Shown piece by piece: positions 1-64,000 of a stretch of DNA of 64,000 nucleotides (position 1 is the stretch's first letter; each line of letters starts with the position of its first letter). The position numbers and the translations under genes are program-made. Source of the DNA: Streptomyces graminofaciens (GTDB lineage Bacteria; Actinomycetota; Actinomycetes; Streptomycetales; Streptomycetaceae); the NCBI RefSeq assembly GCF_030294945.1, contig NZ_AP018448.1, positions 1,426,001 to 1,490,000 on the forward strand, in the 5' to 3' direction. Under the pieces are notes generated by a model, which saw nothing but the letters and a program-made list of their open reading frames with translations, was not told the origin of the DNA and searched no databases.

Positions 1-449
1 TGCACCGGAGCAGCGATGATCAGACCGACGGCGTAGATGCCGCGCGCACCCCACTTCCACCACCGCTCCGCGCGCTCCTGCTCGGCCGCCTGCTGTGCCT
101 CACGCTCGGCGGCTTCCTTCTCCGCGTCGGCGGCCTTCTTCTCCTCCGCCTTCGATTTGGCGGTCTCGGCGGCCTTCTTAGCGACGTAGGCCTGGTGGTC
201 GACCTTGTCCTTCTCCAGGCGCATGGCGGCACGCTCGTTGGCGATGCGGTCCTTCTCGGCCTGCTCTCGGGCAAGAATCTGGGTGGCCTTCGCGTCGCCT
301 TCGGCCTGGATGCGGAGGGCTTCGGCTTTGGCGGCGGCCTCGGTTCGGATCGCCTCCGCCTCGGCGTGCGCGACCGGGTCGTACTCGAACCGGGGCTCAG
401 GCGAGGCCACGGCGCGGCCGTTGACCTTCTCGACGGATGTGGCGGTCAC
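1..449 (-). CDS. SpdB-like (DUF2637-type) transfer membrane protein, C-terminus off the window
   Basis: About 149 codons are visible from a GTG start. Residues ~25-125 form a highly charged Ala/Glu/Lys-rich coiled coil (for example AEAEAIRTEAAAKAEALR), followed by a KWGARGIYAVGLIIAAPV segment that begins the membrane part at the window edge. This order, a long charged N-terminal helix then membrane helices, is typical of SpdB2/DUF2637 proteins of Streptomyces plasmids and AICEs, which assist spread of transferred DNA along the mycelium. The protein is cut by the window edge, so the diagnostic DUF2637 helices cannot be checked. It follows a small membrane-protein gene by 34 bp. Confidence 0.6.
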   Translation of the reverse strand, partial: MTATSVEKVNGRAVASPEPRFEYDPVAHAEAEAIRTEAAAKAEALRIQAEGDAKATQILAREQAEKDRIANERAAMRLEKDKVDHQAYVAKKAAETAKSKAEEKKAADAEKEAAEREAQQAAEQERAERWWKWGARGIYAVGLIIAAPV

Positions 450-483
450 AGCGGATCAGTCCCTTCGATGCTTCGGTACGGGT

Positions 484-672
484 TCAGGCGGTGGCGGGCC
501 GGTGTCGCAGCCAGAGCGCGACGGCGCCGAGGGCGAGCACAGGGCCGGGGATCATGCCGACGACCACGGCCAAGCCGGCGGCAGCAAGACCGATCGGGGC
601 GGCCACGGCGGGCCACAAGCCGACGACGATCAGGAACGCGGCAAGAAGCGCCCAGCGGAGGATGCGGAACAT
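484..672 (-). CDS. Small two-helix membrane protein, SpdA/SpdD-like
   Basis: This 62-residue protein starts MFRILRWALLAAFLIVVG. Two hydrophobic segments (about residues 5-28 and 31-54) flank a short Gly/Pro turn, and the tail is LRHRPATA. It lies directly upstream of the SpdB-like gene in the same direction. Small hydrophobic proteins next to spdB are characteristic of Streptomyces spread loci, where they are thought to act at septal membranes. No sequence motif proves the role. The start at 672 was chosen because upstream residues in the same frame are Pro/Arg-rich and look untranslated. Confidence 0.6.
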   Translation of the reverse strand: MFRILRWALLAAFLIVVGLWPAVAAPIGLAAAGLAVVVGMIPGPVLALGAVALWLRHRPATA

Positions 673-730
673 GACGACCTCACTCGGGGTCGAATCGGAT
701 GGGGTGGGTGGTGCTGCGCCAGTTCTCCTT

Positions 731-758
731 GCCGCCCGACCTGGTGGGGTCGGGCGGC
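731..758 (-). terminator. Perfect 11-bp stem-loop between genes
   Basis: GCCGCCCGACC pairs perfectly with GGTCGGGCGGC around a 6-nt loop. It lies in the 98-bp gap between two leftward genes. There is no U-run, as is common for Streptomyces and actinophage terminators. Confidence 0.5.
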
Positions 759-770
759 GCGGACAGCCGG

Positions 771-947
771 TCAGCTGTGGTTGGCGTTGGCGTGGTCGCA
801 GCTGTCGGAGCACTTCTCGAAGCGGACCCCCAGGAGCGGCCCGGTGATCTTGTTGGCGGCCTGGACGCCCTGGTCGCCGGCGACCTTCTGACCCACGCGG
901 GCAACGGTCGAAGCGGCAGAATCGGCAGCCTTGCTGAACAGGCCCAT
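771..947 (-). CDS. Small hypothetical protein (58 aa)
   Basis: It begins MGLFSKAADSAASTVARVGQ and has a good ribosome binding site (GAAAGGAACCCTG just before ATG). The N-terminal half could form an amphipathic helix; the C-terminal end carries a Cys-Ser-Asp-Ser-Cys pair followed by His residues. I do not recognise the family. It stands in the spd-like group and is followed by a strong hairpin, so it is probably expressed with the transfer-associated genes. Confidence 0.6.
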   Translation of the reverse strand: MGLFSKAADSAASTVARVGQKVAGDQGVQAANKITGPLLGVRFEKCSDSCDHANANHS

Positions 948-1030
948 CAGGGTTCCTTTCGGGTTGGGGTTGGAGGCGCTGTTGCGGTTCCCCTCACCGC
1001 CCGTGCGAGACGGGCCGGGCGGGCAGCCGG

Positions 1031-1222
1031 TCAGCGCTTGTTGATCGAGTTCAGGTGGCGGAGACCGCGCTCCAGCTCCTCGGCCGTGAACTCCTCGTCC
1101 AGCGCCTTACCGATGGCCGCCTCCCGCTGGCCGCTCACCTTCACCTGCACGGTGATCGCGGTGGCGTAGCGGGCGATCCGCTCGTCGCTCCAGCCCGGCT
1201 TGTTGCTGGTCGCACGCGGCAT
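1031..1222 (-). CDS. Small hypothetical protein (63 aa)
   Basis: The start MPRATSNKPGWSDERIARYA at 1222 has a GGAAGGATC-type ribosome binding site. The protein is charged, apparently helical and has no membrane segment. Its C-terminal part (EEFTAEELERGLRHLNSINK) looks like a helical pair. No family recognised. It is separated from the next leftward gene by about 80 bp with only a weak 6-bp hairpin (999-1015). Confidence 0.6.
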   Translation of the reverse strand: MPRATSNKPGWSDERIARYATAITVQVKVSGQREAAIGKALDEEFTAEELERGLRHLNSINKR

Positions 1223-1314
1223 AACAAGATCCTTCCGATCGGCGAATAGGGGATGGTGCAGTGCCCTGGTCTGCTGTCGAGGCGTAGGCCCTGGTTCGGC
1301 CTGGCGGGGCTGGG

Positions 1315-1350
1315 CCGTGGCGGCGGCCGGGGGATGTACCGCCGCCACGG
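1315..1350 (-). terminator. Perfect 12-bp stem-loop between genes
   Basis: CCGTGGCGGCGG pairs with CCGCCGCCACGG around a 12-nt loop, between the 76-aa and 63-aa genes. It is terminator-like without a U-tract. Confidence 0.5.
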
Positions 1351-1365
1351 CGTCTCGGGGCCGGA

Positions 1366-1596
1366 TCAGGCTGCGGCCGGGTAGTCGAAGCCGTTCAGCT
1401 CGTCGGCCAGCTCGGGGTCGGCGACCTGGCGGATCTGCCGCATGCGGGCCAGGTCGCCGTCGGCGCGGGCCTTGGCGTACTCGCCGAACAGGTCGCTGAT
1501 GCTGAGGACGGTGGCCTCGGCCACGGTCGTGTTGGCGCGGGCCTTCCGGCCCAGCTCGGTGGCGCCCAGGTCAGCGGAGATCAGGTACGGGGACAT
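1366..1596 (-). CDS. Small hypothetical protein (76 aa)
   Basis: The protein starts MSPYLISADLGATELGRKAR and is acidic, helical and soluble, with no cysteines. A GAGAGGGCT motif precedes the ATG. The middle (residues ~28-60) reads as two helices ending in DPELADELNGFDYPAAA. I do not recognise the family. Position between two strong hairpins suggests a separately tuned small gene. Confidence 0.6.
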   Translation of the reverse strand: MSPYLISADLGATELGRKARANTTVAEATVLSISDLFGEYAKARADGDLARMRQIRQVADPELADELNGFDYPAAA

Positions 1597-1637
1597 GGCT
1601 GGTGAGCCCTCTCGGGTTGGTTCGGGTGGGGTGGGGA

Positions 1638-1687
1638 GCCGCAGGCGGCGGGGCCGCGGGGGATGTGGTCATCCCGCCGCCTGCGGC
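1638..1687 (-). terminator. Perfect 15-bp stem-loop between genes
   Basis: GCCGCAGGCGGCGGG pairs perfectly with CCCGCCGCCTGCGGC around a 20-nt loop. It lies directly after the 41-aa gene in the leftward direction and is one of the longest perfect stems in the element. Confidence 0.55.
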
Positions 1688-1698
1688 GATAAGGGGGG

Positions 1699-1824
1699 TT
1701 AGTGCTGCTGCTGTGCGGCGAGGCGGGCGGCCTCGGCGGCGGCGCGCTCGGCGGCTGCCGCTGCAGCCATGGCTTCCACGATCCGCTGCTGGGCGAGGGC
1801 GTCAGCGGCCTGCTGCTCCGTCAC
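1699..1824 (-). CDS. Ala/Gln-rich 41-aa protein
   Basis: A GTG start overlaps the stop of the upstream 100-aa gene in a GTGA arrangement. The product (VTEQQAADALAQQRIVEAMA, then Ala/Glu/Arg repeats and a QQQH tail) would be a single amphipathic helix. The overlap is the main reason to accept it. It may stabilise or pair with the upstream protein, but that is a guess. Confidence 0.5.
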   Translation of the reverse strand: MTEQQAADALAQQRIVEAMAAAAAAERAAAEAARLAAQQQH

Positions 1825-2123
1825 GACTCGCCACCCCCCGTCAGCAATTCGACGAGCTCGGCAAGGATCGTCTCGAGCCGGCCCAGAGCCCGGGCGACGC
1901 TGCCGCGCTGGGACATATCCAGCCGCTTCGCCGACTCCAGCACGCGCCGGGCCCGCACAACGGCCGCAGACTCGGCGCCAGCCCCCTCGAGCAGAACCTC
2001 GACGTCGTACTCCAGCCGGCCAACCAGGCGGGCAACCGCCCGACCATCCTCCGCATCCACAGAGGCAGCCAGAGCCAGCGACTCACGAGCCTGATCGACA
2101 CGGTGCAGGTTCCGGGCCATCAC
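1821..2123 (-). CDS. Small helical hypothetical protein (100 aa)
   Basis: It starts MMARNLHRVDQARESLALAA and its start overlaps the upstream stop (ATGA). The sequence is almost entirely helical, with two long amphipathic segments (residues ~8-60 and 66-95), suggesting a helical bundle or small coiled coil. There are no cysteines or catalytic motifs. It is part of a four-gene coupled group (2883 to 1699) and is of unknown function. Confidence 0.65.
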   Translation of the reverse strand: MMARNLHRVDQARESLALAASVDAEDGRAVARLVGRLEYDVEVLLEGAGAESAAVVRARRVLESAKRLDMSQRGSVARALGRLETILAELVELLTGGGES

Positions 2124-2431
2124 GCTGCCACCTCGATCAGGTGCAGCAGGCCGGCCTCGATGACCTCACGGCGGCACGCCGCCAGCTCATCCTGCAGACA
2201 CAGCAGCCGGTCGAAGTCGGCAGCCGACACGGCGGTGGCGGACTTCCGGCGGCAGCAGGCCGCGACCCGGTCGTACCGGTCCAGCAGATCCGCATCCCGC
2301 AGGCTGACGGCCGTACACACCGTGCCGTTGACCACCGTCGACTCGCCGCGGCGCAGACCCGCCAGACGAGCCTCAAGGCCGTGGATCGCGGCGACCGCGG
2401 CGGCGGGAAGCGGGGCGGTGGTGGCACTCAT
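2120..2431 (-). CDS. Small hypothetical protein (103 aa)
   Basis: The start MSATTAPLPAAAVAAIHGLE at 2431 overlaps the DUF6907-like stop by ATGA. The middle holds RYDRVAACCRR, the rest is helical with repeated Leu heptads. No family is recognised. Both ends overlap neighbours by 4 bases, which strongly supports translation and coupling with the DUF6907-like and 100-aa proteins. Confidence 0.65.
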   Translation of the reverse strand: MSATTAPLPAAAVAAIHGLEARLAGLRRGESTVVNGTVCTAVSLRDADLLDRYDRVAACCRRKSATAVSAADFDRLLCLQDELAACRREVIEAGLLHLIEVAA

Positions 2432-2883
2432 GCCGCCACCTCCGTCGCGGCCTCTCGGCAGGCGGCGGCCATGGCGCGGAGCCGCGCGATGGACTTCTCG
2501 GCCTTGTCGCACATCGCCTCGACGTGCTCCGGGTCCATGTAGTAGCCCATGGCCGTGTTGCCGTCCTCGGCGAAGATGAACGGGCGCCGCTTGCTCTCGT
2601 CCGCGCTGTACGGGTCGAGGCCGAGCCGGAAGTAGGCCAGCAGCTCGGTGCCGTCGCGGTGCGGCAGTTCCAGGTCGATGTAGTCACCGGAATGCCAGAC
2701 GTCCTCGATGGCGACCTGGCGGTCCCTGTCGTGCTTGATGTGACACCACGTCGTGGGGCACGGGCCCCACACGTACTGCGCGTTGTCCGGGCGGCCGATC
2801 AGCATCGGCACCAGACTGAAGCCCGGAGCGAGGGCGGGGTGATCGGTGCGCATGGACGCACCGGTAAGCTGCGGTGTAGCCAT
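2428..2883 (-). CDS. DUF6907-like protein (151 aa)
   Basis: The start MATPQLTGASMRTDHPA at 2883 is preceded by GAAGGGACCCCTG. A core of the form CPTTWCHIKHD at ~residues 45-55, followed by a beta-rich stretch and a C-terminal helical pair (DPEHVEAMCDKAEKSIARL), matches my recollection of DUF6907, a family of small proteins common in Streptomyces mobile elements. The function is unknown; the Trp-Cys-x-x-x-His group could bind metal. It is the first gene of a coupled leftward group and lies divergent from the RHH-like gene at 3082. Confidence 0.65.
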   Translation of the reverse strand: MATPQLTGASMRTDHPALAPGFSLVPMLIGRPDNAQYVWGPCPTTWCHIKHDRDRQVAIEDVWHSGDYIDLELPHRDGTELLAYFRLGLDPYSADESKRRPFIFAEDGNTAMGYYMDPEHVEAMCDKAEKSIARLRAMAAACREAATEVAA

Positions 2884-3081
2884 CAGGGGTCCCTTCAGAG
2901 AACCTGATTGGTCAGGCCCTGGCCAGGGAGTGGAGTCCCTGAGCTGGGGCCGAATTCGTTTGTGTGTGCCGGTGGAGCGGCACAGATGTCCCCTTCGGGC
3001 CGGTGGAGCGGCTCCGAGTGGCACTCCACTAACGTAGCGCCTTCCCTAGACCGTGGCAATCCACTGTGGGAAGATTCCTCC

Positions 3082-3291
3082 ATGCCAGCCGGAGTCCACC
3101 TCAATCGAGCCCGCACCTTCCGCCCTGACCCCGACGTGTACGAGCGGGCCCAGGCGGCGGTCAAAGCCGTGGACTCGACCATGAACGAGCACATCAAGGC
3201 CTTTTTGCTCTGGCTGGTGCACGACACGGACGAGCTACCGGAGCGCCCGCCCAAGCCGGAAAAGAAGCGACCGCATTCCGACCGCTCTTGA
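3082..3291 (+). CDS. Small ribbon-helix-helix-like protein (69 aa)
   Basis: It starts MPAGVHLNRARTFRPDPDVY. A short strand region is followed by two helices (YERAQAAVKAVDS, TMNEHIKAFLLWLVHD), the layout of Arc/CopG-type ribbon-helix-helix DNA-binding proteins, then a basic tail (KPEKKRPHSDRS). It is the first gene of a short rightward group that includes two NUDIX genes, and is divergent from the 2883 gene. It could be a local repressor or a TA antitoxin, but no toxin partner is evident. Confidence 0.55.
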   Translation: MPAGVHLNRARTFRPDPDVYERAQAAVKAVDSTMNEHIKAFLLWLVHDTDELPERPPKPEKKRPHSDRS

Positions 3292-3351
3292 GGTTGCCAA
3301 TTCATACTCCGAGTCAATCCGCGCCGTGACCGGGTCGCCATGACCAGCTGA

Positions 3352-3386
3352 TGCAGTGTCGATGCAGCAGGAGTGCAGCCGTAATG
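3352..3386 (+). repeat. Four short direct repeats (NNATGCAG-type) upstream of the HTH-NUDIX gene
   Basis: TGATGCAG, CGATGCAG, GAGTGCAG and TAATGCAG occur within 35 bp just before the gene start. They are short and imperfect. They could be operator half-sites for the HTH-NUDIX protein, but may be chance. Confidence 0.3.
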
Positions 3387-3421
3387 CAGTACGCCCAAGA
3401 CGATCAGGCAGGGGCGCCAGT

Positions 3422-4057
3422 GTGGACATCGTGACGTGGACGGGCCGGGAAGCTTGCGCCCTGCAGCAGGCCCTCCGCATGACGAATGACGACTTCGCCG
3501 ACCACCTCGGCGTCGCCGTCCGCACGGTGGCCAACTGGCATTCCTCACCGGAGATCGTGCCGCGTACCGAGATTCAATCCGCCCTGGACACCGCATACGA
3601 AAGGTCGACCGCATCGGTGCAACGACGCTTCAGTCTCCAGACTCGCCCCCGGCCGGCAGCGGTCGAGGCGCAGGCCCTGCGTGTGGCCATCGCCATCGTC
3701 CTCAGAGGGGATGACGTCCTCCTCGTATGCAGGCGTGGGGATGGTGAACTGCGCTGGCAGTTCCCGGCCGGCATGGTCAAGCCCGGCGCGGACCCGGCCA
3801 CGGTCGCAGCCCAGGAAACGCACGGCGAAACGGGTGTGCACTGCGCAGTCCGCGAGCGATTGGGTGAGCGCGTCCACCCGGTGACCGGGGTCGTGGCGTC
3901 GTACTACCTCGCCGACCATCTCGCCGGAGAGGCCTCCAACAGGGACCCGCTGGAGAATGTCGACGTCACGTGGGTTCCGCGCTCGACCCTGACCCGTTTC
4001 ATTCCCGCAGATCAGATCTTCCCGCCCGTCCTGAGCGCCTTGGAGGTTGCCGCATGA
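3422..4057 (+). CDS. HTH plus degenerate NUDIX-domain protein (211 aa)
   Basis: Residues ~5-55 hold an XRE-like helix-turn-helix (ALRMTNDDFADHLGVAVRTV, then NWHSS). A NUDIX fold follows from residue ~82 (ALRVAIAIVLRGDDVLLVC). The NUDIX box is degenerate: the consensus G-x5-E-x7-REUxEExGU reads here as G-x5-A-x7-QETHGETGV, losing two metal-binding acids and the Arg. It may therefore sense a nucleotide rather than hydrolyse it. Its stop overlaps the next gene by ATGA. A GTG at 3422 or 3431 is the probable start; an ATG at 3356 is possible. NUDIX genes are common AICE cargo. Confidence 0.7.
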   Translation: MDIVTWTGREACALQQALRMTNDDFADHLGVAVRTVANWHSSPEIVPRTEIQSALDTAYERSTASVQRRFSLQTRPRPAAVEAQALRVAIAIVLRGDDVLLVCRRGDGELRWQFPAGMVKPGADPATVAAQETHGETGVHCAVRERLGERVHPVTGVVASYYLADHLAGEASNRDPLENVDVTWVPRSTLTRFIPADQIFPPVLSALEVAA

Positions 4058-4467
4058 CGACCGAGACCACTACCCAGAAGCCCGGCATCTCCGCCGCGAT
4101 CATCGTCAGCGAGGGCCGCGTCCTCATGGTCCGCCGGGCCGTGAAGGAGGGCGAGCTGATGTGGCAGTTCCCCGCTGGCGGCATCGAGCCGGGTGAGGCC
4201 CCAGAGGAGGCGGCTGTCCGGGAGACGCTGGAGGAGACCGGCCTGACGGTAAAGGCGGTCAAGCTGATCGGCGAGCGAGTCCACCCGAAGACCGGTCGCG
4301 CCATGTCGTACACCGCGTGCGAGGTCGTCGAGGGCGAGGCTCACGTCGCGGATGACGAGGAGCTCGACGCGATCTCCTGGGTCGCACACGGCGAAATCTC
4401 CGAGTACGTGCCCTACGGGCTGTTCGAGCCCGTGCAGGAGTACCTGGACGAAGCATTGGCGCACTGA
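4054..4467 (+). CDS. NUDIX hydrolase (137 aa)
   Basis: This is a compact NUDIX protein with an intact box: GGIEPGEAPEEAAVRETLEE followed by TGL fits G-x5-E-x7-REUxEExGU exactly. It would hydrolyse a nucleoside diphosphate linked to another group; the substrate cannot be read from sequence. The WQFPAGG segment before the box and GERVHPKTGR after it are shared with the upstream degenerate paralogue, so the pair arose by duplication. The start overlaps the upstream stop. A strong terminator follows 10 bp after the stop. Confidence 0.9.
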   Translation: MTTETTTQKPGISAAIIVSEGRVLMVRRAVKEGELMWQFPAGGIEPGEAPEEAAVRETLEETGLTVKAVKLIGERVHPKTGRAMSYTACEVVEGEAHVADDEELDAISWVAHGEISEYVPYGLFEPVQEYLDEALAH

Positions 4468-4477
4468 AGAACGCAAC

Positions 4478-4508
4478 TAAGCCCCCCACCGTGGAGGTGG
4501 GGGGCTTA
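4478..4508. terminator. Bidirectional intrinsic terminator
   Basis: A perfect 13-bp stem (TAAGCCCCCCACC with GGTGGGGGGCTTA) has a 5-nt loop and A/T-bearing ends on both sides. It separates the converging NUDIX (+) and GIY-YIG (-) genes. Confidence 0.85.
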
Positions 4509-4516
4509 GTCGTGTC

Positions 4517-5626
4517 CTATGCAGCGATGTTGAGGGCGAGTTGTACCGGCTCGCCAACTGGCGCTGGTGCCCCTGCCGTCCATCCGTCGACCAAGTCGAG
4601 GACCAATGGGAGGACGTGTGCGGGAAAGTACTCGCGGCCACGCACGGGAGCCTCACGAGCATCCCGTAACGCGGCGAGGACAGCCCGTTCCAGCCGCGGC
4701 GCCAGGTCACCGGGCAGGCCCTCTACGAGGCGAACGACGTCGCCGAAACCGTCACGGGCGTGCATGCCGAGCCGAGGGCGCGGATCTCCCGATGTGATAC
4801 CGAACTTGATGGTGTCATTGATCTCGTCAACAACGACATAGAACACGTCCCACGCCTTGCCAGCGCACATGCGGCAGATGCCACACCCTTGCTGTACAGC
4901 GCCCGGGGTAGGCGAGCACTCATGGCCCTTCGGGCAGCGGACCCGATGGGGTTTATTGTTGCCCCGCCATGTCGGCTCAAGGACTTCGCCGCCGAGTTCT
5001 TCAACGCGCGCTCGGAACGCCTCCTCGGCGGCTTTTGGGTCGTTGCCCGCACACGTGCGGCACATGCCAATACCCTTACGCAGGTGTCCTGGACGAGGTC
5101 GGCATTCGTGCCCCTTGGAACACAGGCAGGCGTGGGGTTCGCCATTGCCCTTCCAGGCTTCCTCTACAACGATCCCGCCTAGCTGCTCAACGAGGGATCG
5201 AAAGTTCTCCCACGCCATCTGCGGACTCTGACCGGTGCAAGTGCTGCAGATGCCTCGACCCTGATGGAGCCCGATGGGCCAGATCCTGCCGAGATGCCCG
5301 ACGGAGCACCTGACGGCATACATCTGACGGCTCCCTCGCCATTCCGTATCGAGAACCTCCCCACCCAGTTCCGCTACCCGTTCATGGAACTTCTCCCAGG
5401 CTGCGGTGGATATGGAGAGAGGGCACTCAAGACACAACCGGCGACGGTGTCGAAGCGTGTGCGGGATAGCGTGGCCGCTGTGTCCTGCGGAGCACGTCAC
5501 TTGGTGCTTGACGGTCGCTCCTCGCCAGGTCGGCTCGATGACTTCGCCGCCCATCCGGGCGACCCGTTCCCGGAATTTACCCCATGCCGCCTGAGCCTTC
5601 GGCGAGAGCTTCTGTACAGTTGTCAC
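4517..5626 (-). CDS. GIY-YIG-like nuclease with four tandem zinc modules (369 aa)
   Basis: Residues ~13-254 contain four repeats of about 62 residues. Each reads W/F-x2-F-x7-LGG-x-V-x3-x-W-x-G, then C-x3-H and, 15 residues on, C-x2-C (ligands C45/H49/C65/C68, C107/H111/C127/C130, C169/H173/C189/C192, C231/H235/C251/C254). The C-terminus (~259-345) resembles a GIY-YIG/T5orf172 nuclease: WDVFYVVVDE, then IKFGITSGDPRPRL with the conserved Arg, then a Glu in LERAVLAAL. The plausible role is a homing-type or defence nuclease with a multi-finger DNA-recognition arm. A hairpin before its start isolates it from upstream transcription. Confidence 0.7.
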   Translation of the reverse strand: MTTVQKLSPKAQAAWGKFRERVARMGGEVIEPTWRGATVKHQVTCSAGHSGHAIPHTLRHRRRLCLECPLSISTAAWEKFHERVAELGGEVLDTEWRGSRQMYAVRCSVGHLGRIWPIGLHQGRGICSTCTGQSPQMAWENFRSLVEQLGGIVVEEAWKGNGEPHACLCSKGHECRPRPGHLRKGIGMCRTCAGNDPKAAEEAFRARVEELGGEVLEPTWRGNNKPHRVRCPKGHECSPTPGAVQQGCGICRMCAGKAWDVFYVVVDEINDTIKFGITSGDPRPRLGMHARDGFGDVVRLVEGLPGDLAPRLERAVLAALRDAREAPVRGREYFPAHVLPLVLDLVDGWTAGAPAPVGEPVQLALNIAA

Positions 5627-5654
5627 GCGGGGACTCCTTCATAGTCTCCGAAGT

Positions 5655-5687
5655 GGCCCCGGCCGGTGCACCACCACCGCCGGGGCC
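5655..5687 (-). terminator. 9-bp stem-loop upstream of the GIY-YIG-like gene
   Basis: GGCCCCGGC pairs with GCCGGGGCC. It lies after the 217-aa gene (leftward reading) and before the nuclease gene, and would insulate the nuclease gene from the early transcript. Confidence 0.55.
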
Positions 5688-5731
5688 GCGCCGTGTTTGA
5701 TACCACCAATATAGCGGCGGTGACTGACAAT

Positions 5732-6385
5732 TCAGGCCGCATTCCTCGCCACGGCGTCGGCATTCAACTCCGCATCAGTCCAGGAGCTTCCGCATCCGCT
5801 GCACCGCGTGTACATGTCGTGGTCTGTGCGGCTGAGCGCCATCAACTGACAGCGTGGACACGGCCTCGATATCGCGCGGGTGCGGATTTCAATTCGAGCA
5901 ATCCCGCGAATCTGCCACATGAGGTCGTTCAACTCGCTGACCAGTTCCGCGCCCCACGGCTTCGTCGCCGCAAAACCCAATTGGTTGGAGAGCCAGGAGG
6001 CCAAGTCCTCGACGCGGTACCGGATGGGCCCGTTGATCCGACGCTCTTCGCATACGAGCCGCACCCACGAGCCGAGGACTCCCGCGATGGGCTGCTGTCC
6101 GATCTGGTCGCCGTGCAGGTCGCGAACGGTGCCGCTGGCGGCCGGGCCGATCAGGTTGATGGTGTCCAACCGGCACGGCAACGGCGCTTCCCGCGTCCCG
6201 GCGCGTCCGGTGTCGCCGCTGCGTTCCCGCTGGAGGCTGCCGTGGAGGACGGTGAGGGCGGCCGGGATGCTGCGGAGGATGTCGCGGGCCCGGTGAATGC
6301 ACGGGTCACACAACTGGTGGGCGGCCGTGGTCTCGTGATCACGCAACGAACGGCTGCAGTGCGGGGCGGTGCAGGTGGCGGTCAT
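5732..6385 (-). CDS. Zinc-binding phage-type hypothetical protein (217 aa)
   Basis: The start MTATCTAPHCSRSLRDHETT has an AAGGAG ribosome binding site. There is an N-terminal C-x4-C ... C-x2-C cluster (residues 5-33), a helical middle, and a C-terminal zinc ribbon (PCPRCQ, then TRCSGCGSSW). A similar layout is common in actinophage early proteins annotated only as hypothetical or zinc-finger DNA-binding. Single-strand or site-specific DNA binding is plausible. The long N-terminal open frame upstream of Met 6385 is Arg/Pro-rich and was discarded. Confidence 0.7.
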   Translation of the reverse strand: MTATCTAPHCSRSLRDHETTAAHQLCDPCIHRARDILRSIPAALTVLHGSLQRERSGDTGRAGTREAPLPCRLDTINLIGPAASGTVRDLHGDQIGQQPIAGVLGSWVRLVCEERRINGPIRYRVEDLASWLSNQLGFAATKPWGAELVSELNDLMWQIRGIARIEIRTRAISRPCPRCQLMALSRTDHDMYTRCSGCGSSWTDAELNADAVARNAA

Positions 6386-6414
6386 GCGGGGCTCCTTGCT
6401 GCGGTGCAGTTGGG

Positions 6415-6882
6415 TCAGCGGTTGGGGCGCCAGTTGGGTCCGCGGAGCGCGGCGGGGACTCTGCTGGTGTCGGGTGCGGGCCCGTGTGGTTTGTGGGCGG
6501 GCGGGTCGGGTGCGGGCCGATCGAGGCCAGCGCGCTGCTGTTCGGTGAGTCCGTAGCCCTCGGCGAGTGCGAGGAGGGTGGGGCAGTCGTTGGTGTGTTC
6601 GGTGACCCAGTCGCCGCAGTCGCCGGCGCCGAGGCCACAGCCAACGCAGGCGTAGGGCTCCCACTGGCTGCCGAAGGGCTGGTGCTCGGCGAGGATCTTC
6701 CGGTCGGCGGTGCAGCGGCGTAGGACGTTGGCCGGGTCGCTGAGGGCGATGTGGCGCTCGGCAATCCGGGAGTTGATTTCTCCGCTGGCCAGGAGTGCGG
6801 CTATGTCCTCGCGTGCTTGGCGGGCTACTCGCTCAGCGTTGGCAATCTGCTGGGTGATCCAGGTGTGGAGGTCGGGCATCAT
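6415..6882 (-). CDS. DUF6221-family protein (155 aa)
   Basis: Residues ~38-62 (AERHIALSDPANVLRRCTAD) and the following KILAEHQ, then a Cys-containing stretch and CPTLLALAEGYG, reproduce the HIArHDPArVLRE...CPtLRLLA pattern of DUF6221. This family is common in Streptomyces prophages and integrative elements, with no known function. The ATGATG start overlaps the upstream stop. The family name is from memory of its conserved motif. Confidence 0.75.
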   Translation of the reverse strand: MMPDLHTWITQQIANAERVARQAREDIAALLASGEINSRIAERHIALSDPANVLRRCTADRKILAEHQPFGSQWEPYACVGCGLGAGDCGDWVTEHTNDCPTLLALAEGYGLTEQQRAGLDRPAPDPPAHKPHGPAPDTSRVPAALRGPNWRPNR

Positions 6883-7190
6883 TCGCCGGTTTTCTGGAGG
6901 GGCCAGCGGCGGTCGTCTGCGGCTGCTTCGCGGACGGTGGGCCCGTCGTTGTGGGCGGCCGGCTGCTCGGCGAGGGCGGCGTCGAGCTGGTCCAGGCACC
7001 AGATGGCGTCGACATAGGCGGGGGCGTGGGCGATGCGGTCACGTGCTGCACGGACGCGGTCGATCGCGGCTTCGGCTTGTTCGAGCCGGTCGACGCCTGC
7101 CCGCAGCCGGGCTTGTTCGTCCGGTGTGAGACCCGCCTCTGCCCGGTCGGTGAGGTTGCGGAGCTGGGCGATGGTCGGCGGCTGGGTCAC
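6879..7190 (-). CDS. Helical hypothetical protein (103 aa)
   Basis: A GTG start (VTQPPTIAQLRNLTDRAE) has a GGGAGGTACCT ribosome binding site. The protein is helical with a coiled-coil-like centre (LRAGVDRLEQAEAAIDRVRA), then AIWCLDQLDAAL. It is overlapped on both sides by neighbours (GTGA, ATGATG), so it is certainly part of the translated early cassette. Family not recognised. Confidence 0.65.
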   Translation of the reverse strand: MTQPPTIAQLRNLTDRAEAGLTPDEQARLRAGVDRLEQAEAAIDRVRAARDRIAHAPAYVDAIWCLDQLDAALAEQPAAHNDGPTVREAAADDRRWPLQKTGE

Positions 7191-7378
7191 AGGTACCTCC
7201 CGGTGGGCACGGTGTCGGCGGTCCAGAGGGCGACGCGTCCGACGCCTTGGTCGCGGAGGTCGCGCATCTCGTGTTGGCGGAGGTCGAACGGGGTGGGGGC
7301 GTGGTCGCCGGGCTGGTAGTCGTCGTAGTCGCTGGCGTTGGTGCAGATGTCGTGCCAGTCGATCGGCGGGGCCGTCAC
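7187..7378 (-). CDS. Small acidic hypothetical protein (63 aa)
   Basis: The product starts VTAPPIDWHDICTNASDYDD and is rich in Asp/Tyr in its first half, then has a basic/beta-like half (DLRDQGVGRVALWTADTVPT). GTGA overlaps link it with both neighbours. No family recognised. Confidence 0.6.
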   Translation of the reverse strand: MTAPPIDWHDICTNASDYDDYQPGDHAPTPFDLRQHEMRDLRDQGVGRVALWTADTVPTGRYL

Positions 7379-7698
7379 GGCTGCTCCCGTGAGTTGGCCG
7401 CGCGGGCCACGGGGTCGGCGGTCGGTGCGATGACGCAGCGGCTCGGGTCGCCGGACAGCCATCCGGTGCCAGGCATGTCGCAGTTGAGTTCGGCGGGGTG
7501 GGAGTCGACGTAGTCGTAGCTGCTGGTGACGCCTGAGTGGTGGTGGTCACAGACGAGGGAGAAGTGGCCTCGTGGGGCGAGGAGCCAGGCGATGTGCCAG
7601 GTGGCGGTGTTGGGGCATTCGGGGTCGGTGGGCCAGGTGCGTGCGCCGCAGCGGAGGGTTCCGGCGCGGGGGGTGGGTTTGCGGGGCGGTGTGCGCAC
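7375..7698 (-). CDS. Cys/His-containing small protein (107 aa)
   Basis: I chose the GTG at 7698 because it has a GGAG motif 5 bases upstream; a longer version could begin at 7725. It contains TLRCGARTWPTDPECPNTAT, LVCDHHHSGV and ELNCDMPGTGW, a scattered Cys/His set that could bind one zinc. The stop overlaps the next start by GTGA. Function unknown. Confidence 0.6.
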   Translation of the reverse strand: MRTPPRKPTPRAGTLRCGARTWPTDPECPNTATWHIAWLLAPRGHFSLVCDHHHSGVTSSYDYVDSHPAELNCDMPGTGWLSGDPSRCVIAPTADPVARAANSREQP

Positions 7699-7735
7699 GT
7701 CGGTCTCCGTGTGTTGGTGTGGCACGGGCAGGGGC

Positions 7736-7975
7736 TCAGGCGGGGGGCTTGCCGGTTTCCATCACGGCGTCCATGTGCTGGTGGACGGCGTTGATCAGGT
7801 CGCGGGCTCCGGTGACGGTGAGGCCGGTGATGGTGGCGTCGTAGCGGCGTCCGGCGTGGCGGTCGTCGGGCTGGGTGATGGCGAGTTCGACGTGGGCGCC
7901 GTGGGGTGCGGCGTCGATGGCGGCGTAGGTCTCGTTGCGGGTGAGGCTGGTGATGGTGATCGCTGCGAGGTTCAT
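7736..7975 (-). CDS. Small hypothetical protein (79 aa)
   Basis: It starts MNLAAITITSLTRNETYAAI and has a GGAGACCCG ribosome binding site. A beta-rich half (VELAITQPDD ... YDATITGLTVTG) is followed by a helix (ARDLINAVHQHMDAVMETGK). No family recognised. The 199 bp upstream of it (7976-8174) contain no other gene that I can support. Confidence 0.6.
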   Translation of the reverse strand: MNLAAITITSLTRNETYAAIDAAPHGAHVELAITQPDDRHAGRRYDATITGLTVTGARDLINAVHQHMDAVMETGKPPA

Positions 7976-8174
7976 CGGGTCTCCATGTCGGTGTGGTTTG
8001 TGCGGGTTTGGGGTTCGGGTTGGGGTCGCGGGGCGGAAGCGTGGCCCTCAGAGGCGCCCTGCGGCCCCTGGAGGCGGCTCCAGCGTCGCGAGGCACCGGC
8101 GAGCGGGGTTGAGGCCGCGAGAGGGGCCGTCAGGGCCTTTCTCGGGCCCAAGTTGCCGGGGTGAGGATCTGCAC

Positions 8175-8393
8175 TCACGGCCCCTCCCGAGGTTCCGTCA
8201 CGGTTTGCGGCATTTCGACACCCATGCGGAACGCCGCCAACTCCACCGCCTCCGCGATCGACAGCTCCCCGTCCGACTCCGCCCACATCTGCGCGGCCCT
8301 GCGGGACAGTTCGTCGGCGACCGCCTGCACCTCCGGCGGCATCTGCGGGCGGCCCTTCCGGCTACGACGGCCGGGCTGGAAGTCGTGGCTCAC
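8175..8393 (-). CDS. Small hypothetical protein with basic N-terminus (72 aa)
   Basis: A GTG start overlaps the upstream stop (GTGA). The sequence begins VSHDFQPGRRSRKGRPQMPP, then helices (EVQAVADELSRRAAQMWAES, LSIAEAVELAAFRMGVE). The basic N-terminus and helical body could bind nucleic acid. Family unknown. Confidence 0.6.
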   Translation of the reverse strand: MSHDFQPGRRSRKGRPQMPPEVQAVADELSRRAAQMWAESDGELSIAEAVELAAFRMGVEMPQTVTEPREGP

Positions 8394-8962
8394 GACTGCG
8401 GCTCCTCGACGGCCGAGGGTCCGGGGCAGATGAACGGGTACGGCGGGTTCGTGCCCTCACAGGCCGGGCAGTCCTCTGCGTTCACGCGTCCGCCGACGTG
8501 CTCCGGTGTCTCGTTCTGCTGCTCGCCAGCCACACACGGGCCGCCGGACGGCTGCTCGCCGTCGAGCGCGCGGATCGTCGGGCAGGGCCAAGGGTTCTCG
8601 TCGCAGCCTTCGATGCCGTCGGGGTCGCAGCCGATGCACCACTGCTTGAGCTTGCAGCGGACGTTGACGCACTCGACGGGTTGGTGCAGGGCGCGGACTC
8701 GGGCGACGGCCTCAGCGTCCGCTCGTGTCGCGGGCGGCGGGACAGACACGGCAGCAGGAGCGGGCCCGACGACCACGACCGTGGTCCGCTGCGCGATCCG
8801 GTACACGAACTCCGGCCGCATCCTGCGGCGCGCTGCAAGACGCTCGGTCGCGAAGTCCAGATCGGTGGCCGTGCTGCTGGCTTGCTCCCACGTGCCGTCA
8901 GGCTGCTGGCACTGGACGAAGTACTCCACCGTCTCGCGGCGGTCGGTCTCGGGGTTGGTCAC
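8390..8962 (-). CDS. Cys-rich actinophage-type hypothetical protein (190 aa)
   Basis: The GTG at 8962 has a GAGGAG ribosome binding site. The N-terminal half (YFVQCQQPDGTWEQAS, then RRRMRPEFVYRIAQRT) resembles a small beta domain. The C-terminal half has many cysteines (VECVNVRCKLKQWCIGC, WPCPTIRALDGEQ, CPACEGTNPP), likely two zinc sites. The WPCPTIRAL motif recurs in actinobacterial prophage proteins of unknown function. It overlaps the next gene by GTGA. Confidence 0.65.
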   Translation of the reverse strand: MTNPETDRRETVEYFVQCQQPDGTWEQASSTATDLDFATERLAARRRMRPEFVYRIAQRTTVVVVGPAPAAVSVPPPATRADAEAVARVRALHQPVECVNVRCKLKQWCIGCDPDGIEGCDENPWPCPTIRALDGEQPSGGPCVAGEQQNETPEHVGGRVNAEDCPACEGTNPPYPFICPGPSAVEEPQS

Positions 8963-9048
8963 AGCTTCTCCTCGGGGATGATCAGGGGGGCCGGACGCCG
9001 GTAGGTCGAATACCGGCGGCCGGCGTTCTGGCGGGGTAGCCGGATGCG

Positions 9049-9522
9049 TCAGACCGCGGCGGCGGCGCGGCAGGGCTCGCTGCTGTACTCGCCGTTGTCC
9101 TGTCGCTGGCAGGAGCAGACCTGCTCTTCGCGGATGTGGGAGCAGCGCTCGATGCCGGGGTCCTCGCGGCCGTCGTCGTCGAAGTACTCGTCGCACTCGC
9201 GGTCCAGGCACTCGAAGGTGCCGACGAGAACCGTGACGGGCTCGTGCGCGGTGTCGATGCTGGGGACGATGCCGTGCTTGGGTCGGGCGTGCTCGCGTAC
9301 CCGGCACGCCTCCCACGGCACCATGTCGCCCTCCTCGGCGGAGCAGGCCAGACAGGCGGATCCGGCGGGGGCGGACAGGCAGAGGATGCCGTCGTCGTAG
9401 GGCTGGTGGTTGCACATCCACTGGTCCCAGGCGTCGGTGCCCTGTTCGGGGATCGGCTTGTGGGGGCAGTGGTCGGTGTCGGCGGACCAGTAGTAGGTGC
9501 CGGGCTCGTGCTGGTCGGTCAT
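9049..9522 (-). CDS. Acidic Cys/His-rich protein (157 aa)
   Basis: The protein starts MTDQHEPGTYYWSADTDHCP and has about twelve cysteines spread along its length (SACLACSAEEGD, ECLDRECDEYF, VCSCQRQDNGEYSS), with very acidic spacing segments. It probably binds zinc. It stands alone with 63-86 bp gaps on each side. No enzyme motif visible. Confidence 0.6.
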   Translation of the reverse strand: MTDQHEPGTYYWSADTDHCPHKPIPEQGTDAWDQWMCNHQPYDDGILCLSAPAGSACLACSAEEGDMVPWEACRVREHARPKHGIVPSIDTAHEPVTVLVGTFECLDRECDEYFDDDGREDPGIERCSHIREEQVCSCQRQDNGEYSSEPCRAAAAV

Positions 9523-9585
9523 CGGGTGGCCTTTCGTGGGTGGGCGGACCGGTCCCCGCGTGGGTGATCGTCGGCTGGGCGCGGG

Positions 9586-9930
9586 CTACACGACGGGGTT
9601 GAGGGCGCGGGCCACAGCGGCCGGGTGGTTGGCGCTGCACCAGCCGCAGGTCTCGGCGTCACGCTCGGACGGGTCGAGCATCGCCAGGCAGCCGAGCCAG
9701 TCCGCGAGGGCGAGCGCGAGGGGCGGGTCCATCGCGGCGATGAAGGCGGCGCACTCGGGGGTTTCGGCGGTGGCGACGTCGTAGAGGCCGTGGTCGCCTT
9801 GGGTGACGTGGCGGTCGTCGGCGTGGAAGCGGGCGGCGACGGGGTTGGGCGGGCTGATCGCGGCGACGAGTTGGCGGAGCTTGTCGGCGGCGGCTCGGAG
9901 TTCGGCGGCTTCGGCGGCGGCGGCGGTCAT
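9586..9930 (-). CDS. Conserved mobile-element protein (114 aa)
   Basis: The start MTAAAAEAAELRAAADKLRQ leads to a helix, then AARFHADDRHVTQGDHGLYD, then CAAFIAAMDPPLALALADWL, then a C-terminal CGWCSANHPAAVARALN. The A-A-x-I-A-x-M-x-P-x-x-A-L-A-L-A-D-W-L signature is widespread in Streptomyces phages, plasmids and AICEs, without known function. The frame upstream of Met 9930 looks untranslated. Confidence 0.7.
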   Translation of the reverse strand: MTAAAAEAAELRAAADKLRQLVAAISPPNPVAARFHADDRHVTQGDHGLYDVATAETPECAAFIAAMDPPLALALADWLGCLAMLDPSERDAETCGWCSANHPAAVARALNPVV

Positions 9931-10013
9931 GGTGGTGTCCTGTCTGGTTGCCGTCCCACCCTTGGCGAGACGGTGCGGTTCGTGTCGATGGCGGGAAGAC
10001 GCCACGGGCGCGG

Positions 10014-10292
10014 TCAGGTAGGCGGCTCGGCCGCGGGGTCGAACGGGCGCTTAAGCCGCCACTGGTGGCCGCACTCCCGGTTCGTGCAGCAGGCGCGCGG
10101 GCGGCCGACGGTGCGCGAGTTGTCGGCCATGAGGACGCGCGGTTCGCAGTCCCATTCCTCGCGGCGCACCACACCGTCGTCGCCGATCACGGCAAGGCCC
10201 CAGTCGAGGTAGCCGGTGATGTCCTCGGCGATGGTCACCGGCGCTCCGCATTGGGTGCAGGCGAGCGCGCGGGGCTCGGGCGTGGTGTTCAC
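10014..10292 (-). CDS. Zinc-ribbon hypothetical protein (92 aa)
   Basis: A GTG start follows a clear AGGAGA site. Near the N-terminus is ALACTQCGAPVTIAEDITGY and near the C-terminus ACCTNRECGHQWRLK, giving a four-Cys zinc ribbon with an insert. It may bind nucleic acid or act as an adaptor. Its neighbours are also small Cys-containing proteins. Confidence 0.65.
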   Translation of the reverse strand: MNTTPEPRALACTQCGAPVTIAEDITGYLDWGLAVIGDDGVVRREEWDCEPRVLMADNSRTVGRPRACCTNRECGHQWRLKRPFDPAAEPPT

Positions 10293-10318
10293 GGTTGTCT
10301 CCTGTGGTGGGCGGGGGC

Positions 10319-10573
10319 TCAAACGGCGGGGGTGGTGGCGGGCTGGTGCTCGGCGGGGAGGTCGGCGTCGCAGTAGAAGCCGATGGTCAGGTGCATGCCG
10401 TGGTCCTCGACGACCTTCCAGACGGCGATGCCAGTGCAGGCTGGGCGGCCGTCCTGGGCGCGGTGGTAGTTGGTCGTGCAGTCGGCGAGGTCGGTGTAGT
10501 CGGGCAGCACCCAGCCGGCGGGGCGGTGGAAGATCCGGACTTCGGGGCCGTCGTGGTCGTGGATGGCGTCCAT
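10319..10573 (-). CDS. Small hypothetical protein (84 aa)
   Basis: The start MDAIHDHDGPEVRIFHRPAG at 10573 has an AAGGGAC site. The body looks like a compact beta protein with a few cysteines (LADCTTNYHRAQDGRPACTG, GFYCDADLPAEHQ). No family recognised. Confidence 0.6.
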   Translation of the reverse strand: MDAIHDHDGPEVRIFHRPAGWVLPDYTDLADCTTNYHRAQDGRPACTGIAVWKVVEDHGMHLTIGFYCDADLPAEHQPATTPAV

Positions 10574-10607
10574 GGGGCGGGTCCCTTTCAGGTGGTGGCG
10601 GGGTAGA

Positions 10608-11330
10608 TCAGGCGGTGCGGGGCGGGGCGACGTGGCAGTCGGAGTTGGTGAACCGCAGCCCCACGTCGCCGGACTGGTAGGCGTGGCCGCCGGCAAGCCG
10701 GCCACGGCAGGCACGGCACCGGAAGTCGGCGGTCCACTGGCCGCAGAGGCAGTCCGGGCAGAGGGTGAACCAGGCGCCGCGCCCGCAGGCCGGCTCCCAC
10801 ACGGGATGACCCTCCTCGCGCCAGGTTCGGACGCGACTTGCGGCCCACGGCCTGTCGTCGTACTCGGGGTCCAGCCATGGGTTGTAGGGCTTCGGCGGGC
10901 GCCCTATGACGACCAACTGGCCGCCGGGCCATTCGCACACGCAGTCGCCACCGCAGCGGCAGGCGAGCATCTGGCCCAGCTCGATGGCCTTCTCAATTCG
11001 CGGGACGCCAGTGCCTTTGACCTCTAGCCACGCACCGATGTCGGGGAGCCGGAAGTCGGGTATGTACTTGGCCCCGGAGTCGAGAGTGATCGTCTCGGGT
11101 TCGTACTCCCAGCGAACCCTGTAGGTGTCGAGGGTGGCGGCCCAGTCGGCTTCGAGTTTGGATCGGAACGTGATCCCGCCATACCAACTGGGCAGCGCCT
11201 CGTGGGTCATGTCGCCAGCGAGTGCGCCCGGCTGGCCACTCTCGTGCCCGGCGCGGACGTGCACCTGGCGGAAGTAGACGCCGAAGGGGTTGTCCTCGGG
11301 TATGGCGTCGCAGAGCTCTTCGAAACTCAC
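10608..11330 (-). CDS. PD-(D/E)XK nuclease with C-terminal zinc ribbon (240 aa)
   Basis: Its GTG start overlaps the stop of dnaB (GTGA). Residues ~50-105 show the nuclease core: FRSKLEADWAATLDTY (Glu), YIPDFRLP (catalytic Asp) and AWLEVKGTG (E-x-K). A second part has paired cysteines (CRCGGDCVCEWPGG; CPDCLCGQWTADFRCRACRG), a likely zinc ribbon. The core resembles TnsA/VSR-like and phage recombination endonucleases that act on branched or mispaired DNA. Linkage to the helicase suggests work at replication intermediates; resolvase function is inference. Confidence 0.75.
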   Translation of the reverse strand: MSFEELCDAIPEDNPFGVYFRQVHVRAGHESGQPGALAGDMTHEALPSWYGGITFRSKLEADWAATLDTYRVRWEYEPETITLDSGAKYIPDFRLPDIGAWLEVKGTGVPRIEKAIELGQMLACRCGGDCVCEWPGGQLVVIGRPPKPYNPWLDPEYDDRPWAASRVRTWREEGHPVWEPACGRGAWFTLCPDCLCGQWTADFRCRACRGRLAGGHAYQSGDVGLRFTNSDCHVAPPRTA

Positions 11331-13732
11331 CAGATCGCTCCCGTCTCGGAGTAGCCGCTGTACTGGTCGGCGTCGATGGGCTTGTAAGAGATCCAGGGCC
11401 ACTTCTCGCCCTGCTTGATGAATTGAGGCCAGTCGCGTTCGTCGCGGCTGCCTCGCCAGGGGACAACTCGTCGGCCGCGGGCGCCTTCGACGTTCTGCGC
11501 GGACTTCTCGTCTTCGACGGGGCGCAGGCCGAACCCGAACTCGGGCCAGCGCATCCACAGGCTGGAGCCGAGGGGGCGCAGGGAGCGCGGGCCCATGTTG
11601 TTGCCGTGGGGGGCGTGGGCCTCCATGAGGACGGTGCAGCCGGCGGTGGCGCGGGCTTCGTCGATGACGACGGAGACTTTGCGGGCGAGTTCTTCGTCGT
11701 TGGGGTTGCCTGCGTGGAGCCGGTAGACGGGGCCGATGATCAGTACGTCTGGCTTGATCTTTTCGACGCGGCGCATCGCCCACGCCCGGTCGGACGGCCG
11801 GGTCAGGTCGAGGCCCTGGGGGCGGCATTCGATGTGGAACTGGCCGCGGCGTACCGGCTGCTCGAGGCCCTCGGCGGCGGCGAGCAGGGGCCGGAACTTG
11901 CGGCGGGAGGCGGCCTCACCGTTCTCGCAGTCGAGGGTAAGCACCTTGACGGGGTCGATGACCTCCCAGGTGCGGAACGGGTGGATGCCGGCGGCGAGGG
12001 TGACGGACATCTGCCGAAGCAGAGTGCTGTTGTGCGTGGGGATGCACTCGCGTCCGACGACGAACATGCCGTCCGCCCGGTCCACTTGGATGCACCGCAC
12101 GGGCACGGGGTCCACGGGATCAACTGCCTTGATGTAGCGCAGTTCGGCCCGGCGGGTCCTCAGGGGCCGCATCCGGTTCGCTTTGCGGGCGAGACGGAAG
12201 ACCGGCAGTGCGGTGATGAACTGAATGCGGTACCGGATGCCGACAATCCGCCCGTTGAGGGTGGCAGGATCTTGACGCAGGGTCGCTTTGATGCCGAGCC
12301 CGAGGACCAGCTCCAGGAAGCCGTCGGCGAGGGCCTTGTTGGTGACGGAGAACTCGCACTTGTTGCTGCCGAGCGCGGTGCCGTCCGTGTCCATGAGGCC
12401 CTGCAGCAGGGCGAGACGCTGCTCTGCCGAAGCCCGCAGGTAGATCGTCGGGATGTGCTTGTTGTTGAGCACGCCGAGCGCACGCAGTTTCCCAGCGATG
12501 GTGGCGTCGCCTCGCTTGCCCTTCCCGGTTCCGTCGCCAAGCGTCCACAGGAACGGAGTGGTCATCTTGCGCACGGGGATGCCAGCCGCACGGATGTTCT
12601 CGATGATCTCCGCGTCTTCGGGGTCGCAGGTGATGCGACTTCCGGCGGAGTGCCCGTCGCCGAGCCAGGCGCCGAGGGCGTAGGGGTCGATCGACAGTTG
12701 CTGTGCCGGGTACTGCAACGGCGCGCAGGTCTCGATGGAGTGGTTGAGGGCGTGGCCGCCCCTGGCCGTGAGTGTCTGGGCGATGTGCTCGGTGGTGACG
12801 ACCTGCGGGAAGTACTTGCGCTTGTGAGCCTGGTCGGTGCCGTGCGGCTTGAGCGGCCCGCGCTTGGCGTGACGGGCGGTCGCTTCTCGAGAGAGCAGCG
12901 TCTCGGTGAGCCAGAGGTGTGCAGCGTCGGCGACGATCTCTGCGCCATCGGAGAACTGCATCCGGTAGCAGGGTCGGCCGAGCATCGGCTCGGTGGCGGC
13001 GATGATCCGGGTGATGGTCCCGTCGGGGGCGAAGACTTCCTGTCCGACGGTGAGCTCACCCATCGTCGTCCACCCCTTGGGCGTGGGAACGGGCGTGTCC
13101 AGTGCGAGCGCCTTGCCGCCTCCCTCACTCGCCGTAAGGATCAGCCGGTCTTGCCGCTCGAGGAGTCCGGGGACGACCCAGTCGTAGGTGTCCTCGTGCT
13201 GGACGAAGTCGAGGATGTCTTCGACGGGGAGGTCTTCGGAGGCCATGCCGCGGTCGCGGAGGTCGCGGGATTCTGCGACGACGCGTTCGATGAGGTCGGT
13301 TGTTTCGCCGGTGGTGCTGTAGCCGGCTTGGGCGGTGCGGGTGCCGAGTTCGATGAGGGACCGGCGCAGGCCGCGGTCTTGGACGATCTCGGCGTAGTAC
13401 TCGCCGTTGGCGGCGGTGGGTACGGCGCGGACGAGCGTGTACAGGTAGGCGGCGCCGCCGACGCGCATGAGGTCGCCGGTGTCGGCGAGGTATTTGCCGA
13501 GGGTGATCTGGTCGACGGACAGGCCCCGGGAGTCCATGTGCAGGATCGCGCTGAAGATCACTTGATGGCGGGGCTGGTAGAACGCGGCTACTTCGACGGC
13601 GTCACGGACTTCGGCGAGGGCGGTCTTGGAGAGCAGGCAGGCTCCGAGGGCGCCCTGCTCGGCTTCGAAGTCTTGCGGCGGGACGCGCTCGAGCGGGATG
13701 TCCGTGTAGTCGGGCTCGAGGTCGGTGGTCAC
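11327..13732 (-). CDS. dnaB: DnaB-type replicative helicase precursor with intein (801 aa)
   Basis: The N-terminal DnaB domain (residues ~16-165; VPPQDFEAEQGALGACLLS) binds primase or loader in this family. The RecA-like ATPase starts with Walker A at ~203, SEGGGK|ST, interrupted after Lys207 by a 361-residue intein and resumed at Ser569. Walker B is DVLIIGPVYRL. After splicing the helicase would have 440 residues, as expected for phage DnaB/RepA-like helicases. The GTG start directly follows the TAA of the initiator-like gene, and the 3' end overlaps a nuclease gene. Together with the initiator and its iterons this forms the element's replication module. Confidence 0.9.
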   Translation of the reverse strand: MTTDLEPDYTDIPLERVPPQDFEAEQGALGACLLSKTALAEVRDAVEVAAFYQPRHQVIFSAILHMDSRGLSVDQITLGKYLADTGDLMRVGGAAYLYTLVRAVPTAANGEYYAEIVQDRGLRRSLIELGTRTAQAGYSTTGETTDLIERVVAESRDLRDRGMASEDLPVEDILDFVQHEDTYDWVVPGLLERQDRLILTASEGGGKALALDTPVPTPKGWTTMGELTVGQEVFAPDGTITRIIAATEPMLGRPCYRMQFSDGAEIVADAAHLWLTETLLSREATARHAKRGPLKPHGTDQAHKRKYFPQVVTTEHIAQTLTARGGHALNHSIETCAPLQYPAQQLSIDPYALGAWLGDGHSAGSRITCDPEDAEIIENIRAAGIPVRKMTTPFLWTLGDGTGKGKRGDATIAGKLRALGVLNNKHIPTIYLRASAEQRLALLQGLMDTDGTALGSNKCEFSVTNKALADGFLELVLGLGIKATLRQDPATLNGRIVGIRYRIQFITALPVFRLARKANRMRPLRTRRAELRYIKAVDPVDPVPVRCIQVDRADGMFVVGRECIPTHNSTLLRQMSVTLAAGIHPFRTWEVIDPVKVLTLDCENGEAASRRKFRPLLAAAEGLEQPVRRGQFHIECRPQGLDLTRPSDRAWAMRRVEKIKPDVLIIGPVYRLHAGNPNDEELARKVSVVIDEARATAGCTVLMEAHAPHGNNMGPRSLRPLGSSLWMRWPEFGFGLRPVEDEKSAQNVEGARGRRVVPWRGSRDERDWPQFIKQGEKWPWISYKPIDADQYSGYSETGAIW
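12029..13111 (-). other. Class 3 intein with LAGLIDADG homing endonuclease inside dnaB
   Basis: The intein spans precursor residues 208-568. It begins with Ala (ALALDTPVPTPKGW) rather than Cys or Ser, ends in THN, and is followed by Ser569. The class 3 W-C-T set is complete: Trp274 at block B position 12 (DAAHLWLT), Cys547 at block F position 4 (PVRCIQVD), Thr566 at block G position 5 (IPTHN). Two LAGLIDADG motifs are present (ALGAWLGDGH ~353-361 and LLQGLMDTDG ~442-451), so the homing nuclease may be active. Insertion inside the Walker A GK|S site is a classic intein site. Confidence 0.9.
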
Positions 13733-14545
13733 TTAGAAGATCCCCCTGTCTTCAGGGCTCTGGCCCACGGCGCGCAGGTGCGGGCGGGGCGTGTGGATGG
13801 GGCTGCCGGCCGCGGGCTTGGGCGGGAGTTCGCTCCAGCCGCGCATGAAGTAGCGGGCGGAGTCGACGTGGGTGCGGTCGGCGGTGCGGCGGGCATAGGC
13901 GACGAGCGCCGGGACGCCGCATTTGCTGATGAGTGCGATGAGCGGGAACCACTGGTCGCCGGTGAAGGGCCAGCGGACGATGACGCCGCTGGCGGTCATG
14001 CTGTCGACGAGCGGGCGGACGGCGTCGGGGATGCCGTAATCGTCCTGCTGCTGCCTCTCCGGCTCTCCCTCGTGCTTGCTGGGTGAGTGGGTTGGGGAGT
14101 GTGGGTCAGAATCCGGCCCACTAGAGGGCCGAAATCCGGCCCTCTCTGGGTCAGAATCCGGCCCACTAGCGTGATCATGGTTCGGGCTTAGTGGGTCAGA
14201 ATCCGGCCCACTAGAGGTGGTCTCGTGAGTCTCTAGTGGGTCAGAATCCGGCCCACTAGAGGTGGACGGCCGGACGTACCCGACCGCTTTCGGGAGCCGG
14301 TACTGCGACGGCCGCGTCCCCTTGCCGAGCTCCTGCAGCTCCAGTTCCCCGGACAGCACGGCTGCCTTGACGGCGGCCTTGACCGTCGACCGCGGGGCAT
14401 TGAGAGCCTCCATGAAGTCGGCATAGCTCAGCCGCACCACGCACCTGGGAGTGCGCACCTGGTCGGCTACGTAGAGCAGCGCGATCCGGGCGTTCCCCTT
14501 CGACTGGGAGTGGTTCCACACCCAGTGCATGGCGTCCAAGGTCAC
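13733..14545 (-). CDS. Replication-initiator-like protein with in-gene iterons (270 aa)
   Basis: The N-terminal ~90 residues form a winged-helix-like domain (MEALNAPRSTVKAAVKAAVL, then GELELQELGKGTRPSQYRLP). A linker at ~93-155 repeats SGPDSDP four times at a 15-residue period, encoded by DNA iterons. The C-terminal domain (~165-270) is helical with RWPFTGDQWFPLIALISKCG. The layout of HTH domain, iteron-encoded linker and C-terminal domain next to DnaB mirrors lambda O, where O binds iterons inside its own gene and recruits helicase through P. No separate helicase loader is recognised here. Confidence 0.65.
   Translation of the reverse strand: MTLDAMHWVWNHSQSKGNARIALLYVADQVRTPRCVVRLSYADFMEALNAPRSTVKAAVKAAVLSGELELQELGKGTRPSQYRLPKAVGYVRPSTSSGPDSDPLETHETTSSGPDSDPLSPNHDHASGPDSDPERAGFRPSSGPDSDPHSPTHSPSKHEGEPERQQQDDYGIPDAVRPLVDSMTASGVIVRWPFTGDQWFPLIALISKCGVPALVAYARRTADRTHVDSARYFMRGWSELPPKPAAGSPIHTPRPHLRAVGQSPEDRGIF
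14102..14265 (-). repeat. Five iterons inside the initiator gene, probable replication origin
   Basis: Copies of GTGGGTCAGAATCCGGCCCA(C) have core starts at 14106, 14151, 14196 and 14241; a variant GAGGGCCGAAATCCGGCCCT lies at 14129. Spacings are 23, 22, 45 and 45 bp, that is two or four helical turns. Each copy is an imperfect palindrome (TGGG...CCCA, AGGG...CCCT). The four main copies are identical even at third codon positions, and the variant copy is read in another frame, so selection is on DNA rather than peptide. Confidence 0.75.
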
Positions 14546-14627
14546 GGCTTTGTCCTTCGGCTGGAGCGGATGAATCGGGGGCGGAGGGCGGCGGGTTAGG
14601 GTCCGGCGCGCGGCCGACAGCAGCCGG

Positions 14628-15086
14628 TCACGCGGCGGCCCTGGCCCGGTGGACGGTGCGCTTGGAGCAGCGGACGCGTTCGGCGATGACCGCGGCCGAC
14701 AGGCCCCAGCGGTCGAGCCGGTGGATGGCGGCGTGACGTTCCCGCGGCGTCAGCCGGGCGGGCGGATCCCCGGCGACAGTGCGTTCGATGGCGGCCACGT
14801 CCGGCTGTGCCGGGACGTAGGCGCGGGCAGCCTGCTCGCGTTGCCGTCGGCGCCGGCATTCGAGGCAGATCAGATGCCCGTTCTCGCTGCTGCCGAGGTT
14901 GAGCGGGAAGGGGTGCCCGTGGCGGCAGTTCGGGCTGTCGGGGGTGGTGTGGTAGCCGGGGAGGCCGAGGCGCCGTCGGTGGCGTGCGACGGTGGTGCGG
15001 GCGGCCCCGGTGCGGCGGTGGATCTCGAGGTTGCTCAGTCCGGCACGGAGGAGTGCCTCGATGTGGGCGCGTTGCTCGGCGCTCAT
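14628..15086 (-). CDS. HTH DNA-binding protein (152 aa)
   Basis: The start MSAEQRAHIEALLRAGLSNL overlaps the upstream stop by ATGA. An N-terminal helix-turn-helix (LSNLEIHRRTGAARTTVARH) is followed by CRHGHPFPLNLG and ICLECRRRRQREQ, a HNH-like or zinc segment, and then a second HTH at the C-terminus (LSAAVIAERVRCSKRTVHRA). Two HTH units around a small metal site suggest a repressor or DNA-bending protein of the early region. Confidence 0.7.
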   Translation of the reverse strand: MSAEQRAHIEALLRAGLSNLEIHRRTGAARTTVARHRRRLGLPGYHTTPDSPNCRHGHPFPLNLGSSENGHLICLECRRRRQREQAARAYVPAQPDVAAIERTVAGDPPARLTPRERHAAIHRLDRWGLSAAVIAERVRCSKRTVHRARAAA

Positions 15087-15931
15087 GCCGCCACCGCCAG
15101 TTCTGCCCGGCCGCGGGCGCGGACGACGGTGCGCTTGTGGCAGCCGATCTCGCGGGCGATCTGTTCGGCGGTCATGCCCTGCGCGGTGAGGCGGGCGACG
15201 CGCGCCGGGTCGGCGTTGACCTTGCGCCGCCGGGGCGTGGTCGTGTCGTCCGTGTCGGTCTCGGGCTCGGCGTTCGGGTCGTCGATGTCGTCCCAGGCGA
15301 GCGGCCCGTGCCAGCCGTTGCGGGCGGCGGTGTTGCGGGCCAGGTTCTGCGACCGGCTCGGGACGCCGTGGTCGCCCGGCCGACAGGTCTGCAGAACCCG
15401 GTAGTGTTCCGCGACCCGCGCCGCGGTGGAGGCCAGGACTCGCTCGGACCACACCAGGCTGTCGACCTGCCGGGCGTGGATGCCGAGCCGTGGGGCGAGC
15501 GCACGGCAGGTCCAGCCCATCGCGATGAGGGCTTGCAAACGGCGCCGTGTGCCGGTGCCGTCGACGATCGTGTGCGCGGTCACGGCCGCGGGCCGGATGC
15601 GGACGGCGAGGATGCGGGCGGCTACCTCGGGGCGGATGCGTTCGGCGCGCGGGTTGACACCGTCGTACAGGATTCGGGCGATGGTGGCACTGCTCACCTT
15701 GGCGTCCTTCTGGATGCTGGTGAGACCGTGGCCGGCGGCGCGGAGGGCGGCGATGTGCTGGCGGGCGGGTTCGGCGTCGACGAGGGGTTGCCAGGTGCCG
15801 TATCCCTTCTGCCGGTAGCGGCGCCGCTCGTAGGCCTGGATGCGGGCGACGCATTCGGGGAGGCGGCAGCGGTACTGCTTGACGCAGGTGAGGTTGCGGT
15901 GGTGGGGGGCTTCGCGATCGGTGGCGGTCAT
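15083..15931 (-). CDS. Conserved actinophage HTH protein, WDDIDDP type (282 aa)
   Basis: The protein shows TCVKQYRCRLPECVARIQAY near the N-terminus, an HTH at ~75-95 (HGLTSIQKDAKVSSATIARI), a middle segment GTRRRLQALIAMGWTCRALA, then PLAWDDIDDPNAEPE, and a final HTH (GMTAEQIAREIGCHKRTVVR). This multi-HTH layout with the WDDIDDP motif is conserved in many Streptomyces and mycobacterial phages and elements; its role is not established. It is coupled by ATGA to both neighbours. Confidence 0.75.
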   Translation of the reverse strand: MTATDREAPHHRNLTCVKQYRCRLPECVARIQAYERRRYRQKGYGTWQPLVDAEPARQHIAALRAAGHGLTSIQKDAKVSSATIARILYDGVNPRAERIRPEVAARILAVRIRPAAVTAHTIVDGTGTRRRLQALIAMGWTCRALAPRLGIHARQVDSLVWSERVLASTAARVAEHYRVLQTCRPGDHGVPSRSQNLARNTAARNGWHGPLAWDDIDDPNAEPETDTDDTTTPRRRKVNADPARVARLTAQGMTAEQIAREIGCHKRTVVRARGRAELAVAA

Positions 15932-16083
15932 GGCTGCGGGTTCTCCTCTCCCGGCTGGTTGCAGATGTCGTCGATGAGTTGGTTGGCGTTGCGGAGGCTG
16001 CGGATGATGGCGCTGATGGCGAGGGCGAGGATGGCTGCGGCGTAGATGAGGGCCGGGAGGGCGGTGATGAGGCGCCCGGTCAC
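15928..16083 (-). CDS. Small single-pass membrane protein (51 aa)
   Basis: A GTG start overlaps the upstream stop (GTGA). One hydrophobic helix (TALPALIYAAAILALAISAI) is followed by a charged tail (RSLRNANQLIDDICNQPGEE). The overlaps at both ends support translation. It may tether a complex to the membrane; the function is unknown. Confidence 0.55.
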   Translation of the reverse strand: MTGRLITALPALIYAAAILALAISAIIRSLRNANQLIDDICNQPGEENPQP

Positions 16084-16460
16084 GCTGCCGCCGCCTTCGA
16101 CTGCTCGGCGCGGGCGGCCTGGCGCTGCGCGGCTATGGCACGGCCCTTGTCGGTGAGCGTCCAGACGGCGATGCGGTGCGCGTGCGTGTTGGCCTGCGTG
16201 GACGGCACCGTCCGGTCGGTGTGCTCGATGATCCCGGCGGTGCGCAGCGAGTTGATTGCGGCGCCGAGGAATCCGTGGCCGAGCTCGGGCAGCACGTCGC
16301 GGAGGTCGTTGCAGGACCATTCGTTATGGCGCTGGCCGAAGTGGAAAACGGCCTGCTCGACGATGAACTGGTCCCACGAGGACTGATCGGCGATCTCCTC
16401 CAGCAGGAAATCCTTCTCGGCAGAGGCGAGGCGTTCCGCGGGGCTGAGTTTGCGGGCCAT
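16080..16460 (-). CDS. Winged-helix-like protein (126 aa)
   Basis: It starts MARKLSPAERLASAEKDFLL. The centre reads FIVEQAVFHFGQRHNEWSCN, DLRDVLPELGHGFLGAAINS, LRTAGIIEHTDRTVPSTQAN, THAHRIAVWTLTDKGRAIAA. The last two segments look like a winged helix with wing. Phage homologues are annotated as DNA-binding. A terminator-like hairpin lies just upstream. Confidence 0.65.
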   Translation of the reverse strand: MARKLSPAERLASAEKDFLLEEIADQSSWDQFIVEQAVFHFGQRHNEWSCNDLRDVLPELGHGFLGAAINSLRTAGIIEHTDRTVPSTQANTHAHRIAVWTLTDKGRAIAAQRQAARAEQSKAAAA

Positions 16461-16497
16461 GACGAGCTCCTTACGGCTGTGGTGTCCTTGGGGTGAG

Positions 16498-16534
16498 CCG
16501 GGCGCCCGCCTGTTTGCGGCGGGCGGGAGCCCGG
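16498..16534 (-). terminator. Bipartite stem-loop between genes
   Basis: Inner 7-bp stem GCCCGCC/GGCGGGC with loop TGTTTGC, outer 6-bp stem CCGGGC/GCCCGG, and a 4-nt bulge. It follows the Gp3-like gene in the leftward direction. Confidence 0.55.
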
Positions 16535-16543
16535 ATGGGTTGG

Positions 16544-17515
16544 TTAGTCGACGAGCTCGCCCTCGACGGGTTCATCGCCGGTGTCGTTGGCCTCGGCGTC
16601 CATGCGTTCGGCAATCGCCATGAGCTGCTTGGACAGTTCGTCGCTGCCGCCCTTGTCGACGTGGCCGGCGTTGCGGGCCTTGCGCCACACGTCGCGCACG
16701 TCGTCGGAGGTGAGCGCCCCCTCGGCTTCTGCGAGGTAGTCAGGGCGGAGCGCCTCGATTGCGGCGACCGCCTGGCCGCCACCTGCCGGGTCGAGGGCGA
16801 GCGCGGTCGGCAGCGGTCCTGTGAGGGCCTGGCGCGGGGTGACCCCGCGGACCTCGACGACGACCACCGGGAAGTGCTTGGTCTGCCCGCCCGCCACCCG
16901 GGTGCGCGGCTCGATGCGCAACGTCACCGGAACCAGACCCTTTCCGCCAGTCCCGGAGAGGACCAGGTCGACGGTGCCCGCCATCTCGTTCGCGGCGTAG
17001 AAGCTGTGGGTCTCCGCCCGCCACACGCCCATGTCAGGCATGTCGGGGAGGATCACGTTCAGGCGGGATGTGGCCGCGCAGACCTTGTCCTTGCGGTACT
17101 GGTCCTGCCGCAGCAGGTGCCATTCCTCGCCGTACTCTGCGAGGCACAGGCAGGGGCGGCGCGAGATCTGTTCGGTCTGGCCGTCGCAGCGGCGGGCGCA
17201 ACCGCCCTTGTTCCACATCTCGTTGTACTGGGACAGCGGGTCGCCGTGCGGCAGCAGCGCTTCGATCTGCTCGGCCTCGGTGATGACCCGGAACTGGGGG
17301 ACGCCGTTGCCTTGCGGCTGCCAGCGTTCGATCTTGCCGCCCCATGCGTCGACTGCGGCCTGCACGTAGTGCTCGGCGTGGGAGGTGACGACCCATGTCT
17401 TCGACTTCACGGGCCGGGGCCGCTTGTTGGGGTCGTCGTTCGGGATGCTGTAGCCGGTGCGCAGGCGGCCGAGTTCGCGGGCCTGGCGCTGCAGCGTGAT
17501 GATCCGGGAGCCCAT
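16544..17515 (-). CDS. phiC31 Gp3-like (recombination directionality factor family) protein (323 aa)
   Basis: The order of motifs matches my recollection of the Gp3-like family: SRIITLQRQARELGRLRTGY, KTWVVTSHAEHYVQAAVDAW, GGKIERWQPQGNGVPQFRVI, a Cys cluster (CARRCDGQTEQISRRPCLC), TSRLNVILPDMPDMGVWRAE, THSFYAANEMAGTVDLV. In phiC31 the founding member controls directionality of a serine integrase, but this element uses a tyrosine integrase and has its own Xis-like gene. It lies 2 bp after an exonuclease gene, the position of a single-strand annealing partner in Exo/Beta-type systems, so a recombination-partner role is an alternative. Confidence 0.75.
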   Translation of the reverse strand: MGSRIITLQRQARELGRLRTGYSIPNDDPNKRPRPVKSKTWVVTSHAEHYVQAAVDAWGGKIERWQPQGNGVPQFRVITEAEQIEALLPHGDPLSQYNEMWNKGGCARRCDGQTEQISRRPCLCLAEYGEEWHLLRQDQYRKDKVCAATSRLNVILPDMPDMGVWRAETHSFYAANEMAGTVDLVLSGTGGKGLVPVTLRIEPRTRVAGGQTKHFPVVVVEVRGVTPRQALTGPLPTALALDPAGGGQAVAAIEALRPDYLAEAEGALTSDDVRDVWRKARNAGHVDKGGSDELSKQLMAIAERMDAEANDTGDEPVEGELVD

Positions 17516-17517
17516 GG

Positions 17518-18363
17518 TCAGGCTGCCTTTCGGGTGGGCCGCGCGTCGGCTGCCGGGGGCAGCAGCGCGGGGTAGGCGGTCGGCGCGGCGTGCAGCCACT
17601 TGGTGGTCTCCAGAGCGCCGCGGAAGGCCCGGTGGGCGCGCCGGTTGCCTGGCATTGGCACGAGGGCGTGGGAGCGGGAGCGGAGGTTGAGGATCCCGGT
17701 GTGCTGCACGGCCGGCACGGGGTGCTCGGTGTCGTCGGGCAGCAGCACCGTCTCGGCGAACCTCAGCGCCGCGAGCTGCAGGGTGTACTCGGGGTAGACC
17801 GAGGAGGCGGGCCGGGTTGCCGACGTCTTGTAGTCGACGAGCCACGACTGCTTCACTCGGCGGCCCCGGATGCGGCGCCATCCGGTGCGCAGCAGCATCA
17901 CGACGTCGCCGGTGCCTGCGTAGCCGAGGCGGCGGTGCAGGAACGTCATCTCTGCGGCAAGGATGTCCTCGGCGAGGTCGACGTCCCAGCGCTGCCAGAA
18001 CAGGACCAGTTGGCGGGCGTAGGGGTCGACTTCCAGGTCCTCGGGGTAGGGCGCTCCGAGGGCCATCATGTGGGCGCGGTAGTGGATGCGGGTGCCGAGG
18101 TTCTTGGCCTTGTCGCTGGCGTTGCGGTGAACGGCCTTCATGTCCTTCAGCAGCTGCTCGCGGTCTTTGACGGCGCGGCGGGCGACCTCGATGCGGTGTT
18201 CCAGCACCCACTCGGCGGTGAGCTTGACGGCCCACGGCGGGATGGCGTGCTTGGCGACGCCGACGGAGAGGACGTTGGTGACGGAGACGAGGTCGGGGCC
18301 GCCGGCCGGGTCGGTGTAGTAGCGGCCGTTGTCGGTGTCCTTGGCGTACTTCGGGTCGGTCAT
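17518..18363 (-). CDS. RecB/Cas4-type PD-(D/E)XK exonuclease (281 aa)
   Basis: The protein opens MTDPKYAKDTDNGRYYTDPA, then has the family motif NLGTRIHYRAH (His), GYAGTGDVVMLL (catalytic Asp), WLVDYKTS (D-x-K) and YTLQLAALRFAE (the QLxxY-like motif seen in RecB nucleases). It would degrade one strand of linear duplex DNA for recombination or concatemer processing. The start overlaps the upstream stop by ATGA; the Gp3-like gene follows after 2 bp. Confidence 0.85.
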   Translation of the reverse strand: MTDPKYAKDTDNGRYYTDPAGGPDLVSVTNVLSVGVAKHAIPPWAVKLTAEWVLEHRIEVARRAVKDREQLLKDMKAVHRNASDKAKNLGTRIHYRAHMMALGAPYPEDLEVDPYARQLVLFWQRWDVDLAEDILAAEMTFLHRRLGYAGTGDVVMLLRTGWRRIRGRRVKQSWLVDYKTSATRPASSVYPEYTLQLAALRFAETVLLPDDTEHPVPAVQHTGILNLRSRSHALVPMPGNRRAHRAFRGALETTKWLHAAPTAYPALLPPAADARPTRKAA

Positions 18364-18704
18364 GCGGCGCCACCGAGGGGCATCGGGCGGGCGCACGCCT
18401 CGCACAGCCCGGCCGCGGTGAACGGGCCGTCTTCGTCGCGGCAGCGGGTGCAGCGGAGCGTGATGCCGGTGGCCATGGCCTGGAGAGTGTCGATGCCGGC
18501 CTCGTCGTACTTGGCGAGGGTGATGGCGGCCCCGTAGTCGGGGTAGGCGCCGAGGAGTTTGGCCCGGTTGGTCATGTCGGCGCGGTCGATGAGGCTGATG
18601 AGGGATTCGGTCCAGTCGCCGGCCGGGTAGCCGCCGGGTCGGCCGAAGTGGGAGAGGACGTGGGCGGCGACTTCGCTGCTGATGGTGGGGTTGCTGGTGC
18701 TCAT
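18360..18704 (-). CDS. Conserved mobile-element protein with zinc knuckle (114 aa)
   Basis: It begins MSTSNPTISSEVAAHVLSHF, then GRPGGYPAGDWTESLISLID, RADMTNRAKLLGAYPDYGAA, ITLAKYDEAGIDTLQAM and a Cys pair set (LRCTRCRDEDGP, GLCEACARP). The GGYPAGDWT...LIxLIDRAD...YG.AITLAKYD pattern is a well-conserved Streptomyces phage/AICE family of unknown function. The ribosome binding site CAGGAGAGCC is strong. Confidence 0.75.
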   Translation of the reverse strand: MSTSNPTISSEVAAHVLSHFGRPGGYPAGDWTESLISLIDRADMTNRAKLLGAYPDYGAAITLAKYDEAGIDTLQAMATGITLRCTRCRDEDGPFTAAGLCEACARPMPLGGAA

Positions 18705-18742
18705 GGGGCTCTCCTGAGGGTGTTCAGGGTGTGCTGATGGGC

Positions 18743-18788
18743 GGGCCGCCAGCCCCGACCGGGGGGGTGGGTGCAGGGCTGGCGGCCC
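18743..18788 (-). terminator. Perfect 13-bp stem-loop between genes
   Basis: GGGCCGCCAGCCC pairs with GGGCTGGCGGCCC around a 20-nt loop, after the second clamp-like gene in the leftward direction. Confidence 0.6.
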
Positions 18789-18844
18789 TTGGTGGCGCCC
18801 GGAGTTGGGGGAAGGCTCGACGGGCGCTGGTCTTCGGTTGTGGA

Positions 18845-19495
18845 TCAGGCGGCGGCCGGCTGGGCGGTCTCCGGTTCCTCTTCCTCGCGCTTGGCCGCAG
18901 CCCAGGCGTCCAACTCGCGGCGCAGTTCGAGATCTGCACCCTCGCGGCGGAGCGGCATCTGCCCTCCGAGGAAGTCCGCAGCGACGATCAGCGACATGCG
19001 GCCCTCGCCGGTCGACCACATCTGGACGGGCTTCGGCAAGTTCTTCCAGGCACCGAAGAACCTCGGGTCCATCGCCATCTGCGCGTCGGCCGCGGGCTTC
19101 TCCAAGGCGGGCAGCAGCAGCTTCCGCCAGTCCAGCGGCTCCTTGGCGTAGGTGCTGAGGTCGACGGCGACGCGGTGGCCGCGCTTCCCCGAAAGGATCA
19201 ACCGGTCTTCGGTGCGCTCCAACTGGACGGTGTCCGTGTCGAGGAGCTTGACCGCAGCGGCCACTTCGGGCAGCTGAGTGCGGTGCACGATGGCCGACCA
19301 CGGTTCGTCGCCGCCGCCAGTGACCTGGGTGCGGGAGACGGCGATGGTGAACCGGTTGGTGGCCATGGCGTACAAGTGGCGGCCGTCGTGGTCGAAGGTG
19401 ATGCACTGGACGGCTTCGGCGTCGATGAGGTTTCCGACGTGCGGCCGGGTTTGTGCGACGAGGCGGCTGAGGGTGCGGTCAGCAATGGTGATCAC
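18845..19495 (-). CDS. Shortened sliding-clamp-like protein (216 aa)
   Basis: A GTG start (VITIADRTLSRLVAQTRPHV) has a CAGGAG site 14 bp after dnaN. The segments HLYAMATNRFTIAVSRTQV (compare the ATDgyRlav motif of DnaN), VAAAVKLLDTDTVQLERTED, LDWRKLLLPALEKP and GRMSLIVAADFLGGQMPLR (compare yllMPvr at the DnaN C-terminus) look like two clamp domains instead of three. It may be a degenerate clamp, a partner for the full clamp, or a decoy. Fold assignment is from motif order only. Confidence 0.6.
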   Translation of the reverse strand: MITIADRTLSRLVAQTRPHVGNLIDAEAVQCITFDHDGRHLYAMATNRFTIAVSRTQVTGGGDEPWSAIVHRTQLPEVAAAVKLLDTDTVQLERTEDRLILSGKRGHRVAVDLSTYAKEPLDWRKLLLPALEKPAADAQMAMDPRFFGAWKNLPKPVQMWSTGEGRMSLIVAADFLGGQMPLRREGADLELRRELDAWAAAKREEEEPETAQPAAA

Positions 19496-19509
19496 GTGTG
19501 GGCTCCTGG

Positions 19510-20640
19510 TCAGCGAGAAAGACGGACGGGCATGCACACGGCCCGGTAGTTGTCGGTGGCGGCGCCGTCGTCGTCGACGGGCCGGATCAGCACCGGCTTC
19601 GTCGGCGTGGTGAACCAGACCTGCACTTGGCCGCCGATCGGGGCCAGCACCGAGGCCAGCCACTCGGCCCGGTAGCTGGCGGTGAATCCGTCCAGGTCGG
19701 CCGATTCGACGCCGATACTGGATGCCCCCTGCGGGCCGTTGATGCCGGCCTGCACCGTCACCTGGTCGCTGTCGAAGGACAGGACCACCGTCTGGTCGTC
19801 CTTGTCGTTCACGAGAGCCACTCGCTTGACGGCTTCCACCAGTTCGCCAGCATCGGCCCGCATCCAGCCCGAGGCCGCGGCCGGGTCGAGGAAGAGGCGC
19901 TCGATGTCAGGGAACGGGGTGGCGATGGTGCGGCTGGTGACCGTCAGCGTGTCGTTGGCGAGGGCGGCGACGGCGATGTCGCTGGCGAAGGAAACTCGGA
20001 CCGGACCACCGGACAGCTGCTTGGCGGTGGCCGCCAGGTAGGCGGCGGGCACCAGCAGGTCACCTTCTGCGTCACCGTCCGGCGTCCACGGCATCTGGTG
20101 CCGCACGATCCTGTACCGGTCGGTGGCGGACACTGTCAGGCGGTCGCCGTCAGCTGCCACATGCACGCCTCGGAGGCCTTCAAGTTTGCCGGCGGCTTCC
20201 TTGTCCGGCATGGAGGCCTGCGCGGCGTGCACCACGGCCGCGGCGAGCAGGCTGCCGTCCACGGTGCCTGCTGGCGCCGGGGCTTCGGGGAGTGCCGGGT
20301 AGTCCCGGCGGTCCATCGTCGGCAGCGTGAACGTGGTGCCCGGCGCGGTCAGGATGGCCTCGTTGCCGTCGGCGATCAGGTCGACGGGCCCGGCAGGCAG
20401 AGCTGCGGCGACGTCCGCGAGCAGCCGGCCGGACACGAGCACGTGGCCCGGTTCGAGTACGTCGGCGGCCAGAGCGGCGCGGGTGCTGGTCTCGTAGTCG
20501 AACCCGGACAGGGTGATCGAGTCGCCGTCGGTTTCGAGCAGGAGGCCGCCGAGGATGGGTTGCAGCGGGTTGTTGGGCAGGCGGCGGTGGGCGCGCTTGG
20601 CGGCTTCAGCCAACTGCCTCTGGTCGATGCGGAGTTTCAC
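19510..20640 (-). CDS. dnaN: DNA polymerase III beta sliding clamp (376 aa)
   Basis: The protein has full DnaN length with three clamp domains. Visible signatures are PLQPILGGLLLETDGDSITL in domain 1, ATDRYRIVRH in domain 2, and the C-terminal YRAVCMPVRL, the conserved Y-x-x-x-x-MP-x-R end that forms the peptide-binding cleft. It would encircle DNA and tether polymerase. No polymerase gene is visible here, so it presumably serves the host polymerase or an element polymerase outside the window. The GTG start overlaps the stop of a 40-codon gene (TAGTG). Confidence 0.9.
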   Translation of the reverse strand: MKLRIDQRQLAEAAKRAHRRLPNNPLQPILGGLLLETDGDSITLSGFDYETSTRAALAADVLEPGHVLVSGRLLADVAAALPAGPVDLIADGNEAILTAPGTTFTLPTMDRRDYPALPEAPAPAGTVDGSLLAAAVVHAAQASMPDKEAAGKLEGLRGVHVAADGDRLTVSATDRYRIVRHQMPWTPDGDAEGDLLVPAAYLAATAKQLSGGPVRVSFASDIAVAALANDTLTVTSRTIATPFPDIERLFLDPAAASGWMRADAGELVEAVKRVALVNDKDDQTVVLSFDSDQVTVQAGINGPQGASSIGVESADLDGFTASYRAEWLASVLAPIGGQVQVWFTTPTKPVLIRPVDDDGAATDNYRAVCMPVRLSR

Positions 20641-20762
20641 TACGCCGCCTCTTCCAGCATCGTGTCCGTGTCCTCGACGGCCTGCTCGTTGTCGCGGGGT
20701 TCAGGCTGGGCGTAGCCGTCGGTCTTCACGTCACTGTCGGGGAACAGGGCGAGCTGCTGCAT
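20640..20762 (-). CDS. 40-aa acidic microprotein with clamp-binding motif
   Basis: The product begins MQQLALFPDSDVKTDGYAQP and continues as a strongly acidic tail ending MLEEAA. Residues 3-7, QLALF, fit the eubacterial clamp-binding pentapeptide QL(x)LF found in clamp partners. The gene has a GGAG site and its stop overlaps the dnaN start, so the two are co-translated. The likely role is to occupy or regulate the peptide cleft of a sliding clamp, its own or the host's. It was too short for routine gene calling. Confidence 0.6.
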   Translation of the reverse strand: MQQLALFPDSDVKTDGYAQPEPRDNEQAVEDTDTMLEEAA

Positions 20763-20784
20763 GGTGGTCTCCAGGAAGTGGCGG

Positions 20785-21129
20785 TCAGGCGGCGGGGCGG
20801 AACGAGGCGGGCTGCACGTCGATGAGGTCTGCAGGGATCTCGAAGTGGCGGGCCGCCAGCAACTTGCGGGCGATGCGGCGCACGTCGGGGTCCTTCGGTG
20901 TCTCGCGCCATTCGGCGCGGCCCTTGTGCGGGGAGAGCGTGGCCCACACGTGCATGTAGGCCTCGAACTGGCCCTGCCCGGTGCGCCCGTCGTGGTAGCG
21001 GTCTTCAACCTGGCCCAGGTTCAGGCGTGACAGCGTCTTGATGTCGCAGTCTTCGCAGTGGCCCTCGAAGTGGTAGTTGTCGGGCGCGCCGAGGATCGGG
21101 CAGGTGGGCAGTTCTTCGGTGTGCAGCAC
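20785..21129 (-). CDS. Hypothetical protein with Cys/His N-terminus (114 aa)
   Basis: A GTG start follows GAAGGAGCAGCA. The N-terminus (ELPTCPILGAPDNYHFEGHC, EDCDIKTLSRL) holds four potential ligands; the remainder is FEAYMHVWATLSPHKGRAEW, then DVRRIARKLLAARHFEIPAD. It lies upstream of the clamp operon. No family recognised. Confidence 0.65.
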   Translation of the reverse strand: MLHTEELPTCPILGAPDNYHFEGHCEDCDIKTLSRLNLGQVEDRYHDGRTGQGQFEAYMHVWATLSPHKGRAEWRETPKDPDVRRIARKLLAARHFEIPADLIDVQPASFRPAA

Positions 21130-21162
21130 TGCTGCTCCTTCGTGGGATGCTGGTGGTCGGAT

Positions 21163-21239
21163 CCCCGGGCGTTGTGAGCGCTCGGGGGTTCGTGCGTTGG
21201 TGGGCTGGTCGGTGCGGGACGGTGCACCGCACGCCAGCC
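21163..21239 (-). terminator. Two stem-loops in the 112-bp gap
   Basis: A 9-bp stem with one G-T pair (CCCCGGGCG/CGCTCGGGG, 21163-21187) and a nested stem GGCTGG..GTGCGG/CCGCAC.CCAGCC (21203-21239) follow the 164-aa gene in the leftward direction. Confidence 0.5.
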
Positions 21240-21241
21240 GG

Positions 21242-21736
21242 TCAGGCGGCTGGCTCGGGCCCGTCGCGGTGTGCCCAGGCGGGTACGTGTGCCGGGTCGC
21301 GGCGGGGCATCGGCGACTGGTGCAGCGGTACCGGGGCGCAGTGCCGCCGGATCTCCTCGACGGGGATCTCCTGCGTCTGACCGATGACGTTCTCGGCGAG
21401 GACGCGGATCTCCAGTCGCCGCTTCACCTCGGCGACCTGTCGCTGGAGGTCGCCGATCCACCGGTCGCGGGTTTCGAGTTCGGCCAGGGTGGCGGCGTGC
21501 GCGCCCTGCTCTTCGGCGACCTGCGCGGTGAGCTGGCGGACGTCGGCCTCGAGGTTGGTCAGGTACTGGTCCTGGATCATGAAGAAGTCGTCTGCGCCAG
21601 CGAGCCGGTTGTGCATGGCCACGTTCTCCTCGCGGAGTTCGGCGAGCTGCTGCTCGTAGGCCGCCTTGAGTTCGGCGATGCGGTCATCGGCTCGGTGGCT
21701 GCCGGTGCCGCGCCGGCGGCGCAGGATGCCGGTCAC
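21242..21736 (-). CDS. Coiled-coil protein (164 aa)
   Basis: Residues ~16-115 are a nearly continuous heptad-rich coiled coil (DDRIAELKAAYEQQLAELRE; ADVRQLTAQVAEEQGAHAAT; DLQRQVAEVKRRLEIRV). The tail (VEEIRRHCAPVPLHQSPMPR) is Pro-rich. A GTG start overlaps the upstream stop. It could be a scaffold for early proteins; no enzymatic motif. Confidence 0.65.
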   Translation of the reverse strand: MTGILRRRRGTGSHRADDRIAELKAAYEQQLAELREENVAMHNRLAGADDFFMIQDQYLTNLEADVRQLTAQVAEEQGAHAATLAELETRDRWIGDLQRQVAEVKRRLEIRVLAENVIGQTQEIPVEEIRRHCAPVPLHQSPMPRRDPAHVPAWAHRDGPEPAA

Positions 21737-21957
21737 GTCACGGGCTCCTTGCTGATCAGGTCGGTGCGGATTCCGAGGGCGGCCAGGACGTCACAGAGTT
21801 CGGTCTGGGTGTCGGGGTCGGCGGCGAGTTCGGCCGCCGTCTGATCCGGGTGCTGGGCGCCGATGCGGTCGGCGACGTGCAGAGCTGCGGCCCGCTGCTG
21901 GGTGATGCTGACCAGGCACGGTCCGAGGGTTGCGACGGTGACGTCCCGGCCGCCCAT
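21733..21957 (-). CDS. Small helical hypothetical protein (74 aa)
   Basis: It starts MGGRDVTVATLGPCLVSITQ and is helical (QRAAALHVADRIGAQHPDQT, DTQTELCDVLAALGIRTDLI). TGATG and GTGA overlaps tie it to both neighbours. A GTG six codons downstream is an alternative start. Function unknown. Confidence 0.6.
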   Translation of the reverse strand: MGGRDVTVATLGPCLVSITQQRAAALHVADRIGAQHPDQTAAELAADPDTQTELCDVLAALGIRTDLISKEPVT

Positions 21958-22307
21958 CACGCCGCGTCCGGGCTGGTGCGGTCGGTGAGCTGGTTCGTGG
22001 CCGCGGTCCACGTCTGCGGGTGGTCCCAGTCCGCAGCCGGGTAGGCGCCTTGCAGCAGCGCGGTGATCTGCCTGGACCCACCAGCCTGGAACTTGAGGAC
22101 CCGCCCGTCGGGGGTGAGGGCGCGGGCCAGGTAGTGGCGTTCTTCGCGGCCGGTGCCGTCGGTCCACAGGGGTGTGATGAGGATGGTGGCCGCGCCGGGA
22201 ACGATCTGGTTCAGCCGGTGGTACAGGCGGGCTTGGTGGCGTCGGCGTCGGGCCGCGGATGCCTTGCGCGGACGGACGGGCAGTACCTCGATGACGGTCG
22301 CTGTCAC
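21957..22307 (-). CDS. Basic hypothetical protein (116 aa)
   Basis: The GTG start (VTATVIEVLPVRPRKASAAR) leads into a basic patch (RRRRHQARLYHRLNQIVPGA), a beta hairpin (TILITPLWTDGTGREERHYL) and LKFQAGGSRQITALLQGAYP. The basic patch and beta core could bind nucleic acid. GTGA overlap with the upstream gene. Confidence 0.6.
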   Translation of the reverse strand: MTATVIEVLPVRPRKASAARRRRHQARLYHRLNQIVPGAATILITPLWTDGTGREERHYLARALTPDGRVLKFQAGGSRQITALLQGAYPAADWDHPQTWTAATNQLTDRTSPDAA

Positions 22308-22528
22308 GACGCCTCCTTCGGCGCGGTCGTGGTGGGGGTCCATCCGGGGTAGTCCGCGTTCGTGCTGACCGGCGCCTCGGGGTGCTGGACGAGCCACTCG
22401 TCGAGGGCGTAGGCGATCCGGTCCGACGGGGAGTTGCTGCGGGCCGCGGCGGCGTGCAGGGTGTCGGCGGCGATGTTCGCCATGAGGGCGTGCAGGTCCA
22501 CGTCCAGCTGCTCGATCGGGCGGGTCAC
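22304..22528 (-). CDS. Small helical hypothetical protein (74 aa)
   Basis: It starts VTRPIEQLDVDLHALMANIA and has further helices (ADTLHAAAARSNSPSDRIAY, ALDEWLVQHPEAP) and a Thr/Pro tail. GTGA overlaps exist on both sides. Function unknown. Confidence 0.6.
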   Translation of the reverse strand: MTRPIEQLDVDLHALMANIAADTLHAAAARSNSPSDRIAYALDEWLVQHPEAPVSTNADYPGWTPTTTAPKEAS

Positions 22529-23082
22529 CGGGCCACCGCCTGCCGCTTGTCGTCGCCGAGCGCGGCACGCTGTACCGGCCCCACCCAATCTGGAACCGGG
22601 ATCGGGTTCTCCCACCGCATCGCGTTCCGCTGCTCGCGGTCGCAGATATCGAGGACAGCGCTGAGACGGGCCCGCAGCTGAGCGTTCTCGGTTACCAACT
22701 CGTCGGCCCGCTTCACCAACGCCCTTGCCGCAGGCAGCGCAGCGCCGTAGATCCCGAAGCGCGCGATCTCTTCGGAGACTTGCTCCAGCTCTGACCGCGC
22801 CGGGCGCGTGGGCATCGGCAAAGCGCCCTGCGCAGCCACCGCGTTTGCCAGCAGCGCCGCCTCGAACACCGACTCCGACACCACATCCACGTGGCTCAGG
22901 GCGATGCAGGCGCTGTGGCCCTCGACCCAGACGACGTCGGTGTGGCCGCCGAGCACGGAGGCACGGCTACGGGTGCGGGTGATGAGGCGCTCATCGTTCG
23001 AGTCGTCCTCGGGGCGGGCGCCCGGGTAAGCCAGGACCGGTGTACCGACCGGGTAGAGGGCGTTGAACTCGGCGGCGTTCAC
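22525..23082 (-). CDS. Hypothetical protein with N-terminal beta domain and C-terminal coiled coil (185 aa)
   Basis: Residues ~1-70 (EFNALYPVGTPVLAYPGARP; SVLGGHTDVVWVEGHSACIA) look like a small SH3-like beta barrel. Residues ~95-160 are a coiled coil (RSELEQVSEEIARFG, LVKRADELVTENAQLRARLS). It ends in a Trp/Pro segment (NPIPVPDWVGPVQR). It is translationally coupled to its neighbours. No family recognised. Confidence 0.6.
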   Translation of the reverse strand: MNAAEFNALYPVGTPVLAYPGARPEDDSNDERLITRTRSRASVLGGHTDVVWVEGHSACIALSHVDVVSESVFEAALLANAVAAQGALPMPTRPARSELEQVSEEIARFGIYGAALPAARALVKRADELVTENAQLRARLSAVLDICDREQRNAMRWENPIPVPDWVGPVQRAALGDDKRQAVAR

Positions 23083-23810
23083 GCGGCCACCGCCTTCCGG
23101 GCGGCGTCGTACTGGCCGATGGCCCACACGACCGCGTGGCACTGGTAGACGAAGTGGTAGCCGAGCTTGTGGATGTGCCACTCGGTGAAGTCGTCGAAGT
23201 CGAAGCCGGCGGTGCGACGGATGCTCACCTTGTGGTCGTCGCCCTTGCCCTTGTGTGTGAGGGCGTTCCAGCACACGGCCGAGCTGTAGTCGTCGTGGTC
23301 CGCGCCCTTGCCGCACGAGCACTCGGAGCGGTACTTCACGCCGTGTTCGAACTCGCTGACCAGCTGGAGGGCGGTGCCCTCGTTGTCGAGGAGGTGGCTG
23401 TCGAGGATCTCCTCGCGGACGGCGGCACGAAGACCGTGCGGCGCCCAGTCGTCCCGGATCGCCTCGGCGACGCGCTCCTTCACCTGCCCCACCAGCCGGT
23501 CGCGGTCGTACTCGCGCACCGAGTAGTGGCCGTTGACCAGCTTCGACGACCACGAATCCGCGTCGACCCGCAGGCCTCGCAGCCAGGCGAACATGTCCTC
23601 GGTGTCCTGGCCGTACCGCTCGAAGTGGTAAGAACCGTGGCTCCCGGCGACCAGCAGGTTGTACGGCCACGTCACCAGGACGAGGCGGTTCATCGACTTG
23701 GGGGCGGCGAACTCGATGTGCCGGTGCAGGCCGTCCTCGCGCTGAACCGTGAGGGTCGCCTCGGCGAAGTCGTTGCTGAAGTGGCGGGCGATCTCTGCGT
23801 GCTCGCTCAT
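23079..23810 (-). CDS. Conserved actinophage early protein (243 aa)
   Basis: Characteristic segments are RHIEFAAPKSMNRLVLVTWP, YHFERYGQDTEDMFAWLRGL, SSKLVNGHYSVREYDRD, ECSCGKGADHDDYSSAVCWN and HKLGYHFVYQCHAVVWAIGQ. This family is conserved across actinobacterial phages and prophages, where it is annotated only as hypothetical. The Cys-x-Cys near the centre could bind metal. ATGA overlap with the upstream gene. Confidence 0.7.
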   Translation of the reverse strand: MSEHAEIARHFSNDFAEATLTVQREDGLHRHIEFAAPKSMNRLVLVTWPYNLLVAGSHGSYHFERYGQDTEDMFAWLRGLRVDADSWSSKLVNGHYSVREYDRDRLVGQVKERVAEAIRDDWAPHGLRAAVREEILDSHLLDNEGTALQLVSEFEHGVKYRSECSCGKGADHDDYSSAVCWNALTHKGKGDDHKVSIRRTAGFDFDDFTEWHIHKLGYHFVYQCHAVVWAIGQYDAARKAVAA

Positions 23811-24202
23811 GCCGCATCCCCCTTGGGGGTGACGCGGTGGCGGGTCTCGATCATCGCGCGGCTACCGCTGATCAGGACGATCGCGTCGACCTCCGTGACA
23901 CCGATCTCCCGCAGTGGCGGGCACGGCCAGTACACGTTCTGGTCCGGGTCGTCCGCGTCGTCCGGCGTGCAGTACATGCAGTAGAAGCCGCCGAAGATCA
24001 GCTCGTCGTATTCGTGCAGCTGGATCAGCGCGTCCTTCGCGACCCGGTGGCGCTCCTCGCGCTCTACCTGGCTGCGGAACTCGGCGACCGCCACGATCGC
24101 CTGCTGGCGGGACTCGACGCCCGACTCCAGCAGCGACATCAGCGTGTCGAAGGCGGTCGGCTTGCTGACGCTCGACGTGGCGGGTGGGATGATGTCAGGC
24201 AT
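23807..24202 (-). CDS. Hypothetical protein with Cys pair (131 aa)
   Basis: An N-terminal helical domain (KPTAFDTLMSLLESGVESRQ, AIVAVAEFRSQVEREERHRV) precedes FGGFYCMYCTPDD and YWPCPPLREIGV. The WPCPxLRE segment resembles the C-terminal motif in several other proteins of this element. It is the first gene of the coupled block after the Xis-like gene. Confidence 0.65.
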   Translation of the reverse strand: MPDIIPPATSSVSKPTAFDTLMSLLESGVESRQQAIVAVAEFRSQVEREERHRVAKDALIQLHEYDELIFGGFYCMYCTPDDADDPDQNVYWPCPPLREIGVTEVDAIVLISGSRAMIETRHRVTPKGDAA

Positions 24203-24302
24203 AGATCTGCCTCTTCTCTTCGGAGTGGTGAGGGGTGGATCTGCGGCTAGGCCGCGGGGCCCCGGCTGCCGGTGACGGCCGACGGTTGGGGCTCAAGCCG
24301 CA

Positions 24303-24581
24303 CTAGGCGGCGAGGCGCCGCGGGCGTCCGGCGCGGGTGGGGGCGTTGCGGTGGCACTGCGCGATCTCGGCGAGGTCGGACTCGCTGAACATCAGCCGGC
24401 GGCCGAAGCGGTGGTGCGGCCAGCCCTTGTGGTTGACGCCGTCGCGGAGCCAGCGTTCACCGGCCTCGCTGCTCTCTTCGTCGGGGTTGTCCGGGTCAGG
24501 CGGGATGAGCCACTTGGCTGCCTGCTTGACGGTGTAGAAGCGATCCAGCTGCCTGGGGGGAGCAGTCCGTCGGGGGGACAT
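24303..24581 (-). CDS. Excisionase-like MerR-type HTH protein (92 aa)
   Basis: The core reads DRFYTVKQAAKWLIPPDPDN, an insert, ERWLRDGVNHKGWPHHRFGR, RLMFSESDLAEIAQCHRN. This is the helix-turn-helix-plus-wing pattern (T-x-x-x-A-A-x-x-L ... P-x-x-R-x-G-R-x-x-x-F-x-x-x-D-L) of small excisionases and HTH_17 proteins. With the tyrosine integrase it likely controls excision. It lies 1 bp after the XRE gene (24583) in the same transcript. Confidence 0.75.
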   Translation of the reverse strand: MSPRRTAPPRQLDRFYTVKQAAKWLIPPDPDNPDEESSEAGERWLRDGVNHKGWPHHRFGRRLMFSESDLAEIAQCHRNAPTRAGRPRRLAA

Positions 24582-24582
24582 G

Positions 24583-24834
24583 TCACCTCTCTTGCGGTGG
24601 GTCCTCTGGGGGTCCGAGGAGTCGGGTGGAGTCGGCCGGCAGGCCGAGCGCAGTGCGGAGCCGCTGGTAGGGACCGGGTCTCATGCGGGTGCGGTATCCG
24701 TTTTCGAGGTGGTTGAGGTAGCGCCTGCTTATGAGCGCTTTCTTGGCCATCTCGTCGGTGCTCAGCCCTGCCTGCATGCGGAGCTTGCGGATTTCCGCCC
24801 CTTTCACCTGGAAGGTGGGAGGGGGTTGTTCCAT
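24583..24834 (-). CDS. XRE-family regulator, Cro-like (83 aa)
   Basis: The HTH occupies residues ~10-60 (GAEIRKLRMQAGLSTDEMAK, KALISRRYLNHLENGYRTRM). It is the first gene of the leftward early transcript, with two 17-bp operator-like repeats just before its start. By position it resembles Cro or an early-lytic switch protein, opposed by the rightward 25023 regulator. Confidence 0.8.
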   Translation of the reverse strand: MEQPPPTFQVKGAEIRKLRMQAGLSTDEMAKKALISRRYLNHLENGYRTRMRPGPYQRLRTALGLPADSTRLLGPPEDPPQER

Positions 24835-24843
24835 GCCTCGAAG

Positions 24844-24883
24844 CTAGCGGAAGTTCGCGACCATGTCTAGCGAAAGTTAGCGG
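24844..24883. promoter_or_regulatory. Tandem operator-like repeats of the switch region
   Basis: CTAGCGGAAGTTCGCGA (24844) and CTAGCGAAAGTTAGCGG (24867) are 23 bp apart, two helical turns, and lie 10 bp upstream of the leftward XRE gene. They are likely binding sites for one of the XRE proteins. Confidence 0.6.
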
Positions 24884-24980
24884 ATGTGCGCGCAAGTTGG
24901 CCGCTGCGGTCAGGGTGGGGCGACCTCGGCGTTTCGGTCACTCTGTGCACCGAAGGCGCCACGTTCCGGACTCCTTTGGC

Positions 24981-25010
24981 CCAGTCCTAGCTGGTCCTAG
25001 CGGGTCCTGC
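24981..25010 (+). repeat. Three 10-bp direct repeats upstream of the rightward regulator
   Basis: CCAGTCCTAG, CTGGTCCTAG and CGGGTCCTGC are arranged head to tail with a period of exactly 10 bp, ending 12 bp before the ATG at 25023. A protein could bind one face of the helix; autoregulation is plausible. Confidence 0.5.
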
Positions 25011-25022
25011 GAAGATGGGCGC

Positions 25023-25439
25023 ATGACCAGCCCCGGCCACGAGCACCTCGCGGTACTCGTACAGAAGCGACGGACCGAGCTACGGCTCGGCGTTGAGCCT
25101 GCCGCCAAGCTCGGCGGCATCTCCAAGGACACATGGAAACGCGTCGAGGCGGGCCTGAAAGTATGGGACCGCTCCTACGCCGGAATCGACACCGCGCTCC
25201 AGTGGGCCGTCGGAAGCTGTCAGCGCATCCTCAGCGGCAACGACCCACTCCCGGTCGAGCGGGCCGACGAAGCACCCGACGTGGCGATCGCGATCCTGCC
25301 CAAGACGGAACTGGCCCGCGTGGTCGGCGATGCCGTCACCCACGCCGCTCTGGGCATCAAGGGAGAGCTCACCGCCGAGAAAATCCTCGACCTCAACGAG
25401 CGCGTAGCAGAGCAGCTCCGTGAGCGAGGCGTGATCTAA
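25023..25439 (+). CDS. XRE-like regulator (138 aa), candidate repressor
   Basis: The N-terminal domain (HLAVLVQKRRTELRLGVEPA, AKLGGISKDTWKRVEAGLKV) is an XRE-type HTH. Residues ~75-138 form a separate helical domain (ELARVVGDAVTHAALGIKGE, KILDLNERVAEQLRERG) that may dimerise. It is divergent from the early leftward transcript and co-directional with the integrase, the arrangement of a maintenance repressor. The Met at 25023 was preferred over an upstream in-frame start because residues before it look non-coding. Confidence 0.75.
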   Translation: MTSPGHEHLAVLVQKRRTELRLGVEPAAKLGGISKDTWKRVEAGLKVWDRSYAGIDTALQWAVGSCQRILSGNDPLPVERADEAPDVAIAILPKTELARVVGDAVTHAALGIKGELTAEKILDLNERVAEQLRERGVI

Positions 25440-25541
25440 GGGAAGTTCAGCCGAAAGGCGTACAACCTTTTGCTTTCACGGCCACGGCAGCGAATTTCCC
25501 CACATCACTTCGGTCCCACAAGGTCCCAACCGGCCCTGATC

Positions 25542-25560
25542 GTGGCAAAATTTTCGCCAC
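25542..25560. promoter_or_regulatory. Inverted repeat in the regulator-integrase gap
   Basis: GTGGCAAAATTTTCGCCAC has 5-bp arms GTGGC/GCCAC around an A/T-rich centre. It lies 103 bp downstream of the repressor candidate and could be an operator or an arm-type integrase site. The rest of 25440-25601 shows nothing else I can name. Confidence 0.35.
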
Positions 25561-25601
25561 ACCTTGGGGGTTCCCCACCCAGCCCGGAAGGGGGACCAGT
25601 T

Positions 25602-25796
25602 GTGCGGAGCACTCTGTCCATAGTCGATGTCGGACCTGAGTTTGCAGGATGGGCCGGACCCGCCGATGGGAGAATGATCTGTGTAGCGCCTCCCGAGATC
25701 GAGACGAGCAACGAAGCCAGACGCTCGATGCGAGAGATCGTGAAGCGTGCAGGAGGAGACTGTGAAGGATGCCGGGGCTGCTGGCTCGGCACCTGA
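25602..25796 (+). CDS. Possible small Cys-containing protein (64 aa)
   Basis: A GTG is preceded by AAGGGGGACC. The product would begin VRSTLSIVDVGPEFAGWAG and end CEGCRGCWLGT, with a basic helix (EARRSMREIVKRAGG). No homologue recognised; it overlaps a second tiny frame and may be untranslated leader. Confidence 0.3.
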   Translation: MRSTLSIVDVGPEFAGWAGPADGRMICVAPPEIETSNEARRSMREIVKRAGGDCEGCRGCWLGT

Positions 25797-25824
25797 ACAA
25801 CCGGCCGCGGAGTCCCGGCGGTAG
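25762..25824 (+). CDS. Possible 20-codon leader peptide before the integrase
   Basis: An unusually strong ribosome binding site (AGGAGGAGACT) precedes GTG and a 20-codon frame (VKDAGAAGSAPEQPAAESRR) that ends 45 bp before the integrase start. It could be a translational leader. Only the strong site supports it. Confidence 0.3.
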   Translation: MKDAGAAGSAPEQPAAESRR

Positions 25825-25869
25825 GGGTACCTGCCGGACCCGCGCCAGCACCAGCCCAAGGGAGAAGCC

Positions 25870-27204
25870 ATGCCCTACGTCGAGATGCGCGGCAACTCGA
25901 TCCGCGTGAAGTGGTGGAGCGGCGAGTACCACCTCGACAGCACGGGCAAGGCCACCCGGCGCAAGAAGTACGAGAGCGCCTCCGGCCCCGCCCCGGGCGT
26001 CCCCTTCGACGACGACGACGAGGCCTACAACTACGGCCTCGACCGCGAGTACGAAGTCCGCCACGGCAAGCACATCCGCCGGGCGGACAGCAAGACCCTC
26101 ATGGAGAGGTACTGCTGGCTCTGGCACGAGGCACAAGATCTCCGGCCCATCTCCATGAAGGGATACAAGACCCGCCTCAACGCCCGCATCATCCCCTACT
26201 GGGGCCGTCACGCGGTCGGCGACATCACCACCTGGGAATACGAGGCATGGAAGAAGAGCCTCCGCGCCGAGGTGGCAGCCGGCGGCCTGTCCGAGTACCA
26301 CTGCAACTCACTGCTCAGCCTGTTCAGCCTCCTCATGAAGGACGCCGTCACCAAGTACAAGCTGCGCACGGAGTCGCCGGTCGTCGCACAGCCGCGGCGC
26401 GGACGGTACAAGAAGAAGAGCCGCGAGAAGAAGCGCCCCCTGGACATGGCGGTCCTGCACCAGCTGGCCTCCAACGCCTACACGGTGTGGGGCTTCACTG
26501 GCTGGACGTACATCTGGACCATCGCCTTCACGGCCATGCGCCCGCCAGGCGAGATGTGGGGCATGCGCCGCGAGTACGCCTCGGTGAACTGGCCGGCGAA
26601 CGAACCCGACCCGGAGCTGCGTAAAGAGCTGCTCGACAGGTACGGCAAGATGCCCGCCCTGCGGGTGCAGAACCAGATGCAGTACGTGGACGGGGCCAGG
26701 CGTCTCATCGAGCCGAAGTACGAGTCCTACCGCAACCTGGTGCTGCCGCCGTTCCTCCACGAGATGCACTGCGCGCTCCTGCGCTCGCACGACTCGCCGT
26801 GGATGTTCCCGGCGTTGGGCGGCGAGGCCATGGGGTCGCAGTGGACCCGCGACTACTGGAAGCCGATGCGCGACGGGGCGAAGGAGAGGGCGGGGCGTCA
26901 CGACTTCCGCCGTGCGGAGATTCCCAAGGTCGAGGCGATGGCGGGAAAGCGGATCTATCTGCTGCGCCACGGCCACAAGGAGTGGCTCGACGAGGACGGC
27001 CATGGCCGGGTGGCGGTCGAGACGCGCATGGGCCACGAGGTGGCCGGCCTGGAGGGCTTGTACGGGAACTTGACTCCGGGCATGGAGCTGCGGATCGTGG
27101 AGACGTTGCAGGAACGCTGGGAGAAGTTCATGGGGCCGGAGCGGGGCATGTGGCAGCCTCCTTTTCCCAGCCCTCTCCCATCCGGGGAACTGGACGGCAA
27201 GTAG
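25870..27204 (+). CDS. int: Tyrosine-family integrase (444 aa)
   Basis: The N-terminal ~110 residues are a variable arm-binding region. The core-binding domain is at ~110-185 (WEYEAWKKSLRAEVAAGGLS). The catalytic domain follows, with Arg I in FTAMRPPGEMWGMRREY (~224), a basic middle, H-x-x-R in GRHDFRRAE (~340), and a C-terminal MGHEVAGLEGLYGNLTP that provides the last His and the Tyr nucleophile. It would catalyse integration and, with Xis, excision. It ends 8 bp from the stop of the interrupted amylase, so the attachment core is at its 3' side. An AAGGGAGAAGCC site precedes the ATG. Confidence 0.9.
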   Translation: MPYVEMRGNSIRVKWWSGEYHLDSTGKATRRKKYESASGPAPGVPFDDDDEAYNYGLDREYEVRHGKHIRRADSKTLMERYCWLWHEAQDLRPISMKGYKTRLNARIIPYWGRHAVGDITTWEYEAWKKSLRAEVAAGGLSEYHCNSLLSLFSLLMKDAVTKYKLRTESPVVAQPRRGRYKKKSREKKRPLDMAVLHQLASNAYTVWGFTGWTYIWTIAFTAMRPPGEMWGMRREYASVNWPANEPDPELRKELLDRYGKMPALRVQNQMQYVDGARRLIEPKYESYRNLVLPPFLHEMHCALLRSHDSPWMFPALGGEAMGSQWTRDYWKPMRDGAKERAGRHDFRRAEIPKVEAMAGKRIYLLRHGHKEWLDEDGHGRVAVETRMGHEVAGLEGLYGNLTPGMELRIVETLQERWEKFMGPERGMWQPPFPSPLPSGELDGK

Positions 27205-27211
27205 CCCCAGC

Positions 27212-29503
27212 TCAGGACCGGTTCGGACCGTCATGCACCGACATGTCGATGATGTTCATGCCGGAGAACCGGCTGTGGTCGGGCGTGTGGTAGCTGTTGC
27301 CGTTCAGGAAGGCGTTGGTGGAGGTCGGCTGGTTGCCGGTGCCCTGGCCGTTCTCGTAGTCGAACTGCTCGATGGCCGCCTTCTCGTCGTCGGCGCTGTA
27401 CTCCTTGCGCTCCTTCCAGGTGTAGAACTGCGCGGAGTGGTTGACCGAACCCCGGTTCCACTTGTCGTTGACGAAGGCAGCGACCTCGCCGAAGACGAAG
27501 AAGTTCCGGGCCGCCTCGGCGCCGAACTTCTGGGTGACGCGCTCCTGGATGGCGGGCAGGAAGCGGCGGTTCCAGGTGACGCGCGGGATGTGGACGGCCG
27601 TGTCGACGCGGAAGCCGTCGACGCCCATGTCGATGTACTTGTTGTAGGCGCCGATCAGGTAGTTCTGGACGGTGGTGTTCTCGGTGTTGAAGTCGGCGAG
27701 GTCCTCGTGCAGCCAGCAGGAGCGCGCGTCCTCACCCTCCCAGTTCCCGATCCAGCACTGGTGGTAGTACGCCTTGGGGAACATGCCCGAAGTGGGGCTC
27801 GGCCACTGGCAGTTGTAGAGCGTGTAGCCCTCGGCGCTCTTGCCGCCGGTGGGCTTGCCCCAGTTGACGCAGGTGTTGCCGGAAGGCTCGGCCGTGGACC
27901 ACAGGTCGCCGTTGTAGTACGACTTCCCGGACTTGGGCTCGACGGTCAGGCCGTCGTACTCGAAGCCCTCGCTCTTCTCGTCGTAGTACCAGCTCCACTG
28001 GGAGTCCCGGACGCCGTACACGGTCGGGGTGAACAGGCCCTTGGCGCCCCAGCGGGAGCTGTGGTTGTAGACGACGTCCTGGTAGATCTTCATGCCCTTG
28101 GCGTGGGCCGCGTCGATCAGGTCCTGGTAGCTGGCACCGGCCGACTCCAGGCGGGGGTCGACCTTGTAGAAGTCGTAGCCGTGATAGCCGTGGTAGTCGT
28201 AGTCGGAGCGGTTCAGGACCACCGGGGTGATCCAGACCGCCGAGAAGCCGAGCGCCTTGATGTAGTCGAGTTTGTCGACCACGCCCTTGAAGTCGCCCCG
28301 GAACATCGGGTCGTTGTCGGCGGCGTTGCCGGACTTGGTGTGCTGGCTGCCGCCCCGGTTGTTGCTCGTGTCGCCGTCGTGGAAGCGGGCGGTGAGGACG
28401 AAGTAGATGGGGTCCTTGCGGGGGTCGGTGCCGAGGGGGGTGCCGGTGGCGGGCGCGGGGGCCTTCTCGCCGGTCGTGGCCTTGGCCTCGGCGGAGGCGG
28501 GCGAGGTGTTGCCGGCCGCGTCGACGGCCTTCACCGTGTACGTGTAGGCGGTCTTTTCCTCAAGTCCCGTGTCGGAGAGGACCGTTGAGCCGACGTCCGT
28601 GACGACCGTGCCCTTGGTGCCGCCGGTGCGGGTGACCTGGTACTTGGTGACGCCCTTGTTGTCGGTGGACGCCTCCCAGCCCACCACGATCGAGGTGTCG
28701 GTGGCGCTCGCGGTGACCTTGGTGGGGGCGGTCGGGGCCTCGGTGTCCGGGGCCTCGACGGCGCACGGGTCCTTGGCGTCCTTGGTGACCGTGCGGTCCT
28801 TCACGGTGGTGGTGCCGGTCGGGATGGTGTAGTCGGCGCTGTTGTTGTTGTCCCAGACGCCGTTGCCGTTGTTGAAGGCCGCCTTGAGCGAGCCGGCCGT
28901 TCCGATGTCGAGGGTCTTCTTCCACCAGCCGGTGCAGGCGGTCTCCATGCCGACGCCGGGTACGGTCGTCCAGGAACCGCCGGCGGGCTGGTAGTGGATG
29001 TTGGCGGTGGTCCAGCCGGTCGTCGCGGTCGAGTAGTAGACGGTCGCCTTGTTGCCCTCGACGGGGCCTGTGTCCGCGCAGGGGTCGCTGTGGGCGATCA
29101 CGCCGTCCTTGACGGTGATGTCGCCCGTGCCGAGCGCGTAGTTGGCGCCGCCGTTGTTGTCCCAGGTGCCGTTGCCGTTGTTGAAGGTGGCCGCGAGGCC
29201 CGTGGCAGAGCCGAGGTCGACGGTCTTCTTCACCCAGTCCGTACAGGCGGCCTCCATCCTGGTGCCGGGCACGGTGGTCCAGGAGCCGCCGTCGGGGGCG
29301 TAGTGCAGGTACGTCGACGACCAGTTCTTGGTCTTCGTGTAGTAGAAGACGGTCGCCGTGTTGGCGGTGTCGGCGGCCGTCGCCATCCGGTCGGCGCCCG
29401 TTCCCGGTGTCCCCGCGAGCGCGCCGAGCAGCCCGGTCGCCGCCACGAACGCCACGAACGGGCGTCGCAGCCAGGGCGGTGTCCTACGTCTCACGGATCT
29501 CAT
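27212..29503 (-). pseudogene. Secreted GH13 alpha-amylase, 3' end removed by element insertion
   Basis: Signal peptide at ~1-43, two CBM25-like starch-binding modules (~49-135, ~152-238; both with SWTTVPG and WDNN), an FN3 domain (~256-345) and GH13 from ~360. Region I DVVYNH (476-481), region II GFRVDTAVH (nucleophile Asp634) and the acid/base FGEV (Glu673) are present. Region IV (x-x-x-HD) and the whole C-terminal beta domain are missing: after SGMNIIDMS the sequence turns into VHDGPNRS and stops, 8 bp from the integrase. The 763-aa product should be inactive. Upstream in-frame extension to 30400 is not part of the gene. Confidence 0.85.
27215..27250. other. Probable attachment junction (attR) inside the amylase gene
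   Basis: Amylase homology runs up to about 27239 (encoding SGMNIIDMS) and is then replaced by eight unrelated codons and a stop supplied by the element. A perfect 10-bp palindrome, CGACATGTCG, lies at 27239-27248 and could be part of the crossover core. The exact core cannot be fixed without the left junction. Confidence 0.55.
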
Positions 29504-29567
29504 GGGCGTCTCCAATGCGGGCCGGGGTGTGGGGAGTTGCGCGATACAGCGGGCTCTGCACGGACTC

Positions 29568-29604
29568 TGCAAGAAAAACCGGCAAATTCCTGAAAGCCCT
29601 TGCA
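29568..29604 (-). promoter_or_regulatory. TGCAAG / CTTGCA motifs upstream of the amylase
   Basis: TGCAAG (29568) and CTTGCA (29599) form a spaced inverted pair 65-100 bp upstream of the amylase start. Similar CTTGCA-type repeats are known in actinomycete amylase promoters as MalR-type operators. Assignment by resemblance only. Confidence 0.4.
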
Positions 29605-29734
29605 GCGCGGAAGCTACAGGGACATGACAGCCACGTAAAGGGATCTCACAGTTCGGCGGAGCCATGGTGAGAATCGACCAGCAGTGGTGACCGGGGCCCA
29701 CGCGTCGGGCGGGGCGCGCGCCTAGCGTGGGCGC

Positions 29735-31000
29735 ATGCCGATGCAACCCTGGTTTCCCGACGCCAAGCTGGGCGTGTTCATCCACTACGGCGTGTACGCC
29801 GTGGGCGGGGCCGCCGAGTCCTGGTCCTTCTACACGGGCGAGATGACACACGAGCAGTACATGGAACAGCTCGACGGCTTCACCGCATCGCGCTACGACC
29901 CGGACGCCTGGGCCGAGTTGTTCGCCCGGGTCGGCGCCCGGTACGCGGTGCTCACCGCCCGGCACCACGACGGGGTCGCCCTGTGGGACACCGACCACCG
30001 CAATCTCGACGTGGTCCGGGACACCCCGGCGGGCCGTGACCTGGTCACCGGCTTCGTCGACGCGCTGCGCACCCGGGACCTCAAGGTCGGTCTGTACTAC
30101 TCGCACTCCGACTGGAACCACCCGGAGTACGCGACCGAACGCCACCCCGGTCCGCACATCGTCCCGCCCAACCACTACTCGCACGCCGAGCCCGGCAAGG
30201 AGGACCCCGAGGCCTGGGCGCGCTACCTCGCCTACCGGGACGGGCAGGTCCGCGAACTGGTCGAGCGGTTCCGCCCCGACATCCTGTGGTTCGACGGCGA
30301 GTGGGAGCGCACCGAGGAGCAGTGGCGGATGGACGAGCTGGCCGAGCTCATCCTCGCGGGCAACCCGGACACCATCCTCAACGGCCGCATGCTGAGCCAC
30401 GGCGACTACGCCACACCGGAGCAGGGCGCCCCGTTGCAGGCTCCTGACGGCCCGTGGGAGCTGTGCCTCACGATCAACGACTCATGGAGCCACCGCCCGC
30501 AGGACCGCGACTTCAAGTCGGTCCGTCAGCTGGTGCGGTACTTCGCCGAGACGATCGGCATGGGCGGCAATCTGCTGCTCGGCGCCGGGCCGCGCGAGGA
30601 CGGGACGATCCCCGAGGAGCAGATCGAACGCATGGAGGGCCTCGGCGCATGGATCGCCCGGCACTCCGACGCCGTGTACGCCACGGTCGGCGGGCTGCCC
30701 GCCGGGCACCACTACGGCCCCAGCACCCTGTCCGCCGACCGGCGCACCCTGTATCTGATGTGCTTCGACACGCCACGCGAGACCGTGTCCGTACGGGGCC
30801 TGCGGAATCGGGTCGAGCGGGTCACCGTCCTGGGCACCGGCGCCGAGCTGGGTCACCACGTCACCGGGGGCCTGGACGCCGTACCCGGTGTGACCTGGAT
30901 CGACGCGCCCGGGGAGGCCGATCTCGACCCGTACGCGACCGTGCTGGCCGTCGAACTGGACGGGGAGCTGGACCTCTACCGGGGCGCGGGGCGCGACTGA
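29735..31000 (+). CDS. GH29 alpha-L-fucosidase, cytoplasmic (421 aa)
   Basis: The family signature is clear: KLGVFIHYGVYAVGGAAESW, TARHHDGVALWD, GLYYSHSDWNHPEY, and the nucleophile segment PDILWFDGEW (Asp187). NLLLGAGPREDGTIPEEQIE is the usual end of the catalytic barrel. There is no signal peptide, so it would cleave fucose from imported oligosaccharides. It is divergent from the amylase. Its 3' end overlaps the converging isochorismatase-like gene by 25 bp. Confidence 0.9.
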   Translation: MPMQPWFPDAKLGVFIHYGVYAVGGAAESWSFYTGEMTHEQYMEQLDGFTASRYDPDAWAELFARVGARYAVLTARHHDGVALWDTDHRNLDVVRDTPAGRDLVTGFVDALRTRDLKVGLYYSHSDWNHPEYATERHPGPHIVPPNHYSHAEPGKEDPEAWARYLAYRDGQVRELVERFRPDILWFDGEWERTEEQWRMDELAELILAGNPDTILNGRMLSHGDYATPEQGAPLQAPDGPWELCLTINDSWSHRPQDRDFKSVRQLVRYFAETIGMGGNLLLGAGPREDGTIPEEQIERMEGLGAWIARHSDAVYATVGGLPAGHHYGPSTLSADRRTLYLMCFDTPRETVSVRGLRNRVERVTVLGTGAELGHHVTGGLDAVPGVTWIDAPGEADLDPYATVLAVELDGELDLYRGAGRD

Positions 31001-31545
31001 CCGAGCACGTCGTCCACGGTGACGACCCGGACGAGGGGCCGGTACAGGTCCAGTACGTCCAGGGCCTTGGCGTGGGACTCGTCGTCGGCGCCCGCGCAGG
31101 CGTCGGCGACCACCAGCACCTCGACGCCCGCGTCGGCGGCGGCGAGGGCGGTGGACAGGACACAGCAGTCGGTGCTGACCCCGGCGACGACCAGCCGCCC
31201 GTCCGGGCCGAGGCGGGCGGCGAGCTCCGGGCCCCATTTGCCGAAAGTGGGGGCGGCGATCACGTCCCGTGCGGTGGCCGCGAATTCATCTACCAACTCC
31301 CAGAGCCGTGCGTGCGGGGGCTGGAGGGCGAAGGGCCACTGGTCGTAGTACGCGCGCCAGGCGCCCTCGGGTTCGGCCGGGGCGACGAAGCGGGTGAAGA
31401 CGGTCCGGTCGGCGAAGGCGGGCAGCAGGCGTCGTACGCCGGTCGCGGCCTCGGTGAAGCGCGGGGACGCCCAGGGGCTGTCCGGCTCGGCGAAGACGCG
31501 CTGCATGTCGATGACGGCGAGCAGGCCCGGTACCCGTCTGCTCAT
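30976..31545 (-). CDS. Isochorismatase-like cysteine hydrolase (189 aa)
   Basis: The catalytic triad is visible: Asp in LLAVIDMQRVF, Lys in PTFGKWGPEL and Cys in AGVSTDCCVLSTALAA. The family includes nicotinamidases and carbamoyl/ureide hydrolases. The start overlaps the stop of an NCS1 base permease by ATGA, so the natural substrate may be a purine- or pyrimidine-derived amide imported by it. That is inferred from context. Confidence 0.85.
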   Translation of the reverse strand: MSRRVPGLLAVIDMQRVFAEPDSPWASPRFTEAATGVRRLLPAFADRTVFTRFVAPAEPEGAWRAYYDQWPFALQPPHARLWELVDEFAATARDVIAAPTFGKWGPELAARLGPDGRLVVAGVSTDCCVLSTALAAADAGVEVLVVADACAGADDESHAKALDVLDLYRPLVRVVTVDDVLGQSRPAPR

Positions 31546-33011
31546 ACCTGCGCGTTCTCCTGTGCCCTTACCCGTCCGCGCCCCAGGACCAGAGTGCCGG
31601 CGAACCCGAGCGCCAGCGCCAGCAGCACCCCCAGGTTGGCGTACGCCCAGGCCCCGGTCCTGCCGCCGAGCCCGAGCGGGCCGAGGAGATAGCCCTGCCA
31701 CTTCAGCCAGCTCGCCGAGGTGTTGACGACCAGGCCCCAGCCGAACGCGGTCGCGGCGAGGGTGAGGAGCAGGGGTTGCAGGGGGAGGTCGCCGTAGCGG
31801 CCGTCCGGGCGGTACAGGTCCTCGTCGGCGTAGTCGCGGCGGCGCAGGAGGAGGTCGGCCAGCATGACACCGCACCATGCGGCGATGGGGACGCCGAGGG
31901 TGGTGAGGAAGCCGATGAACGGGCCGAGGAAGTCGTCGGCGACGAAGACGATGTAGACGGCGCCCGCGATCATCAGGACGCCGTCGGCGAGCGCGGCCAC
32001 CGGGCGGGGCACGCGCAGGCCCGCCGCGAGGAGGGCCAGGCCCGAGGAGTAGATGTCGAGGACCGCGCCGCCGACCAGACCGAGCACGGCGACGGCGGCG
32101 AACGGGATCAGGAACCAGGTCGGCAGGATCGTGGTCAGCGCGCCGATCGGGTCGGCGGCAACGGCCTCGTCGAGTTCGGTCGAGGATCCCGCGAGGAGCA
32201 GGCCGAAGAGCAGCAGGAGCAGCGGGGCGAGCGAGGCGCCGAAGGTGGTCCAGCCGACGACGCCCCGACCGGAGGAGTCGCGCGGCAGATAACGGGAGTA
32301 GTCGGCCGCCGCGTTGACCCAGCCGAGGCCGAAGCCGGTCATCATGAAGACAAGGGCACCGATGAACTCCTGGGCGGAACCGGCGGGTACGGCGCTGACG
32401 GCGGCCCAGTGGACGTGGTCGGCGACGAGGACGACGTAGACGACCGTGAGGACGCCGGTCACCACGGTGATCACCGTCTGGAAACGCATGATCAGGTCGA
32501 AGCCCATCACACCGACCAGGACGACGAGTGAGGCGACCAGGACTAGGGCGATGACCTTCGTGCCGGTGCCGCCGCCGGTGCCGAGCCGGTCGAACACCGT
32601 GGCGGTGGCCATCGTCGCGAGTGCGCACAGCACGGTCTCCCAGCCGACGGTGAGCAGCCAGGAGACGACCGCCGGAAGCCGGTTGCCGCGCACCCCGTAC
32701 GCCGCCCGGCTGAGCACCATCGTCGGTGCCGAGCCGCGTTTCCCGGCGACCGCGACGAAGCCGCACAGCAGGAACGAGAAGACGATGCCGAGCACTCCGG
32801 CGACCAGTGCCTGCCAGAAGGAGATGCCGAAGCCGAGCGCGAAGGCGCCGTAGCTCAGGCCGAGGATGGAGACATTGGCGCCGAACCAGGGCCAGAAGAG
32901 CGTGCGCGGCGTGCCCTTGCGGTCGGCGTCGGCGATCACGTCGAGGCCGTGGGTCTCCACCTGGAGGGGCCGGACCGGGGCGGTGTCGTGTGCGGTGGGG
33001 AAGTCCGTCAT
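31542..33011 (-). CDS. NCS1-family cytosine/purine permease (489 aa)
   Basis: There are about twelve transmembrane helices. RTLFWPWFGANVSILGLSYG is the typical NCS1 start, then SRAAYGVRGNRLPA, and GWVNAAADYSRYLPRDSSGR is the conserved A-D-x-S-R-Y motif. It would import a nucleobase or related compound with a cation. It forms a two-gene operon with the hydrolase. A 179-bp divergent promoter region separates it from the LuxR gene. Confidence 0.9.
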   Translation of the reverse strand: MTDFPTAHDTAPVRPLQVETHGLDVIADADRKGTPRTLFWPWFGANVSILGLSYGAFALGFGISFWQALVAGVLGIVFSFLLCGFVAVAGKRGSAPTMVLSRAAYGVRGNRLPAVVSWLLTVGWETVLCALATMATATVFDRLGTGGGTGTKVIALVLVASLVVLVGVMGFDLIMRFQTVITVVTGVLTVVYVVLVADHVHWAAVSAVPAGSAQEFIGALVFMMTGFGLGWVNAAADYSRYLPRDSSGRGVVGWTTFGASLAPLLLLLFGLLLAGSSTELDEAVAADPIGALTTILPTWFLIPFAAVAVLGLVGGAVLDIYSSGLALLAAGLRVPRPVAALADGVLMIAGAVYIVFVADDFLGPFIGFLTTLGVPIAAWCGVMLADLLLRRRDYADEDLYRPDGRYGDLPLQPLLLTLAATAFGWGLVVNTSASWLKWQGYLLGPLGLGGRTGAWAYANLGVLLALALGFAGTLVLGRGRVRAQENAQV

Positions 33012-33190
33012 CGTCGACCTGTCTGTCCGATCTCGCCGATCGTGTCCAGGGGACCGTAGATGTGCCGGTCAGAGGCGTCAAGAAGGCGTCGGGGCGGTTC
33101 GGGCCACCCGCTCCCCGACATGTCTGACCTACGTACAATCCTCAATATTCGACCGAAGGTTCGACACTTCGAGGGATTCGGGGGAACGCA

Positions 33191-36103
33191 GTGCCGTGGG
33201 ACGTGGCTCCGCTGGTGAGCCGGGAGCGCGAGTTGGCGCGCCTGGACGACGTGCTCGACCGGCTGACCGGCGAAGGGAACGGCGCCGGAAGCCGTGGCCC
33301 GGCGGTCGTCGATGTCACCGGGGCCGCGGGCATCGGCAAGAGCAGGCTGATGTCGGAGTTCTGCGCGCGGGCCCGGGAGCGGGGCGTGACGGTGCTGCGC
33401 GGCCGGGCCACCGAGTACGAGCGGCATCTGCCGTACCAGCCCCTCGCCGACGCGCTCGCGGACCTCGACGACGAACCCGAGGAGGTCTCGCTGCTGGCCG
33501 ACGGTCGCTCCACCGACCGTTTCGCTCTGCAACGCGCCGTCGCCGATCTCCTGGCCCGGATCGCGACGGCAGGCGGGGGCCTGGTGGTGGCCCTGGACGA
33601 TGTGCACTGGGCGGACCCGGCCTCCCTGGAACTGCTCGACCATCTCGTCCGGCATCCCCCGCGCCGCGCCCCCGTCGTCATCGTCGTGGCCCGGCGCGAG
33701 CGGCAGACAGCGGCCCCGTTCGTCGCCTCGCTGACCAGGGGCGTGGAGGCCGGGACGGTGCTGCGGCTGCAACTGGGGCCGCTCGACGAGCGCGCGTGTC
33801 TCGCGGCGCTGGCCGCCGACCTCCCGGCCGGGCTGGCCGCCGAGCTGTACGCGGCGAGTGAGGGCAACCCGCTGTACTTCCTCGCGCTGCTCCAGGCCCG
33901 CAGGCCCGCGGGGCTCAGCTCCCTGCTGCTGGACGAACTGACCCCGCTCACCGACACCCAGCGCGGCACCGCCGAAGCCATGGCCGTCCTCGGCGACCAG
34001 GCGGCGCCCGCCCTGCTGGCCGCCGTCACCGGCCGGAGCGAGCCCGAACTCGAAGCCGACTCCAGGGAGCTGGCCGCACGCGATCTGGCGCGTCCGGGGC
34101 CGGACGGTCGCTGGGCGCTGCGCCACCCGGTGCTGCGCGCCCTTGTGCACGACGCCACCGACCCGGCCCTGCGCACCCGGATGCACCGCCTGGCCGCCGC
34201 CGAACTGGCCCGGGTCCAGGCGCCGCTCACCGAGCGGGCGCACCACGTCGAGCGGTCCCTGACCGGCTGGGACCCGCACGCCGTGGCCGTGCTCACCGAG
34301 GCCGCCGAACAGGCCGCCGCCACCGCGCCCGCGAGCAGCGCCCACTGGCTCGGCGTCGCCCTCGCCCATCTGCCCGACCGCACGGTGTACGGCGCGCTGC
34401 GACGCGACCTGATGCTGCGCCGGGCCCAGGCGCTGGGGGTGTGCGGGGGTCTGCGGGAGAGCCGGGACCTGCTGCACGAGGTGATCAGCCTGTCACCGCC
34501 GGGCACGGACGACCGCGTCCGGGCCTCGGCGGTCACCTTGTGCGCGGTGATGGAACGTCACCTGGGCCGCTACGCCGAGGCCGTCGCCCTGCTCCGCCGC
34601 GAGCTGGCCCGTGGCGGCGACCTCTCCCCCGCCGACTCCGTCGAACTCGGCCTGGAACTGGGCTCCTCCGCCCCACACGCCAGCTCCTACCCCGACGTAC
34701 GCGACGACGTCGTCCGGACGCTGGAGCTGGCCCGGTCGCTGGGCGACGAGGTGGCGGAGGCGGGCGCGCTCGCGGTCACCGCGCTCGGCGAGGCGTACGA
34801 GGGGAACACGGCCGCGGCGGCGGAGGCCGCCGACCGGGCCGCCGCGCTCATCGACTCCCTCACCGACCACGATCTCGCCGGGCTGTGCGAGCCGCTGGCC
34901 CGGCTGGGCTGGGCGGAGGCGTTCCTGGAGCGGTACGCCGACGCCGAGCGGCACGCGGAGCGCGGGCTGGCCATCGCCCGCCGGGGCGGCCGACTGTATG
35001 TGGTGCCCCATCTGTTGCTGTGCAAGTCCCATGTCCAGGTCCTGATGCTGCGACTGCGGTCGGCCGTGGAACTCGCCGAGGAGGCGGAGGCGATCGCCCG
35101 GGGCATCGGCAGCGACGAGCTGCTCGCGTTCGTGCTGGCGTCCAAGGCCCAGTCGCTGATCCCCTCGCTCCCGCCGGGCGACGGCGGTGCGCTCGCCGTG
35201 GCCGAGGAGGCCGTCGCCCGGGCCGGTTCGGGCACCCGCTGGTGGGCGTCCATCGCCTGGTGCATGCTCGGGTACGCCGCGATCCACGCCGGTGATCCGG
35301 CGCGAGCCCGGGCGGCTGTCCTACGGGCGGGCGGGGAGGATCTCGGCGGGCTCCAGCCGAGTATGCGACCGCTGTTCCTGGAGATCCTCGTCACGGCCGC
35401 AGTCGCCGCCGGGGACCAGGAGGAGGCGCGGCTGTGGGCCGAGCGGGCCCGCAAGGAGGCGGAGCGGCTCGGCCTCGCCGCCCAGCGGGCCTCCGCGCTG
35501 CGCAGTTGGGCGCACGTACCGCTCGGCGAGGGTGATGTGGCGACGGCCGCGGAACTGTTCGAGCAGGCCGCCGTCGAGGCCGCCCGAGGCGGAACGCACC
35601 TGTGGGAGGTCCAGACGCTGCTGCTGGGCGCGCCGCTCGCGGCGTCCGTCGGTCGGACCACCCGGGCCCGCGCCATGTGGGAGCGGGCCCGGCGGCTGAG
35701 CGTCGACGGCGGCGCGGAACTGCTGTCCGGTTACGCGGAGTTGCTGCGGCCGTTGGTGTTCACGGAGGAGGAGGCCGTCCCGCAGACGGAGACGGCGTCG
35801 CGTGGGGAGCTGGTGTCGCGCAGGGAGCCCGACACGCTTGAGGCGCCGGCGGAAACCGGAGCCCTCACGGACCATCCCGCCCCCATTCCCCCGGAGCTGC
35901 CCTCGCTCTCCCCCCGCGAGCAGGAGATCGCCGCCCTCGTCGCGGAGGGTCTGACCAGCCCCGCCATCGCCGAGCGTCTCTTCCTCAGCCCGCGGACGGT
36001 CGAGACGCACCTCTCCCGCATCTACCGCAAGACGGGGGTGACCTCGCGCGCCGCCCTGGCCGCGCTGCAGGCCAGCGGCCAACTGACCGACGGGACGGCG
36101 TGA
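33191..36103 (+). CDS. LAL-type LuxR-family ATPase transcriptional regulator (970 aa)
   Basis: An N-terminal ATPase domain has Walker A GAAGIGKS (44-51) and Walker B LVVALDDVHWAD (~132-143). The centre (~330-850) is a long helical repeat region of TPR type. The C-terminus (~905-965) is a LuxR HTH (LSPREQEIAALVAEGLTSPA, IAERLFLSPRTVETHLSRIY). LAL regulators use ATP and often sense maltose-like or pathway ligands; the target is unknown, but the divergent permease operon is the nearest candidate. A GTG start was chosen. An inverted repeat-like TTCGACCGAAGGTTCGA lies just upstream. Confidence 0.9.
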   Translation: MPWDVAPLVSRERELARLDDVLDRLTGEGNGAGSRGPAVVDVTGAAGIGKSRLMSEFCARARERGVTVLRGRATEYERHLPYQPLADALADLDDEPEEVSLLADGRSTDRFALQRAVADLLARIATAGGGLVVALDDVHWADPASLELLDHLVRHPPRRAPVVIVVARRERQTAAPFVASLTRGVEAGTVLRLQLGPLDERACLAALAADLPAGLAAELYAASEGNPLYFLALLQARRPAGLSSLLLDELTPLTDTQRGTAEAMAVLGDQAAPALLAAVTGRSEPELEADSRELAARDLARPGPDGRWALRHPVLRALVHDATDPALRTRMHRLAAAELARVQAPLTERAHHVERSLTGWDPHAVAVLTEAAEQAAATAPASSAHWLGVALAHLPDRTVYGALRRDLMLRRAQALGVCGGLRESRDLLHEVISLSPPGTDDRVRASAVTLCAVMERHLGRYAEAVALLRRELARGGDLSPADSVELGLELGSSAPHASSYPDVRDDVVRTLELARSLGDEVAEAGALAVTALGEAYEGNTAAAAEAADRAAALIDSLTDHDLAGLCEPLARLGWAEAFLERYADAERHAERGLAIARRGGRLYVVPHLLLCKSHVQVLMLRLRSAVELAEEAEAIARGIGSDELLAFVLASKAQSLIPSLPPGDGGALAVAEEAVARAGSGTRWWASIAWCMLGYAAIHAGDPARARAAVLRAGGEDLGGLQPSMRPLFLEILVTAAVAAGDQEEARLWAERARKEAERLGLAAQRASALRSWAHVPLGEGDVATAAELFEQAAVEAARGGTHLWEVQTLLLGAPLAASVGRTTRARAMWERARRLSVDGGAELLSGYAELLRPLVFTEEEAVPQTETASRGELVSRREPDTLEAPAETGALTDHPAPIPPELPSLSPREQEIAALVAEGLTSPAIAERLFLSPRTVETHLSRIYRKTGVTSRAALAALQASGQLTDGTA

Positions 36104-36206
36104 TTACGTAATCTCCCTGATACCGCTCCCACGCCCCATCCGGAACTATCCGTTCTAGACCACGAGAACAGGCGGAACCGGAAGCGAGACGGAAACGGGG
36201 ACGAGC

Positions 36207-37151
36207 ATGCGGGGGAAGTCCGGCGCGCCGGAATCCAAAGCCATGATCGCCGCAGGCGTGCAGGCCGCCGCGGTCGGTGCGGGTCGCTGTCGTAGAGGGG
36301 ACGACAGCGACCCACCACCGGAGCGCCGGGGCCGACGAAGGCTGCCGGTCGCCGCCGCGGTCGTCGGCGCGGTCCTGCTCTCGTCCGGCTGCACGGGCGG
36401 CAGCGACTCCGACGCCTCGGCCTCGGAGTCCCCCTCGGCGACCGACAGCCCGAGCCCCACGCCCACCCCGTCCGTCACACCCCCGTACCCGACCGGCGCC
36501 GACGGCTGCCACGACAACAGCGGCTGGACGTCGGACGAGGTCAGGACCTGGCTGCAGATTCAGGCCAGGGCCTCCGACGTCGAGACGTCGAAGGACGTGG
36601 CGGTCGGTCCGGTCCAGGAAGGGTTCGACGGCCCGCTGTGCGAACCGGTCACCGTTCAGGTGGAGTTCTGGAAACTCACCTACGGCTCGCCGTCGGAGAA
36701 GGAGAAGAGCGACCCCGGCACCCCGGACTTCTACTTCGCGATGGAACGGGCGAAGCGCACCCGGCTGCGCACCGACGGGAGCGGGGAACAGCAGGTCACG
36801 GCACCGAAGAAACTGTACGCCGACGACCGCAGCGTCTGTGTCGGCGCGCTGGTGACCGTGACCGCCGGCAAGCCGCTCAGCGAGAAGGAACTGCCGGAGT
36901 CGATCAAGCTGTCGGACGCCGCCTACGGCAACAACGACACCGTGGAGTTCCGCACCGAGCGCGTCGCCGTCTACGAACTCACGCGCCCGAAGGCGGCGCA
37001 CGTCTGCAATCCCGAGGGCAAGCCGACGGCCGACCCCGACAAGGTGCCCGCCCCCACAGCTGAGCCCGAGCCCACGTCGGACCCCTACGGCTACGACCCG
37101 CTCCCGCTGCCCACCTTGGACCCGGCCACGCCCACCATGAGCTTCGGCTGA
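36207..37151 (+). CDS. Secreted lipoprotein, hypothetical (314 aa)
   Basis: A long basic N-terminus precedes a hydrophobic helix and the lipobox LLSSGC (Cys at ~63). A Ser/Pro/Thr linker leads to a domain with two cysteine pairs (TGADGCHDNSGW ... GPLCEPVTVQ, RSVCVGALVTVT ... HVCNPEGKPT) and a Pro-rich end. It should be anchored outside the membrane. A shorter start nearer the hydrophobic helix is possible. No family recognised. It precedes the riboswitch but is not obviously connected to it. Confidence 0.7.
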   Translation: MRGKSGAPESKAMIAAGVQAAAVGAGRCRRGDDSDPPPERRGRRRLPVAAAVVGAVLLSSGCTGGSDSDASASESPSATDSPSPTPTPSVTPPYPTGADGCHDNSGWTSDEVRTWLQIQARASDVETSKDVAVGPVQEGFDGPLCEPVTVQVEFWKLTYGSPSEKEKSDPGTPDFYFAMERAKRTRLRTDGSGEQQVTAPKKLYADDRSVCVGALVTVTAGKPLSEKELPESIKLSDAAYGNNDTVEFRTERVAVYELTRPKAAHVCNPEGKPTADPDKVPAPTAEPEPTSDPYGYDPLPLPTLDPATPTMSFG

Positions 37152-37189
37152 CCGTCGCGGGCGCCAACCTGCCCGAACAGCGGTTCGGC

Positions 37190-37320
37190 CCCGTTTGCTA
37201 CGCTCCCCGAGCCTCCCGTGGGGGAAGTCCGGTGAGATTCCGGCGCTGACCCGCAGCGGTGTGCGTGGGGACCTGGTGGTCCGTCGCGCGAGCCCGATTG
37301 CCCATGGGAGGTGTGCGACC
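37190..37320 (+). ncRNA. Cobalamin (B12) riboswitch
   Basis: The conserved core reads GGGGAAGTCCGGTGAGATTC, then CGGCGCTGACCCGCAGC, then CGCGAGCCCGATTGCCC, matching the GGGAA..GGTGA..TCC..CGCTGACCCGC and B12-box elements. It lies in the 282-bp leader of an ABC importer operon, so cobalamin would switch that operon off. The 3' expression platform is in 37320-37430. Confidence 0.85.
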
Positions 37321-37433
37321 CGTTGACTGCTCGCCGTGGACTGCGAGAGGGGACCGCGCGGCCGGTGGGCCGTACGGGCTGCCTCCCTGCTTGACGTTCA
37401 TCAGGCGGCCCCAGGTGAAGGACCGCCCCGACC

Positions 37434-38492
37434 GTGCGCCACCGCCCCGCCACCCCCAGCCGAACACCCCTCCCGCCGCTGGTCGTCGGGCTGTCGGTGT
37501 TACTGATCGTCTCGCTCGTGTGCGGCGTCGGGCTCGGGGCGGCCGGACTCGGCTGGGCGGAGGTCTTCCGGTTCCTCTGGGCGGGGCTCACCGGCGGCAG
37601 CATCCACGCGGATGACATCGCCTCGTACACCATCGTGTGGGAGATCCGGCTGCCCCGCGTCGTGCTGGGCGCCGTCGTCGGGGCGGGGCTGTCGGCCGTC
37701 GGCGTCGCCGTGCAGGCGATGGTGCGCAACGCGCTCGCCGATCCGTTCGTGCTGGGCATCTCGTCGGGGGCCGCGGTCGGCGCCAACGCGGTCATCCTGC
37801 TCGGCGCGTTCGCCGGGCTCGGGGTGTGGGCGCTGTCCGTGTCCGCGTTCGCCTCGGCGCTGGCCGCGATGGTGCTGGTGTACACCGTGGCCCAATCGCA
37901 GCACGGGCTGACCCCGCTGAGGCTGGTGCTCACCGGCACGGCCCTGGCGTACGGCTTCGAGGCCGTCACCACCGTCATGGTGTTCGGCGCCGCCCGGGGT
38001 GAGGCGGCCCGCTCGGCGATGATGTGGCTGCTGGGGAGTCTGGGCGGGGCGACCTGGGCGCAGGTGCCGCTCGCCGCCGTGACCGTGGCGGCCGGCTGGG
38101 CGTGGCTGCGCCTGCGGGCCGAGGCACTCAACGCCCTCGCCATGGGCGACGAGACGTCCGCCGCGCTCGGTGTGCAACCCGGCCGCCTGCGCCGGGAGTT
38201 GTTCCTCGTCACCGCCGCCGTGACCGGGACCGTCGTCGCGGTCAGCGGGGCCATCGGGTTCGTCGGGCTGATGGTGCCGCATGTCGTACGGATGCTGGTC
38301 GGCGCCGATCACCGCCGGGTGCTGGCCGTGGCCCCGCTCGCCGGAGCCGTCCTGCTGGTGTGGGCAGATCTGCTCTCCCGGCTGCTGCTCGCGCCCGCCG
38401 AGCTGCCCGTCGGGGTGATCACCGCCGTGGTCGGGGTGCCCGCGTTCCTGCTGCTGATGCGGCGCGGCGGCTATGCGTTCGGAGGCCGGTGA
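37434..38492 (+). CDS. btuC: FecCD/BtuC-type ABC transporter permease (352 aa)
   Basis: About nine to ten membrane helices. Family motifs are RLPRVVLGAVVGAGLSAVGV, ADPFVLGISSGAAVGANAV, WLLGSLGGATWAQV and GAIGFVGLMVPHVVRMLVG (the ATPase-coupling loop). With the B12 riboswitch upstream, the cargo is very likely cobalamin or another corrinoid. A GTG start is used; the stop overlaps the GTGA before the ATPase gene. Confidence 0.9.
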   Translation: MRHRPATPSRTPLPPLVVGLSVLLIVSLVCGVGLGAAGLGWAEVFRFLWAGLTGGSIHADDIASYTIVWEIRLPRVVLGAVVGAGLSAVGVAVQAMVRNALADPFVLGISSGAAVGANAVILLGAFAGLGVWALSVSAFASALAAMVLVYTVAQSQHGLTPLRLVLTGTALAYGFEAVTTVMVFGAARGEAARSAMMWLLGSLGGATWAQVPLAAVTVAAGWAWLRLRAEALNALAMGDETSAALGVQPGRLRRELFLVTAAVTGTVVAVSGAIGFVGLMVPHVVRMLVGADHRRVLAVAPLAGAVLLVWADLLSRLLLAPAELPVGVITAVVGVPAFLLLMRRGGYAFGGR

Positions 38493-38494
38493 CC

Positions 38495-39265
38495 ATGAGG
38501 CTCGACATCGACGGGGTGACGGTCGAGGCGGCCGGGGCCCGCATCGTCGACGACATCCGGCTGACCGTGGCCGCCGGCACGTTCGTCGGGCTGGTCGGCC
38601 CCAACGGCAGCGGCAAGTCCACGCTGCTGCGCTGTGTGTACCGGGCGCTGCGCCCGGCCGGGGGCGTGGTGCGGCTGGACGGCGAGGACGTGCACGCCAT
38701 GGCGCCCCGGGCCGCCGCCCGGGTGCTGGCCGCGCTGCCGCAGGAGTCGTCGGCCGAGTTCGACTTCACCGTGGCCGAGGTCGTCGCCATGGGGCGGCTG
38801 CCCCACCGGGACCGGACGGCCGCGTCGGACAGAGAGATCTGCGCCGCCGCCATGGACCGCACCGGCGTCGCCCATCTCGCCGACCGGGGCTTCCTCGCCC
38901 TCTCCGGCGGTGAGAAGCAGCGGGTGCTGCTCGCCCGGGCCCTCGCTCAGCAGCCCGGCGTACTGGTCCTCGACGAGCCGACCAACCACCTCGACATCGC
39001 CCACCAGTTGGACGTCCTGTCCCTGGTCCGCGCCGACGGCCTGACCGTGCTCGCCGCACTGCACGACCTCAACCTGGCCGCCGCGCACTGCGACCTCCTG
39101 TACGTGATCGCCGGCGGCCGGGTCGTCGCCTCCGGGCCACCGCGCGACGTCCTCGAACCCGCCCTGCTCGCCGAGGTGTTCGGCGTCCGCGCCCACCCCG
39201 TACGGCATCCGGAGACCGGCGCCGTCCAACTCCTCTTCGACCGCCTTCCGCCCACCACCCCCTGA
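38495..39265 (+). CDS. btuD: Corrinoid ABC transporter ATPase (256 aa)
   Basis: Walker A GPNGSGKST (~33-41), signature LSGGEKQRVLLARAL (~130-144), Walker B VLVLDEPTNHLD and the switch His in LAALHDLNLAAAHC. Typical length for FecE/BtuD. I place the start at ATG 38495 because GGAGG lies 9 bp upstream; a GTG at 38489 that overlaps the permease stop is equally in frame. Confidence 0.9.
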   Translation: MRLDIDGVTVEAAGARIVDDIRLTVAAGTFVGLVGPNGSGKSTLLRCVYRALRPAGGVVRLDGEDVHAMAPRAAARVLAALPQESSAEFDFTVAEVVAMGRLPHRDRTAASDREICAAAMDRTGVAHLADRGFLALSGGEKQRVLLARALAQQPGVLVLDEPTNHLDIAHQLDVLSLVRADGLTVLAALHDLNLAAAHCDLLYVIAGGRVVASGPPRDVLEPALLAEVFGVRAHPVRHPETGAVQLLFDRLPPTTP

Positions 39266-39274
39266 GGACCCCCC

Positions 39275-40261
39275 ATGCGCAAGTTGCTCGCCGCCGCCGT
39301 CTGTCTCGCCGCGACCGCCACCGGGTGCGGCGCCTCGGTGGAGAAGACCCCGTCGAAGGACGCCTCCACGGTCACCCTCACCAACTGCGGCAAGAAGGTC
39401 ACGTACAAGGTCCCCGAACGTGTCGTGACCAACGATGTCGGGATCACCGAGCTGATGTTCGCCCTCGGTCTGGAGGACCGCATGGCCGGGTTCGCCATGC
39501 CCGACGACAAGGGCGATCTGAGCGACGTGCCCTGGAAGGGCGGCTACGACAAGGTGAAGTGGCTGTCGAAGGACCAGCTCACCAAGGAGAACGTCCTCGA
39601 CGCGAAGGGCGACTTCGTCTTCGCCGGCTGGAACTACGGCTTCCGCGACGACAACGGCTTCACCCCCGACGCCCTGAAGAAGCTCGGCATCCCCACGTAC
39701 ATCCTCACCGAGTCCTGCCGCAACGGCCGTACGAAGACCTCGCGGGGCATCATGCCGCCGCTGGAGGCCCTGTACACCGACCTCACCAATCTGGGGAAGC
39801 TGTTCGGCGTGGAGAAGCGGGCGGCCACACTGGTCGCCGACTTCAAGAAGCAGATCGCGGACGTACGGGCCGAGGCACCGGCCGAGAAGCCGAAGGTCCT
39901 CCTCTACGACAGCGGGCAGGACCAGCCCTTCACCTCGGGCCGTTACGCCGCGCCCGAGCAGATCATCAGCGAGGCCGGTGGCGTCAACGTCATGCGTGAC
40001 GTCGACGACTCCTGGACCACGGTCGGCTGGGAGAGCGTGGTCGAGCGGAACCCGGACGTCATCGTGATCTGCGACTACGGAGATGTGAGCGCCGAGCAGA
40101 AGAAGAAGTTCCTGCTGTCCTACGCCCCGCTGCGGAACGTGTCCGCCGTCAAGCACAAGCGGATCTTCGTCCTCGACTATGTCGATCTGGTCGAGAGCCC
40201 CCGCAACCCGTCGGCCATCGCCCGCCTGGGCACATATCTGCGGACGGTGGCCGACAAGTAG
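39275..40261 (+). CDS. btuF: Corrinoid-binding lipoprotein of the ABC importer (328 aa)
   Basis: A lipobox (ATATGC, Cys at ~18) marks a lipoprotein. The mature part has the periplasmic-binding fold of BtuF/FepB (PERVVTNDVGITELMFALGL; ENVLDAKGDFVFAGWNYGF; ERNPDVIVICDYG). It lies 9 bp after the ATPase gene. It delivers ligand to the permease. The 3' end converges with the beta-galactosidase relic 6 bp away. Confidence 0.85.
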   Translation: MRKLLAAAVCLAATATGCGASVEKTPSKDASTVTLTNCGKKVTYKVPERVVTNDVGITELMFALGLEDRMAGFAMPDDKGDLSDVPWKGGYDKVKWLSKDQLTKENVLDAKGDFVFAGWNYGFRDDNGFTPDALKKLGIPTYILTESCRNGRTKTSRGIMPPLEALYTDLTNLGKLFGVEKRAATLVADFKKQIADVRAEAPAEKPKVLLYDSGQDQPFTSGRYAAPEQIISEAGGVNVMRDVDDSWTTVGWESVVERNPDVIVICDYGDVSAEQKKKFLLSYAPLRNVSAVKHKRIFVLDYVDLVESPRNPSAIARLGTYLRTVADK

Positions 40262-40267
40262 ACGGTC

Positions 40268-42888
40268 TCACGCCTTTCGTACCCGCAACTCCGTGGTCGC
40301 GGGCCGCAGTCCGTCGGCCCGTGCGGTGAGCTTCAGGCGGCCCGGGCGTTTCGCCGGTCGCAGGATCGCGAGGGCCTTGCCGTGCCAGGTGTGGCGGCGG
40401 GGCCGCTTGAAGCTGTCGACGTTGTGGGGGTTGCCGTTGCCGACGCCGACCAGCTCGCCCGCGCCGTCCACCTCGAACGTCACCTTCAGCGTGGCGTCGG
40501 GGACGACCCGGCCGTGGCGGTCGACGACCTCGACCAGGACGTGGGCGAGGTCGTCGCGGCCTGTGGTGAGCGCGGTGACGTCCGGGACGAGGCGCAGCGA
40601 TGCCGGGGCTCCGACCGTGCGAAGGGTGGTCCGGCCGATCTCCTCCCCGTCGCGGAAGGCGAGGGCCGTCAACTCCCCCGGTGCGTACGGCACGGTGAAG
40701 GTGGCCATGGACCGCTCGGGGGCGGTCGCGGCACCACCGGGGAAGTCCTGACCGTCGAGGAGCAGCCGCACGCTGTCGCCGGGGGTGTAGACGTGCACCT
40801 TCATCGGGTGGCCTCGGTCGACCTCCCAGGTCCAGCTGCGCAGTTCGTCGTAGTAGCCCCACCAGAGGGCCACCTGCTCGGTGCCCGGCGGGGTCGGGCG
40901 CTCCACCAGCAGCTCGACCTGGCTCCGGCCGGTCACGGCGGCCCTCCAGTGGTTCTGTGGCTTGCGCTGCCCGATCAGGTCGAAGTCGCCGCAGTTCGCC
41001 TGGAAGTAGGGGTAGGCGTAGCCGAAGCCGCCCCAGTTGTGGTGCAGTTCGCGGGAGATCGACCAGCCGGGCATGACGCTCTGGTCGCCGATGGTCTCCG
41101 CCGTGCCGACGGGAGGGATGGGGGTCTTGCCGATGCCGGACTCGCCGAGATAGTCCCAGGCGGCCCAGATCCAGGTCCCGGTGGCCCAGGTGTGCTCGGC
41201 GGCGAAGGTGATGTCCTGGTGGATGGTCGCGGGGAACGTCTCGTTGTGCGTCATCGCCTTGTCGGGGTTGGCCTCGTGCATCTGCCCGTAGGTCTTGCCG
41301 TTGGCGTTGTAGTGCACGTCGCCGACGTCGACGTAGTTCCAGGACGGGTCGTGCGCCGAGTGGGTCGAGCCGCCGCCCAGGGTGACGGGCCTGGTGGTGT
41401 CGAGGGTACGGAGGACCGCCGCCAGCTCGGCGCCCCGGTGGCCGTTCGTGCGGTCGGTGATCTCGTTGCCGACCGACCACATCACCACACTGGGGTGGTT
41501 GCGGTCGCGGAGGACTGTGCTCCGCAGTCCTTCTCCCACCACTCGGCGAAGTGCACCGAGTAGTCGTCGGGGTTCTTGCCGGTGTCCCACATGTCGAAGA
41601 ACTCGTCCATGACGAGCATGCCCAGCCGGTCGCAGGCGTCGAGCAGTTCCGGCGTGGGCGGATTGTGGGCCGTGCGGATCGAGTTGAAGCCCGCCTCCTT
41701 GAGGATCTCGACGCGGCGCTCCTCCGAACGGCCGAGCGCGACGGCGCCCATCGGGCCGTGGTCGTGGTGGACGTTGCCGCCCATCACCTCGACGGGCTCG
41801 CCGTTGAGCAGGAAGCCGACCTCGCCGTTCCACGGCAGCGAGCGGAACCCGAAGGTGGTGGTGACCGTGTCGACGACCCTGCCGCCCACCAGCACCTCCG
41901 TGCGGGCGGTGTAGAGGCTCGGTGTGTCCATGGACCACAGGGCCGCGTCCTGCACCGGGAGGTCGAGCGACGCGACGGCCGTCTCCCCCGGCTCGACACT
42001 CTGCGCGGGCGCCCGCCGGGTGGTCACGGCACGGCCCCGTGCGTCGAGGACCGTGACCCGTACGTACGCCGACGCGGATCGCTCGCCGAGATTGGCGACC
42101 CGCGTCTCCACCCGGGCCACCGACCGACGTCCGCCCACCTCGGGCGTCGTCACGTGCACACCCCACAGGGGGATCCGCACGGGCCCCGTCACCGTCAGCC
42201 AGGTGTGCCGGTAGATGCCGGAGCCCGAGTACCAGCGGCTGTTCTTCCCGCTGTTGTCGACCCGGACGGCGAGCACGTTCGTGCCCGACGGGTCGAGGTA
42301 CGGGGTCAGGTCGTAGGCGAACGACGTGTAGCCGTGTGGGTGGAAACCGAGGTGGACTCCGTTGAGCCAGACATCCGCGTTCTGGTACACCCCGTCGAAC
42401 CGCAGCTCGATATGTGACCCGAGCTCGCCGGTCGCCTCCCCCGTCCCGAAGTGCTTGCGGTACCAGCCGACGCCGCCGACCGTGTACCCGGTCGAGCCCC
42501 CGTTCTGACTGTTCCGGGTGTCGAAGGGCCCGATCACCTGCGGGGCCTCGGGCCACGCCGGGTCGGGCTCCTTGGGCACCAGCACGGAGGAGTAGCTGGT
42601 CGCGCCGCCGTCGTCGGAGGTGGCGTACGGCAGGTCCTCGATGCTCCAGTCGTGCGGGAGGTCCAGTACGCGCCAGGCCCTGTCGTCGTACGACGGCTGC
42701 TCGGCCCCGGTGGCGTCGCCACGTAAGAAGAGCCAGCCCTCGTCGAACGACTGATCGCGCGCCCGCCCCGCGCCGCCCCGGGCGTCCGCCGCGGCGGGCG
42801 TCGACTGATACACCGCCATCGCGCCTGCGGCCGTCGCGCCCAGCTGCAGCGCCCGGCGCCGCGAGACCCGCCGTTGCCTCATCGTCAT
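40268..42888 (-). pseudogene. GH2 beta-galactosidase with Tat signal, one-base frameshift
   Basis: The gene starts MTMRQRRVSRRRALQLGATA, a Tat signal, then the GH2 sugar-binding domain (PHDWSIEDLPY; GVGWYRKHFG) and the catalytic barrel (MDEFFDMWDTGKNPDDYSVH; HPSVVMWSVGNEITDR with the acid/base Glu). The two halves are in different frames: the first runs to HFAEWWEKD, the second resumes at LRSTVLRDRN. Insertion of one C between 41526 and 41527 would restore GAC CTG CGG and a single ~872-codon frame. Either a recent inactivation or a sequencing error. Upstream in-frame sequence to 43045 is not coding. Confidence 0.85.
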
Positions 42889-43042
42889 CCCTTTCACCTC
42901 TCCACAAGAATTCGGTATGTCGAACATCGAGCAGAATGCTGAACTGGCATAGACATGACAGGAGTAGAGGGGTGGCGACGGTCGCGTCAAGGGGCGGGTG
43001 AGGCACCCCCCTCGGTGCAGCACTCCCGAGCGGGGTGGTTAG

Positions 43043-43067
43043 CATATGAGCGCCCCATATGAGCGCC
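43043..43067 (+). repeat. Tandem 12-bp repeats upstream of the GAPDH gene
   Basis: CATATGAGCGCC occurs twice with 1 bp between copies, 23 bp before the GTG start. It may be an operator or promoter duplication. Confidence 0.4.
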
Positions 43068-43089
43068 GCCTAGCTCGAAAGATATTTCT

Positions 43090-44535
43090 GTGACTGTCAA
43101 CGAGGACTCGTTCACCAACTGGAAGAACCGCGAGGAGATCGCGGAGTCGATGATCCCGATGATCGGGAAGCTCCACCGGGAGCGGGACGTGACGGTCCTG
43201 CTGCACAGCCGTTCCCTGGTGAACAAGTCGGTCGTCAGCATCCTCAAGACCCACCGCTTCGCCCGGCAGATCGCCGGCTACGAGCTGTCGGTCACCGACA
43301 CCCTGCCGTTCCTGCAGGCTCTCACCACGCTCGATCTCGGCCCGTCCCAGATCGACATCGGCATGCTCGCCGCGATGTACAAGGCCGACGACCGCGCGCT
43401 GTCGGTGGAGGCGTTCACCGCCGAGGCCGTCGCGGGTGCCACGGGCGCCAACAAGATCGAGGGCGGCGAGGGGCGTGACGTCGTCCTCTACGGCTTCGGG
43501 CGCATCGGCCGCCTCGTCGCACGGCTCCTCATCGAGAAGGCGGGCTCGGGCAACGGCCTTAGGCTGCGCGCCATCGTCGTCCGCGGGGGCGGCGACCAGG
43601 ACATCGTCAAGCGCGCCTCGCTGCTGCGCCGCGACTCGATCCACGGCCAGTTCCAGGGCACGATCACCGTCGACGAGGCGACCAGCACGATCAACGCCAA
43701 CGGCAACGAGATCAAGGTCATCTACGCGAACGACCCGTCCGAGATCGACTACACGGCGTACGGCATCAAGGACGCCATCCTCATCGACAACACGGGCAAG
43801 TGGCGCGACCGCGAGGGCCTGTCCGAGCACCTGCGCCCCGGCATCGACAAGGTCGTGCTGACCGCGCCGGGCAAGGGCGACGTCCCGAACATCGTGCACG
43901 GCGTCAACCACGACACGATCAAGCCGGACGAGCAGATCCTGTCCTGCGCCTCCTGCACCACCAACGCGATCGTCCCGCCGCTGAAGGCGATGGCCGACGA
44001 GTACGGGGTGCTGCGCGGTCACGTGGAGACCGTCCACTCGTTCACCAACGACCAGAACCTGCTGGACAACTACCACAAGGCCGACCGCCGGGGCCGCTCC
44101 GCGCCGCTCAACATGGTCATCACCGAGACCGGTGCCGCGTCCGCCGTCGCCAAGGCGCTGCCCGACCTCAAGGCGCCGATCACCGGCAGCTCGATCCGGG
44201 TGCCCGTGCCGGACGTCTCGATCGCGATCCTCAGCCTGCGCCTCGGCCGCGAGACGAACCGCGAGGAGGTCCTCGACTACCTCCGCGATGTCTCGCTGAC
44301 CTCGCCGCTGAAGCGTCAGATCGACTTCACCACGGCCCCCGACGCGGTCTCCAGCGACTTCATCGGCTCGCGCCACGCCTCGATCGTCGACGCGGGCGCC
44401 ACGAAGGTCGACGGCGACAACGCGATCCTCTACCTCTGGTACGACAACGAGTTCGGCTACTCGTGCCAGGTGATCCGGGTCGTGCAGCACGTCTCCGGCG
44501 TGGAGTACCCGACCTACCCGGCCACGGCGGTCTGA
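43090..44535 (+). CDS. gap: Glyceraldehyde-3-phosphate dehydrogenase, long form (481 aa)
   Basis: The NAD-binding motif YGFGRIGRLVARLL is at ~133-146 and the catalytic Cys289 in SCASCTTNAIVPPL. The C-terminal YLWYDNEFGYSCQV is the typical GAPDH end. A ~127-residue N-terminal extension (WKNREEIAESMIPMIGKLHR ...) defines the long-form subgroup seen in actinobacteria beside a normal-length Gap. It oxidises glyceraldehyde-3-phosphate with NAD(P) and phosphate, or acts in reverse. Stands alone, converging with a sugar ABC operon. Confidence 0.9.
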   Translation: MTVNEDSFTNWKNREEIAESMIPMIGKLHRERDVTVLLHSRSLVNKSVVSILKTHRFARQIAGYELSVTDTLPFLQALTTLDLGPSQIDIGMLAAMYKADDRALSVEAFTAEAVAGATGANKIEGGEGRDVVLYGFGRIGRLVARLLIEKAGSGNGLRLRAIVVRGGGDQDIVKRASLLRRDSIHGQFQGTITVDEATSTINANGNEIKVIYANDPSEIDYTAYGIKDAILIDNTGKWRDREGLSEHLRPGIDKVVLTAPGKGDVPNIVHGVNHDTIKPDEQILSCASCTTNAIVPPLKAMADEYGVLRGHVETVHSFTNDQNLLDNYHKADRRGRSAPLNMVITETGAASAVAKALPDLKAPITGSSIRVPVPDVSIAILSLRLGRETNREEVLDYLRDVSLTSPLKRQIDFTTAPDAVSSDFIGSRHASIVDAGATKVDGDNAILYLWYDNEFGYSCQVIRVVQHVSGVEYPTYPATAV

Positions 44536-44538
44536 TCC

Positions 44539-44556
44539 CACCACCGGCGGGTGGTG
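44539..44556. terminator. Short stem-loop between converging genes
   Basis: CACCACC pairs with GGTGGTG around GGCG in the 33-bp gap between gap (+) and the permease gene (-). Short but well placed. Confidence 0.45.
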
Positions 44557-44568
44557 CGCGGCGCCTCG

Positions 44569-45396
44569 TCAGCCCCGCACACCACCCGCCGTGAGCCCTC
44601 CCACGATGAACCGCTGGAAGAGGGCGAAGACACAGACCACGGGCAGGCTGATGAGCGTGGCCGTGGCCATCAGGGCGCCCCAGGCGGTCCCGTGCTGGCC
44701 GATGAACGCGTTGAGCAGTACGGTCACGGGCTGGACGTCGGAGTCACCGGCGAGCGTGAGCCCGAAGAGGAACTCCCCCCAGGCCAGCAGGAACGACAGC
44801 CCGGCCGCCGCGACCACGCCGGGCACCGTCAGCGGCAGGACGACCCGCAGCAGCACCCCGGGCAGCCCGCAGCCGTCGACCAGCGCGGCCTCCTCCAGCT
44901 CCGGCGGGAAGGCGCGCAGCACGGGGCGCAGCACGATCACCGTGAACGGCAGGGTGAGCGTGGTGTCGGCCGCGATCAGGCCCAGGTAGGTGTCGTCGAG
45001 CCCGGCGCGGCGTTCGAGGATGAACAGCGGCGCCGCCAGCACGATCGCCGGCGGCAACTGGGCGACCAGCAGGGCGAACACCATGGTCCCCGAGCCCCGC
45101 ATCCGCACCCGGGCGAGCGCGTAGCCGAGCGGCAGGCCCAGCAGCAGGGTCAGCGCGACCACTCCGCCGGCGATCACCAGACTGTTGAGCAGGGCCCGGG
45201 TCAGCCCCTCGTACCCGAGCGCGGTGTCGAAGTTCTCCCCGGTGAGCGGTGTGGGCACCCACTGCGGGGACGGGGTCAGAATCCGGTCCGGCTCGGTGAG
45301 ACCGGTCTTGGCCATCCAGTACACCGGGAGCAGGAACACGGCGGTCGTCACACCGGCGAGGAGGGTGAGCAGCCAGGGGTGCCGCGGTGGCCTCAC
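44569..45396 (-). CDS. Sugar ABC transporter permease, MalG type (275 aa)
   Basis: Six membrane helices. The EAA-type coupling loop reads LEEAALVDGCGLPGVLLRVV, then LPLTVPGVVAAAGLSFLLAW. The last gene of a permease pair behind a binding protein. The GTG start overlaps the upstream stop (GTGA). There is no ATPase in the operon, so a shared MsiK-like ATPase is expected, as for other Streptomyces sugar importers. Confidence 0.9.
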   Translation of the reverse strand: MRPPRHPWLLTLLAGVTTAVFLLPVYWMAKTGLTEPDRILTPSPQWVPTPLTGENFDTALGYEGLTRALLNSLVIAGGVVALTLLLGLPLGYALARVRMRGSGTMVFALLVAQLPPAIVLAAPLFILERRAGLDDTYLGLIAADTTLTLPFTVIVLRPVLRAFPPELEEAALVDGCGLPGVLLRVVLPLTVPGVVAAAGLSFLLAWGEFLFGLTLAGDSDVQPVTVLLNAFIGQHGTAWGALMATATLISLPVVCVFALFQRFIVGGLTAGGVRG

Positions 45397-46331
45397 GCCG
45401 GGCCCCCTTCGACGGTCTCTTTCCGTAGCCGGTGCACATACAGGGCGCCCGCGAGCAGCGGTACGACGAGCAGCAGCACGCCCGCCGCGCTCCCCCGGCC
45501 GAACCGGAAGAACGCGAAGAACACCTCGTAGACGTAGAGGGACAGCACTCGGGTGGCGTCGACGGGGCCGCCGCCCGTCATGACGAAGATCGTGTCGAAC
45601 ACCTTGAAGGTGTAGATGAGGCCGAGCAGCAGCACGGTCACCGACACCGGTCGCATCAGCGGCAAGGTGATGCGGCGGAAGCGCTGCCAGGCACCCGCGC
45701 CGTCGATGGCGGCGGCCTCGTACAGCTCGGGGTCGATGGTGTGCAGCCCCACCAGCAGCAGAAGCATGTTGAAGGGCACGCCGACCCAGATGTTGGCGAA
45801 CATGACCCCGGCCAGGGCGGTGCCCGGGTCGGTGAGCCAGTCGTGGGTCAGCGTGTCCAGGCCGACCGCGCGGAGCAGGGCGTTGTAGGCGCCGGACTCC
45901 GCGTCGAGCAACCAGCGGAAGAGGGTGCCGCTGACGACCGGGGGCAGTAGCCAGGCGATCAGCAGCAGCGACCTCAGCAGACCGTTCAGCGGGAACGGCC
46001 GGGCGAACAGCAGGGCCAGCGCGAAGCCGAGGGTGAACTGGAAGAGCAGCGATCCGAGCGTGAACACCACCGACAGGCGTACGGAGTGCCAGAAGCCCGG
46101 GTCGGACACGACGGCCCGGTAGTTGGCCAGGCCGTTGAAGCGCTGCGGACCGCCGAGCAGGGTGCTCAGCTGCACCTCGTGCACGGAGGTCCACAGGTTG
46201 TAGAACAGCGGATAGGCCAGGAAGAGGGCGAGGAGGACCAACCCGGGCAGGCAGAACAGGTAGCCCTGGCGTCGGCGCCGGGCGGCCGGGGACCGGTGGC
46301 CGTTCGCCGGGGACCGGTGGTCCGGGGTCAC
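45393..46331 (-). CDS. Sugar ABC transporter permease, MalF type (312 aa)
   Basis: Starts with a basic cytosolic segment then six helices (FCLPGLVLLALFLAYPLFYN). The coupling loop is LYEAAAIDGAGAWQRFRRIT, then LPLMRPVSVTVLLLGLIY. GTGA overlaps on both ends place it between the binding protein and the second permease. Confidence 0.9.
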   Translation of the reverse strand: MTPDHRSPANGHRSPAARRRRQGYLFCLPGLVLLALFLAYPLFYNLWTSVHEVQLSTLLGGPQRFNGLANYRAVVSDPGFWHSVRLSVVFTLGSLLFQFTLGFALALLFARPFPLNGLLRSLLLIAWLLPPVVSGTLFRWLLDAESGAYNALLRAVGLDTLTHDWLTDPGTALAGVMFANIWVGVPFNMLLLLVGLHTIDPELYEAAAIDGAGAWQRFRRITLPLMRPVSVTVLLLGLIYTFKVFDTIFVMTGGGPVDATRVLSLYVYEVFFAFFRFGRGSAAGVLLLVVPLLAGALYVHRLRKETVEGGPA

Positions 46332-47566
46332 TGTTCCGCCAGCGCCTTGTCGATCTTCGCGGCTGCCGTCCGGGCCGCTGCGGAGGGCGAGGCGGACCCG
46401 GTGAGCACGGCCTGCTCGGCCTCGGCGACGGCCTGGGAGGCGTCGGCGTAGTGCGGCCCGTACTGGCGCGGGCGGGCGAAGGCCAGCTGGTTGAGGAAGA
46501 GCCGCAGGGCCGGGTCGGAGGCCCAGGTGCCCTGGTCGGCGAGGTCCTTGCGGGCAGGGAGGTTGCCGAACGCGACCAGGTACGGGACGAGGGCCTGCGG
46601 GGTCTGCGTGTACTCGAGGACCTCCCATGCCTTGTCGAGGTGCTTGCCGTCCGCCGTGAGGACCCAGTTCTCGCCGCCCAGACAGGTGGCGGTCTCCTTG
46701 TCCCGGGGCAGGGCGACCACGGTCCAGTCGAAGTCCGCCTTCTTGAGGGTGGGGATCTGCCAGGGCCCGTTGATCTGCATGGCGGCCCGCTTGTCCATGA
46801 ACCGGATGTTGACGTCCTGCTGGGTCCAGCCCACGCACTGCTCGGACAGGGACTTCTTGGCGATCAGGCCGTCGAGGAACTCCAGCGCCGTCGCCCCGTA
46901 GGTGGCGAAGGTGTCCAGGTCACCGCCCGCCTGCCACAGGAACGGCAGGAACTGGAAGACTCCCTCCTCCGTCCTGATCGCGCTGAGCGCCAGCCCGAAC
47001 CGGTTCCCGCTGGTCAGCTTCTCTGCCGCCGACGCCAACTCGGCCCAGGTGGTGGGCGGTTCGACTCCGGCGTCCGCGAGCATCCGGGTGTTGCAGTAGA
47101 GGGCCAGGCAGTTGCTGTTGTTGGGGATGCCGAGGGTTTTCCCGTCGACCTGGCAGCCCTCCCAGGGGCCTTTGTAGTACTCGTCGGCCTGCCCCCATTC
47201 CTTCACCCTGCCGGTGAGATCGGCGAGCAGTTTCCCGCCGCCCAGGGAGTTCATGGCGACGTTGTCCACGATGGCGATGTCCGGGAGTTCACCGGCGATC
47301 GCGGCCAGGGTGATCTGCCGGTCGAGTTCCGCGAACGGGAACGTCCGCCGCTGGATGTTCACGTTCGGCACGTTCTCCTCGATGTCCTTGATGAGGCGTT
47401 CCATGCCGGGCTGGAAGTTGTCCAGGGTGAAGTAGTCCCACCAGGTGAGGGTGACCGTGTCGGGCTCGTCGGAGCCGCAGGAGGCCAGGGTCCCGCCGAG
47501 GCCGAGTGCGGCCCCTCCGGCGCCTGCGGCCCGCAGAAAACCGCGGCGGTCGACCGTGTACGACAT
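46328..47566 (-). CDS. Extracellular sugar-binding lipoprotein (412 aa)
   Basis: The N-terminus MSYTVDRRGFLRAAGAGGAA is a twin-arginine signal with lipobox LASC. The mature protein shows the family-1 solute-binding pattern (LTWWDYFTLDNFQPGMERLI; AAIAGELPDIAIVDNVAM; RAAMQINGPWQIPTLKKADF). The sugar cannot be deduced. It precedes both permease genes; an 80-bp gap separates it from the LacI-like gene. Confidence 0.9.
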   Translation of the reverse strand: MSYTVDRRGFLRAAGAGGAALGLGGTLASCGSDEPDTVTLTWWDYFTLDNFQPGMERLIKDIEENVPNVNIQRRTFPFAELDRQITLAAIAGELPDIAIVDNVAMNSLGGGKLLADLTGRVKEWGQADEYYKGPWEGCQVDGKTLGIPNNSNCLALYCNTRMLADAGVEPPTTWAELASAAEKLTSGNRFGLALSAIRTEEGVFQFLPFLWQAGGDLDTFATYGATALEFLDGLIAKKSLSEQCVGWTQQDVNIRFMDKRAAMQINGPWQIPTLKKADFDWTVVALPRDKETATCLGGENWVLTADGKHLDKAWEVLEYTQTPQALVPYLVAFGNLPARKDLADQGTWASDPALRLFLNQLAFARPRQYGPHYADASQAVAEAEQAVLTGSASPSAAARTAAAKIDKALAEQ

Positions 47567-47645
47567 GCTCCACTCCCAGTGAGAAGGCAAGAAAGCAGGA
47601 AGGAATGAACGGAGAAAGAAAGCAGAAACCCAGGTGGTGTCAGAA

Positions 47646-48647
47646 TCAGAAGTCGACGTCGAGACCCGGGAACTCCGGGAATTCCGGCTCCGGCTCCGAA
47701 CCCGGCACCGGTCGGCACTGACCCGTGCTGGCCCGCAGGGTGATGAGCGGCTTCAGCAGGATGTGCCGAGGCGGTGAGCCGGGTGAGGTGAGCCGCTTCA
47801 TCATCAGGTCGACGGCTATTCGGGCCATCTCCTTCGCGGGGATCTCCGCCGCCGTGAGCTGGGGGGTCACCTGTTCCGCCCAGGGGCTCGCGGCTACGCC
47901 GACGACGGAGAAGTCGCGCGGCACGCTGCGGCCGTGCCGGTTGAGCCCCCGGTAGACGCCCTCCAGGGCGGCCTCGTTCATGGTGACGAGCGAGGTGGTG
48001 GCCGGTTCCTCGTTCAGGATCCGCTCCAGGGCCGCCTCCCCCGAGGCGAGGTCGTCCCCGCAGAGGTACGCGTGCGGAACCAGCCCCAGATCCGCCATCG
48101 CCTGGGTGTACCCCTCCTGTCCGAGCCGCGCGAAGCCGTATCCGCTGTCGAACAACTCCTCCGACCGGTTGACGAAGGCGATCCTGCGATGGCCCAGGTC
48201 GGCGAGGTGCTGCACACAGCTGCCGGCCAGGCCGGCGAAGTCGAGGTCGACCCAGCCCGCCTCGTCCGCCGTACGGTTCCGCCCGATGGCGATGTACGGG
48301 AAGCCCGTCCTGGCGAGGTGGTCGACGCGGTCGTCCTCGCGACGGATCTCCATGACGACCACGCCGTCCACCCGCCGCAGACCGGTCATCATCCGCCGGA
48401 AGGAGGGGTCGGTCCCGGACCGGGCGGGCGAGAGCAGCAGGTCGTAGCCGTGCGCGGTGGCGGCCTCGGCGACTCCGCCGACGAAGGCCAGCTGCATGCT
48501 CGTGTAGTCCTGGTGCCGTCCGGCCGGAGGGTAGAGCAGTCCGAGCGTGCGCGTCTCCTCTCCCGGATCGGCCGGGCCGCCGTACAGGAGACCCGCGTCG
48601 CCGTCCGGGGCACGCGGCGCTGTCGGGTCGCTCATGTGCTCGGTCAT
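47646..48647 (-). CDS. LacI/GalR-type sensor without DNA-binding domain (333 aa)
   Basis: The periplasmic-binding-like sensor of LacI regulators starts at residue ~33 (RTLGLLYPPAGRHQDYTSMQ) and continues to HILLKPLITLRAS. Typical marks are YIAIGRNRT, HLADLGHRRIAFVNR and TTSLVTMNEAALEGVYRGLN. The N-terminal LacI HTH is absent, and the upstream sequence is occupied by the 3' end of the phosphatase gene. It may signal by protein contact, be a decoy, or have lost its HTH. It lies 2 bp after the phosphatase gene and upstream of the sugar importer. Confidence 0.8.
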   Translation of the reverse strand: MTEHMSDPTAPRAPDGDAGLLYGGPADPGEETRTLGLLYPPAGRHQDYTSMQLAFVGGVAEAATAHGYDLLLSPARSGTDPSFRRMMTGLRRVDGVVVMEIRREDDRVDHLARTGFPYIAIGRNRTADEAGWVDLDFAGLAGSCVQHLADLGHRRIAFVNRSEELFDSGYGFARLGQEGYTQAMADLGLVPHAYLCGDDLASGEAALERILNEEPATTSLVTMNEAALEGVYRGLNRHGRSVPRDFSVVGVAASPWAEQVTPQLTAAEIPAKEMARIAVDLMMKRLTSPGSPPRHILLKPLITLRASTGQCRPVPGSEPEPEFPEFPGLDVDF

Positions 48648-48649
48648 GA

Positions 48650-50989
48650 TCAGCCGACCTGTAGGGCTTGTTCGGCCCAGATGGTCTTGCCCGTGGCGGT
48701 CTGCCGGGTGCCCCAGCCCTGGGTGAGCTGGGCGACCATGTGCAGCCCTCGGCCGCCCTCGTCGTACGTGCGGGCCCGGCGCAGGTGCGGGGCGGTGCTG
48801 CTGGCGTCGGACACCTCGCAGATCAGGGTGCGGTCCCTGATGAGACGCAGGCCGATGGGTACGTCGCCGTAGCGGATGGCGTTGGTGACCAGTTCGCTCA
48901 CGACCAGTTCCGTGACGAACCGCGCGTCGTCCAGCCCCCACTTCTCCAGCTGCCGGGTTGCCTGGGCGCGGGCGTCGGCGACGATCGCGGGGTCGGAGGG
49001 CAGGGCCCAGGCGGCGACCTGGTCGGCGTGCAGGGCTCGGGTGCGGGCGAGGAGGAGGGCAACGTCGTCGGCGGGGGTGGCGGGCAGCATGGCCTTGAGG
49101 ATGCTGTCGCAGGTGAACTCGAGCGACGGCACCGGCTCCGCGAGGGCCTCGCAGAGCCGGTCGATGCCGAAGGTGATGTCGTGGTCGCGGGCCTCGATCA
49201 GGCCGTCCGTGTAGAAGGCGAGGACACTGCCCTCGGGCAGTTCGAGTTCGGTGGCCTCGAAGGGCAGACCGCCGACGCCCAGCAGCGGGCCCGGGGTGAG
49301 CCGGACCATGCTGACCGTGCCGTCGGGGAACAGCACGGCGGGGGGCACATGGCCGGCGCTGGCGAAGGTACAGATACGCGAGACCGGGTCGTAGACGGCG
49401 TACAGACAGGTCGCTCCGATCTCACCGGTGGCCGACTCGTCGGCGGCCACGCCGTCGTCCGAGGTCAGATGGGCGACGAGGTCGTCGAGGTGGGTGAGCA
49501 GTTCGTCCGGGGGGAGGTCCACGTCGGCGAGGGTGCGCACGGCGGTGCGCAGCCGTCCCATGGTGGCGGAGGCGTGGATGCCGTGACCGACGACGTCGCC
49601 GACGACCAGGGCGGCGCGGGTGCCCGAGAGGGGGACGACGTCGAACCAGTCGCCGCCCACGCCGGCGGCCGTGCCGGCGGGGAGATAGCGGTAGGCGACC
49701 TCGACGGCCGCTTGTCTGGGCAGGTCGCGGGGGAGCAGGCTGCGCTGGAGGGTGAGGGCGTTGGCGCGTTCGCGGGTGTAGCGGCGTGCGTTGTCCATGC
49801 CGACGGCCGCGCGGCCCGCGAGTTCCGAGGCGAGGATCACGTCGTCCTGCTCGTACGGCTTCGAGCCGCCGCGGCGGGCGAAGACCACGACCCCGAGGGT
49901 GAGGCCCCGGGCGCGCAGCGGGGCGGCGATGACCGAGTGGAAGCCGTGCTCCTCCACACGGGCGGACCGCGCCATGTCCCCGGCGATCCAGCGCGCGAAG
50001 CCGGGGTCGGCCGTGCCGCTGAGCACAGGGTGCCCGTCGGCCAGGGAGCGCGCGGGCGGTGAGTAAGGCGGATAGGTGTCGGCCTCGCCGAGGGGGACGA
50101 CGGCTTCCGGCACGCCCTCGATGGAGGACTGGTGTGCGATGCGGCGCAGTACGACTGCGGCCTCGACGGTCCGCAGGACCGGTTCCTCGCCGCGGGTCAC
50201 GGAGTCGAGGAGGTCCACGCTGACGAAGTCGGCGAGCCGGGGCACGGCCAGGTCGGCGAGTTCCTGGGCGGTGCGCGTGACGTTGAGGGTGGTGCCGAGG
50301 CGGGTGCCCGCCTCGTTGAGGAGCGCCAGCCGTTCCTCGGCCAGGTGCTGTTCGCTGCTGTCGAAGGTCGCCGTGCCCACCCCGACGACCCGGCCGGAGG
50401 CGGGGTCCCTTACGGGCCACAGTTCGACGATCCAGGCCCGCCCGCGGCCGGACTCCGTGGCCTGGCCGATGAACTCGTAGCGCGTCGGTTCGCCCTCCTC
50501 GGCGACCTGGCGGACGCACTCCAGGAACCCCGCGTCGCCGCGGCCCCTGCCGGAGCGTGTCTGGGGGACGGGGACGGTGGAGAGCGCGACCGACGACTGG
50601 GCGAAGGCCCACTCCACCATCCTGCGGTCGTGCTCCCGCTCGGCCGCGCCCGTGGTGGCGGTCAGGACGAACGCCTGGACCGTACCGTCGCCGTCCAGTG
50701 AGGGGCTCGCGCGCAGGGTCGCCTCGACGCGGTGGCCGTCCTTGTGGCGCAGCGCCACCGTGCCACTCCATTCCTCGGCCGTGACCGGGGCGAACCCGAT
50801 CGCGTCGGTGGACTCCGGGGCGAGGAGGAGATCGGTGGCGGATCGGCCCACGATCTCGGGGGCCCGGTGGCCCAGCAGCCGCCGGGCCTCCTCACTCCAC
50901 CCGGTGACGACACCTTCAAGGCTGACCGTTGCCGTTGCTGCATCCATTGACCACCCACTGCGACCAGGGCCCTGATCAGAAGCGGTCAT
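48650..50989 (-). CDS. PAS-GAF-PP2C (SpoIIE) phosphatase fused to an anti-sigma-type kinase (779 aa)
   Basis: Domains in order: PAS (~20-125), second PAS-like region (~125-215), GAF (~235-400), SpoIIE/RsbU-type PP2C phosphatase (~415-630; GVGGDWFDVVPLSG, VVGDVVGHGIHASATMG, FYTDGLIEARDHD) and a C-terminal HATPase_c_2 kinase domain (~650-775; ELVTNAIRYG, EVSDASS, EGGRGLHMV). Such proteins control partner-switching of anti-sigma factor antagonists. No sigma or STAS gene is adjacent. The phosphatase and kinase in one chain can set the phosphorylation state of the same antagonist. Confidence 0.9.
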   Translation of the reverse strand: MTASDQGPGRSGWSMDAATATVSLEGVVTGWSEEARRLLGHRAPEIVGRSATDLLLAPESTDAIGFAPVTAEEWSGTVALRHKDGHRVEATLRASPSLDGDGTVQAFVLTATTGAAEREHDRRMVEWAFAQSSVALSTVPVPQTRSGRGRGDAGFLECVRQVAEEGEPTRYEFIGQATESGRGRAWIVELWPVRDPASGRVVGVGTATFDSSEQHLAEERLALLNEAGTRLGTTLNVTRTAQELADLAVPRLADFVSVDLLDSVTRGEEPVLRTVEAAVVLRRIAHQSSIEGVPEAVVPLGEADTYPPYSPPARSLADGHPVLSGTADPGFARWIAGDMARSARVEEHGFHSVIAAPLRARGLTLGVVVFARRGGSKPYEQDDVILASELAGRAAVGMDNARRYTRERANALTLQRSLLPRDLPRQAAVEVAYRYLPAGTAAGVGGDWFDVVPLSGTRAALVVGDVVGHGIHASATMGRLRTAVRTLADVDLPPDELLTHLDDLVAHLTSDDGVAADESATGEIGATCLYAVYDPVSRICTFASAGHVPPAVLFPDGTVSMVRLTPGPLLGVGGLPFEATELELPEGSVLAFYTDGLIEARDHDITFGIDRLCEALAEPVPSLEFTCDSILKAMLPATPADDVALLLARTRALHADQVAAWALPSDPAIVADARAQATRQLEKWGLDDARFVTELVVSELVTNAIRYGDVPIGLRLIRDRTLICEVSDASSTAPHLRRARTYDEGGRGLHMVAQLTQGWGTRQTATGKTIWAEQALQVG

Positions 50990-51112
50990 TCCCGCTCACT
51001 TCACGCCGGTGATGTCACTCACTGTCCCAGCCTGCCCGTGGAGGACGAAACAGACAAGTCGGTCCTGTAGCGTGTCGACGCGCATCGCGCCCATGGCCCC
51101 GTCGCTCGTGGG

Positions 51113-52342
51113 TCACAGCCGGATGATGACGAGGGCAGTGTCGTCGGTGGCGCCGCCGGCCGGGAGCAGGTCACGCAGGAGGGCGTCGGCGAGGGGCTCC
51201 AGGACGACGCCGCGGTGGCGGGTGAGGGCGTCGGCGAGACGGGCGAGCCCGGCGTCGATGTCCTCGTCCCGGCGTTCGATCAGCCCGTCCGTGTAGAGGA
51301 CCAGGGTGTCGCCCTCGGCGAAGTCGACGGTTGCCTGTGGCCGGGGGGTGTGTTCCGGGCGTGCGCCGAGCGGCGGATCGGTGGCCTGGTCGAGGAAGAC
51401 GACCCGGCCGTCGCGGCACAGCAGCGCGGGCGGCAGATGACCGGCGCTGCTGTAGACGATCGTGTGGGTGTCCCAGTCGATCCGGGTCTGGACGACGGTG
51501 GTGTTCTCCGCGCCGTCGACGGAGCGGGCGTACAGACCGAGGGCGTCCAGCGCCTCGGCGGGGCCGTCCGCCACGAGGGACGCGGCGCCGAGCGCGCTGC
51601 GCAGCTGGCCCATGACTCCGGCGGCGGCCAGCCCGTGCCCGACGACATCGCCCACGGCTACGCCTATACGGTCGCCGCCGGACAGGTCGACCAGGTCGTA
51701 CCAGTCGCCGCACACGTTCAGCGCGCCCGTGGCCGGCTGGTAGCGCACAGCCGCGCGATGGTGCCTTACAGGGCTGGGCGCGGGGAGCATGGCCTGCTGC
51801 AGGGCGAGGGCGACCTCGCGTTCCCGGGCGTGCGCCTCGCGCAGGCGTTCGTTGACCTCCTGCAGCTCACGGGCGCGGGTGTACAGCTCGGCCTCCAGGA
51901 CGCGGTCCCGGTCGCCGAGCGGGCGGGAGCGGGCGCGGATCAGCTCGGTGACCTCCTCCACCCGGTGGATCACCAGCACCACCTTCCCGTCGGGGCCGAC
52001 GACGGGGGCGTTCACCGGGCTCCAGTACCGCTCCTCCCACTCCCCCGGCCGCTCCGTCGACTGCACGTCGTACCGCTGCAGGGCCATCGCGTCGCGCTCG
52101 CCGGCGCCCACCACCCGCTCCAGGGAGGACGCGAGGTTCCGCATCCCGCTTCCGCCGGGGTCGTCGGGGTTCTCGGGGAACACGTCGAAGAGGTACCGGC
52201 CGATCACCTGCTCGCGGGTGCGCCCCGCCACCCGCAGGAACTCCTCGTTGGCGTCCGCGTACACGAGTTCGGGTGTCAGCAACGCCACCATGCCGGGCAG
52301 GGCCTGGAAGACCTCCGCGTAGTCGATCGCCGTATCAGCCAT
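51113..52342 (-). CDS. PAS-PP2C (RsbU/SpoIIE-type) phosphatase (409 aa)
   Basis: A PAS domain (~10-140; GMVALLTPELVYADANEEFL) is followed by a coiled-coil linker (ELQEVNERLREAHARERE) and a PP2C domain (~170-405; NVCGDWYDLVDLSGGD, VAVGDVVGHGLAAAGVMGQL, DGLIERRDEDID, GGATDDTALVIIRL). All acidic metal-binding positions seem present. The neighbouring PP2C-kinase gene lies 123 bp downstream, so the two may be co-regulated. Confidence 0.9.
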   Translation of the reverse strand: MADTAIDYAEVFQALPGMVALLTPELVYADANEEFLRVAGRTREQVIGRYLFDVFPENPDDPGGSGMRNLASSLERVVGAGERDAMALQRYDVQSTERPGEWEERYWSPVNAPVVGPDGKVVLVIHRVEEVTELIRARSRPLGDRDRVLEAELYTRARELQEVNERLREAHAREREVALALQQAMLPAPSPVRHHRAAVRYQPATGALNVCGDWYDLVDLSGGDRIGVAVGDVVGHGLAAAGVMGQLRSALGAASLVADGPAEALDALGLYARSVDGAENTTVVQTRIDWDTHTIVYSSAGHLPPALLCRDGRVVFLDQATDPPLGARPEHTPRPQATVDFAEGDTLVLYTDGLIERRDEDIDAGLARLADALTRHRGVVLEPLADALLRDLLPAGGATDDTALVIIRL

Positions 52343-52520
52343 GCTGCGCCGCCTCAGCGTCCGTCGCCGTTCTGTGAACCCACCATACGAGCCGGAACCG
52401 GACAGGGCGCGGACCGTGCGGCCAGGAGAACGGCAGGTCACACTACGTGCACGGTCACGGAGCGCAGAGTCGCCGCGGCGGTGCCGGGCCGGGTCGATGC
52501 GCGGCACCGGCCGGCCGAGT

Positions 52521-53030
52521 TCACCGGGTCCGGAGCAGGATGTCGCGCATCGACCCCATGCCGTACTTGTCCTCCCGGCTGGACAGCTCCGCCACCTCGC
52601 GCAGAAGTGGCTCGATGTCGACCCCCGCGTCGCAGGCCTCCGCGCACAGGTCGTGCAGGGTGAGCAGTTCGTCGCGGGTGTCCGAGCCCTGGTCGACGAT
52701 CGACATGTGCAGCAGGCGCTGCCGGAATCCCTCGGGGGTGGGTTCGAAGGGCAGGTGCACGGCCCAGCGGAACGCAGTGCGGTGGGCGAGGAGGGCGCGG
52801 ACGGACGCGCGCAGCGGCTCGTCGCCGTGTTCGTAGGCGCTGAGCAGGGCCCGCAGCGCGGCCTCGGCCTCCGTCCGGACGCCCGCCTCGTCCATCGGGG
52901 CGGGTCTCAGCCGCATCTTCTCCGCCCAGTCGGGATCGCTGACGTCCACCGGCCGCTCCGCGATCGGGCGGAGAGCGGTGTCGACCCGGGTGACGGCCGC
53001 TTCGATCCCCTCGATGTCCTCGATCCTCAT
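52521..53030 (-). CDS. Conserved hypothetical protein, last gene of the polysaccharide operon (169 aa)
   Basis: A strong site AAGGAGGGG precedes MRIEDIEGIEAAVTRVDTAL. The protein is acidic and helical, with SAYEHGDEPLRASVRALLAH, AFRWAVHLPFEP and a conserved end, EDKYGMGSMRDILLRTR. It lies 11 bp after the GH114 gene, so it is probably co-transcribed. Function unknown. Confidence 0.65.
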   Translation of the reverse strand: MRIEDIEGIEAAVTRVDTALRPIAERPVDVSDPDWAEKMRLRPAPMDEAGVRTEAEAALRALLSAYEHGDEPLRASVRALLAHRTAFRWAVHLPFEPTPEGFRQRLLHMSIVDQGSDTRDELLTLHDLCAEACDAGVDIEPLLREVAELSSREDKYGMGSMRDILLRTR

Positions 53031-53041
53031 GAACCCCTCCT

Positions 53042-53863
53042 TCAGCAGGGTTGGCGCCACACCCCGAGTTCCAGACGTTTGACCATCGACGAAAGTCCCA
53101 GGCGGCGGGACTCCGCGCAGAAGCTACTCCTCGGCTCCTTGTACTCGACGTGGAACACCGCCTTTCCGGCCTCGACGAACGGACTCAGCTCGGCGCACTC
53201 GTCGTACTGGGCGCACTCCTCGTTGACCGCGAAGTCGAAGTCGGCCACGAGCTGGGGGATCTGCGGGAGGTCGTTCTTCAGGCCCACCGACAGTCCGCGC
53301 GCGTGGGCGATCTCGGCGATCATGCGGTTGTACCTCAGCTGGTCGCGCGCGGTGAGCGGGAAGCCGGTGTCGTTGCCGTAGCCCTCGACGAGGTCGGGCT
53401 CCACCGCGTCGAAGCCCTTGTCCCGGCACATGTCGAAACGCCGCTCCATGATCGGTCGCAGCACGGAGAGTTCGCGGATGTCCAGCCATCGCTCCCCCGC
53501 CCAGCCGTCGGGTTCGCCGAGCACCGAGCGCGGGAAGTCGTCCTTGTCGGGCCGGTAGTCCTCCCAGGCGCCGACGTTGATGTAGCAGATGACCTTGCGG
53601 CCGTCGCGGTGCAGCCGGGCCACGTCCGCCGCGGTGTTCTCGAAGCCGTCGATGTCGTAGACGGGTACGTCCACCGACGGGTCGACCTTGCTGCTGAGCT
53701 GCCACTGCCAGGCGAGACCCGGCTTCGGCTTCCACCGGGCCGCGGTGGCCGCCGGGGAAGGGGAGCCGCTCGGGCCGCCGGATCCGCCCGTGCCGCTCGA
53801 ACAGCCCGCCAGCAGCGCAACGGCCAGCAGGGTTCCGCACACCAGTGCCGTGCTCCTCTTCAT
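53042..53863 (-). CDS. GH114-type endo-alpha-1,4-galactosaminidase lipoprotein (273 aa)
   Basis: The lipobox is LLAGC (Cys ~21) after a short signal, then a Ser/Gly linker. The GH114 barrel follows: WQWQLSSKVDPSVDVPVYDI, VICYINVGAWEDYRPD, WLDIRELSVLRPIMERRFDM, GFDAVEPDLVEGYGNDTG and GLKNDLPQIPQLVADFDFAV. The family (fungal Ega3, domain of bacterial PelA) cleaves alpha-1,4-linked galactosamine polymers. A surface-anchored form could trim or recycle the polymer made by this operon. The start overlaps the Spherulin-4 gene by ATGA. Confidence 0.85.
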   Translation of the reverse strand: MKRSTALVCGTLLAVALLAGCSSGTGGSGGPSGSPSPAATAARWKPKPGLAWQWQLSSKVDPSVDVPVYDIDGFENTAADVARLHRDGRKVICYINVGAWEDYRPDKDDFPRSVLGEPDGWAGERWLDIRELSVLRPIMERRFDMCRDKGFDAVEPDLVEGYGNDTGFPLTARDQLRYNRMIAEIAHARGLSVGLKNDLPQIPQLVADFDFAVNEECAQYDECAELSPFVEAGKAVFHVEYKEPRSSFCAESRRLGLSSMVKRLELGVWRQPC

Positions 53864-54525
53864 CGCTCCGCCGTCCCGGTCAGCGCGGGCGTCAACTCGG
53901 CCCAGGGATTGGGTGGTTCACCCGTGACGGGGCCGCACACCGCCGCGCCGCGCTCGTGCGCGGTGCGGACGGCGAGCGGGACGAGCGCCTCGGGCACGCC
54001 GTACACGAGGTGGCACAGTGCCTCAGGTGGATGCCGGTCGGTCCAGGCCGGTCTGCTGAACGCCGAGACGTACGTCGACCAGTGGCCCTCGAAGGTGACG
54101 GTCAGGTCGGCGAGGCGGGCGTACCCCGGCGCCGGATGGACGCCGGGGTTGAGGACGACCGTCCCGGCGCCGAGTCCGCGCACGGCCTTGACCAGGCGGC
54201 GGCAGGCCGACAACCCCTCCGGTGTCGCCGTCACCCGGTCGAGGAAGCAGCCGTCGGCCGCGTACCACTCCTGGTGTCGGCGCAACTCGTCGGCGATCTC
54301 GGCGCGGTCGCGCACCCCGTAGTCGGTGTCGACGTAGCCGAGCAGCCGCGCCCCGGCCTCGCGGAGGGCACCGGCCGCCGCCGTGAACGCGGGGTCGGGG
54401 CTCTCGCCCGGCCCGTTCGCGGGGTTGAGGATCACCCCGTAGGTGCGGTCGGCGGCGGTGATCAGGCGGTGCCAGGCGCCCGGGTCCTCGGCCGGGTGGA
54501 CGTAGAGCGGAATCAGCAGGCTCAC
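53860..54525 (-). CDS. Spherulin-4 / GH135-like protein (221 aa)
   Basis: The sequence matches the Spherulin-4 pattern: LLIPLYVHPAEDPGAWHRLI, GVILNPANGPGESPDPAFTA, ARLLGYVDTDYGVRDRAEIA, YAADGCFLDRVT. In Aspergillus the Spherulin-4 enzyme Sph3 (GH135) hydrolyses alpha-1,4-GalNAc in galactosaminogalactan and is needed for its synthesis. There is no signal peptide from this GTG start, so here it may act in the cytoplasm or reach the surface by another route. GTGA overlap with the upstream epimerase-like gene. Confidence 0.8.
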   Translation of the reverse strand: MSLLIPLYVHPAEDPGAWHRLITAADRTYGVILNPANGPGESPDPAFTAAAGALREAGARLLGYVDTDYGVRDRAEIADELRRHQEWYAADGCFLDRVTATPEGLSACRRLVKAVRGLGAGTVVLNPGVHPAPGYARLADLTVTFEGHWSTYVSAFSRPAWTDRHPPEALCHLVYGVPEALVPLAVRTAHERGAAVCGPVTGEPPNPWAELTPALTGTAER

Positions 54526-55433
54526 GGCGAACCGTCGCCTTCCCCCACGGAGCGCCACAGCGCGGCCACGGCGTCGTCGACGGTGTGGGCCGGGCGCCAG
54601 CCGAGGGCCGCCTCGGCGGCGGTGATGTCGGAGCACTGCCAGGAGACCTCTGCCGAGCGGACCGAGGCCGAGCCTCCCGCGTTCTCCTGGATCCGTCCCC
54701 GAAAGCCGGCCTTGTCGGCGAGGCCGCGGACGAGTTCGCGCACCTGGACCGCCTGCCCCCCACTGATGTTGAGGACGGGGGGCAGCGGGCCGGAGGCCGT
54801 GACCGCGAGGACCACCGCCCGGGCCACATCGCGGACGTCGACGAAGTCGCGGTAGGCGGACAGGTCGCCGAGGCGCAGCACGGCGGCCGGGTCGGAGCCG
54901 GTCGCGCGCAGCAGTCCGGCGATGCGGCCGGGCAGACCGGTGGCCGGTGCCCCCGGCCCGACCGGGTTGCCGACGCGCAGGACGACAGCGTCGAGGCCGG
55001 AGGAGGCGACGGCGACCGTGCCGGCGAGTTTGGTCGCGCCGTACGGGCCGACCGGGCGGACGGCCGCCGACTCCGTCACCCGGACGTCCGGGACGCCGGG
55101 GCCGTACTCGGCGGCCGAGCCCAGATGGACCAGCCGGGCGGCGGGTGCCGCCTGGCGCAGCGCCGCGCACAGCACGGCGGGGCCTCTGGCGTTGACCTCG
55201 GCGAGGGTGACGGCGTCGCCGCCGGTGGCGCCGGCGCAGTTGATGACGGTGTCGGGGGCGGCCGACGCGAGGGTCTTCGCCAGTTCTTCGGGGTGGACCG
55301 AGGCCAGGTCGACGGGGAACTCGGCGGCGGGCGCGCGCCCGCCGCCGAGGACCAGCGCGCCCGGCAGGGCGCGCAGTCGCTCGGCGATGTGGGCGCCCAG
55401 ATAGCCGGTGCCGCCCAGGACGAGAATGCGCAT
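54522..55433 (-). CDS. SDR-type NAD-dependent sugar epimerase/reductase (303 aa)
   Basis: A Rossmann motif MRILVLGGTGYLGAHIAERL begins the protein and the SDR catalytic set is VHLGSAAEYG (Ser), then YGATKLAG (Y-x-x-x-K). DFVDVRDVARAVVLAV is typical of extended SDRs such as GalE/RmlD-like enzymes. It would epimerise, dehydrate or reduce a nucleotide sugar for the polymer. The precise reaction is not resolved. The frame above Met 55433 belongs to the next gene's shadow. Confidence 0.8.
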   Translation of the reverse strand: MRILVLGGTGYLGAHIAERLRALPGALVLGGGRAPAAEFPVDLASVHPEELAKTLASAAPDTVINCAGATGGDAVTLAEVNARGPAVLCAALRQAAPAARLVHLGSAAEYGPGVPDVRVTESAAVRPVGPYGATKLAGTVAVASSGLDAVVLRVGNPVGPGAPATGLPGRIAGLLRATGSDPAAVLRLGDLSAYRDFVDVRDVARAVVLAVTASGPLPPVLNISGGQAVQVRELVRGLADKAGFRGRIQENAGGSASVRSAEVSWQCSDITAAEAALGWRPAHTVDDAVAALWRSVGEGDGSP

Positions 55434-55440
55434 GTGGTGC

Positions 55441-56154
55441 TCAGGCCCCCTTGAGCAGAAGCGACTTTCGGGTGGTGAACTCGGCGTTGGCCTGGTCGTA
55501 GTCGTCGGGGCGGCCGATGTCCAGCCAGTACCCGTCGAACTCGTAGGCATGTGGCTGGTTGTCGGCCCTCAGCAGATCGAGGACCAGTTCGTCGAAGCCC
55601 AGCGGCAGTCCGGGTGTGTAGCCGTCCAGGGTCGAGCGGGACAGGCCGTAGACGCCCATGGAGACGTGGTAGTCCATGCTGGGTTTCTCGGTGAACGCGA
55701 CGACCTTGTTGGTGTCGGTGGTCAGCACACCGAAGTCGATGTGGACCTTGCGGGCGTAGGTGGCGATGGTCAGCGGGGCGCCCGAGGCGCGGTGCTGGTG
55801 CAGGACGTCGGCGTAGTCGAGGTCAGTGAGGACGTCACCGTTCATGACCAGGAACGTCTCGGGCAGCCGGTCGCGCAGGTTGAGCAGCGGGCCCATGGTG
55901 CCGAGCGGGCTGTCCTCGGTGGCGTAGTCGACGGTCAGGCCCCACTGGGAGCCGTCGCCGACGTAGGCGCGGATGATCTCGCCGAGGTGGCCGATGGCAA
56001 TGGTGCAGCTGGTGAAGCCGGCCGCGGACAGCTGGCGGAGCACGATCTCCAGGATGGCGTGCTGGTCGCCGATGGGCACGAGCGGCTTGGGCAGCGCGGT
56101 GGTGTAGGGCCGCAGCCGGACACCCTTGCCTCCCGCCAGGATCACTGCGTGCAT
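55441..56154 (-). CDS. NDP-sugar nucleotidyltransferase (237 aa)
   Basis: The signature MHAVILAGGKGVRLRPYTTA is followed by LPKPLVPIGD (the pyrophosphorylase Lys) and FLVMNGDVLTDLDYADV (metal-binding Asp). Shorter than RmlA, like GCD1/HddC-type enzymes. It would activate a sugar-1-phosphate to an NDP-sugar precursor. Located between the two SDR genes, with gaps of 7 and 43 bp. Confidence 0.85.
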   Translation of the reverse strand: MHAVILAGGKGVRLRPYTTALPKPLVPIGDQHAILEIVLRQLSAAGFTSCTIAIGHLGEIIRAYVGDGSQWGLTVDYATEDSPLGTMGPLLNLRDRLPETFLVMNGDVLTDLDYADVLHQHRASGAPLTIATYARKVHIDFGVLTTDTNKVVAFTEKPSMDYHVSMGVYGLSRSTLDGYTPGLPLGFDELVLDLLRADNQPHAYEFDGYWLDIGRPDDYDQANAEFTTRKSLLLKGA

Positions 56155-56197
56155 GGGACTCCTCTTCGTACTCGGATGAAGGGTCGTGTCGGGCGGG

Positions 56198-57199
56198 TCA
56201 GATGTTGTAGATGCCGGTCTTGTAGCGGGCCAGGTTGGCCGGGTCGCGGAAGAACTCAACGGTGTGCGCGAGCCCCTCCTCCAGGGAGTGGGCGGGCTGC
56301 CAGTCGGTGGCGGCGGCGAGCCGGGTCGCGTCCGCGACCAGCCGCATCACCTCGGAGCCCGCGGGCCGGATGCGTGTCTCGTCCTCGCGGACGTCGAGTT
56401 CGGTGTCCATGACCTTGCCGATCAGCGCGACGAGGTCGCCGACCGAGATCTCCCCGCCGGTACCGGCGTTGAAGGTGCGTCCGACGACCTGCTCGGCGGG
56501 CGCGGTGCCGACCGCGAGGAACGCCTGTGCGGTGTCCTTGACGAAGGTGAAGTCCCGCGTGGGGCGCAGATCGCCGAGGGTGATGGTGCGCTCCCCCGCC
56601 GCGACCTGGCCGATGACGGTGGGGATGACCGCGCGCATCGACTGGCGCGGCCCGAAGGTGTTGAACGGCCGCAGGGTGACGACCGGGGTGCCGAAGCTGG
56701 CGTGGTAGCTGTCGGCCAGCCGGTCCCCGCCCGCCTTCGAGGCGGCGTACGGGGACTGGGTGTTGATGGGGTGGTCCTCGGTGATCGGTACGGTCTGCGC
56801 GGTGCCGTACGTCTCGCTGGTGGAGGTGTGCACCAGCCGGGGCGTGCCGAGGGCGCGGACGGTCTCCAGCACGTTGAGGGTGCCGGTGACGTTGGTGTCC
56901 ACATAGCTGTGGGGCGCCTGGTAGGAGTACGGGATCGCGATGAGCGCGGCCAGGTGGTAGGCGGTGTCGGCGCCTTCGAGGAGACCGCGCACGGAACCGG
57001 GGTCGCGGACGTCACCGAGGACGATCTCCACGTGGTCGAGGACGTCCGGCCGGAGGGTCTCCAGCCAGCCGTACGAGGAGAAGGAGTTGTACTGGGCCAT
57101 GGCCCGCACCCGGTGTCCGGAGGCGACGAGTGCCTCGGTGAGGTGCGAGCCGATGAAGCCCTCGGCTCCGGTGACGGCGGCGAGCGGTGCGGAGGTCAA
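56198..57199 (-). CDS. SDR nucleotide-sugar 4,6-dehydratase/epimerase, LegB-like (333 aa)
   Basis: A Rossmann motif AAVTGAEGFIGSHLTEALVA is followed by RVRAMAQYNSFSSYGWLETL, a hallmark of LegB-type 4,6-dehydratases. The catalytic set is STSETYG and YAASKAGGD. I chose a TTG start at 57199 with AAGGA upstream because residues encoded before it look untranslated; the nearest ATG is at 57262. It would make a 4-keto or epimerised amino sugar nucleotide. Confidence 0.8.
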   Translation of the reverse strand: MTSAPLAAVTGAEGFIGSHLTEALVASGHRVRAMAQYNSFSSYGWLETLRPDVLDHVEIVLGDVRDPGSVRGLLEGADTAYHLAALIAIPYSYQAPHSYVDTNVTGTLNVLETVRALGTPRLVHTSTSETYGTAQTVPITEDHPINTQSPYAASKAGGDRLADSYHASFGTPVVTLRPFNTFGPRQSMRAVIPTVIGQVAAGERTITLGDLRPTRDFTFVKDTAQAFLAVGTAPAEQVVGRTFNAGTGGEISVGDLVALIGKVMDTELDVREDETRIRPAGSEVMRLVADATRLAAATDWQPAHSLEEGLAHTVEFFRDPANLARYKTGIYNI

Positions 57200-57289
57200 C
57201 TGGTGGGTCCTTCCGGTCGGTTGGATGTCGGGGTGATCAGCGGTGGATCGGTGATGGATCACTGCGGGATCGTTGATCTCGGGGAGAGT

Positions 57290-58702
57290 TCAGGCGTGCG
57301 ACGCGGGCCTGCCGAGCAGCCGCAGCGTGCACGCCGACAGACACAGCAGGGCCGCGCCGCAGGCCAGCGGCAGCGCCGCGTGGCCGGGTGGGAGACCCAG
57401 GCCGGTGACCGCCGCGGCGCCGCCCGCCGCCGTGAGGCAGATCAGGGCCGAGGGCCAGGCCGCCCCGAAGGCCTGGAGCAGCAGCGCGGTCCACAGCACG
57501 GCCGCGAGCAGCAGCAGTGCGGTCGGTTCGGAGCCGGTGAGCAGGGCGGCCGGCAGCAGCGGCGCCAGGTAGCCGAGCAGACAGAGACCGAGGATGCCGG
57601 CCGAGCGCAGCAGGAACCCGACGGGTGTGGCGGTGGACCGCAGCGCGGACACCGACAGACCCCGGTAGCGGTAGAGCAGCCATTCCGCCGGTCCCATGCT
57701 GACGGTCAGCACGATCACGGCGTACGGCTCCTCGCGTCCCTCCAGCAGTACGAGCACCCCGGCGGCCAGGCCGAACAGGCCGTACGGCAGGGACCACAGC
57801 AGGTGTGGTCCGGCGGCGCCGGACGCGGCCGGGGCGCTGCGGGCGGTCCAGAGGGCCCGGCCGGTGACGGCGAGCGTGGCGAGGAGGGCGAGCAGGGGCA
57901 GTCCGGCCCGCAGTTGGGGGCCCGGTTCCCACCAGGGCAGGACCGCGGCTCCGGCGATCAGGGGGCTGAGCGCGGCCAGCAGCAGCCGTTCTCTGCCGAA
58001 CACCAGCAGGACGCCCGCCGCCGCGAGGTAGGCGGACTGTCCGGCGGCGATCAGGATCACGGCGCCGCTCTCGGCGGGCAGTGCCGCGACCCCCGTGGCG
58101 ACCGCCGCGCCCAGGGGCGCGCCGACGAGGAGCGTACGGCCCGCCTCGCGTCGCCCGGTCGCCATCCGCAGATGCGCGCGGTGGCCGAGCGCCTGGCCCC
58201 AGGCCCAGGAGACGAGTCCCGCCAGGACGAGGACCGGGATGTGTGCTCCGGCGTTCCACAGCGGGGTGGTGAGGAGATACGCGAGGCCCGGCAGGGCGAA
58301 CAGCACACCGCGCAGGAGGCAGCGCACCGTGTCCGGGCGCCAGGGGTCCGGCCCCCGCGGGGGGTCCGGGAAGGTCCGCGGCACCTTCTCGTACAGCGCG
58401 GCGGCGAGGGAGAACAGATTGGGGTGGCCGTACCGTTCCTTGATGACGGAGGCGGGCATGCCCTCCGCCTCCAGGAGTGCGGCCACCTCGTAGGGGTGGA
58501 CGGCCGGGCCGATGCGGTCGGCGAGTTCGGCGGCGAGACCGTTGACCGCCTCCTCGTCGGGGCCGCGCCGGGGCAGGCGGATGACGAGGGTGGTGTCGTC
58601 GAGGGCCCAGCTCGGGCGGCGGTGTATGAGGCGCCGGTCGGCCAGCCGGATCGCCAGCGTGTCCTGGTCGCCGCCGGGTTCCAGTGACATGGGGCCGCTC
58701 AT
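57290..58702 (-). CDS. Multi-pass membrane protein of the polysaccharide operon (470 aa)
   Basis: A cytosolic N-terminus of ~120 residues (PYEVAALLEAEGMPASVIKE, RYGHPNLFSLAAALYEKVPR) precedes about ten to eleven transmembrane helices in two halves (~130-260 and ~275-465). It overlaps the PelF-type gene by ATGA, so the two are co-translated. By position it stands where Pel systems have the PelG/PelE membrane partners of PelF, but I see no clear PelG sequence pattern. It is the best candidate for polymer export or for anchoring the glycosyltransferase. Confidence 0.7.
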   Translation of the reverse strand: MSGPMSLEPGGDQDTLAIRLADRRLIHRRPSWALDDTTLVIRLPRRGPDEEAVNGLAAELADRIGPAVHPYEVAALLEAEGMPASVIKERYGHPNLFSLAAALYEKVPRTFPDPPRGPDPWRPDTVRCLLRGVLFALPGLAYLLTTPLWNAGAHIPVLVLAGLVSWAWGQALGHRAHLRMATGRREAGRTLLVGAPLGAAVATGVAALPAESGAVILIAAGQSAYLAAAGVLLVFGRERLLLAALSPLIAGAAVLPWWEPGPQLRAGLPLLALLATLAVTGRALWTARSAPAASGAAGPHLLWSLPYGLFGLAAGVLVLLEGREEPYAVIVLTVSMGPAEWLLYRYRGLSVSALRSTATPVGFLLRSAGILGLCLLGYLAPLLPAALLTGSEPTALLLLAAVLWTALLLQAFGAAWPSALICLTAAGGAAAVTGLGLPPGHAALPLACGAALLCLSACTLRLLGRPASHA

Positions 58703-60198
58703 CCGGCCACCGTGCTGATCGGGGCGAGCGGGGCCGACGGGACCGCCAACCGGTGCTCCGGCTTGGGAAGTTCGAGATAGATGGCGCGGAAGGTGTCGAT
58801 GGTCTGGCGGAGGGTGAACTGCTCGATCACCCGCAGCCGGGCCGCCTCGCCCATCGCCGCGCGCCGCGCCGGGGCGCCCAGGAGTGCCAGCGCGGCCGCG
58901 GCCATCGCCGCCGGGTCACGCGGCGGTACGACGAGCCCGGTGTCGCCGACGGCCTCCCGTACGCCGCCGACGTCGGTGGAGACGGTCGCCCGGCCGCACG
59001 ACATGGCCTCGATCAGGGTGAAGGGGAAGCCCTCGCTGATGCTGGAGAGCATCACGACGTTCCCGGCCGCGTAGGCGTCCTTGATGTCGTCGACGCGGCC
59101 CTCGAAGGTGACGGCGTCCGCGTGCCCGAGTTCGGCGGCGAGCGCCTCGCAGCGCTCCCGGTAGGCCTCGCCGCCGCGCGGGGTGCCGCCGAACAATCTC
59201 AGCCGGGTGTCCGGGAGTTGGGCGCGGACCATGGAGAAGGCCCGGATGAGGGTCTCCAGGTCCTTGATCGGGTCGACGCGGCCCGCCCAGCTGAGGGTGA
59301 GCGTGTCCGGCTCCGGTCCGGCGGGCGGGAAGGCCGCGGGGTCGACGCCGTTGTAGACCGTGCGTATGGACTCCGGGTCGGCGCCGCCCTGTTCCTCCCA
59401 GAGCCGGTTGTAGCGGTTGCCGGGGGTGATCAGGGCGGCCCTGCGGTAGCTCTCCTCCGCGAGCAGCCGGAAGAAGCCGAGGACGACGGCCTTGACGGGC
59501 CAGCGGTAGGGGGCGGTGCGGTAGCCGAGGTAGCGCTCGCGCAGATAGACGCCGTGCTCGGTGAGCAGTAGGGGTACGCCGTGGTGTTCGAGGGCGGCGA
59601 GGCCGGGCAGGACGGCGACGCCGCCGCTGACCGCGTGCGCGACCCCGTACTCGGGAGGTGGCGCGGCCAGCGGGCGCAGGGCGTGTTCGAGCAGGGAGGT
59701 CGCGGTGAGCGCGTCGTGCAGGTTTGGGCGGGCCTCGCGTACGGCCAGGCCCGGGCGGTTCCATATGCCGGTCAGGACGGCGATCGCCCGGTCGCCGCGC
59801 AGGAAGGGGCTCAGTGTTCCGTCCGCCGCGGCCCGCGCCATGGCGTACAGGGCGGGCGCGAAAGCCGACTCGGCGTGCGGGTCGAGCAGGGCGGTGAGGA
59901 ACTGTTCGTAGGCGTGGGTGAGTCGGTTGCGGGCGCGGCCCCGGGGCGGACGGCCATCCGGCGGGGCGCCCCACATGGGGACGGACAGGACGCGTGTCAC
60001 ATGTGCGGGCAGGTCCCAGACGACGGGTTCGCGTCCGGTCCCGGTGACGGCGATGACGTCGAAGTCGAGGTCGGGCATGCCCTGTACGAGCTGGTCGCAC
60101 CAGACGCTGACGCCGCCGTGACTGTGTGGGTAGGTGCCTTCGGTAAGCAGTGTGACGCGCGTCGCGTCACTGTTTCGCGCTCCGTGAGGAACGGGCAT
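58699..60198 (-). CDS. PelF-type GT4 glycosyltransferase (499 aa)
   Basis: The N-terminal LLTEGTYPHSHGGVSVWCDQ is the hallmark of PelF, the synthase of the Pel polysaccharide. The nucleotide-sugar half shows LSWAGRVDPIKDLETLIRAF, GGTPRGGEAYRERCEALA, and SSISEGFPFTLIEAMSCGRA with the E-x7-E motif. It is a soluble GT-B enzyme that works with a membrane partner, here probably the overlapping 470-aa protein. PelF uses UDP-GalNAc/GlcNAc in Pseudomonas; substrate here is inferred. Confidence 0.9.
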   Translation of the reverse strand: MPVPHGARNSDATRVTLLTEGTYPHSHGGVSVWCDQLVQGMPDLDFDVIAVTGTGREPVVWDLPAHVTRVLSVPMWGAPPDGRPPRGRARNRLTHAYEQFLTALLDPHAESAFAPALYAMARAAADGTLSPFLRGDRAIAVLTGIWNRPGLAVREARPNLHDALTATSLLEHALRPLAAPPPEYGVAHAVSGGVAVLPGLAALEHHGVPLLLTEHGVYLRERYLGYRTAPYRWPVKAVVLGFFRLLAEESYRRAALITPGNRYNRLWEEQGGADPESIRTVYNGVDPAAFPPAGPEPDTLTLSWAGRVDPIKDLETLIRAFSMVRAQLPDTRLRLFGGTPRGGEAYRERCEALAAELGHADAVTFEGRVDDIKDAYAAGNVVMLSSISEGFPFTLIEAMSCGRATVSTDVGGVREAVGDTGLVVPPRDPAAMAAAALALLGAPARRAAMGEAARLRVIEQFTLRQTIDTFRAIYLELPKPEHRLAVPSAPLAPISTVAG

Positions 60199-60383
60199 GG
60201 TTGTGCTCCACGGCCGAGAAGTGGGGTGGTTCGTGCCGGTCCCGGCCGCCGGCGGGCGGACGGGACCGCAGGGCGGTCCTGGGGTCGGTCCTGGGAACCG
60301 CCTTGTGGTCCGTCCTTGGGTCACGCCTGGGATCGGTGGTCATGAGGTCGGTGCCGGTGGCGGCCCCCGGTGCCGTACGGCGG

Positions 60384-62513
60384 TCAGCTCTCCGCGGTGT
60401 ACGGGACGGGCTCGCTCACGCCGTCGGGGACCTTGGTGTCCGGCGCGGGTTTCGTGGCGGGGGCCGTCTCGGCGGACTCGTCGGCCGGCAGCGCGGCGGA
60501 GGCCGGCAGGGTGAAGTCGAGCGGGGCGCCCGCGGAGGGTGTCCAGCCCGAGACCGCGCCCGCGTAGGCCTCGCCGAAGGCGGCGCCGGCCGACGTCGTC
60601 CCGGTGGGCAGGGTCGCGGTGACCGCCAGCTCGTCCGGTGCCTCGACGGTCACCGTGTCGCCGATGCGGTAGGCGGTGACGTCACCGGCCTGGACGGCCG
60701 TCTTCCAGGCGGCTCTGCGCCGCAGTTCGGCGCCGATGTCCTTCATTCTCAGGTTGACCACGGGGGTGTTGGTGGCGAACAGCGCCGTGTAGCCGTCGAG
60801 GACGCCGTCGAGCACCGGGTAGGCGATGCGGTCCTCGGCCAGGTTCGACTGGTGGATGAAGTGCGGCTTGGGATCATTGGCGAGGACATGGCCGAGGGCG
60901 ATGCGCTTCTCCAGCGGCACGATGACCTCGGCGTAGCCCGTGGCGGTGTCGAGGGGGGCCGACAGGCAGGTGGCGGTGGCGGGGTTGTCCTCGCAGATGC
61001 CGCTGCCGCCCTGGGCGCGGCTGGTGTAGATCCAGTTGTACTCGTCGACCTGCTCGGCCGCCCTGCCCGCGTTGTAGAACACGTTCATCGGGTAGCGGGG
61101 CACGGTCGTGGCGGGGCCGACCTGACGCTGGTCGGGCTCGCGGGAGTTGTCCGAGCCGAGCCAGTCGATGTCGTTGTCGTCGAGGGCGAGCGCCAGGTTG
61201 GGGTTGTCCTCGGTCTGCTGCGGCAGCACTTTCATGCCGGAGTGCTCACCGGTGACCAGCTCACCGTTCTCCAGCGGGAGTCCGGCGCTCGCGCCCCAGA
61301 CGCGGTTGGTGGCGATCTCGTCGGCGATGTCGCTGCGGCCGACCCATTGGGTGGAGCCGTCCGCGTTGGTCGCGCATCTCCAGGGCACGACCGAGGTGTC
61401 CTGGACACAGCCTAGGAAGGCGTGCGTGTAGGTGTGGTTGATCCAGCGGAACTCGGCGCGGTCCGCGATCAGCTTGTCGGCGAGCGCGTCGTCGCCGTTG
61501 TTGTCCCCGCGGTGACCGACGCTGCCCGCGCCGTTGTAGGCGAGGTCGAGGGTGAAGTCGTTCTCGGTCTGCCAGGCGGTGGCGTGGTCGACGTCGGCCG
61601 TGGTCATACGGATCGGGTCGGGCTCGGCGTTCGGGTCCGTGCAGTCGACGTCACCGGGGGTGCAGTTCAGCTCGGTGTTCCAGCGGTCGTCGGCGGCGAA
61701 CACGTCGTCGACGTGCACGGCGAAGTAGTTCCGCGAGGCGCCCAGGTGCACACCGCCGGTCATCCACTCCACGATGCCGCGGGCCAGCAGCCGGAACTGC
61801 TGCTGGTACCGGTTGTAGACGAAGGTGACGACGAGCTCGCGCCGCCCGTCGTGCTTGTACTCGCCCACGAGCGTGCCCTTGGTGGACTGCCCGGGGACCG
61901 TCGCCTCGACGTAGGGGGTGAAGTCGGCTCCGGCGACGGGGGTCGACAGGTAGGCGTAGCTCTCGCCGATCGCCGGGTCGTTGTCCTCGAAGGGCACCGC
62001 CCCGTCGAGATAGCCGAAGGGGCCCGACTTGCCGGCGGCGGTCACCTCGGCCTCGGCGCCGTCGAGGCTGCCGGAGTAGCCACCGTGGACCGGATACTGC
62101 AAACCGGCTTCTGGACGCGCGTAGGTGTAGGCGTCGACTTGAGGAATCGCGTACGTCTGCTCGTACGCCGCGAGCGCCGCCATCTCGGCGGAACCGGCCG
62201 GGAACGGGTTGTCGTTGGGCAGCACCACGGCCTGGAACCTCGCGCGCGGCCTGCCGTCGACGGTGTCCGCGAGGAAGCCCGCGTCGATCACGGTCCGGCC
62301 GGAGTCATTGAGGTCGATCTCGGTGTACGGCGTGCCGGCCGCGGTCAGTTCGGCGGCTATCGCGTCGGTGGAAGGGCCGCCGTCGCTCACTATGAGGACG
62401 CGCAGATCGATGCGGGGCGTGGTGCCATCGGCGTGTGCGGCGCCGGTCGGCAGGCCGAGTGCGGCGATGAGCGCGCCCACCGTGAGCATGGTGGTGCGTA
62501 AGGTCCGCGTCAT
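60384..62513 (-). CDS. CE18/Agd3-like secreted polysaccharide deacetylase (709 aa)
   Basis: Signal peptide at 1-28 (ending GAAHADG). A large N-terminal region (~35-255) with carbohydrate-binding character precedes the NodB-type catalytic domain. Its metal motifs are NYFAVHVDDVF (Asp269/Asp270) and WINHTYTHAF (His360, His364). The domain order and motifs resemble Agd3 of Aspergillus, which partly deacetylates galactosaminogalactan, and the deacetylase part of PelA. Deacetylation would make the polymer cationic and adhesive. A Pro/Ala/Glu-rich tail ends the protein. It leads the operon; 185 bp separate it from pelF. Confidence 0.85.
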   Translation of the reverse strand: MTRTLRTTMLTVGALIAALGLPTGAAHADGTTPRIDLRVLIVSDGGPSTDAIAAELTAAGTPYTEIDLNDSGRTVIDAGFLADTVDGRPRARFQAVVLPNDNPFPAGSAEMAALAAYEQTYAIPQVDAYTYARPEAGLQYPVHGGYSGSLDGAEAEVTAAGKSGPFGYLDGAVPFEDNDPAIGESYAYLSTPVAGADFTPYVEATVPGQSTKGTLVGEYKHDGRRELVVTFVYNRYQQQFRLLARGIVEWMTGGVHLGASRNYFAVHVDDVFAADDRWNTELNCTPGDVDCTDPNAEPDPIRMTTADVDHATAWQTENDFTLDLAYNGAGSVGHRGDNNGDDALADKLIADRAEFRWINHTYTHAFLGCVQDTSVVPWRCATNADGSTQWVGRSDIADEIATNRVWGASAGLPLENGELVTGEHSGMKVLPQQTEDNPNLALALDDNDIDWLGSDNSREPDQRQVGPATTVPRYPMNVFYNAGRAAEQVDEYNWIYTSRAQGGSGICEDNPATATCLSAPLDTATGYAEVIVPLEKRIALGHVLANDPKPHFIHQSNLAEDRIAYPVLDGVLDGYTALFATNTPVVNLRMKDIGAELRRRAAWKTAVQAGDVTAYRIGDTVTVEAPDELAVTATLPTGTTSAGAAFGEAYAGAVSGWTPSAGAPLDFTLPASAALPADESAETAPATKPAPDTKVPDGVSEPVPYTAES

Positions 62514-62763
62514 GCGGTGCAGTCCCCTCCCCGGGCAGGGGTGAGCGCGGCTCCCGCAGAGCGGACGCACCCCCTTGCGCGACGCCGGCTCCCCCCTCAG
62601 AAGTCGGTCGTCGACGCATCCGTCGCGTCACATAGTGGTGGCTCTGTGCAGCTTTCGTGGTGATGCAGCGAAACATGACGAAAAAGCGCAGGTGTCCAAC
62701 AGGGGTGACCTGGAACCGAATTGACGTTTTTTCCATCGTCCAGGAGCTTTGCGCCGGATGGCC

Positions 62764-62800
62764 CCCGAAGGGCCCGGCGCGCTGGTCCGGGCCCTTCGGG
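62764..62800. promoter_or_regulatory. Perfect 14-bp stem-loop in the deacetylase leader region
   Basis: CCCGAAGGGCCCGG pairs perfectly with CCGGGCCCTTCGGG around 9 nt. It is 250 bp upstream of the deacetylase start and 285 bp upstream of the divergent gene. It could attenuate read-through in either direction. Apart from this hairpin and the dre site, the 572-bp gap shows no gene. Confidence 0.55.
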
Positions 62801-62840
62801 ACGCACCGGCGGACCGCGTGGGCCCGCCGGACCGATCGCC

Positions 62841-62856
62841 AGTGGTCCAGACCACA
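62841..62856. promoter_or_regulatory. DasR-responsive element (dre)-like operator
   Basis: AGTGGTCCAGACCACA matches the dre consensus AGTGGTCTAGACCACT at 14 of 16 positions, with perfect GTGGTC/GACCAC arms. DasR is the GntR-family regulator of N-acetylglucosamine use in Streptomyces. The site is 328 bp upstream of the deacetylase gene and 230 bp upstream of the divergent 63086 gene, so either or both may respond. Confidence 0.7.
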
Positions 62857-63085
62857 AATGTGAGCCCGGTCACAGATCATTTCAGGTCACTCCCACCGTG
62901 GTCGGTCATTTCCCCGAGGGAGCGTCAGGCGTGGAGCACGCGCGTCTCGGGCGTGCAGGCCGGCCCGCCGCTGGACGACACCACCGGAATCAGCGACATG
63001 GTGACGCGGGCCCGGCCGAGTGGCGCCTACGGCTGATGGAGGGCCTCCGGCTGCGGGGGCCCGCGCATCGTGCGATAACGGCACC

Positions 63086-63862
63086 ATGGCAGAGATTCCC
63101 ACGGCCAAGGCCGCTGAACTCAAGATCAGTTTCTCCGGCGACGAGGCACGGAAGGCGGCCTGTGCGCTCGGGCTGCAGAGCAGTGCGGGCCGCAGTCGCA
63201 CGATCCACTTCTGGGACGCGCCGAGGAAGGGCTCCGAGGGCATCGTGCTGCCCTTCCTCGAACGCGGGGTCATCCTCCGGCTGCGGCTGGACGACGCGGA
63301 CCACGGGGCGAAGCGCAAGGGGGACATGACCGTCAAGCTGCGGCCGTGTCCCCCGCTGCCGTCCGACTGGCAGGAGGAGATCAAGAACGAGGACGACGAC
63401 TGGGAGTTCACGATCGAGGAGGACCGGGCGGGCCCCTCCTTCGTACCCGTGCCGGCCGCCTCGCTCCAGGCCGACCGCAAGTTCGAGGCGGCGCTCCTCC
63501 GGTCGGCGCTCGCGTCCGAACGCGGCGCCCTGGACCATCTCCTCACCGACCCGCACCACGGCCTTCTCGAGGACGCCGCCGGTCTGAAGAAGGGCGACCT
63601 CTCCGACCTCAGGGCGCTGGGCCCGGTGTACAGCGTCAAGTGGAAGCAGGAGTGGGACGAACTGGCCGTGGCCATCGAGGAGTGGACGGTCAAGGACCTG
63701 CGTTTTCTGGAGATCTCGGTCCGATCGAGCACGGCGGAGGCGGCCGACACCGGGCGACTGCTCGAACGGGCCCTGCGTGGACGCGGCATCGAGCCGCCGC
63801 CGTCCGGCGAGACCAAGACGCGGATGGCGCTGACGGTCCTCGCCCGCGACCTGGTGCCCTGA
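63086..63862 (+). CDS. CYTH-like hypothetical protein (258 aa)
   Basis: The N-terminal half has a tunnel-fold-like pattern (RTIHFWDAPRKGSEGIVLPF, LERGVILRLRLDDAD, GDMTVKLRPCPPLP) similar to CYTH/triphosphate-tunnel proteins, where such basic and acidic strands bind triphosphates. The N-terminal E-x-E-x-K motif is not clear, so the assignment is weak. The C-terminal half has YSVKWKQEWDELAVAIEEWT and LRFLEISVRSS. The start at 63086 fits the coding pattern; a strong terminator follows. Confidence 0.6.
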   Translation: MAEIPTAKAAELKISFSGDEARKAACALGLQSSAGRSRTIHFWDAPRKGSEGIVLPFLERGVILRLRLDDADHGAKRKGDMTVKLRPCPPLPSDWQEEIKNEDDDWEFTIEEDRAGPSFVPVPAASLQADRKFEAALLRSALASERGALDHLLTDPHHGLLEDAAGLKKGDLSDLRALGPVYSVKWKQEWDELAVAIEEWTVKDLRFLEISVRSSTAEAADTGRLLERALRGRGIEPPPSGETKTRMALTVLARDLVP

Positions 63863-63877
63863 CGGACTCCGCGCCGA

Positions 63878-63915
63878 CGGCCCCGGCACCCGGCCCTTCC
63901 CCGCTGCCGGGGCCG
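63878..63915 (+). terminator. Perfect 11-bp intrinsic terminator-like stem-loop
   Basis: CGGCCCCGGCA pairs with TGCCGGGGCCG around 16 nt, 16 bp after the CYTH-like stop codon. Confidence 0.7.
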
Positions 63916-63979
63916 GGCCGGGACGAGTCCTCGGTGCTAGCGTGAGGGAACGTAGGCCGACTCGTGCAGAGGCGACCGT

Positions 63980-64000
63980 GTGCCCAGCGGCTGTACGAGG
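63980..64000 (+). CDS. Possible first codons of the next gene
   Basis: AGAGGCGACC precedes GTGTG near the right edge, and a GTG at 63980 (or 63978) opens a frame to the end of the window. Seven codons are too few to identify anything. Confidence 0.2.

Follow-up and report, generated by a model that had tools for sequence, protein, structure and literature searches.

A cluster of leftward genes in Streptomyces graminofaciens is probably an operon that directs the synthase-dependent formation of a hexosamine exopolysaccharide with partial de-N-acetylation, and its gene content suggests a variant of the Pel and galactosaminogalactan (GAG) systems with a dedicated 6-deoxysugar module. A polymer of this type is the natural reading because an Agd3-like deacetylase, a PelF-type glycosyltransferase, a GH114 protein, and a Spherulin-4 protein are encoded together. 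The cluster class is already known from the Agd3 paper (Bamford et al. 2020; PMC7229062), the available text of which reports agd3-containing operons in Actinobacteria, with a transferase and a membrane protein in all operons identified. The version described here comes with deoxysugar genes of its own, a membrane partner that is unfamiliar, and a hydrolase-like protein that is apparently located inside the cell.

Gene content and conservation of the cluster

The cluster is located in a stretch of 64,000 nucleotides, here called the window. It contains 8 leftward genes, and every enzyme class named in the first-pass annotation was found in the direction given there. The genes are as follows, with a ninth gene at the end of the range:

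60384..62513, minus strand: CE18/Agd3-like polysaccharide de-N-acetylase, predicted to be secreted, with a CBM87-like and a CE domain (profile match)
58699..60198, minus strand: PelF-type GT4 glycosyltransferase, with DUF3492 and Glycos_transf_1 domains
57290..58702, minus strand: polytopic membrane protein, here called MemP, with an estimated 11 or so hydrophobic segments and no Pfam family
56198..57262, minus strand: LegB-like 4,6-dehydratase, a nucleotide-sugar SDR (GTG start; TTG at 57199 possible)
55441..56154, minus strand: sugar-1-phosphate nucleotidyltransferase, similar to GDP-mannose pyrophosphorylase/MurU (PF00483)
54522..55433, minus strand: second nucleotide-sugar SDR, here called SDR2, nearest to RMD (PF01370 and PDB relatives)
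53860..54525, minus strand: Spherulin-4/GH135-like protein without signal peptide (PF12138)
53042..53863, minus strand: GH114 endo-alpha-1,4-galactosaminidase-like lipoprotein (PF03537; lipobox LAGC)
52521..53060 (or 52521-53030), minus strand: small protein of unknown function, no Pfam family over the cut-off

The PelF gene shares 4 bp with the gene that follows it. In a synteny comparison across Streptomyces, the order CE18-PelF-MemP-SDR-nucleotidyltransferase-SDR2-Spherulin4 was kept in 60 of the 63 named loci with at least 9 kb of downstream sequence, and the gene set is therefore not a chance gathering. These loci were drawn from the best 80 of 564 confirmed loci, which favors close relatives. 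One of the 80 lacked a called CE18 gene, and of the 79 others, 16 were excluded for having under 9 kb of downstream sequence. The exceptions were L082 (no Spherulin-4 gene called), L141 (neither SDR2 nor Spherulin-4 called), and L146 (no nucleotidyltransferase called). Gene starts and neighbors in all retrieved loci were taken from the simple gene caller of this analysis. The GH114 gene was present in 49 of the same 63 loci, and a GH114 gene of at least 600 bp was found near 15 of 28 loci with a LegB ortholog, indicating that it is not an obligate part of the system.

The range of 52521..62856 originally assigned to the cluster includes all 8 genes of the system and extends beyond them at both ends. 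The gene at 52521-53030/53060 was without a relative in any of the 102 other neighborhoods among the 103 that were gene-called; it was rejected as an operon member for this reason and is probably outside the system. The segment 62514-62856 is located upstream of the CE18 start. No Rfam match was obtained at the gathering threshold in positions 50000-64000.

Deacetylase, GH114 lipoprotein, and PelF partners

The assignments of the deacetylase to the Agd3/CE18 group and of the glycosyltransferase to the PelF type were both confirmed by profile searches, which placed neither protein in an unrelated family. A family profile of 9 members, A3, matched Agd3 (PDB 6nwz) at E=6.2e-46 in 2 stretches, 35-319 and 338-630 of 633, corresponding to the N-terminal (CBM87) and CE domains. 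When used alone, the window deacetylase reached 19.8 bits, below the Pfam Agd3_CE cut-off of 27.6, and had no match among PDB sequences. The 4 catalytic motifs CM1-CM4 (DD, HxxxH, Arg, His) were identified as D268 D269 H359 H363 R472 H553 in A3 numbering, aligned to Agd3. The CM1 Asp-Asp pair was present in 95 of 95 alignment rows. In this and the other motif alignments below, the window gene appears as 2 rows (window and L013), and some further rows are duplicates (at least G006 and G011, matching L093 and L115). The CM2, CM3, and CM4 residues occurred in every variant listed (91, 89, and 92 of the 95 rows covered), and the L054 relative has Cys at the CM3 Arg position. The N-terminus of the window protein resembles a signal peptide.

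The GH114 lipoprotein was likewise borne out, with a match to PF03537 at 5e-88 and to the experimentally determined structure of Ega3 (6ojb) at E=3.2e-63, and an LAGC lipobox read from the sequence. Its EPD and (N/D)E(E/Q)CA segments, which we infer to hold the Ega3 catalytic pair, were kept in 56 of 56 rows. The PelF protein scored 164.8 bits against NF038011 (cut-off 100) and matched DUF3492 (PF11997) at 6.6e-62.

MemP had no match in Pfam or NCBIfam, nor to the PelG profile, and the possibility that it is PelG was rejected for the lack of Pfam and PelG matches. The sole PelG match in the genome, located at 10.0 Mb, was partial and scored 24.3 bits, under the cut-off of 29, and a distant MemP relative, at L053, matched PelG weakly, at 20.8 bits. 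MemP has a conserved N-terminal domain of about 65 residues that looks cytoplasmic, and relatives of MemP were found at all 3 of the paralogous PelF loci in the S. graminofaciens genome. The third of these, locus C, represents a widespread kind of PelF locus, and none of the 4 gene-called locus-C neighborhoods contained a CE18 or GH114 gene. The MemP profile matched distant PelF partners from actinobacteria with a probability of 97.4% (E=9.8e-12) and the locus-C relatives at E=1.7e-11, the latter with a query alignment free of locus-C sequences; matches from a query alignment that contained one locus-C sequence are not independent evidence.

The cluster had been described as Pel-like. PelF is indeed shared, but neither a PelD- nor a PelG-like gene was present among the 9 genes in the range, and the cluster is therefore not a Pel operon. 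For PelD, a Pfam search of these genes at E<=0.1 gave no match to GAF, GGDEF, HEAT, or TPR domains; the search had no dedicated PelE model and is thus weak for PelE. The Gram-positive operon of Bacillus cereus, pelDEA(DA)FG in the available text of PMC7112168 and PMC13254593, has PelF and an extracytoplasmic de-N-acetylase in common with the window, which differs in having no PelD- or PelG-like gene. The B. cereus deacetylase founds CE26 (PMC13254593), whereas that of the window is CE18-like, the 2 being set apart here by description rather than by sequence. At 2 other actinobacterial loci, L055 and L056, PelF is located beside PelG (PF16933, 475 bits at L055 and 459 bits at that place at L056), a GAF/GGDEF protein occupies the PelD position (domains tested for L055), and there is also a CE18 gene and a Spherulin-4 protein with a hydrophobic N-terminus.

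Nucleotide-sugar genes and the Spherulin-4 protein

The 2 SDRs and the nucleotidyltransferase are all present as originally noted. The SDR at 56198-57262 matched TIGR04180 (LegB) with 447.3 bits, under the cut-off of 475, and the next best score was 162.6 bits. Since the score is under the cut-off but the catalytic motif is present, we refer to the protein as LegB-like rather than LegB. The TSE motif of 4,6-dehydratases and YAASK were found in 80 of 80 LegB-like rows, all more than 70% identical to the window SDR; the L054 relative, 30% identical, is not among them. The Glu of the TSE motif aligns with that of the TDE segment in DesIV and has no counterpart in 6wjb or 6dnt. The best PDB sequence match was an epimerase/dehydratase family entry, 8 bits over the DesIV dehydratase. 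The nucleotidyltransferase matched PF00483 at 4e-39, and its best PDB relatives were nucleotidyltransferases/GMPP (7whr, 7d72).

SDR2 (PF01370, 7.8e-38) had its best PDB matches to 2pk3 (65 bits) and 6x3b (62 bits), followed by MoeE5 (53 bits), which we take to be an epimerase, and a named 4-epimerase (50 bits). The RMD reductase thus leads the first entry named as a 4-epimerase by 15 bits and MoeE5 by 12 bits, so that SDR2 appears closest to a GDP-4-keto-6-deoxy-hexose reductase (RMD). It may also be an epimerase: at locus C, SDR2 occurs without a dehydratase or nucleotidyltransferase alongside, which fits an epimerase better than a reductase. Taken together, the 3 proteins look like a 6-deoxysugar module and not like a Uge3 epimerase.

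The Spherulin-4 protein is GH135-like by sequence, as had been proposed, with matches to PF12138 at 1.2e-34 and to the experimentally determined structure of Sph3 (5c5g) at E=5.5e-16. Unlike the secreted Sph3, it has no signal peptide and is therefore not a straightforward Sph3. Its start overlaps the upstream gene by 4 bp in 70 of 81 rows, and in 67 of 81 a stretch of 5 residues separates the start from the first barrel motif, leaving no room for a signal peptide. The protein is thus predicted to be cytoplasmic. At the putative catalytic positions of Sph3 (Asp-166, Glu-167, and Glu-222), the window protein retains the first and last as Asp96 and Glu146 and has Arg97 in place of Glu-167; the nucleophile/acid-base pair of PMC12054363 is retained. 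Rows from loci of the A and B kinds read D-R-E in 54 cases, D-Q-E in 22, and D-E-E in 2 (n=78). Stand-alone Spherulin-4 proteins of Streptomyces, mostly secreted-looking, have Val at the Glu-167 position in 9 of 13 readable rows (1 of 14 was unreadable). The position is therefore variable in the family, and we dropped the idea that its change is a special feature of the cluster.

At locus C, the acid/base Glu was lost in 23 of 23 readable rows (4 of 4 in the motif alignment and 19 of 19 in a second set of 20, 1 of which was unreadable), including L061, in which the Asp is replaced by Ala. Score class was the basis for choosing the 20 locus-C rows, and at least 14 of them had a PelF match within 5 kb among the matches listed.

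The equation with the fungal GAG cluster (agd3, ega3, sph3, gtb3/gt4c, uge3) was overstated. The window shares homologs of Agd3, Ega3, and Sph3 and a GT4-type transferase, but the gene at 56198-57262 is not of the Uge3 type by motif and the Spherulin-4 protein is predicted to be non-secreted. The window also differs in having a separate PelF and membrane protein and an extra nucleotidyltransferase and dehydratase. With the operons of Bamford et al. the cluster has in common a CE18 homolog, a cytoplasmic glycosyltransferase, a multi-spanning membrane protein, and GH114, which together with Spherulin-4, present in some of their Actinobacteria, place the cluster within their operon definition. 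The 6-deoxysugar module, a Spherulin-4 protein without signal peptide, and 3 paralogous PelF loci are not described in the available text of PMC7229062. Among the listed titles and abstract starts of open-licence papers, we found no Streptomyces study of this cluster beyond the Agd3 paper.

The putative polymer and its distribution

Gene content, order, conservation, motifs, the missing signal peptide of the Spherulin-4 protein, and the lack of a PelG match were observed directly; substrates, export, complex formation, and adhesion are inferred from homology. The nucleotidyltransferase, the LegB-like 4,6-dehydratase, and the RMD-like reductase would supply a nucleotide-linked 6-deoxy(amino)sugar, which PelF would polymerize, alone or with UDP-GalNAc, at the inner membrane face. 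MemP, in place of PelD, PelE, and PelG, is a candidate exporter of the chain by its position, and its N-terminal domain perhaps docks PelF or the Spherulin-4 protein. The secreted CE18 enzyme would strip N-acetyl groups and so render the chain cationic. At loci that have it, the GH114 lipoprotein would trim de-acetylated stretches. The Spherulin-4 protein, predicted to remain in the cytoplasm, may edit mis-made chains or belong to the PelF-MemP machine as a subunit with a structural or regulatory role.

A plain bacterial GAG/Pel cluster, in which one SDR is a UDP-GlcNAc/GalNAc 4-epimerase, the product is a GalNAc/GalN polymer, and Spherulin-4 is an ordinary hydrolase, seems to us rather unlikely. 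The CE18, PelF, GH114, and Spherulin-4 proteins all match families acting on alpha-1,4-GalNAc/GalN polymers, such operons are interpreted in this way in the available text of PMC7229062, SDR2 is the only companion SDR of PelF at locus C, and loci of the window's kind retain the Asp and Glu-222 residues of Spherulin-4. Yet the dehydratase Glu is invariant in the LegB-like rows, a 4-epimerase route would have no need of a nucleotidyltransferase, and a signal peptide is missing from the Spherulin-4 protein. Very unlikely is a non-adhesive surface glycan, such as a cell-wall-linked amino-sugar polymer, with CE18 and GH114 as remodeling enzymes. It agrees with the lack of a match to an exporter of a known exopolysaccharide class, with the galactosamine-containing polysaccharides of Streptomyces cell walls mentioned in the available text of PMC7229062, and with the missing CE18 and GH114 genes in the 4 gene-called locus-C neighborhoods, whereas a secreted CE18 enzyme and a GH114 lipoprotein beside a PelF synthase form the pattern of an extracellular hexosamine polymer.

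Within the preferred reading of a hexosamine exopolysaccharide with a 6-deoxysugar module, a bolder version, deoxy-Pel, is speculative and on balance unlikely. The product would be a de-N-acetylated 6-deoxyhexosamine polymer (e.g. poly-FucNAc or poly-QuiNAc), PelF would have switched monomer after capture of the sugar module, and a GH135-fold protein would act intracellularly beside PelF and MemP, the locus-C subunit being purely structural or regulatory after loss of the acid/base residue. An intracellular GH135-fold subunit, if true, would revise the view of these hydrolases as post-export trimmers. Hyphal aggregation in Streptomyces is linked to MatAB and PNAG in the available text of PMC5972031, and a second, cationic amino-sugar polymer, if true, would be of direct relevance to pellet formation and fermentation.

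Related machinery is widespread in Streptomyces, with a PelF/DUF3492 match in 113 of 121 genomes. The CE18 enzyme was found in 58 and the deoxysugar version in 28 of the 121. At the 28 loci with a LegB ortholog, PelF was located within 10 kb in 26, and a Spherulin-4 match was found nearby in all 28, at full size in 27.

The operon and its paralogous loci

The cluster (52521 to 62856) lies within a complete genome of 11.6 Mb and comprises a tight set of eight leftward genes, with 4-bp overlaps at the junctions PelF/MemP (the polytopic membrane protein), SDR2/Spherulin4, and Spherulin4/GH114. Related PelF loci were found at two other sites in the same genome:

Locus A, 1.43–1.49 Mb: the window operon, leftward; CE18 (60384–62513), PelF (58699–60198), MemP (57290–58702), LegB-like SDR (56198–57262), nucleotidyltransferase (55441–56154), SDR2 (54522–55433), Spherulin4 (53860–54525), GH114 lipoprotein (53042–53863)
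Locus B, 9.34 Mb: CE18-PelF-MemP-GH114
Locus C, 5.10 Mb (L011:9216-14244): PelF-MemP-SDR2-Spherulin4, without CE18 or GH114

In comparisons with Pfam and NCBIfam profiles, the GH114 protein (5e-88), the Spherulin4 protein (1.2e-34) and the nucleotidyltransferase (4e-39) matched their families, two further genes were identified as SDRs, and PelF matched its equivalog model with 164.8 bits, above the cut-off of 100, while MemP had no family match in either collection. Our best reading of these sequences is that a predicted PelF/MemP synthase would produce a hexosamine polymer that is secreted and partly de-N-acetylated. The general kind of operon is already known, since PMC7229062 reports that actinobacterial agd3-like genes are accompanied, within operons, by genes for a cytoplasmic transferase, a multi-spanning membrane protein and GH114, and in some cases for Spherulin-4. 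The present analysis adds a predicted deoxysugar module, Spherulin4 proteins that are predicted to be non-secreted and that at locus C have also lost the acid/base residue, a putative distinct membrane partner where PelG, the Pel exporter, would stand, and the presence of three parallel loci within one genome.

When 30 PelF rows were placed in a tree, the four locus C rows and the three Streptomyces B rows each grouped with 100/100 support, and the 17 Streptomyces A rows grouped with weaker support (90/72); the program cautioned that rows from outside Streptomyces have long branches. The named relatives listed belong to Streptomyces, and the operon is carried, for example, by Streptomyces lavendulae and S. 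griseofuscus. Among 121 genomes of the genus, DUF3492, the PelF domain, was identified in 113, CE18 in 58, Spherulin4 in 82, and GH114 in 110. A single CE18 genome (G102) had no DUF3492 match, and DUF3492 therefore occurred without CE18 in 56 of the 121 genomes, as expected if these have only the C kind of locus. In a sample of 246 genomes from the phylum, CE18 was found in 8, 4 of which belong to the same genus (including the genome studied here), and MemP in 10.

It was also noted that 2 SpoIIE-type phosphatases with PAS domains, one of them with an additional GAF domain, are encoded just downstream of the operon (48650 to 52507). A small secreted-looking protein of about 155 to 175 residues is encoded upstream of CE18 in the related locus L047 (918 to 1445), with similar-looking genes upstream of CE18 in L062, L063, and L065; none was called in the window. 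Locus C is adjoined by a gene with a MoeB/ThiF-like look. Elsewhere in the genome, at 6.05 Mb (L012:7834-9654), a serine/threonine protein kinase (Pkinase, 5.9e-39) carries a fused GH114 domain (2.6e-49) at its C-terminus and may be a sensor kinase whose receptor domain has a galactosaminidase fold.

The deacetylase and the putative membrane partner of PelF

As a single query, the CE18 protein had no sequence match in the PDB and a sub-threshold match to Agd3_CE. A profile built from nine family members, four of which came from other actinobacterial groups, matched the fungal enzyme Agd3 (6nwz) with E=6.2e-46, followed by heparan N-deacetylases at 3e-7. In this alignment, the DD, HTxxH, PR, and HQ(S/A)N segments of the window protein fell onto the Agd3 motifs, in which D377/D378, H510/H514, R613, and H668 have been assigned roles (PMC7229062). 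The DD pair was kept in all 95 aligned CE18 rows, and the CM3 arginine was missing in one relative (L054).

Relatives of MemP are present at all three loci of the genome. A MemP profile built without locus C rows matched the locus C relatives in the C-terminal part (97.3%, E=1.7e-11), and also the PelF partners of distant actinobacteria in the N-terminal domain and first membrane segment (97.4%, E=9.8e-12); when the first profile (A1) was compared with unrelated membrane proteins as a control, the two probabilities were 2% and 0.4%. The MemP profile had no match to PelG. In L055, a genuine PelG (475 bits) was identified along with PelF, CE18, Spherulin4, and a GAF/GGDEF protein, and the similarly arranged L056 had a PelG match of 459 bits at the corresponding place. 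The PelG match of a distant MemP relative in L053 was weak, at 20.8 bits against a cut-off of 29, and a remote kinship between MemP and PelG is therefore possible. Partial matches to PF16933, the PelG family, in 29 of the 121 genomes, 9 of them above the cut-off and all on about the same third of the profile, were read as other exporters.

The two actinobacterial loci with both PelF and PelG (L055:2992-12138 and L056:3914-13023) also encode an Agd3-type CE18 deacetylase and a protein with a Spherulin4 domain. Each has a further protein in the PelD position, which in L055 contains GAF and GGDEF domains. In the distant actinobacterium represented by L053 (5108 to 13519), PelF and the MemP-like protein are located beside two large proteins (714 and 727 residues), of which one is weakly PTPS_related-like (PF10131, below cut-off).

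A candidate deoxysugar module

The SDR encoded at 56198 to 57262 scored 447.3 bits with the LegB model, below the cut-off of 475, and 162.6 bits with the next model. Its best-scoring PDB entry was 6wjb, which we take to be the UDP-GlcNAc epimerase PelX, 8 bits ahead of the DesIV dehydratase (1r66). The STSETYG segment aligns with STDEVYG of DesIV, and the counterparts in 6wjb and 6dnt lack the Glu; both STSETYG and SPYAASK were invariant in 80 LegB-like SDR rows, selected at >70% identity. The nearest PDB relatives of SDR2 were GDP-6-deoxy-hexulose reductases (65 and 62 bits), followed by MoeE5, presumably an epimerase (53 bits), and a named 4-epimerase (50 bits), and those of the nucleotidyltransferase were GMPP-like enzymes. 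Together, the three predicted enzymes form a combination typical of nucleotide 6-deoxysugar synthesis. The product may be an amino sugar, as LegB-type enzymes use GlcNAc nucleotides. Against a 6-deoxysugar module, SDR2 is kept at locus C without the LegB-like SDR or the nucleotidyltransferase, and has Cys for the Ser of the GSAAEYG segment in 4 of 5 locus C rows.

A LegB orthologue, defined by a score of at least 605 bits (next score class, at most 331), was identified in 28 of the 121 genomes. Within 10 kb, PelF was found in 26 of the 28 loci and Spherulin4 in all 28 (full size in 27). CE18 was found in 26 when fragments of any size are counted and in 23 with a minimum of 1500 bp, and GH114 likewise in 18 and, with a minimum of 600 bp, in 15; one of the loci was decayed (G069) and one divided between contigs (G099).

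Predicted location and catalytic positions of Spherulin4

Of 81 Spherulin4 rows, 70 have a gene start that overlaps the preceding gene by 4 bp, and in 67 of the 81 the first barrel motif begins 5 residues past the start, so that space for a signal peptide is absent. A long hydrophobic N-terminus was found in the called proteins of two rows, the pel-type operons L055 and L056, and in three Streptomyces rows (L095, L106, L143) a hydrophobic stretch occurred only upstream of the called start. None of 20 locus C rows had a hydrophobic segment (KD >1.6) upstream, whereas 10 of 14 stand-alone Streptomyces proteins contained one.

Putative catalytic residues of the fungal Sph3 are Asp-166, Glu-167, and Glu-222 according to PMC10485009, and a nucleophile/acid-base pair is named in PMC12054363, where it is printed as Asp196/Glu222. 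At the positions of Sph3 residues 166/167/222, the A-kind and B-kind rows (78 in all) had D-R-E (54), D-Q-E (22), or D-E-E (2, L055 and L056), and the window protein retains both residues of the catalytic pair. In all 23 readable locus C rows (4 of 4 from one alignment, and all 19 readable among 20 from another), the third position was Ser, Ala, Thr, Arg, or Gln. Among the 14 stand-alone proteins, all 13 that were readable at these positions kept both the Asp and the third Glu. The operon-borne proteins are thus predicted to have another location than the stand-alone ones, and those of locus C also depart from them at the acid/base residue and are predicted to be inactive on alpha-1,4-GalNAc oligomers. 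Val was found at the Glu-167 position in 9 of the 13 readable stand-alone rows, and Arg or Gln there is therefore by itself no sign of activity loss. This variability lowers the weight of that residue and leaves the odds of our main reading unchanged, because they rest on location and the sugar module.
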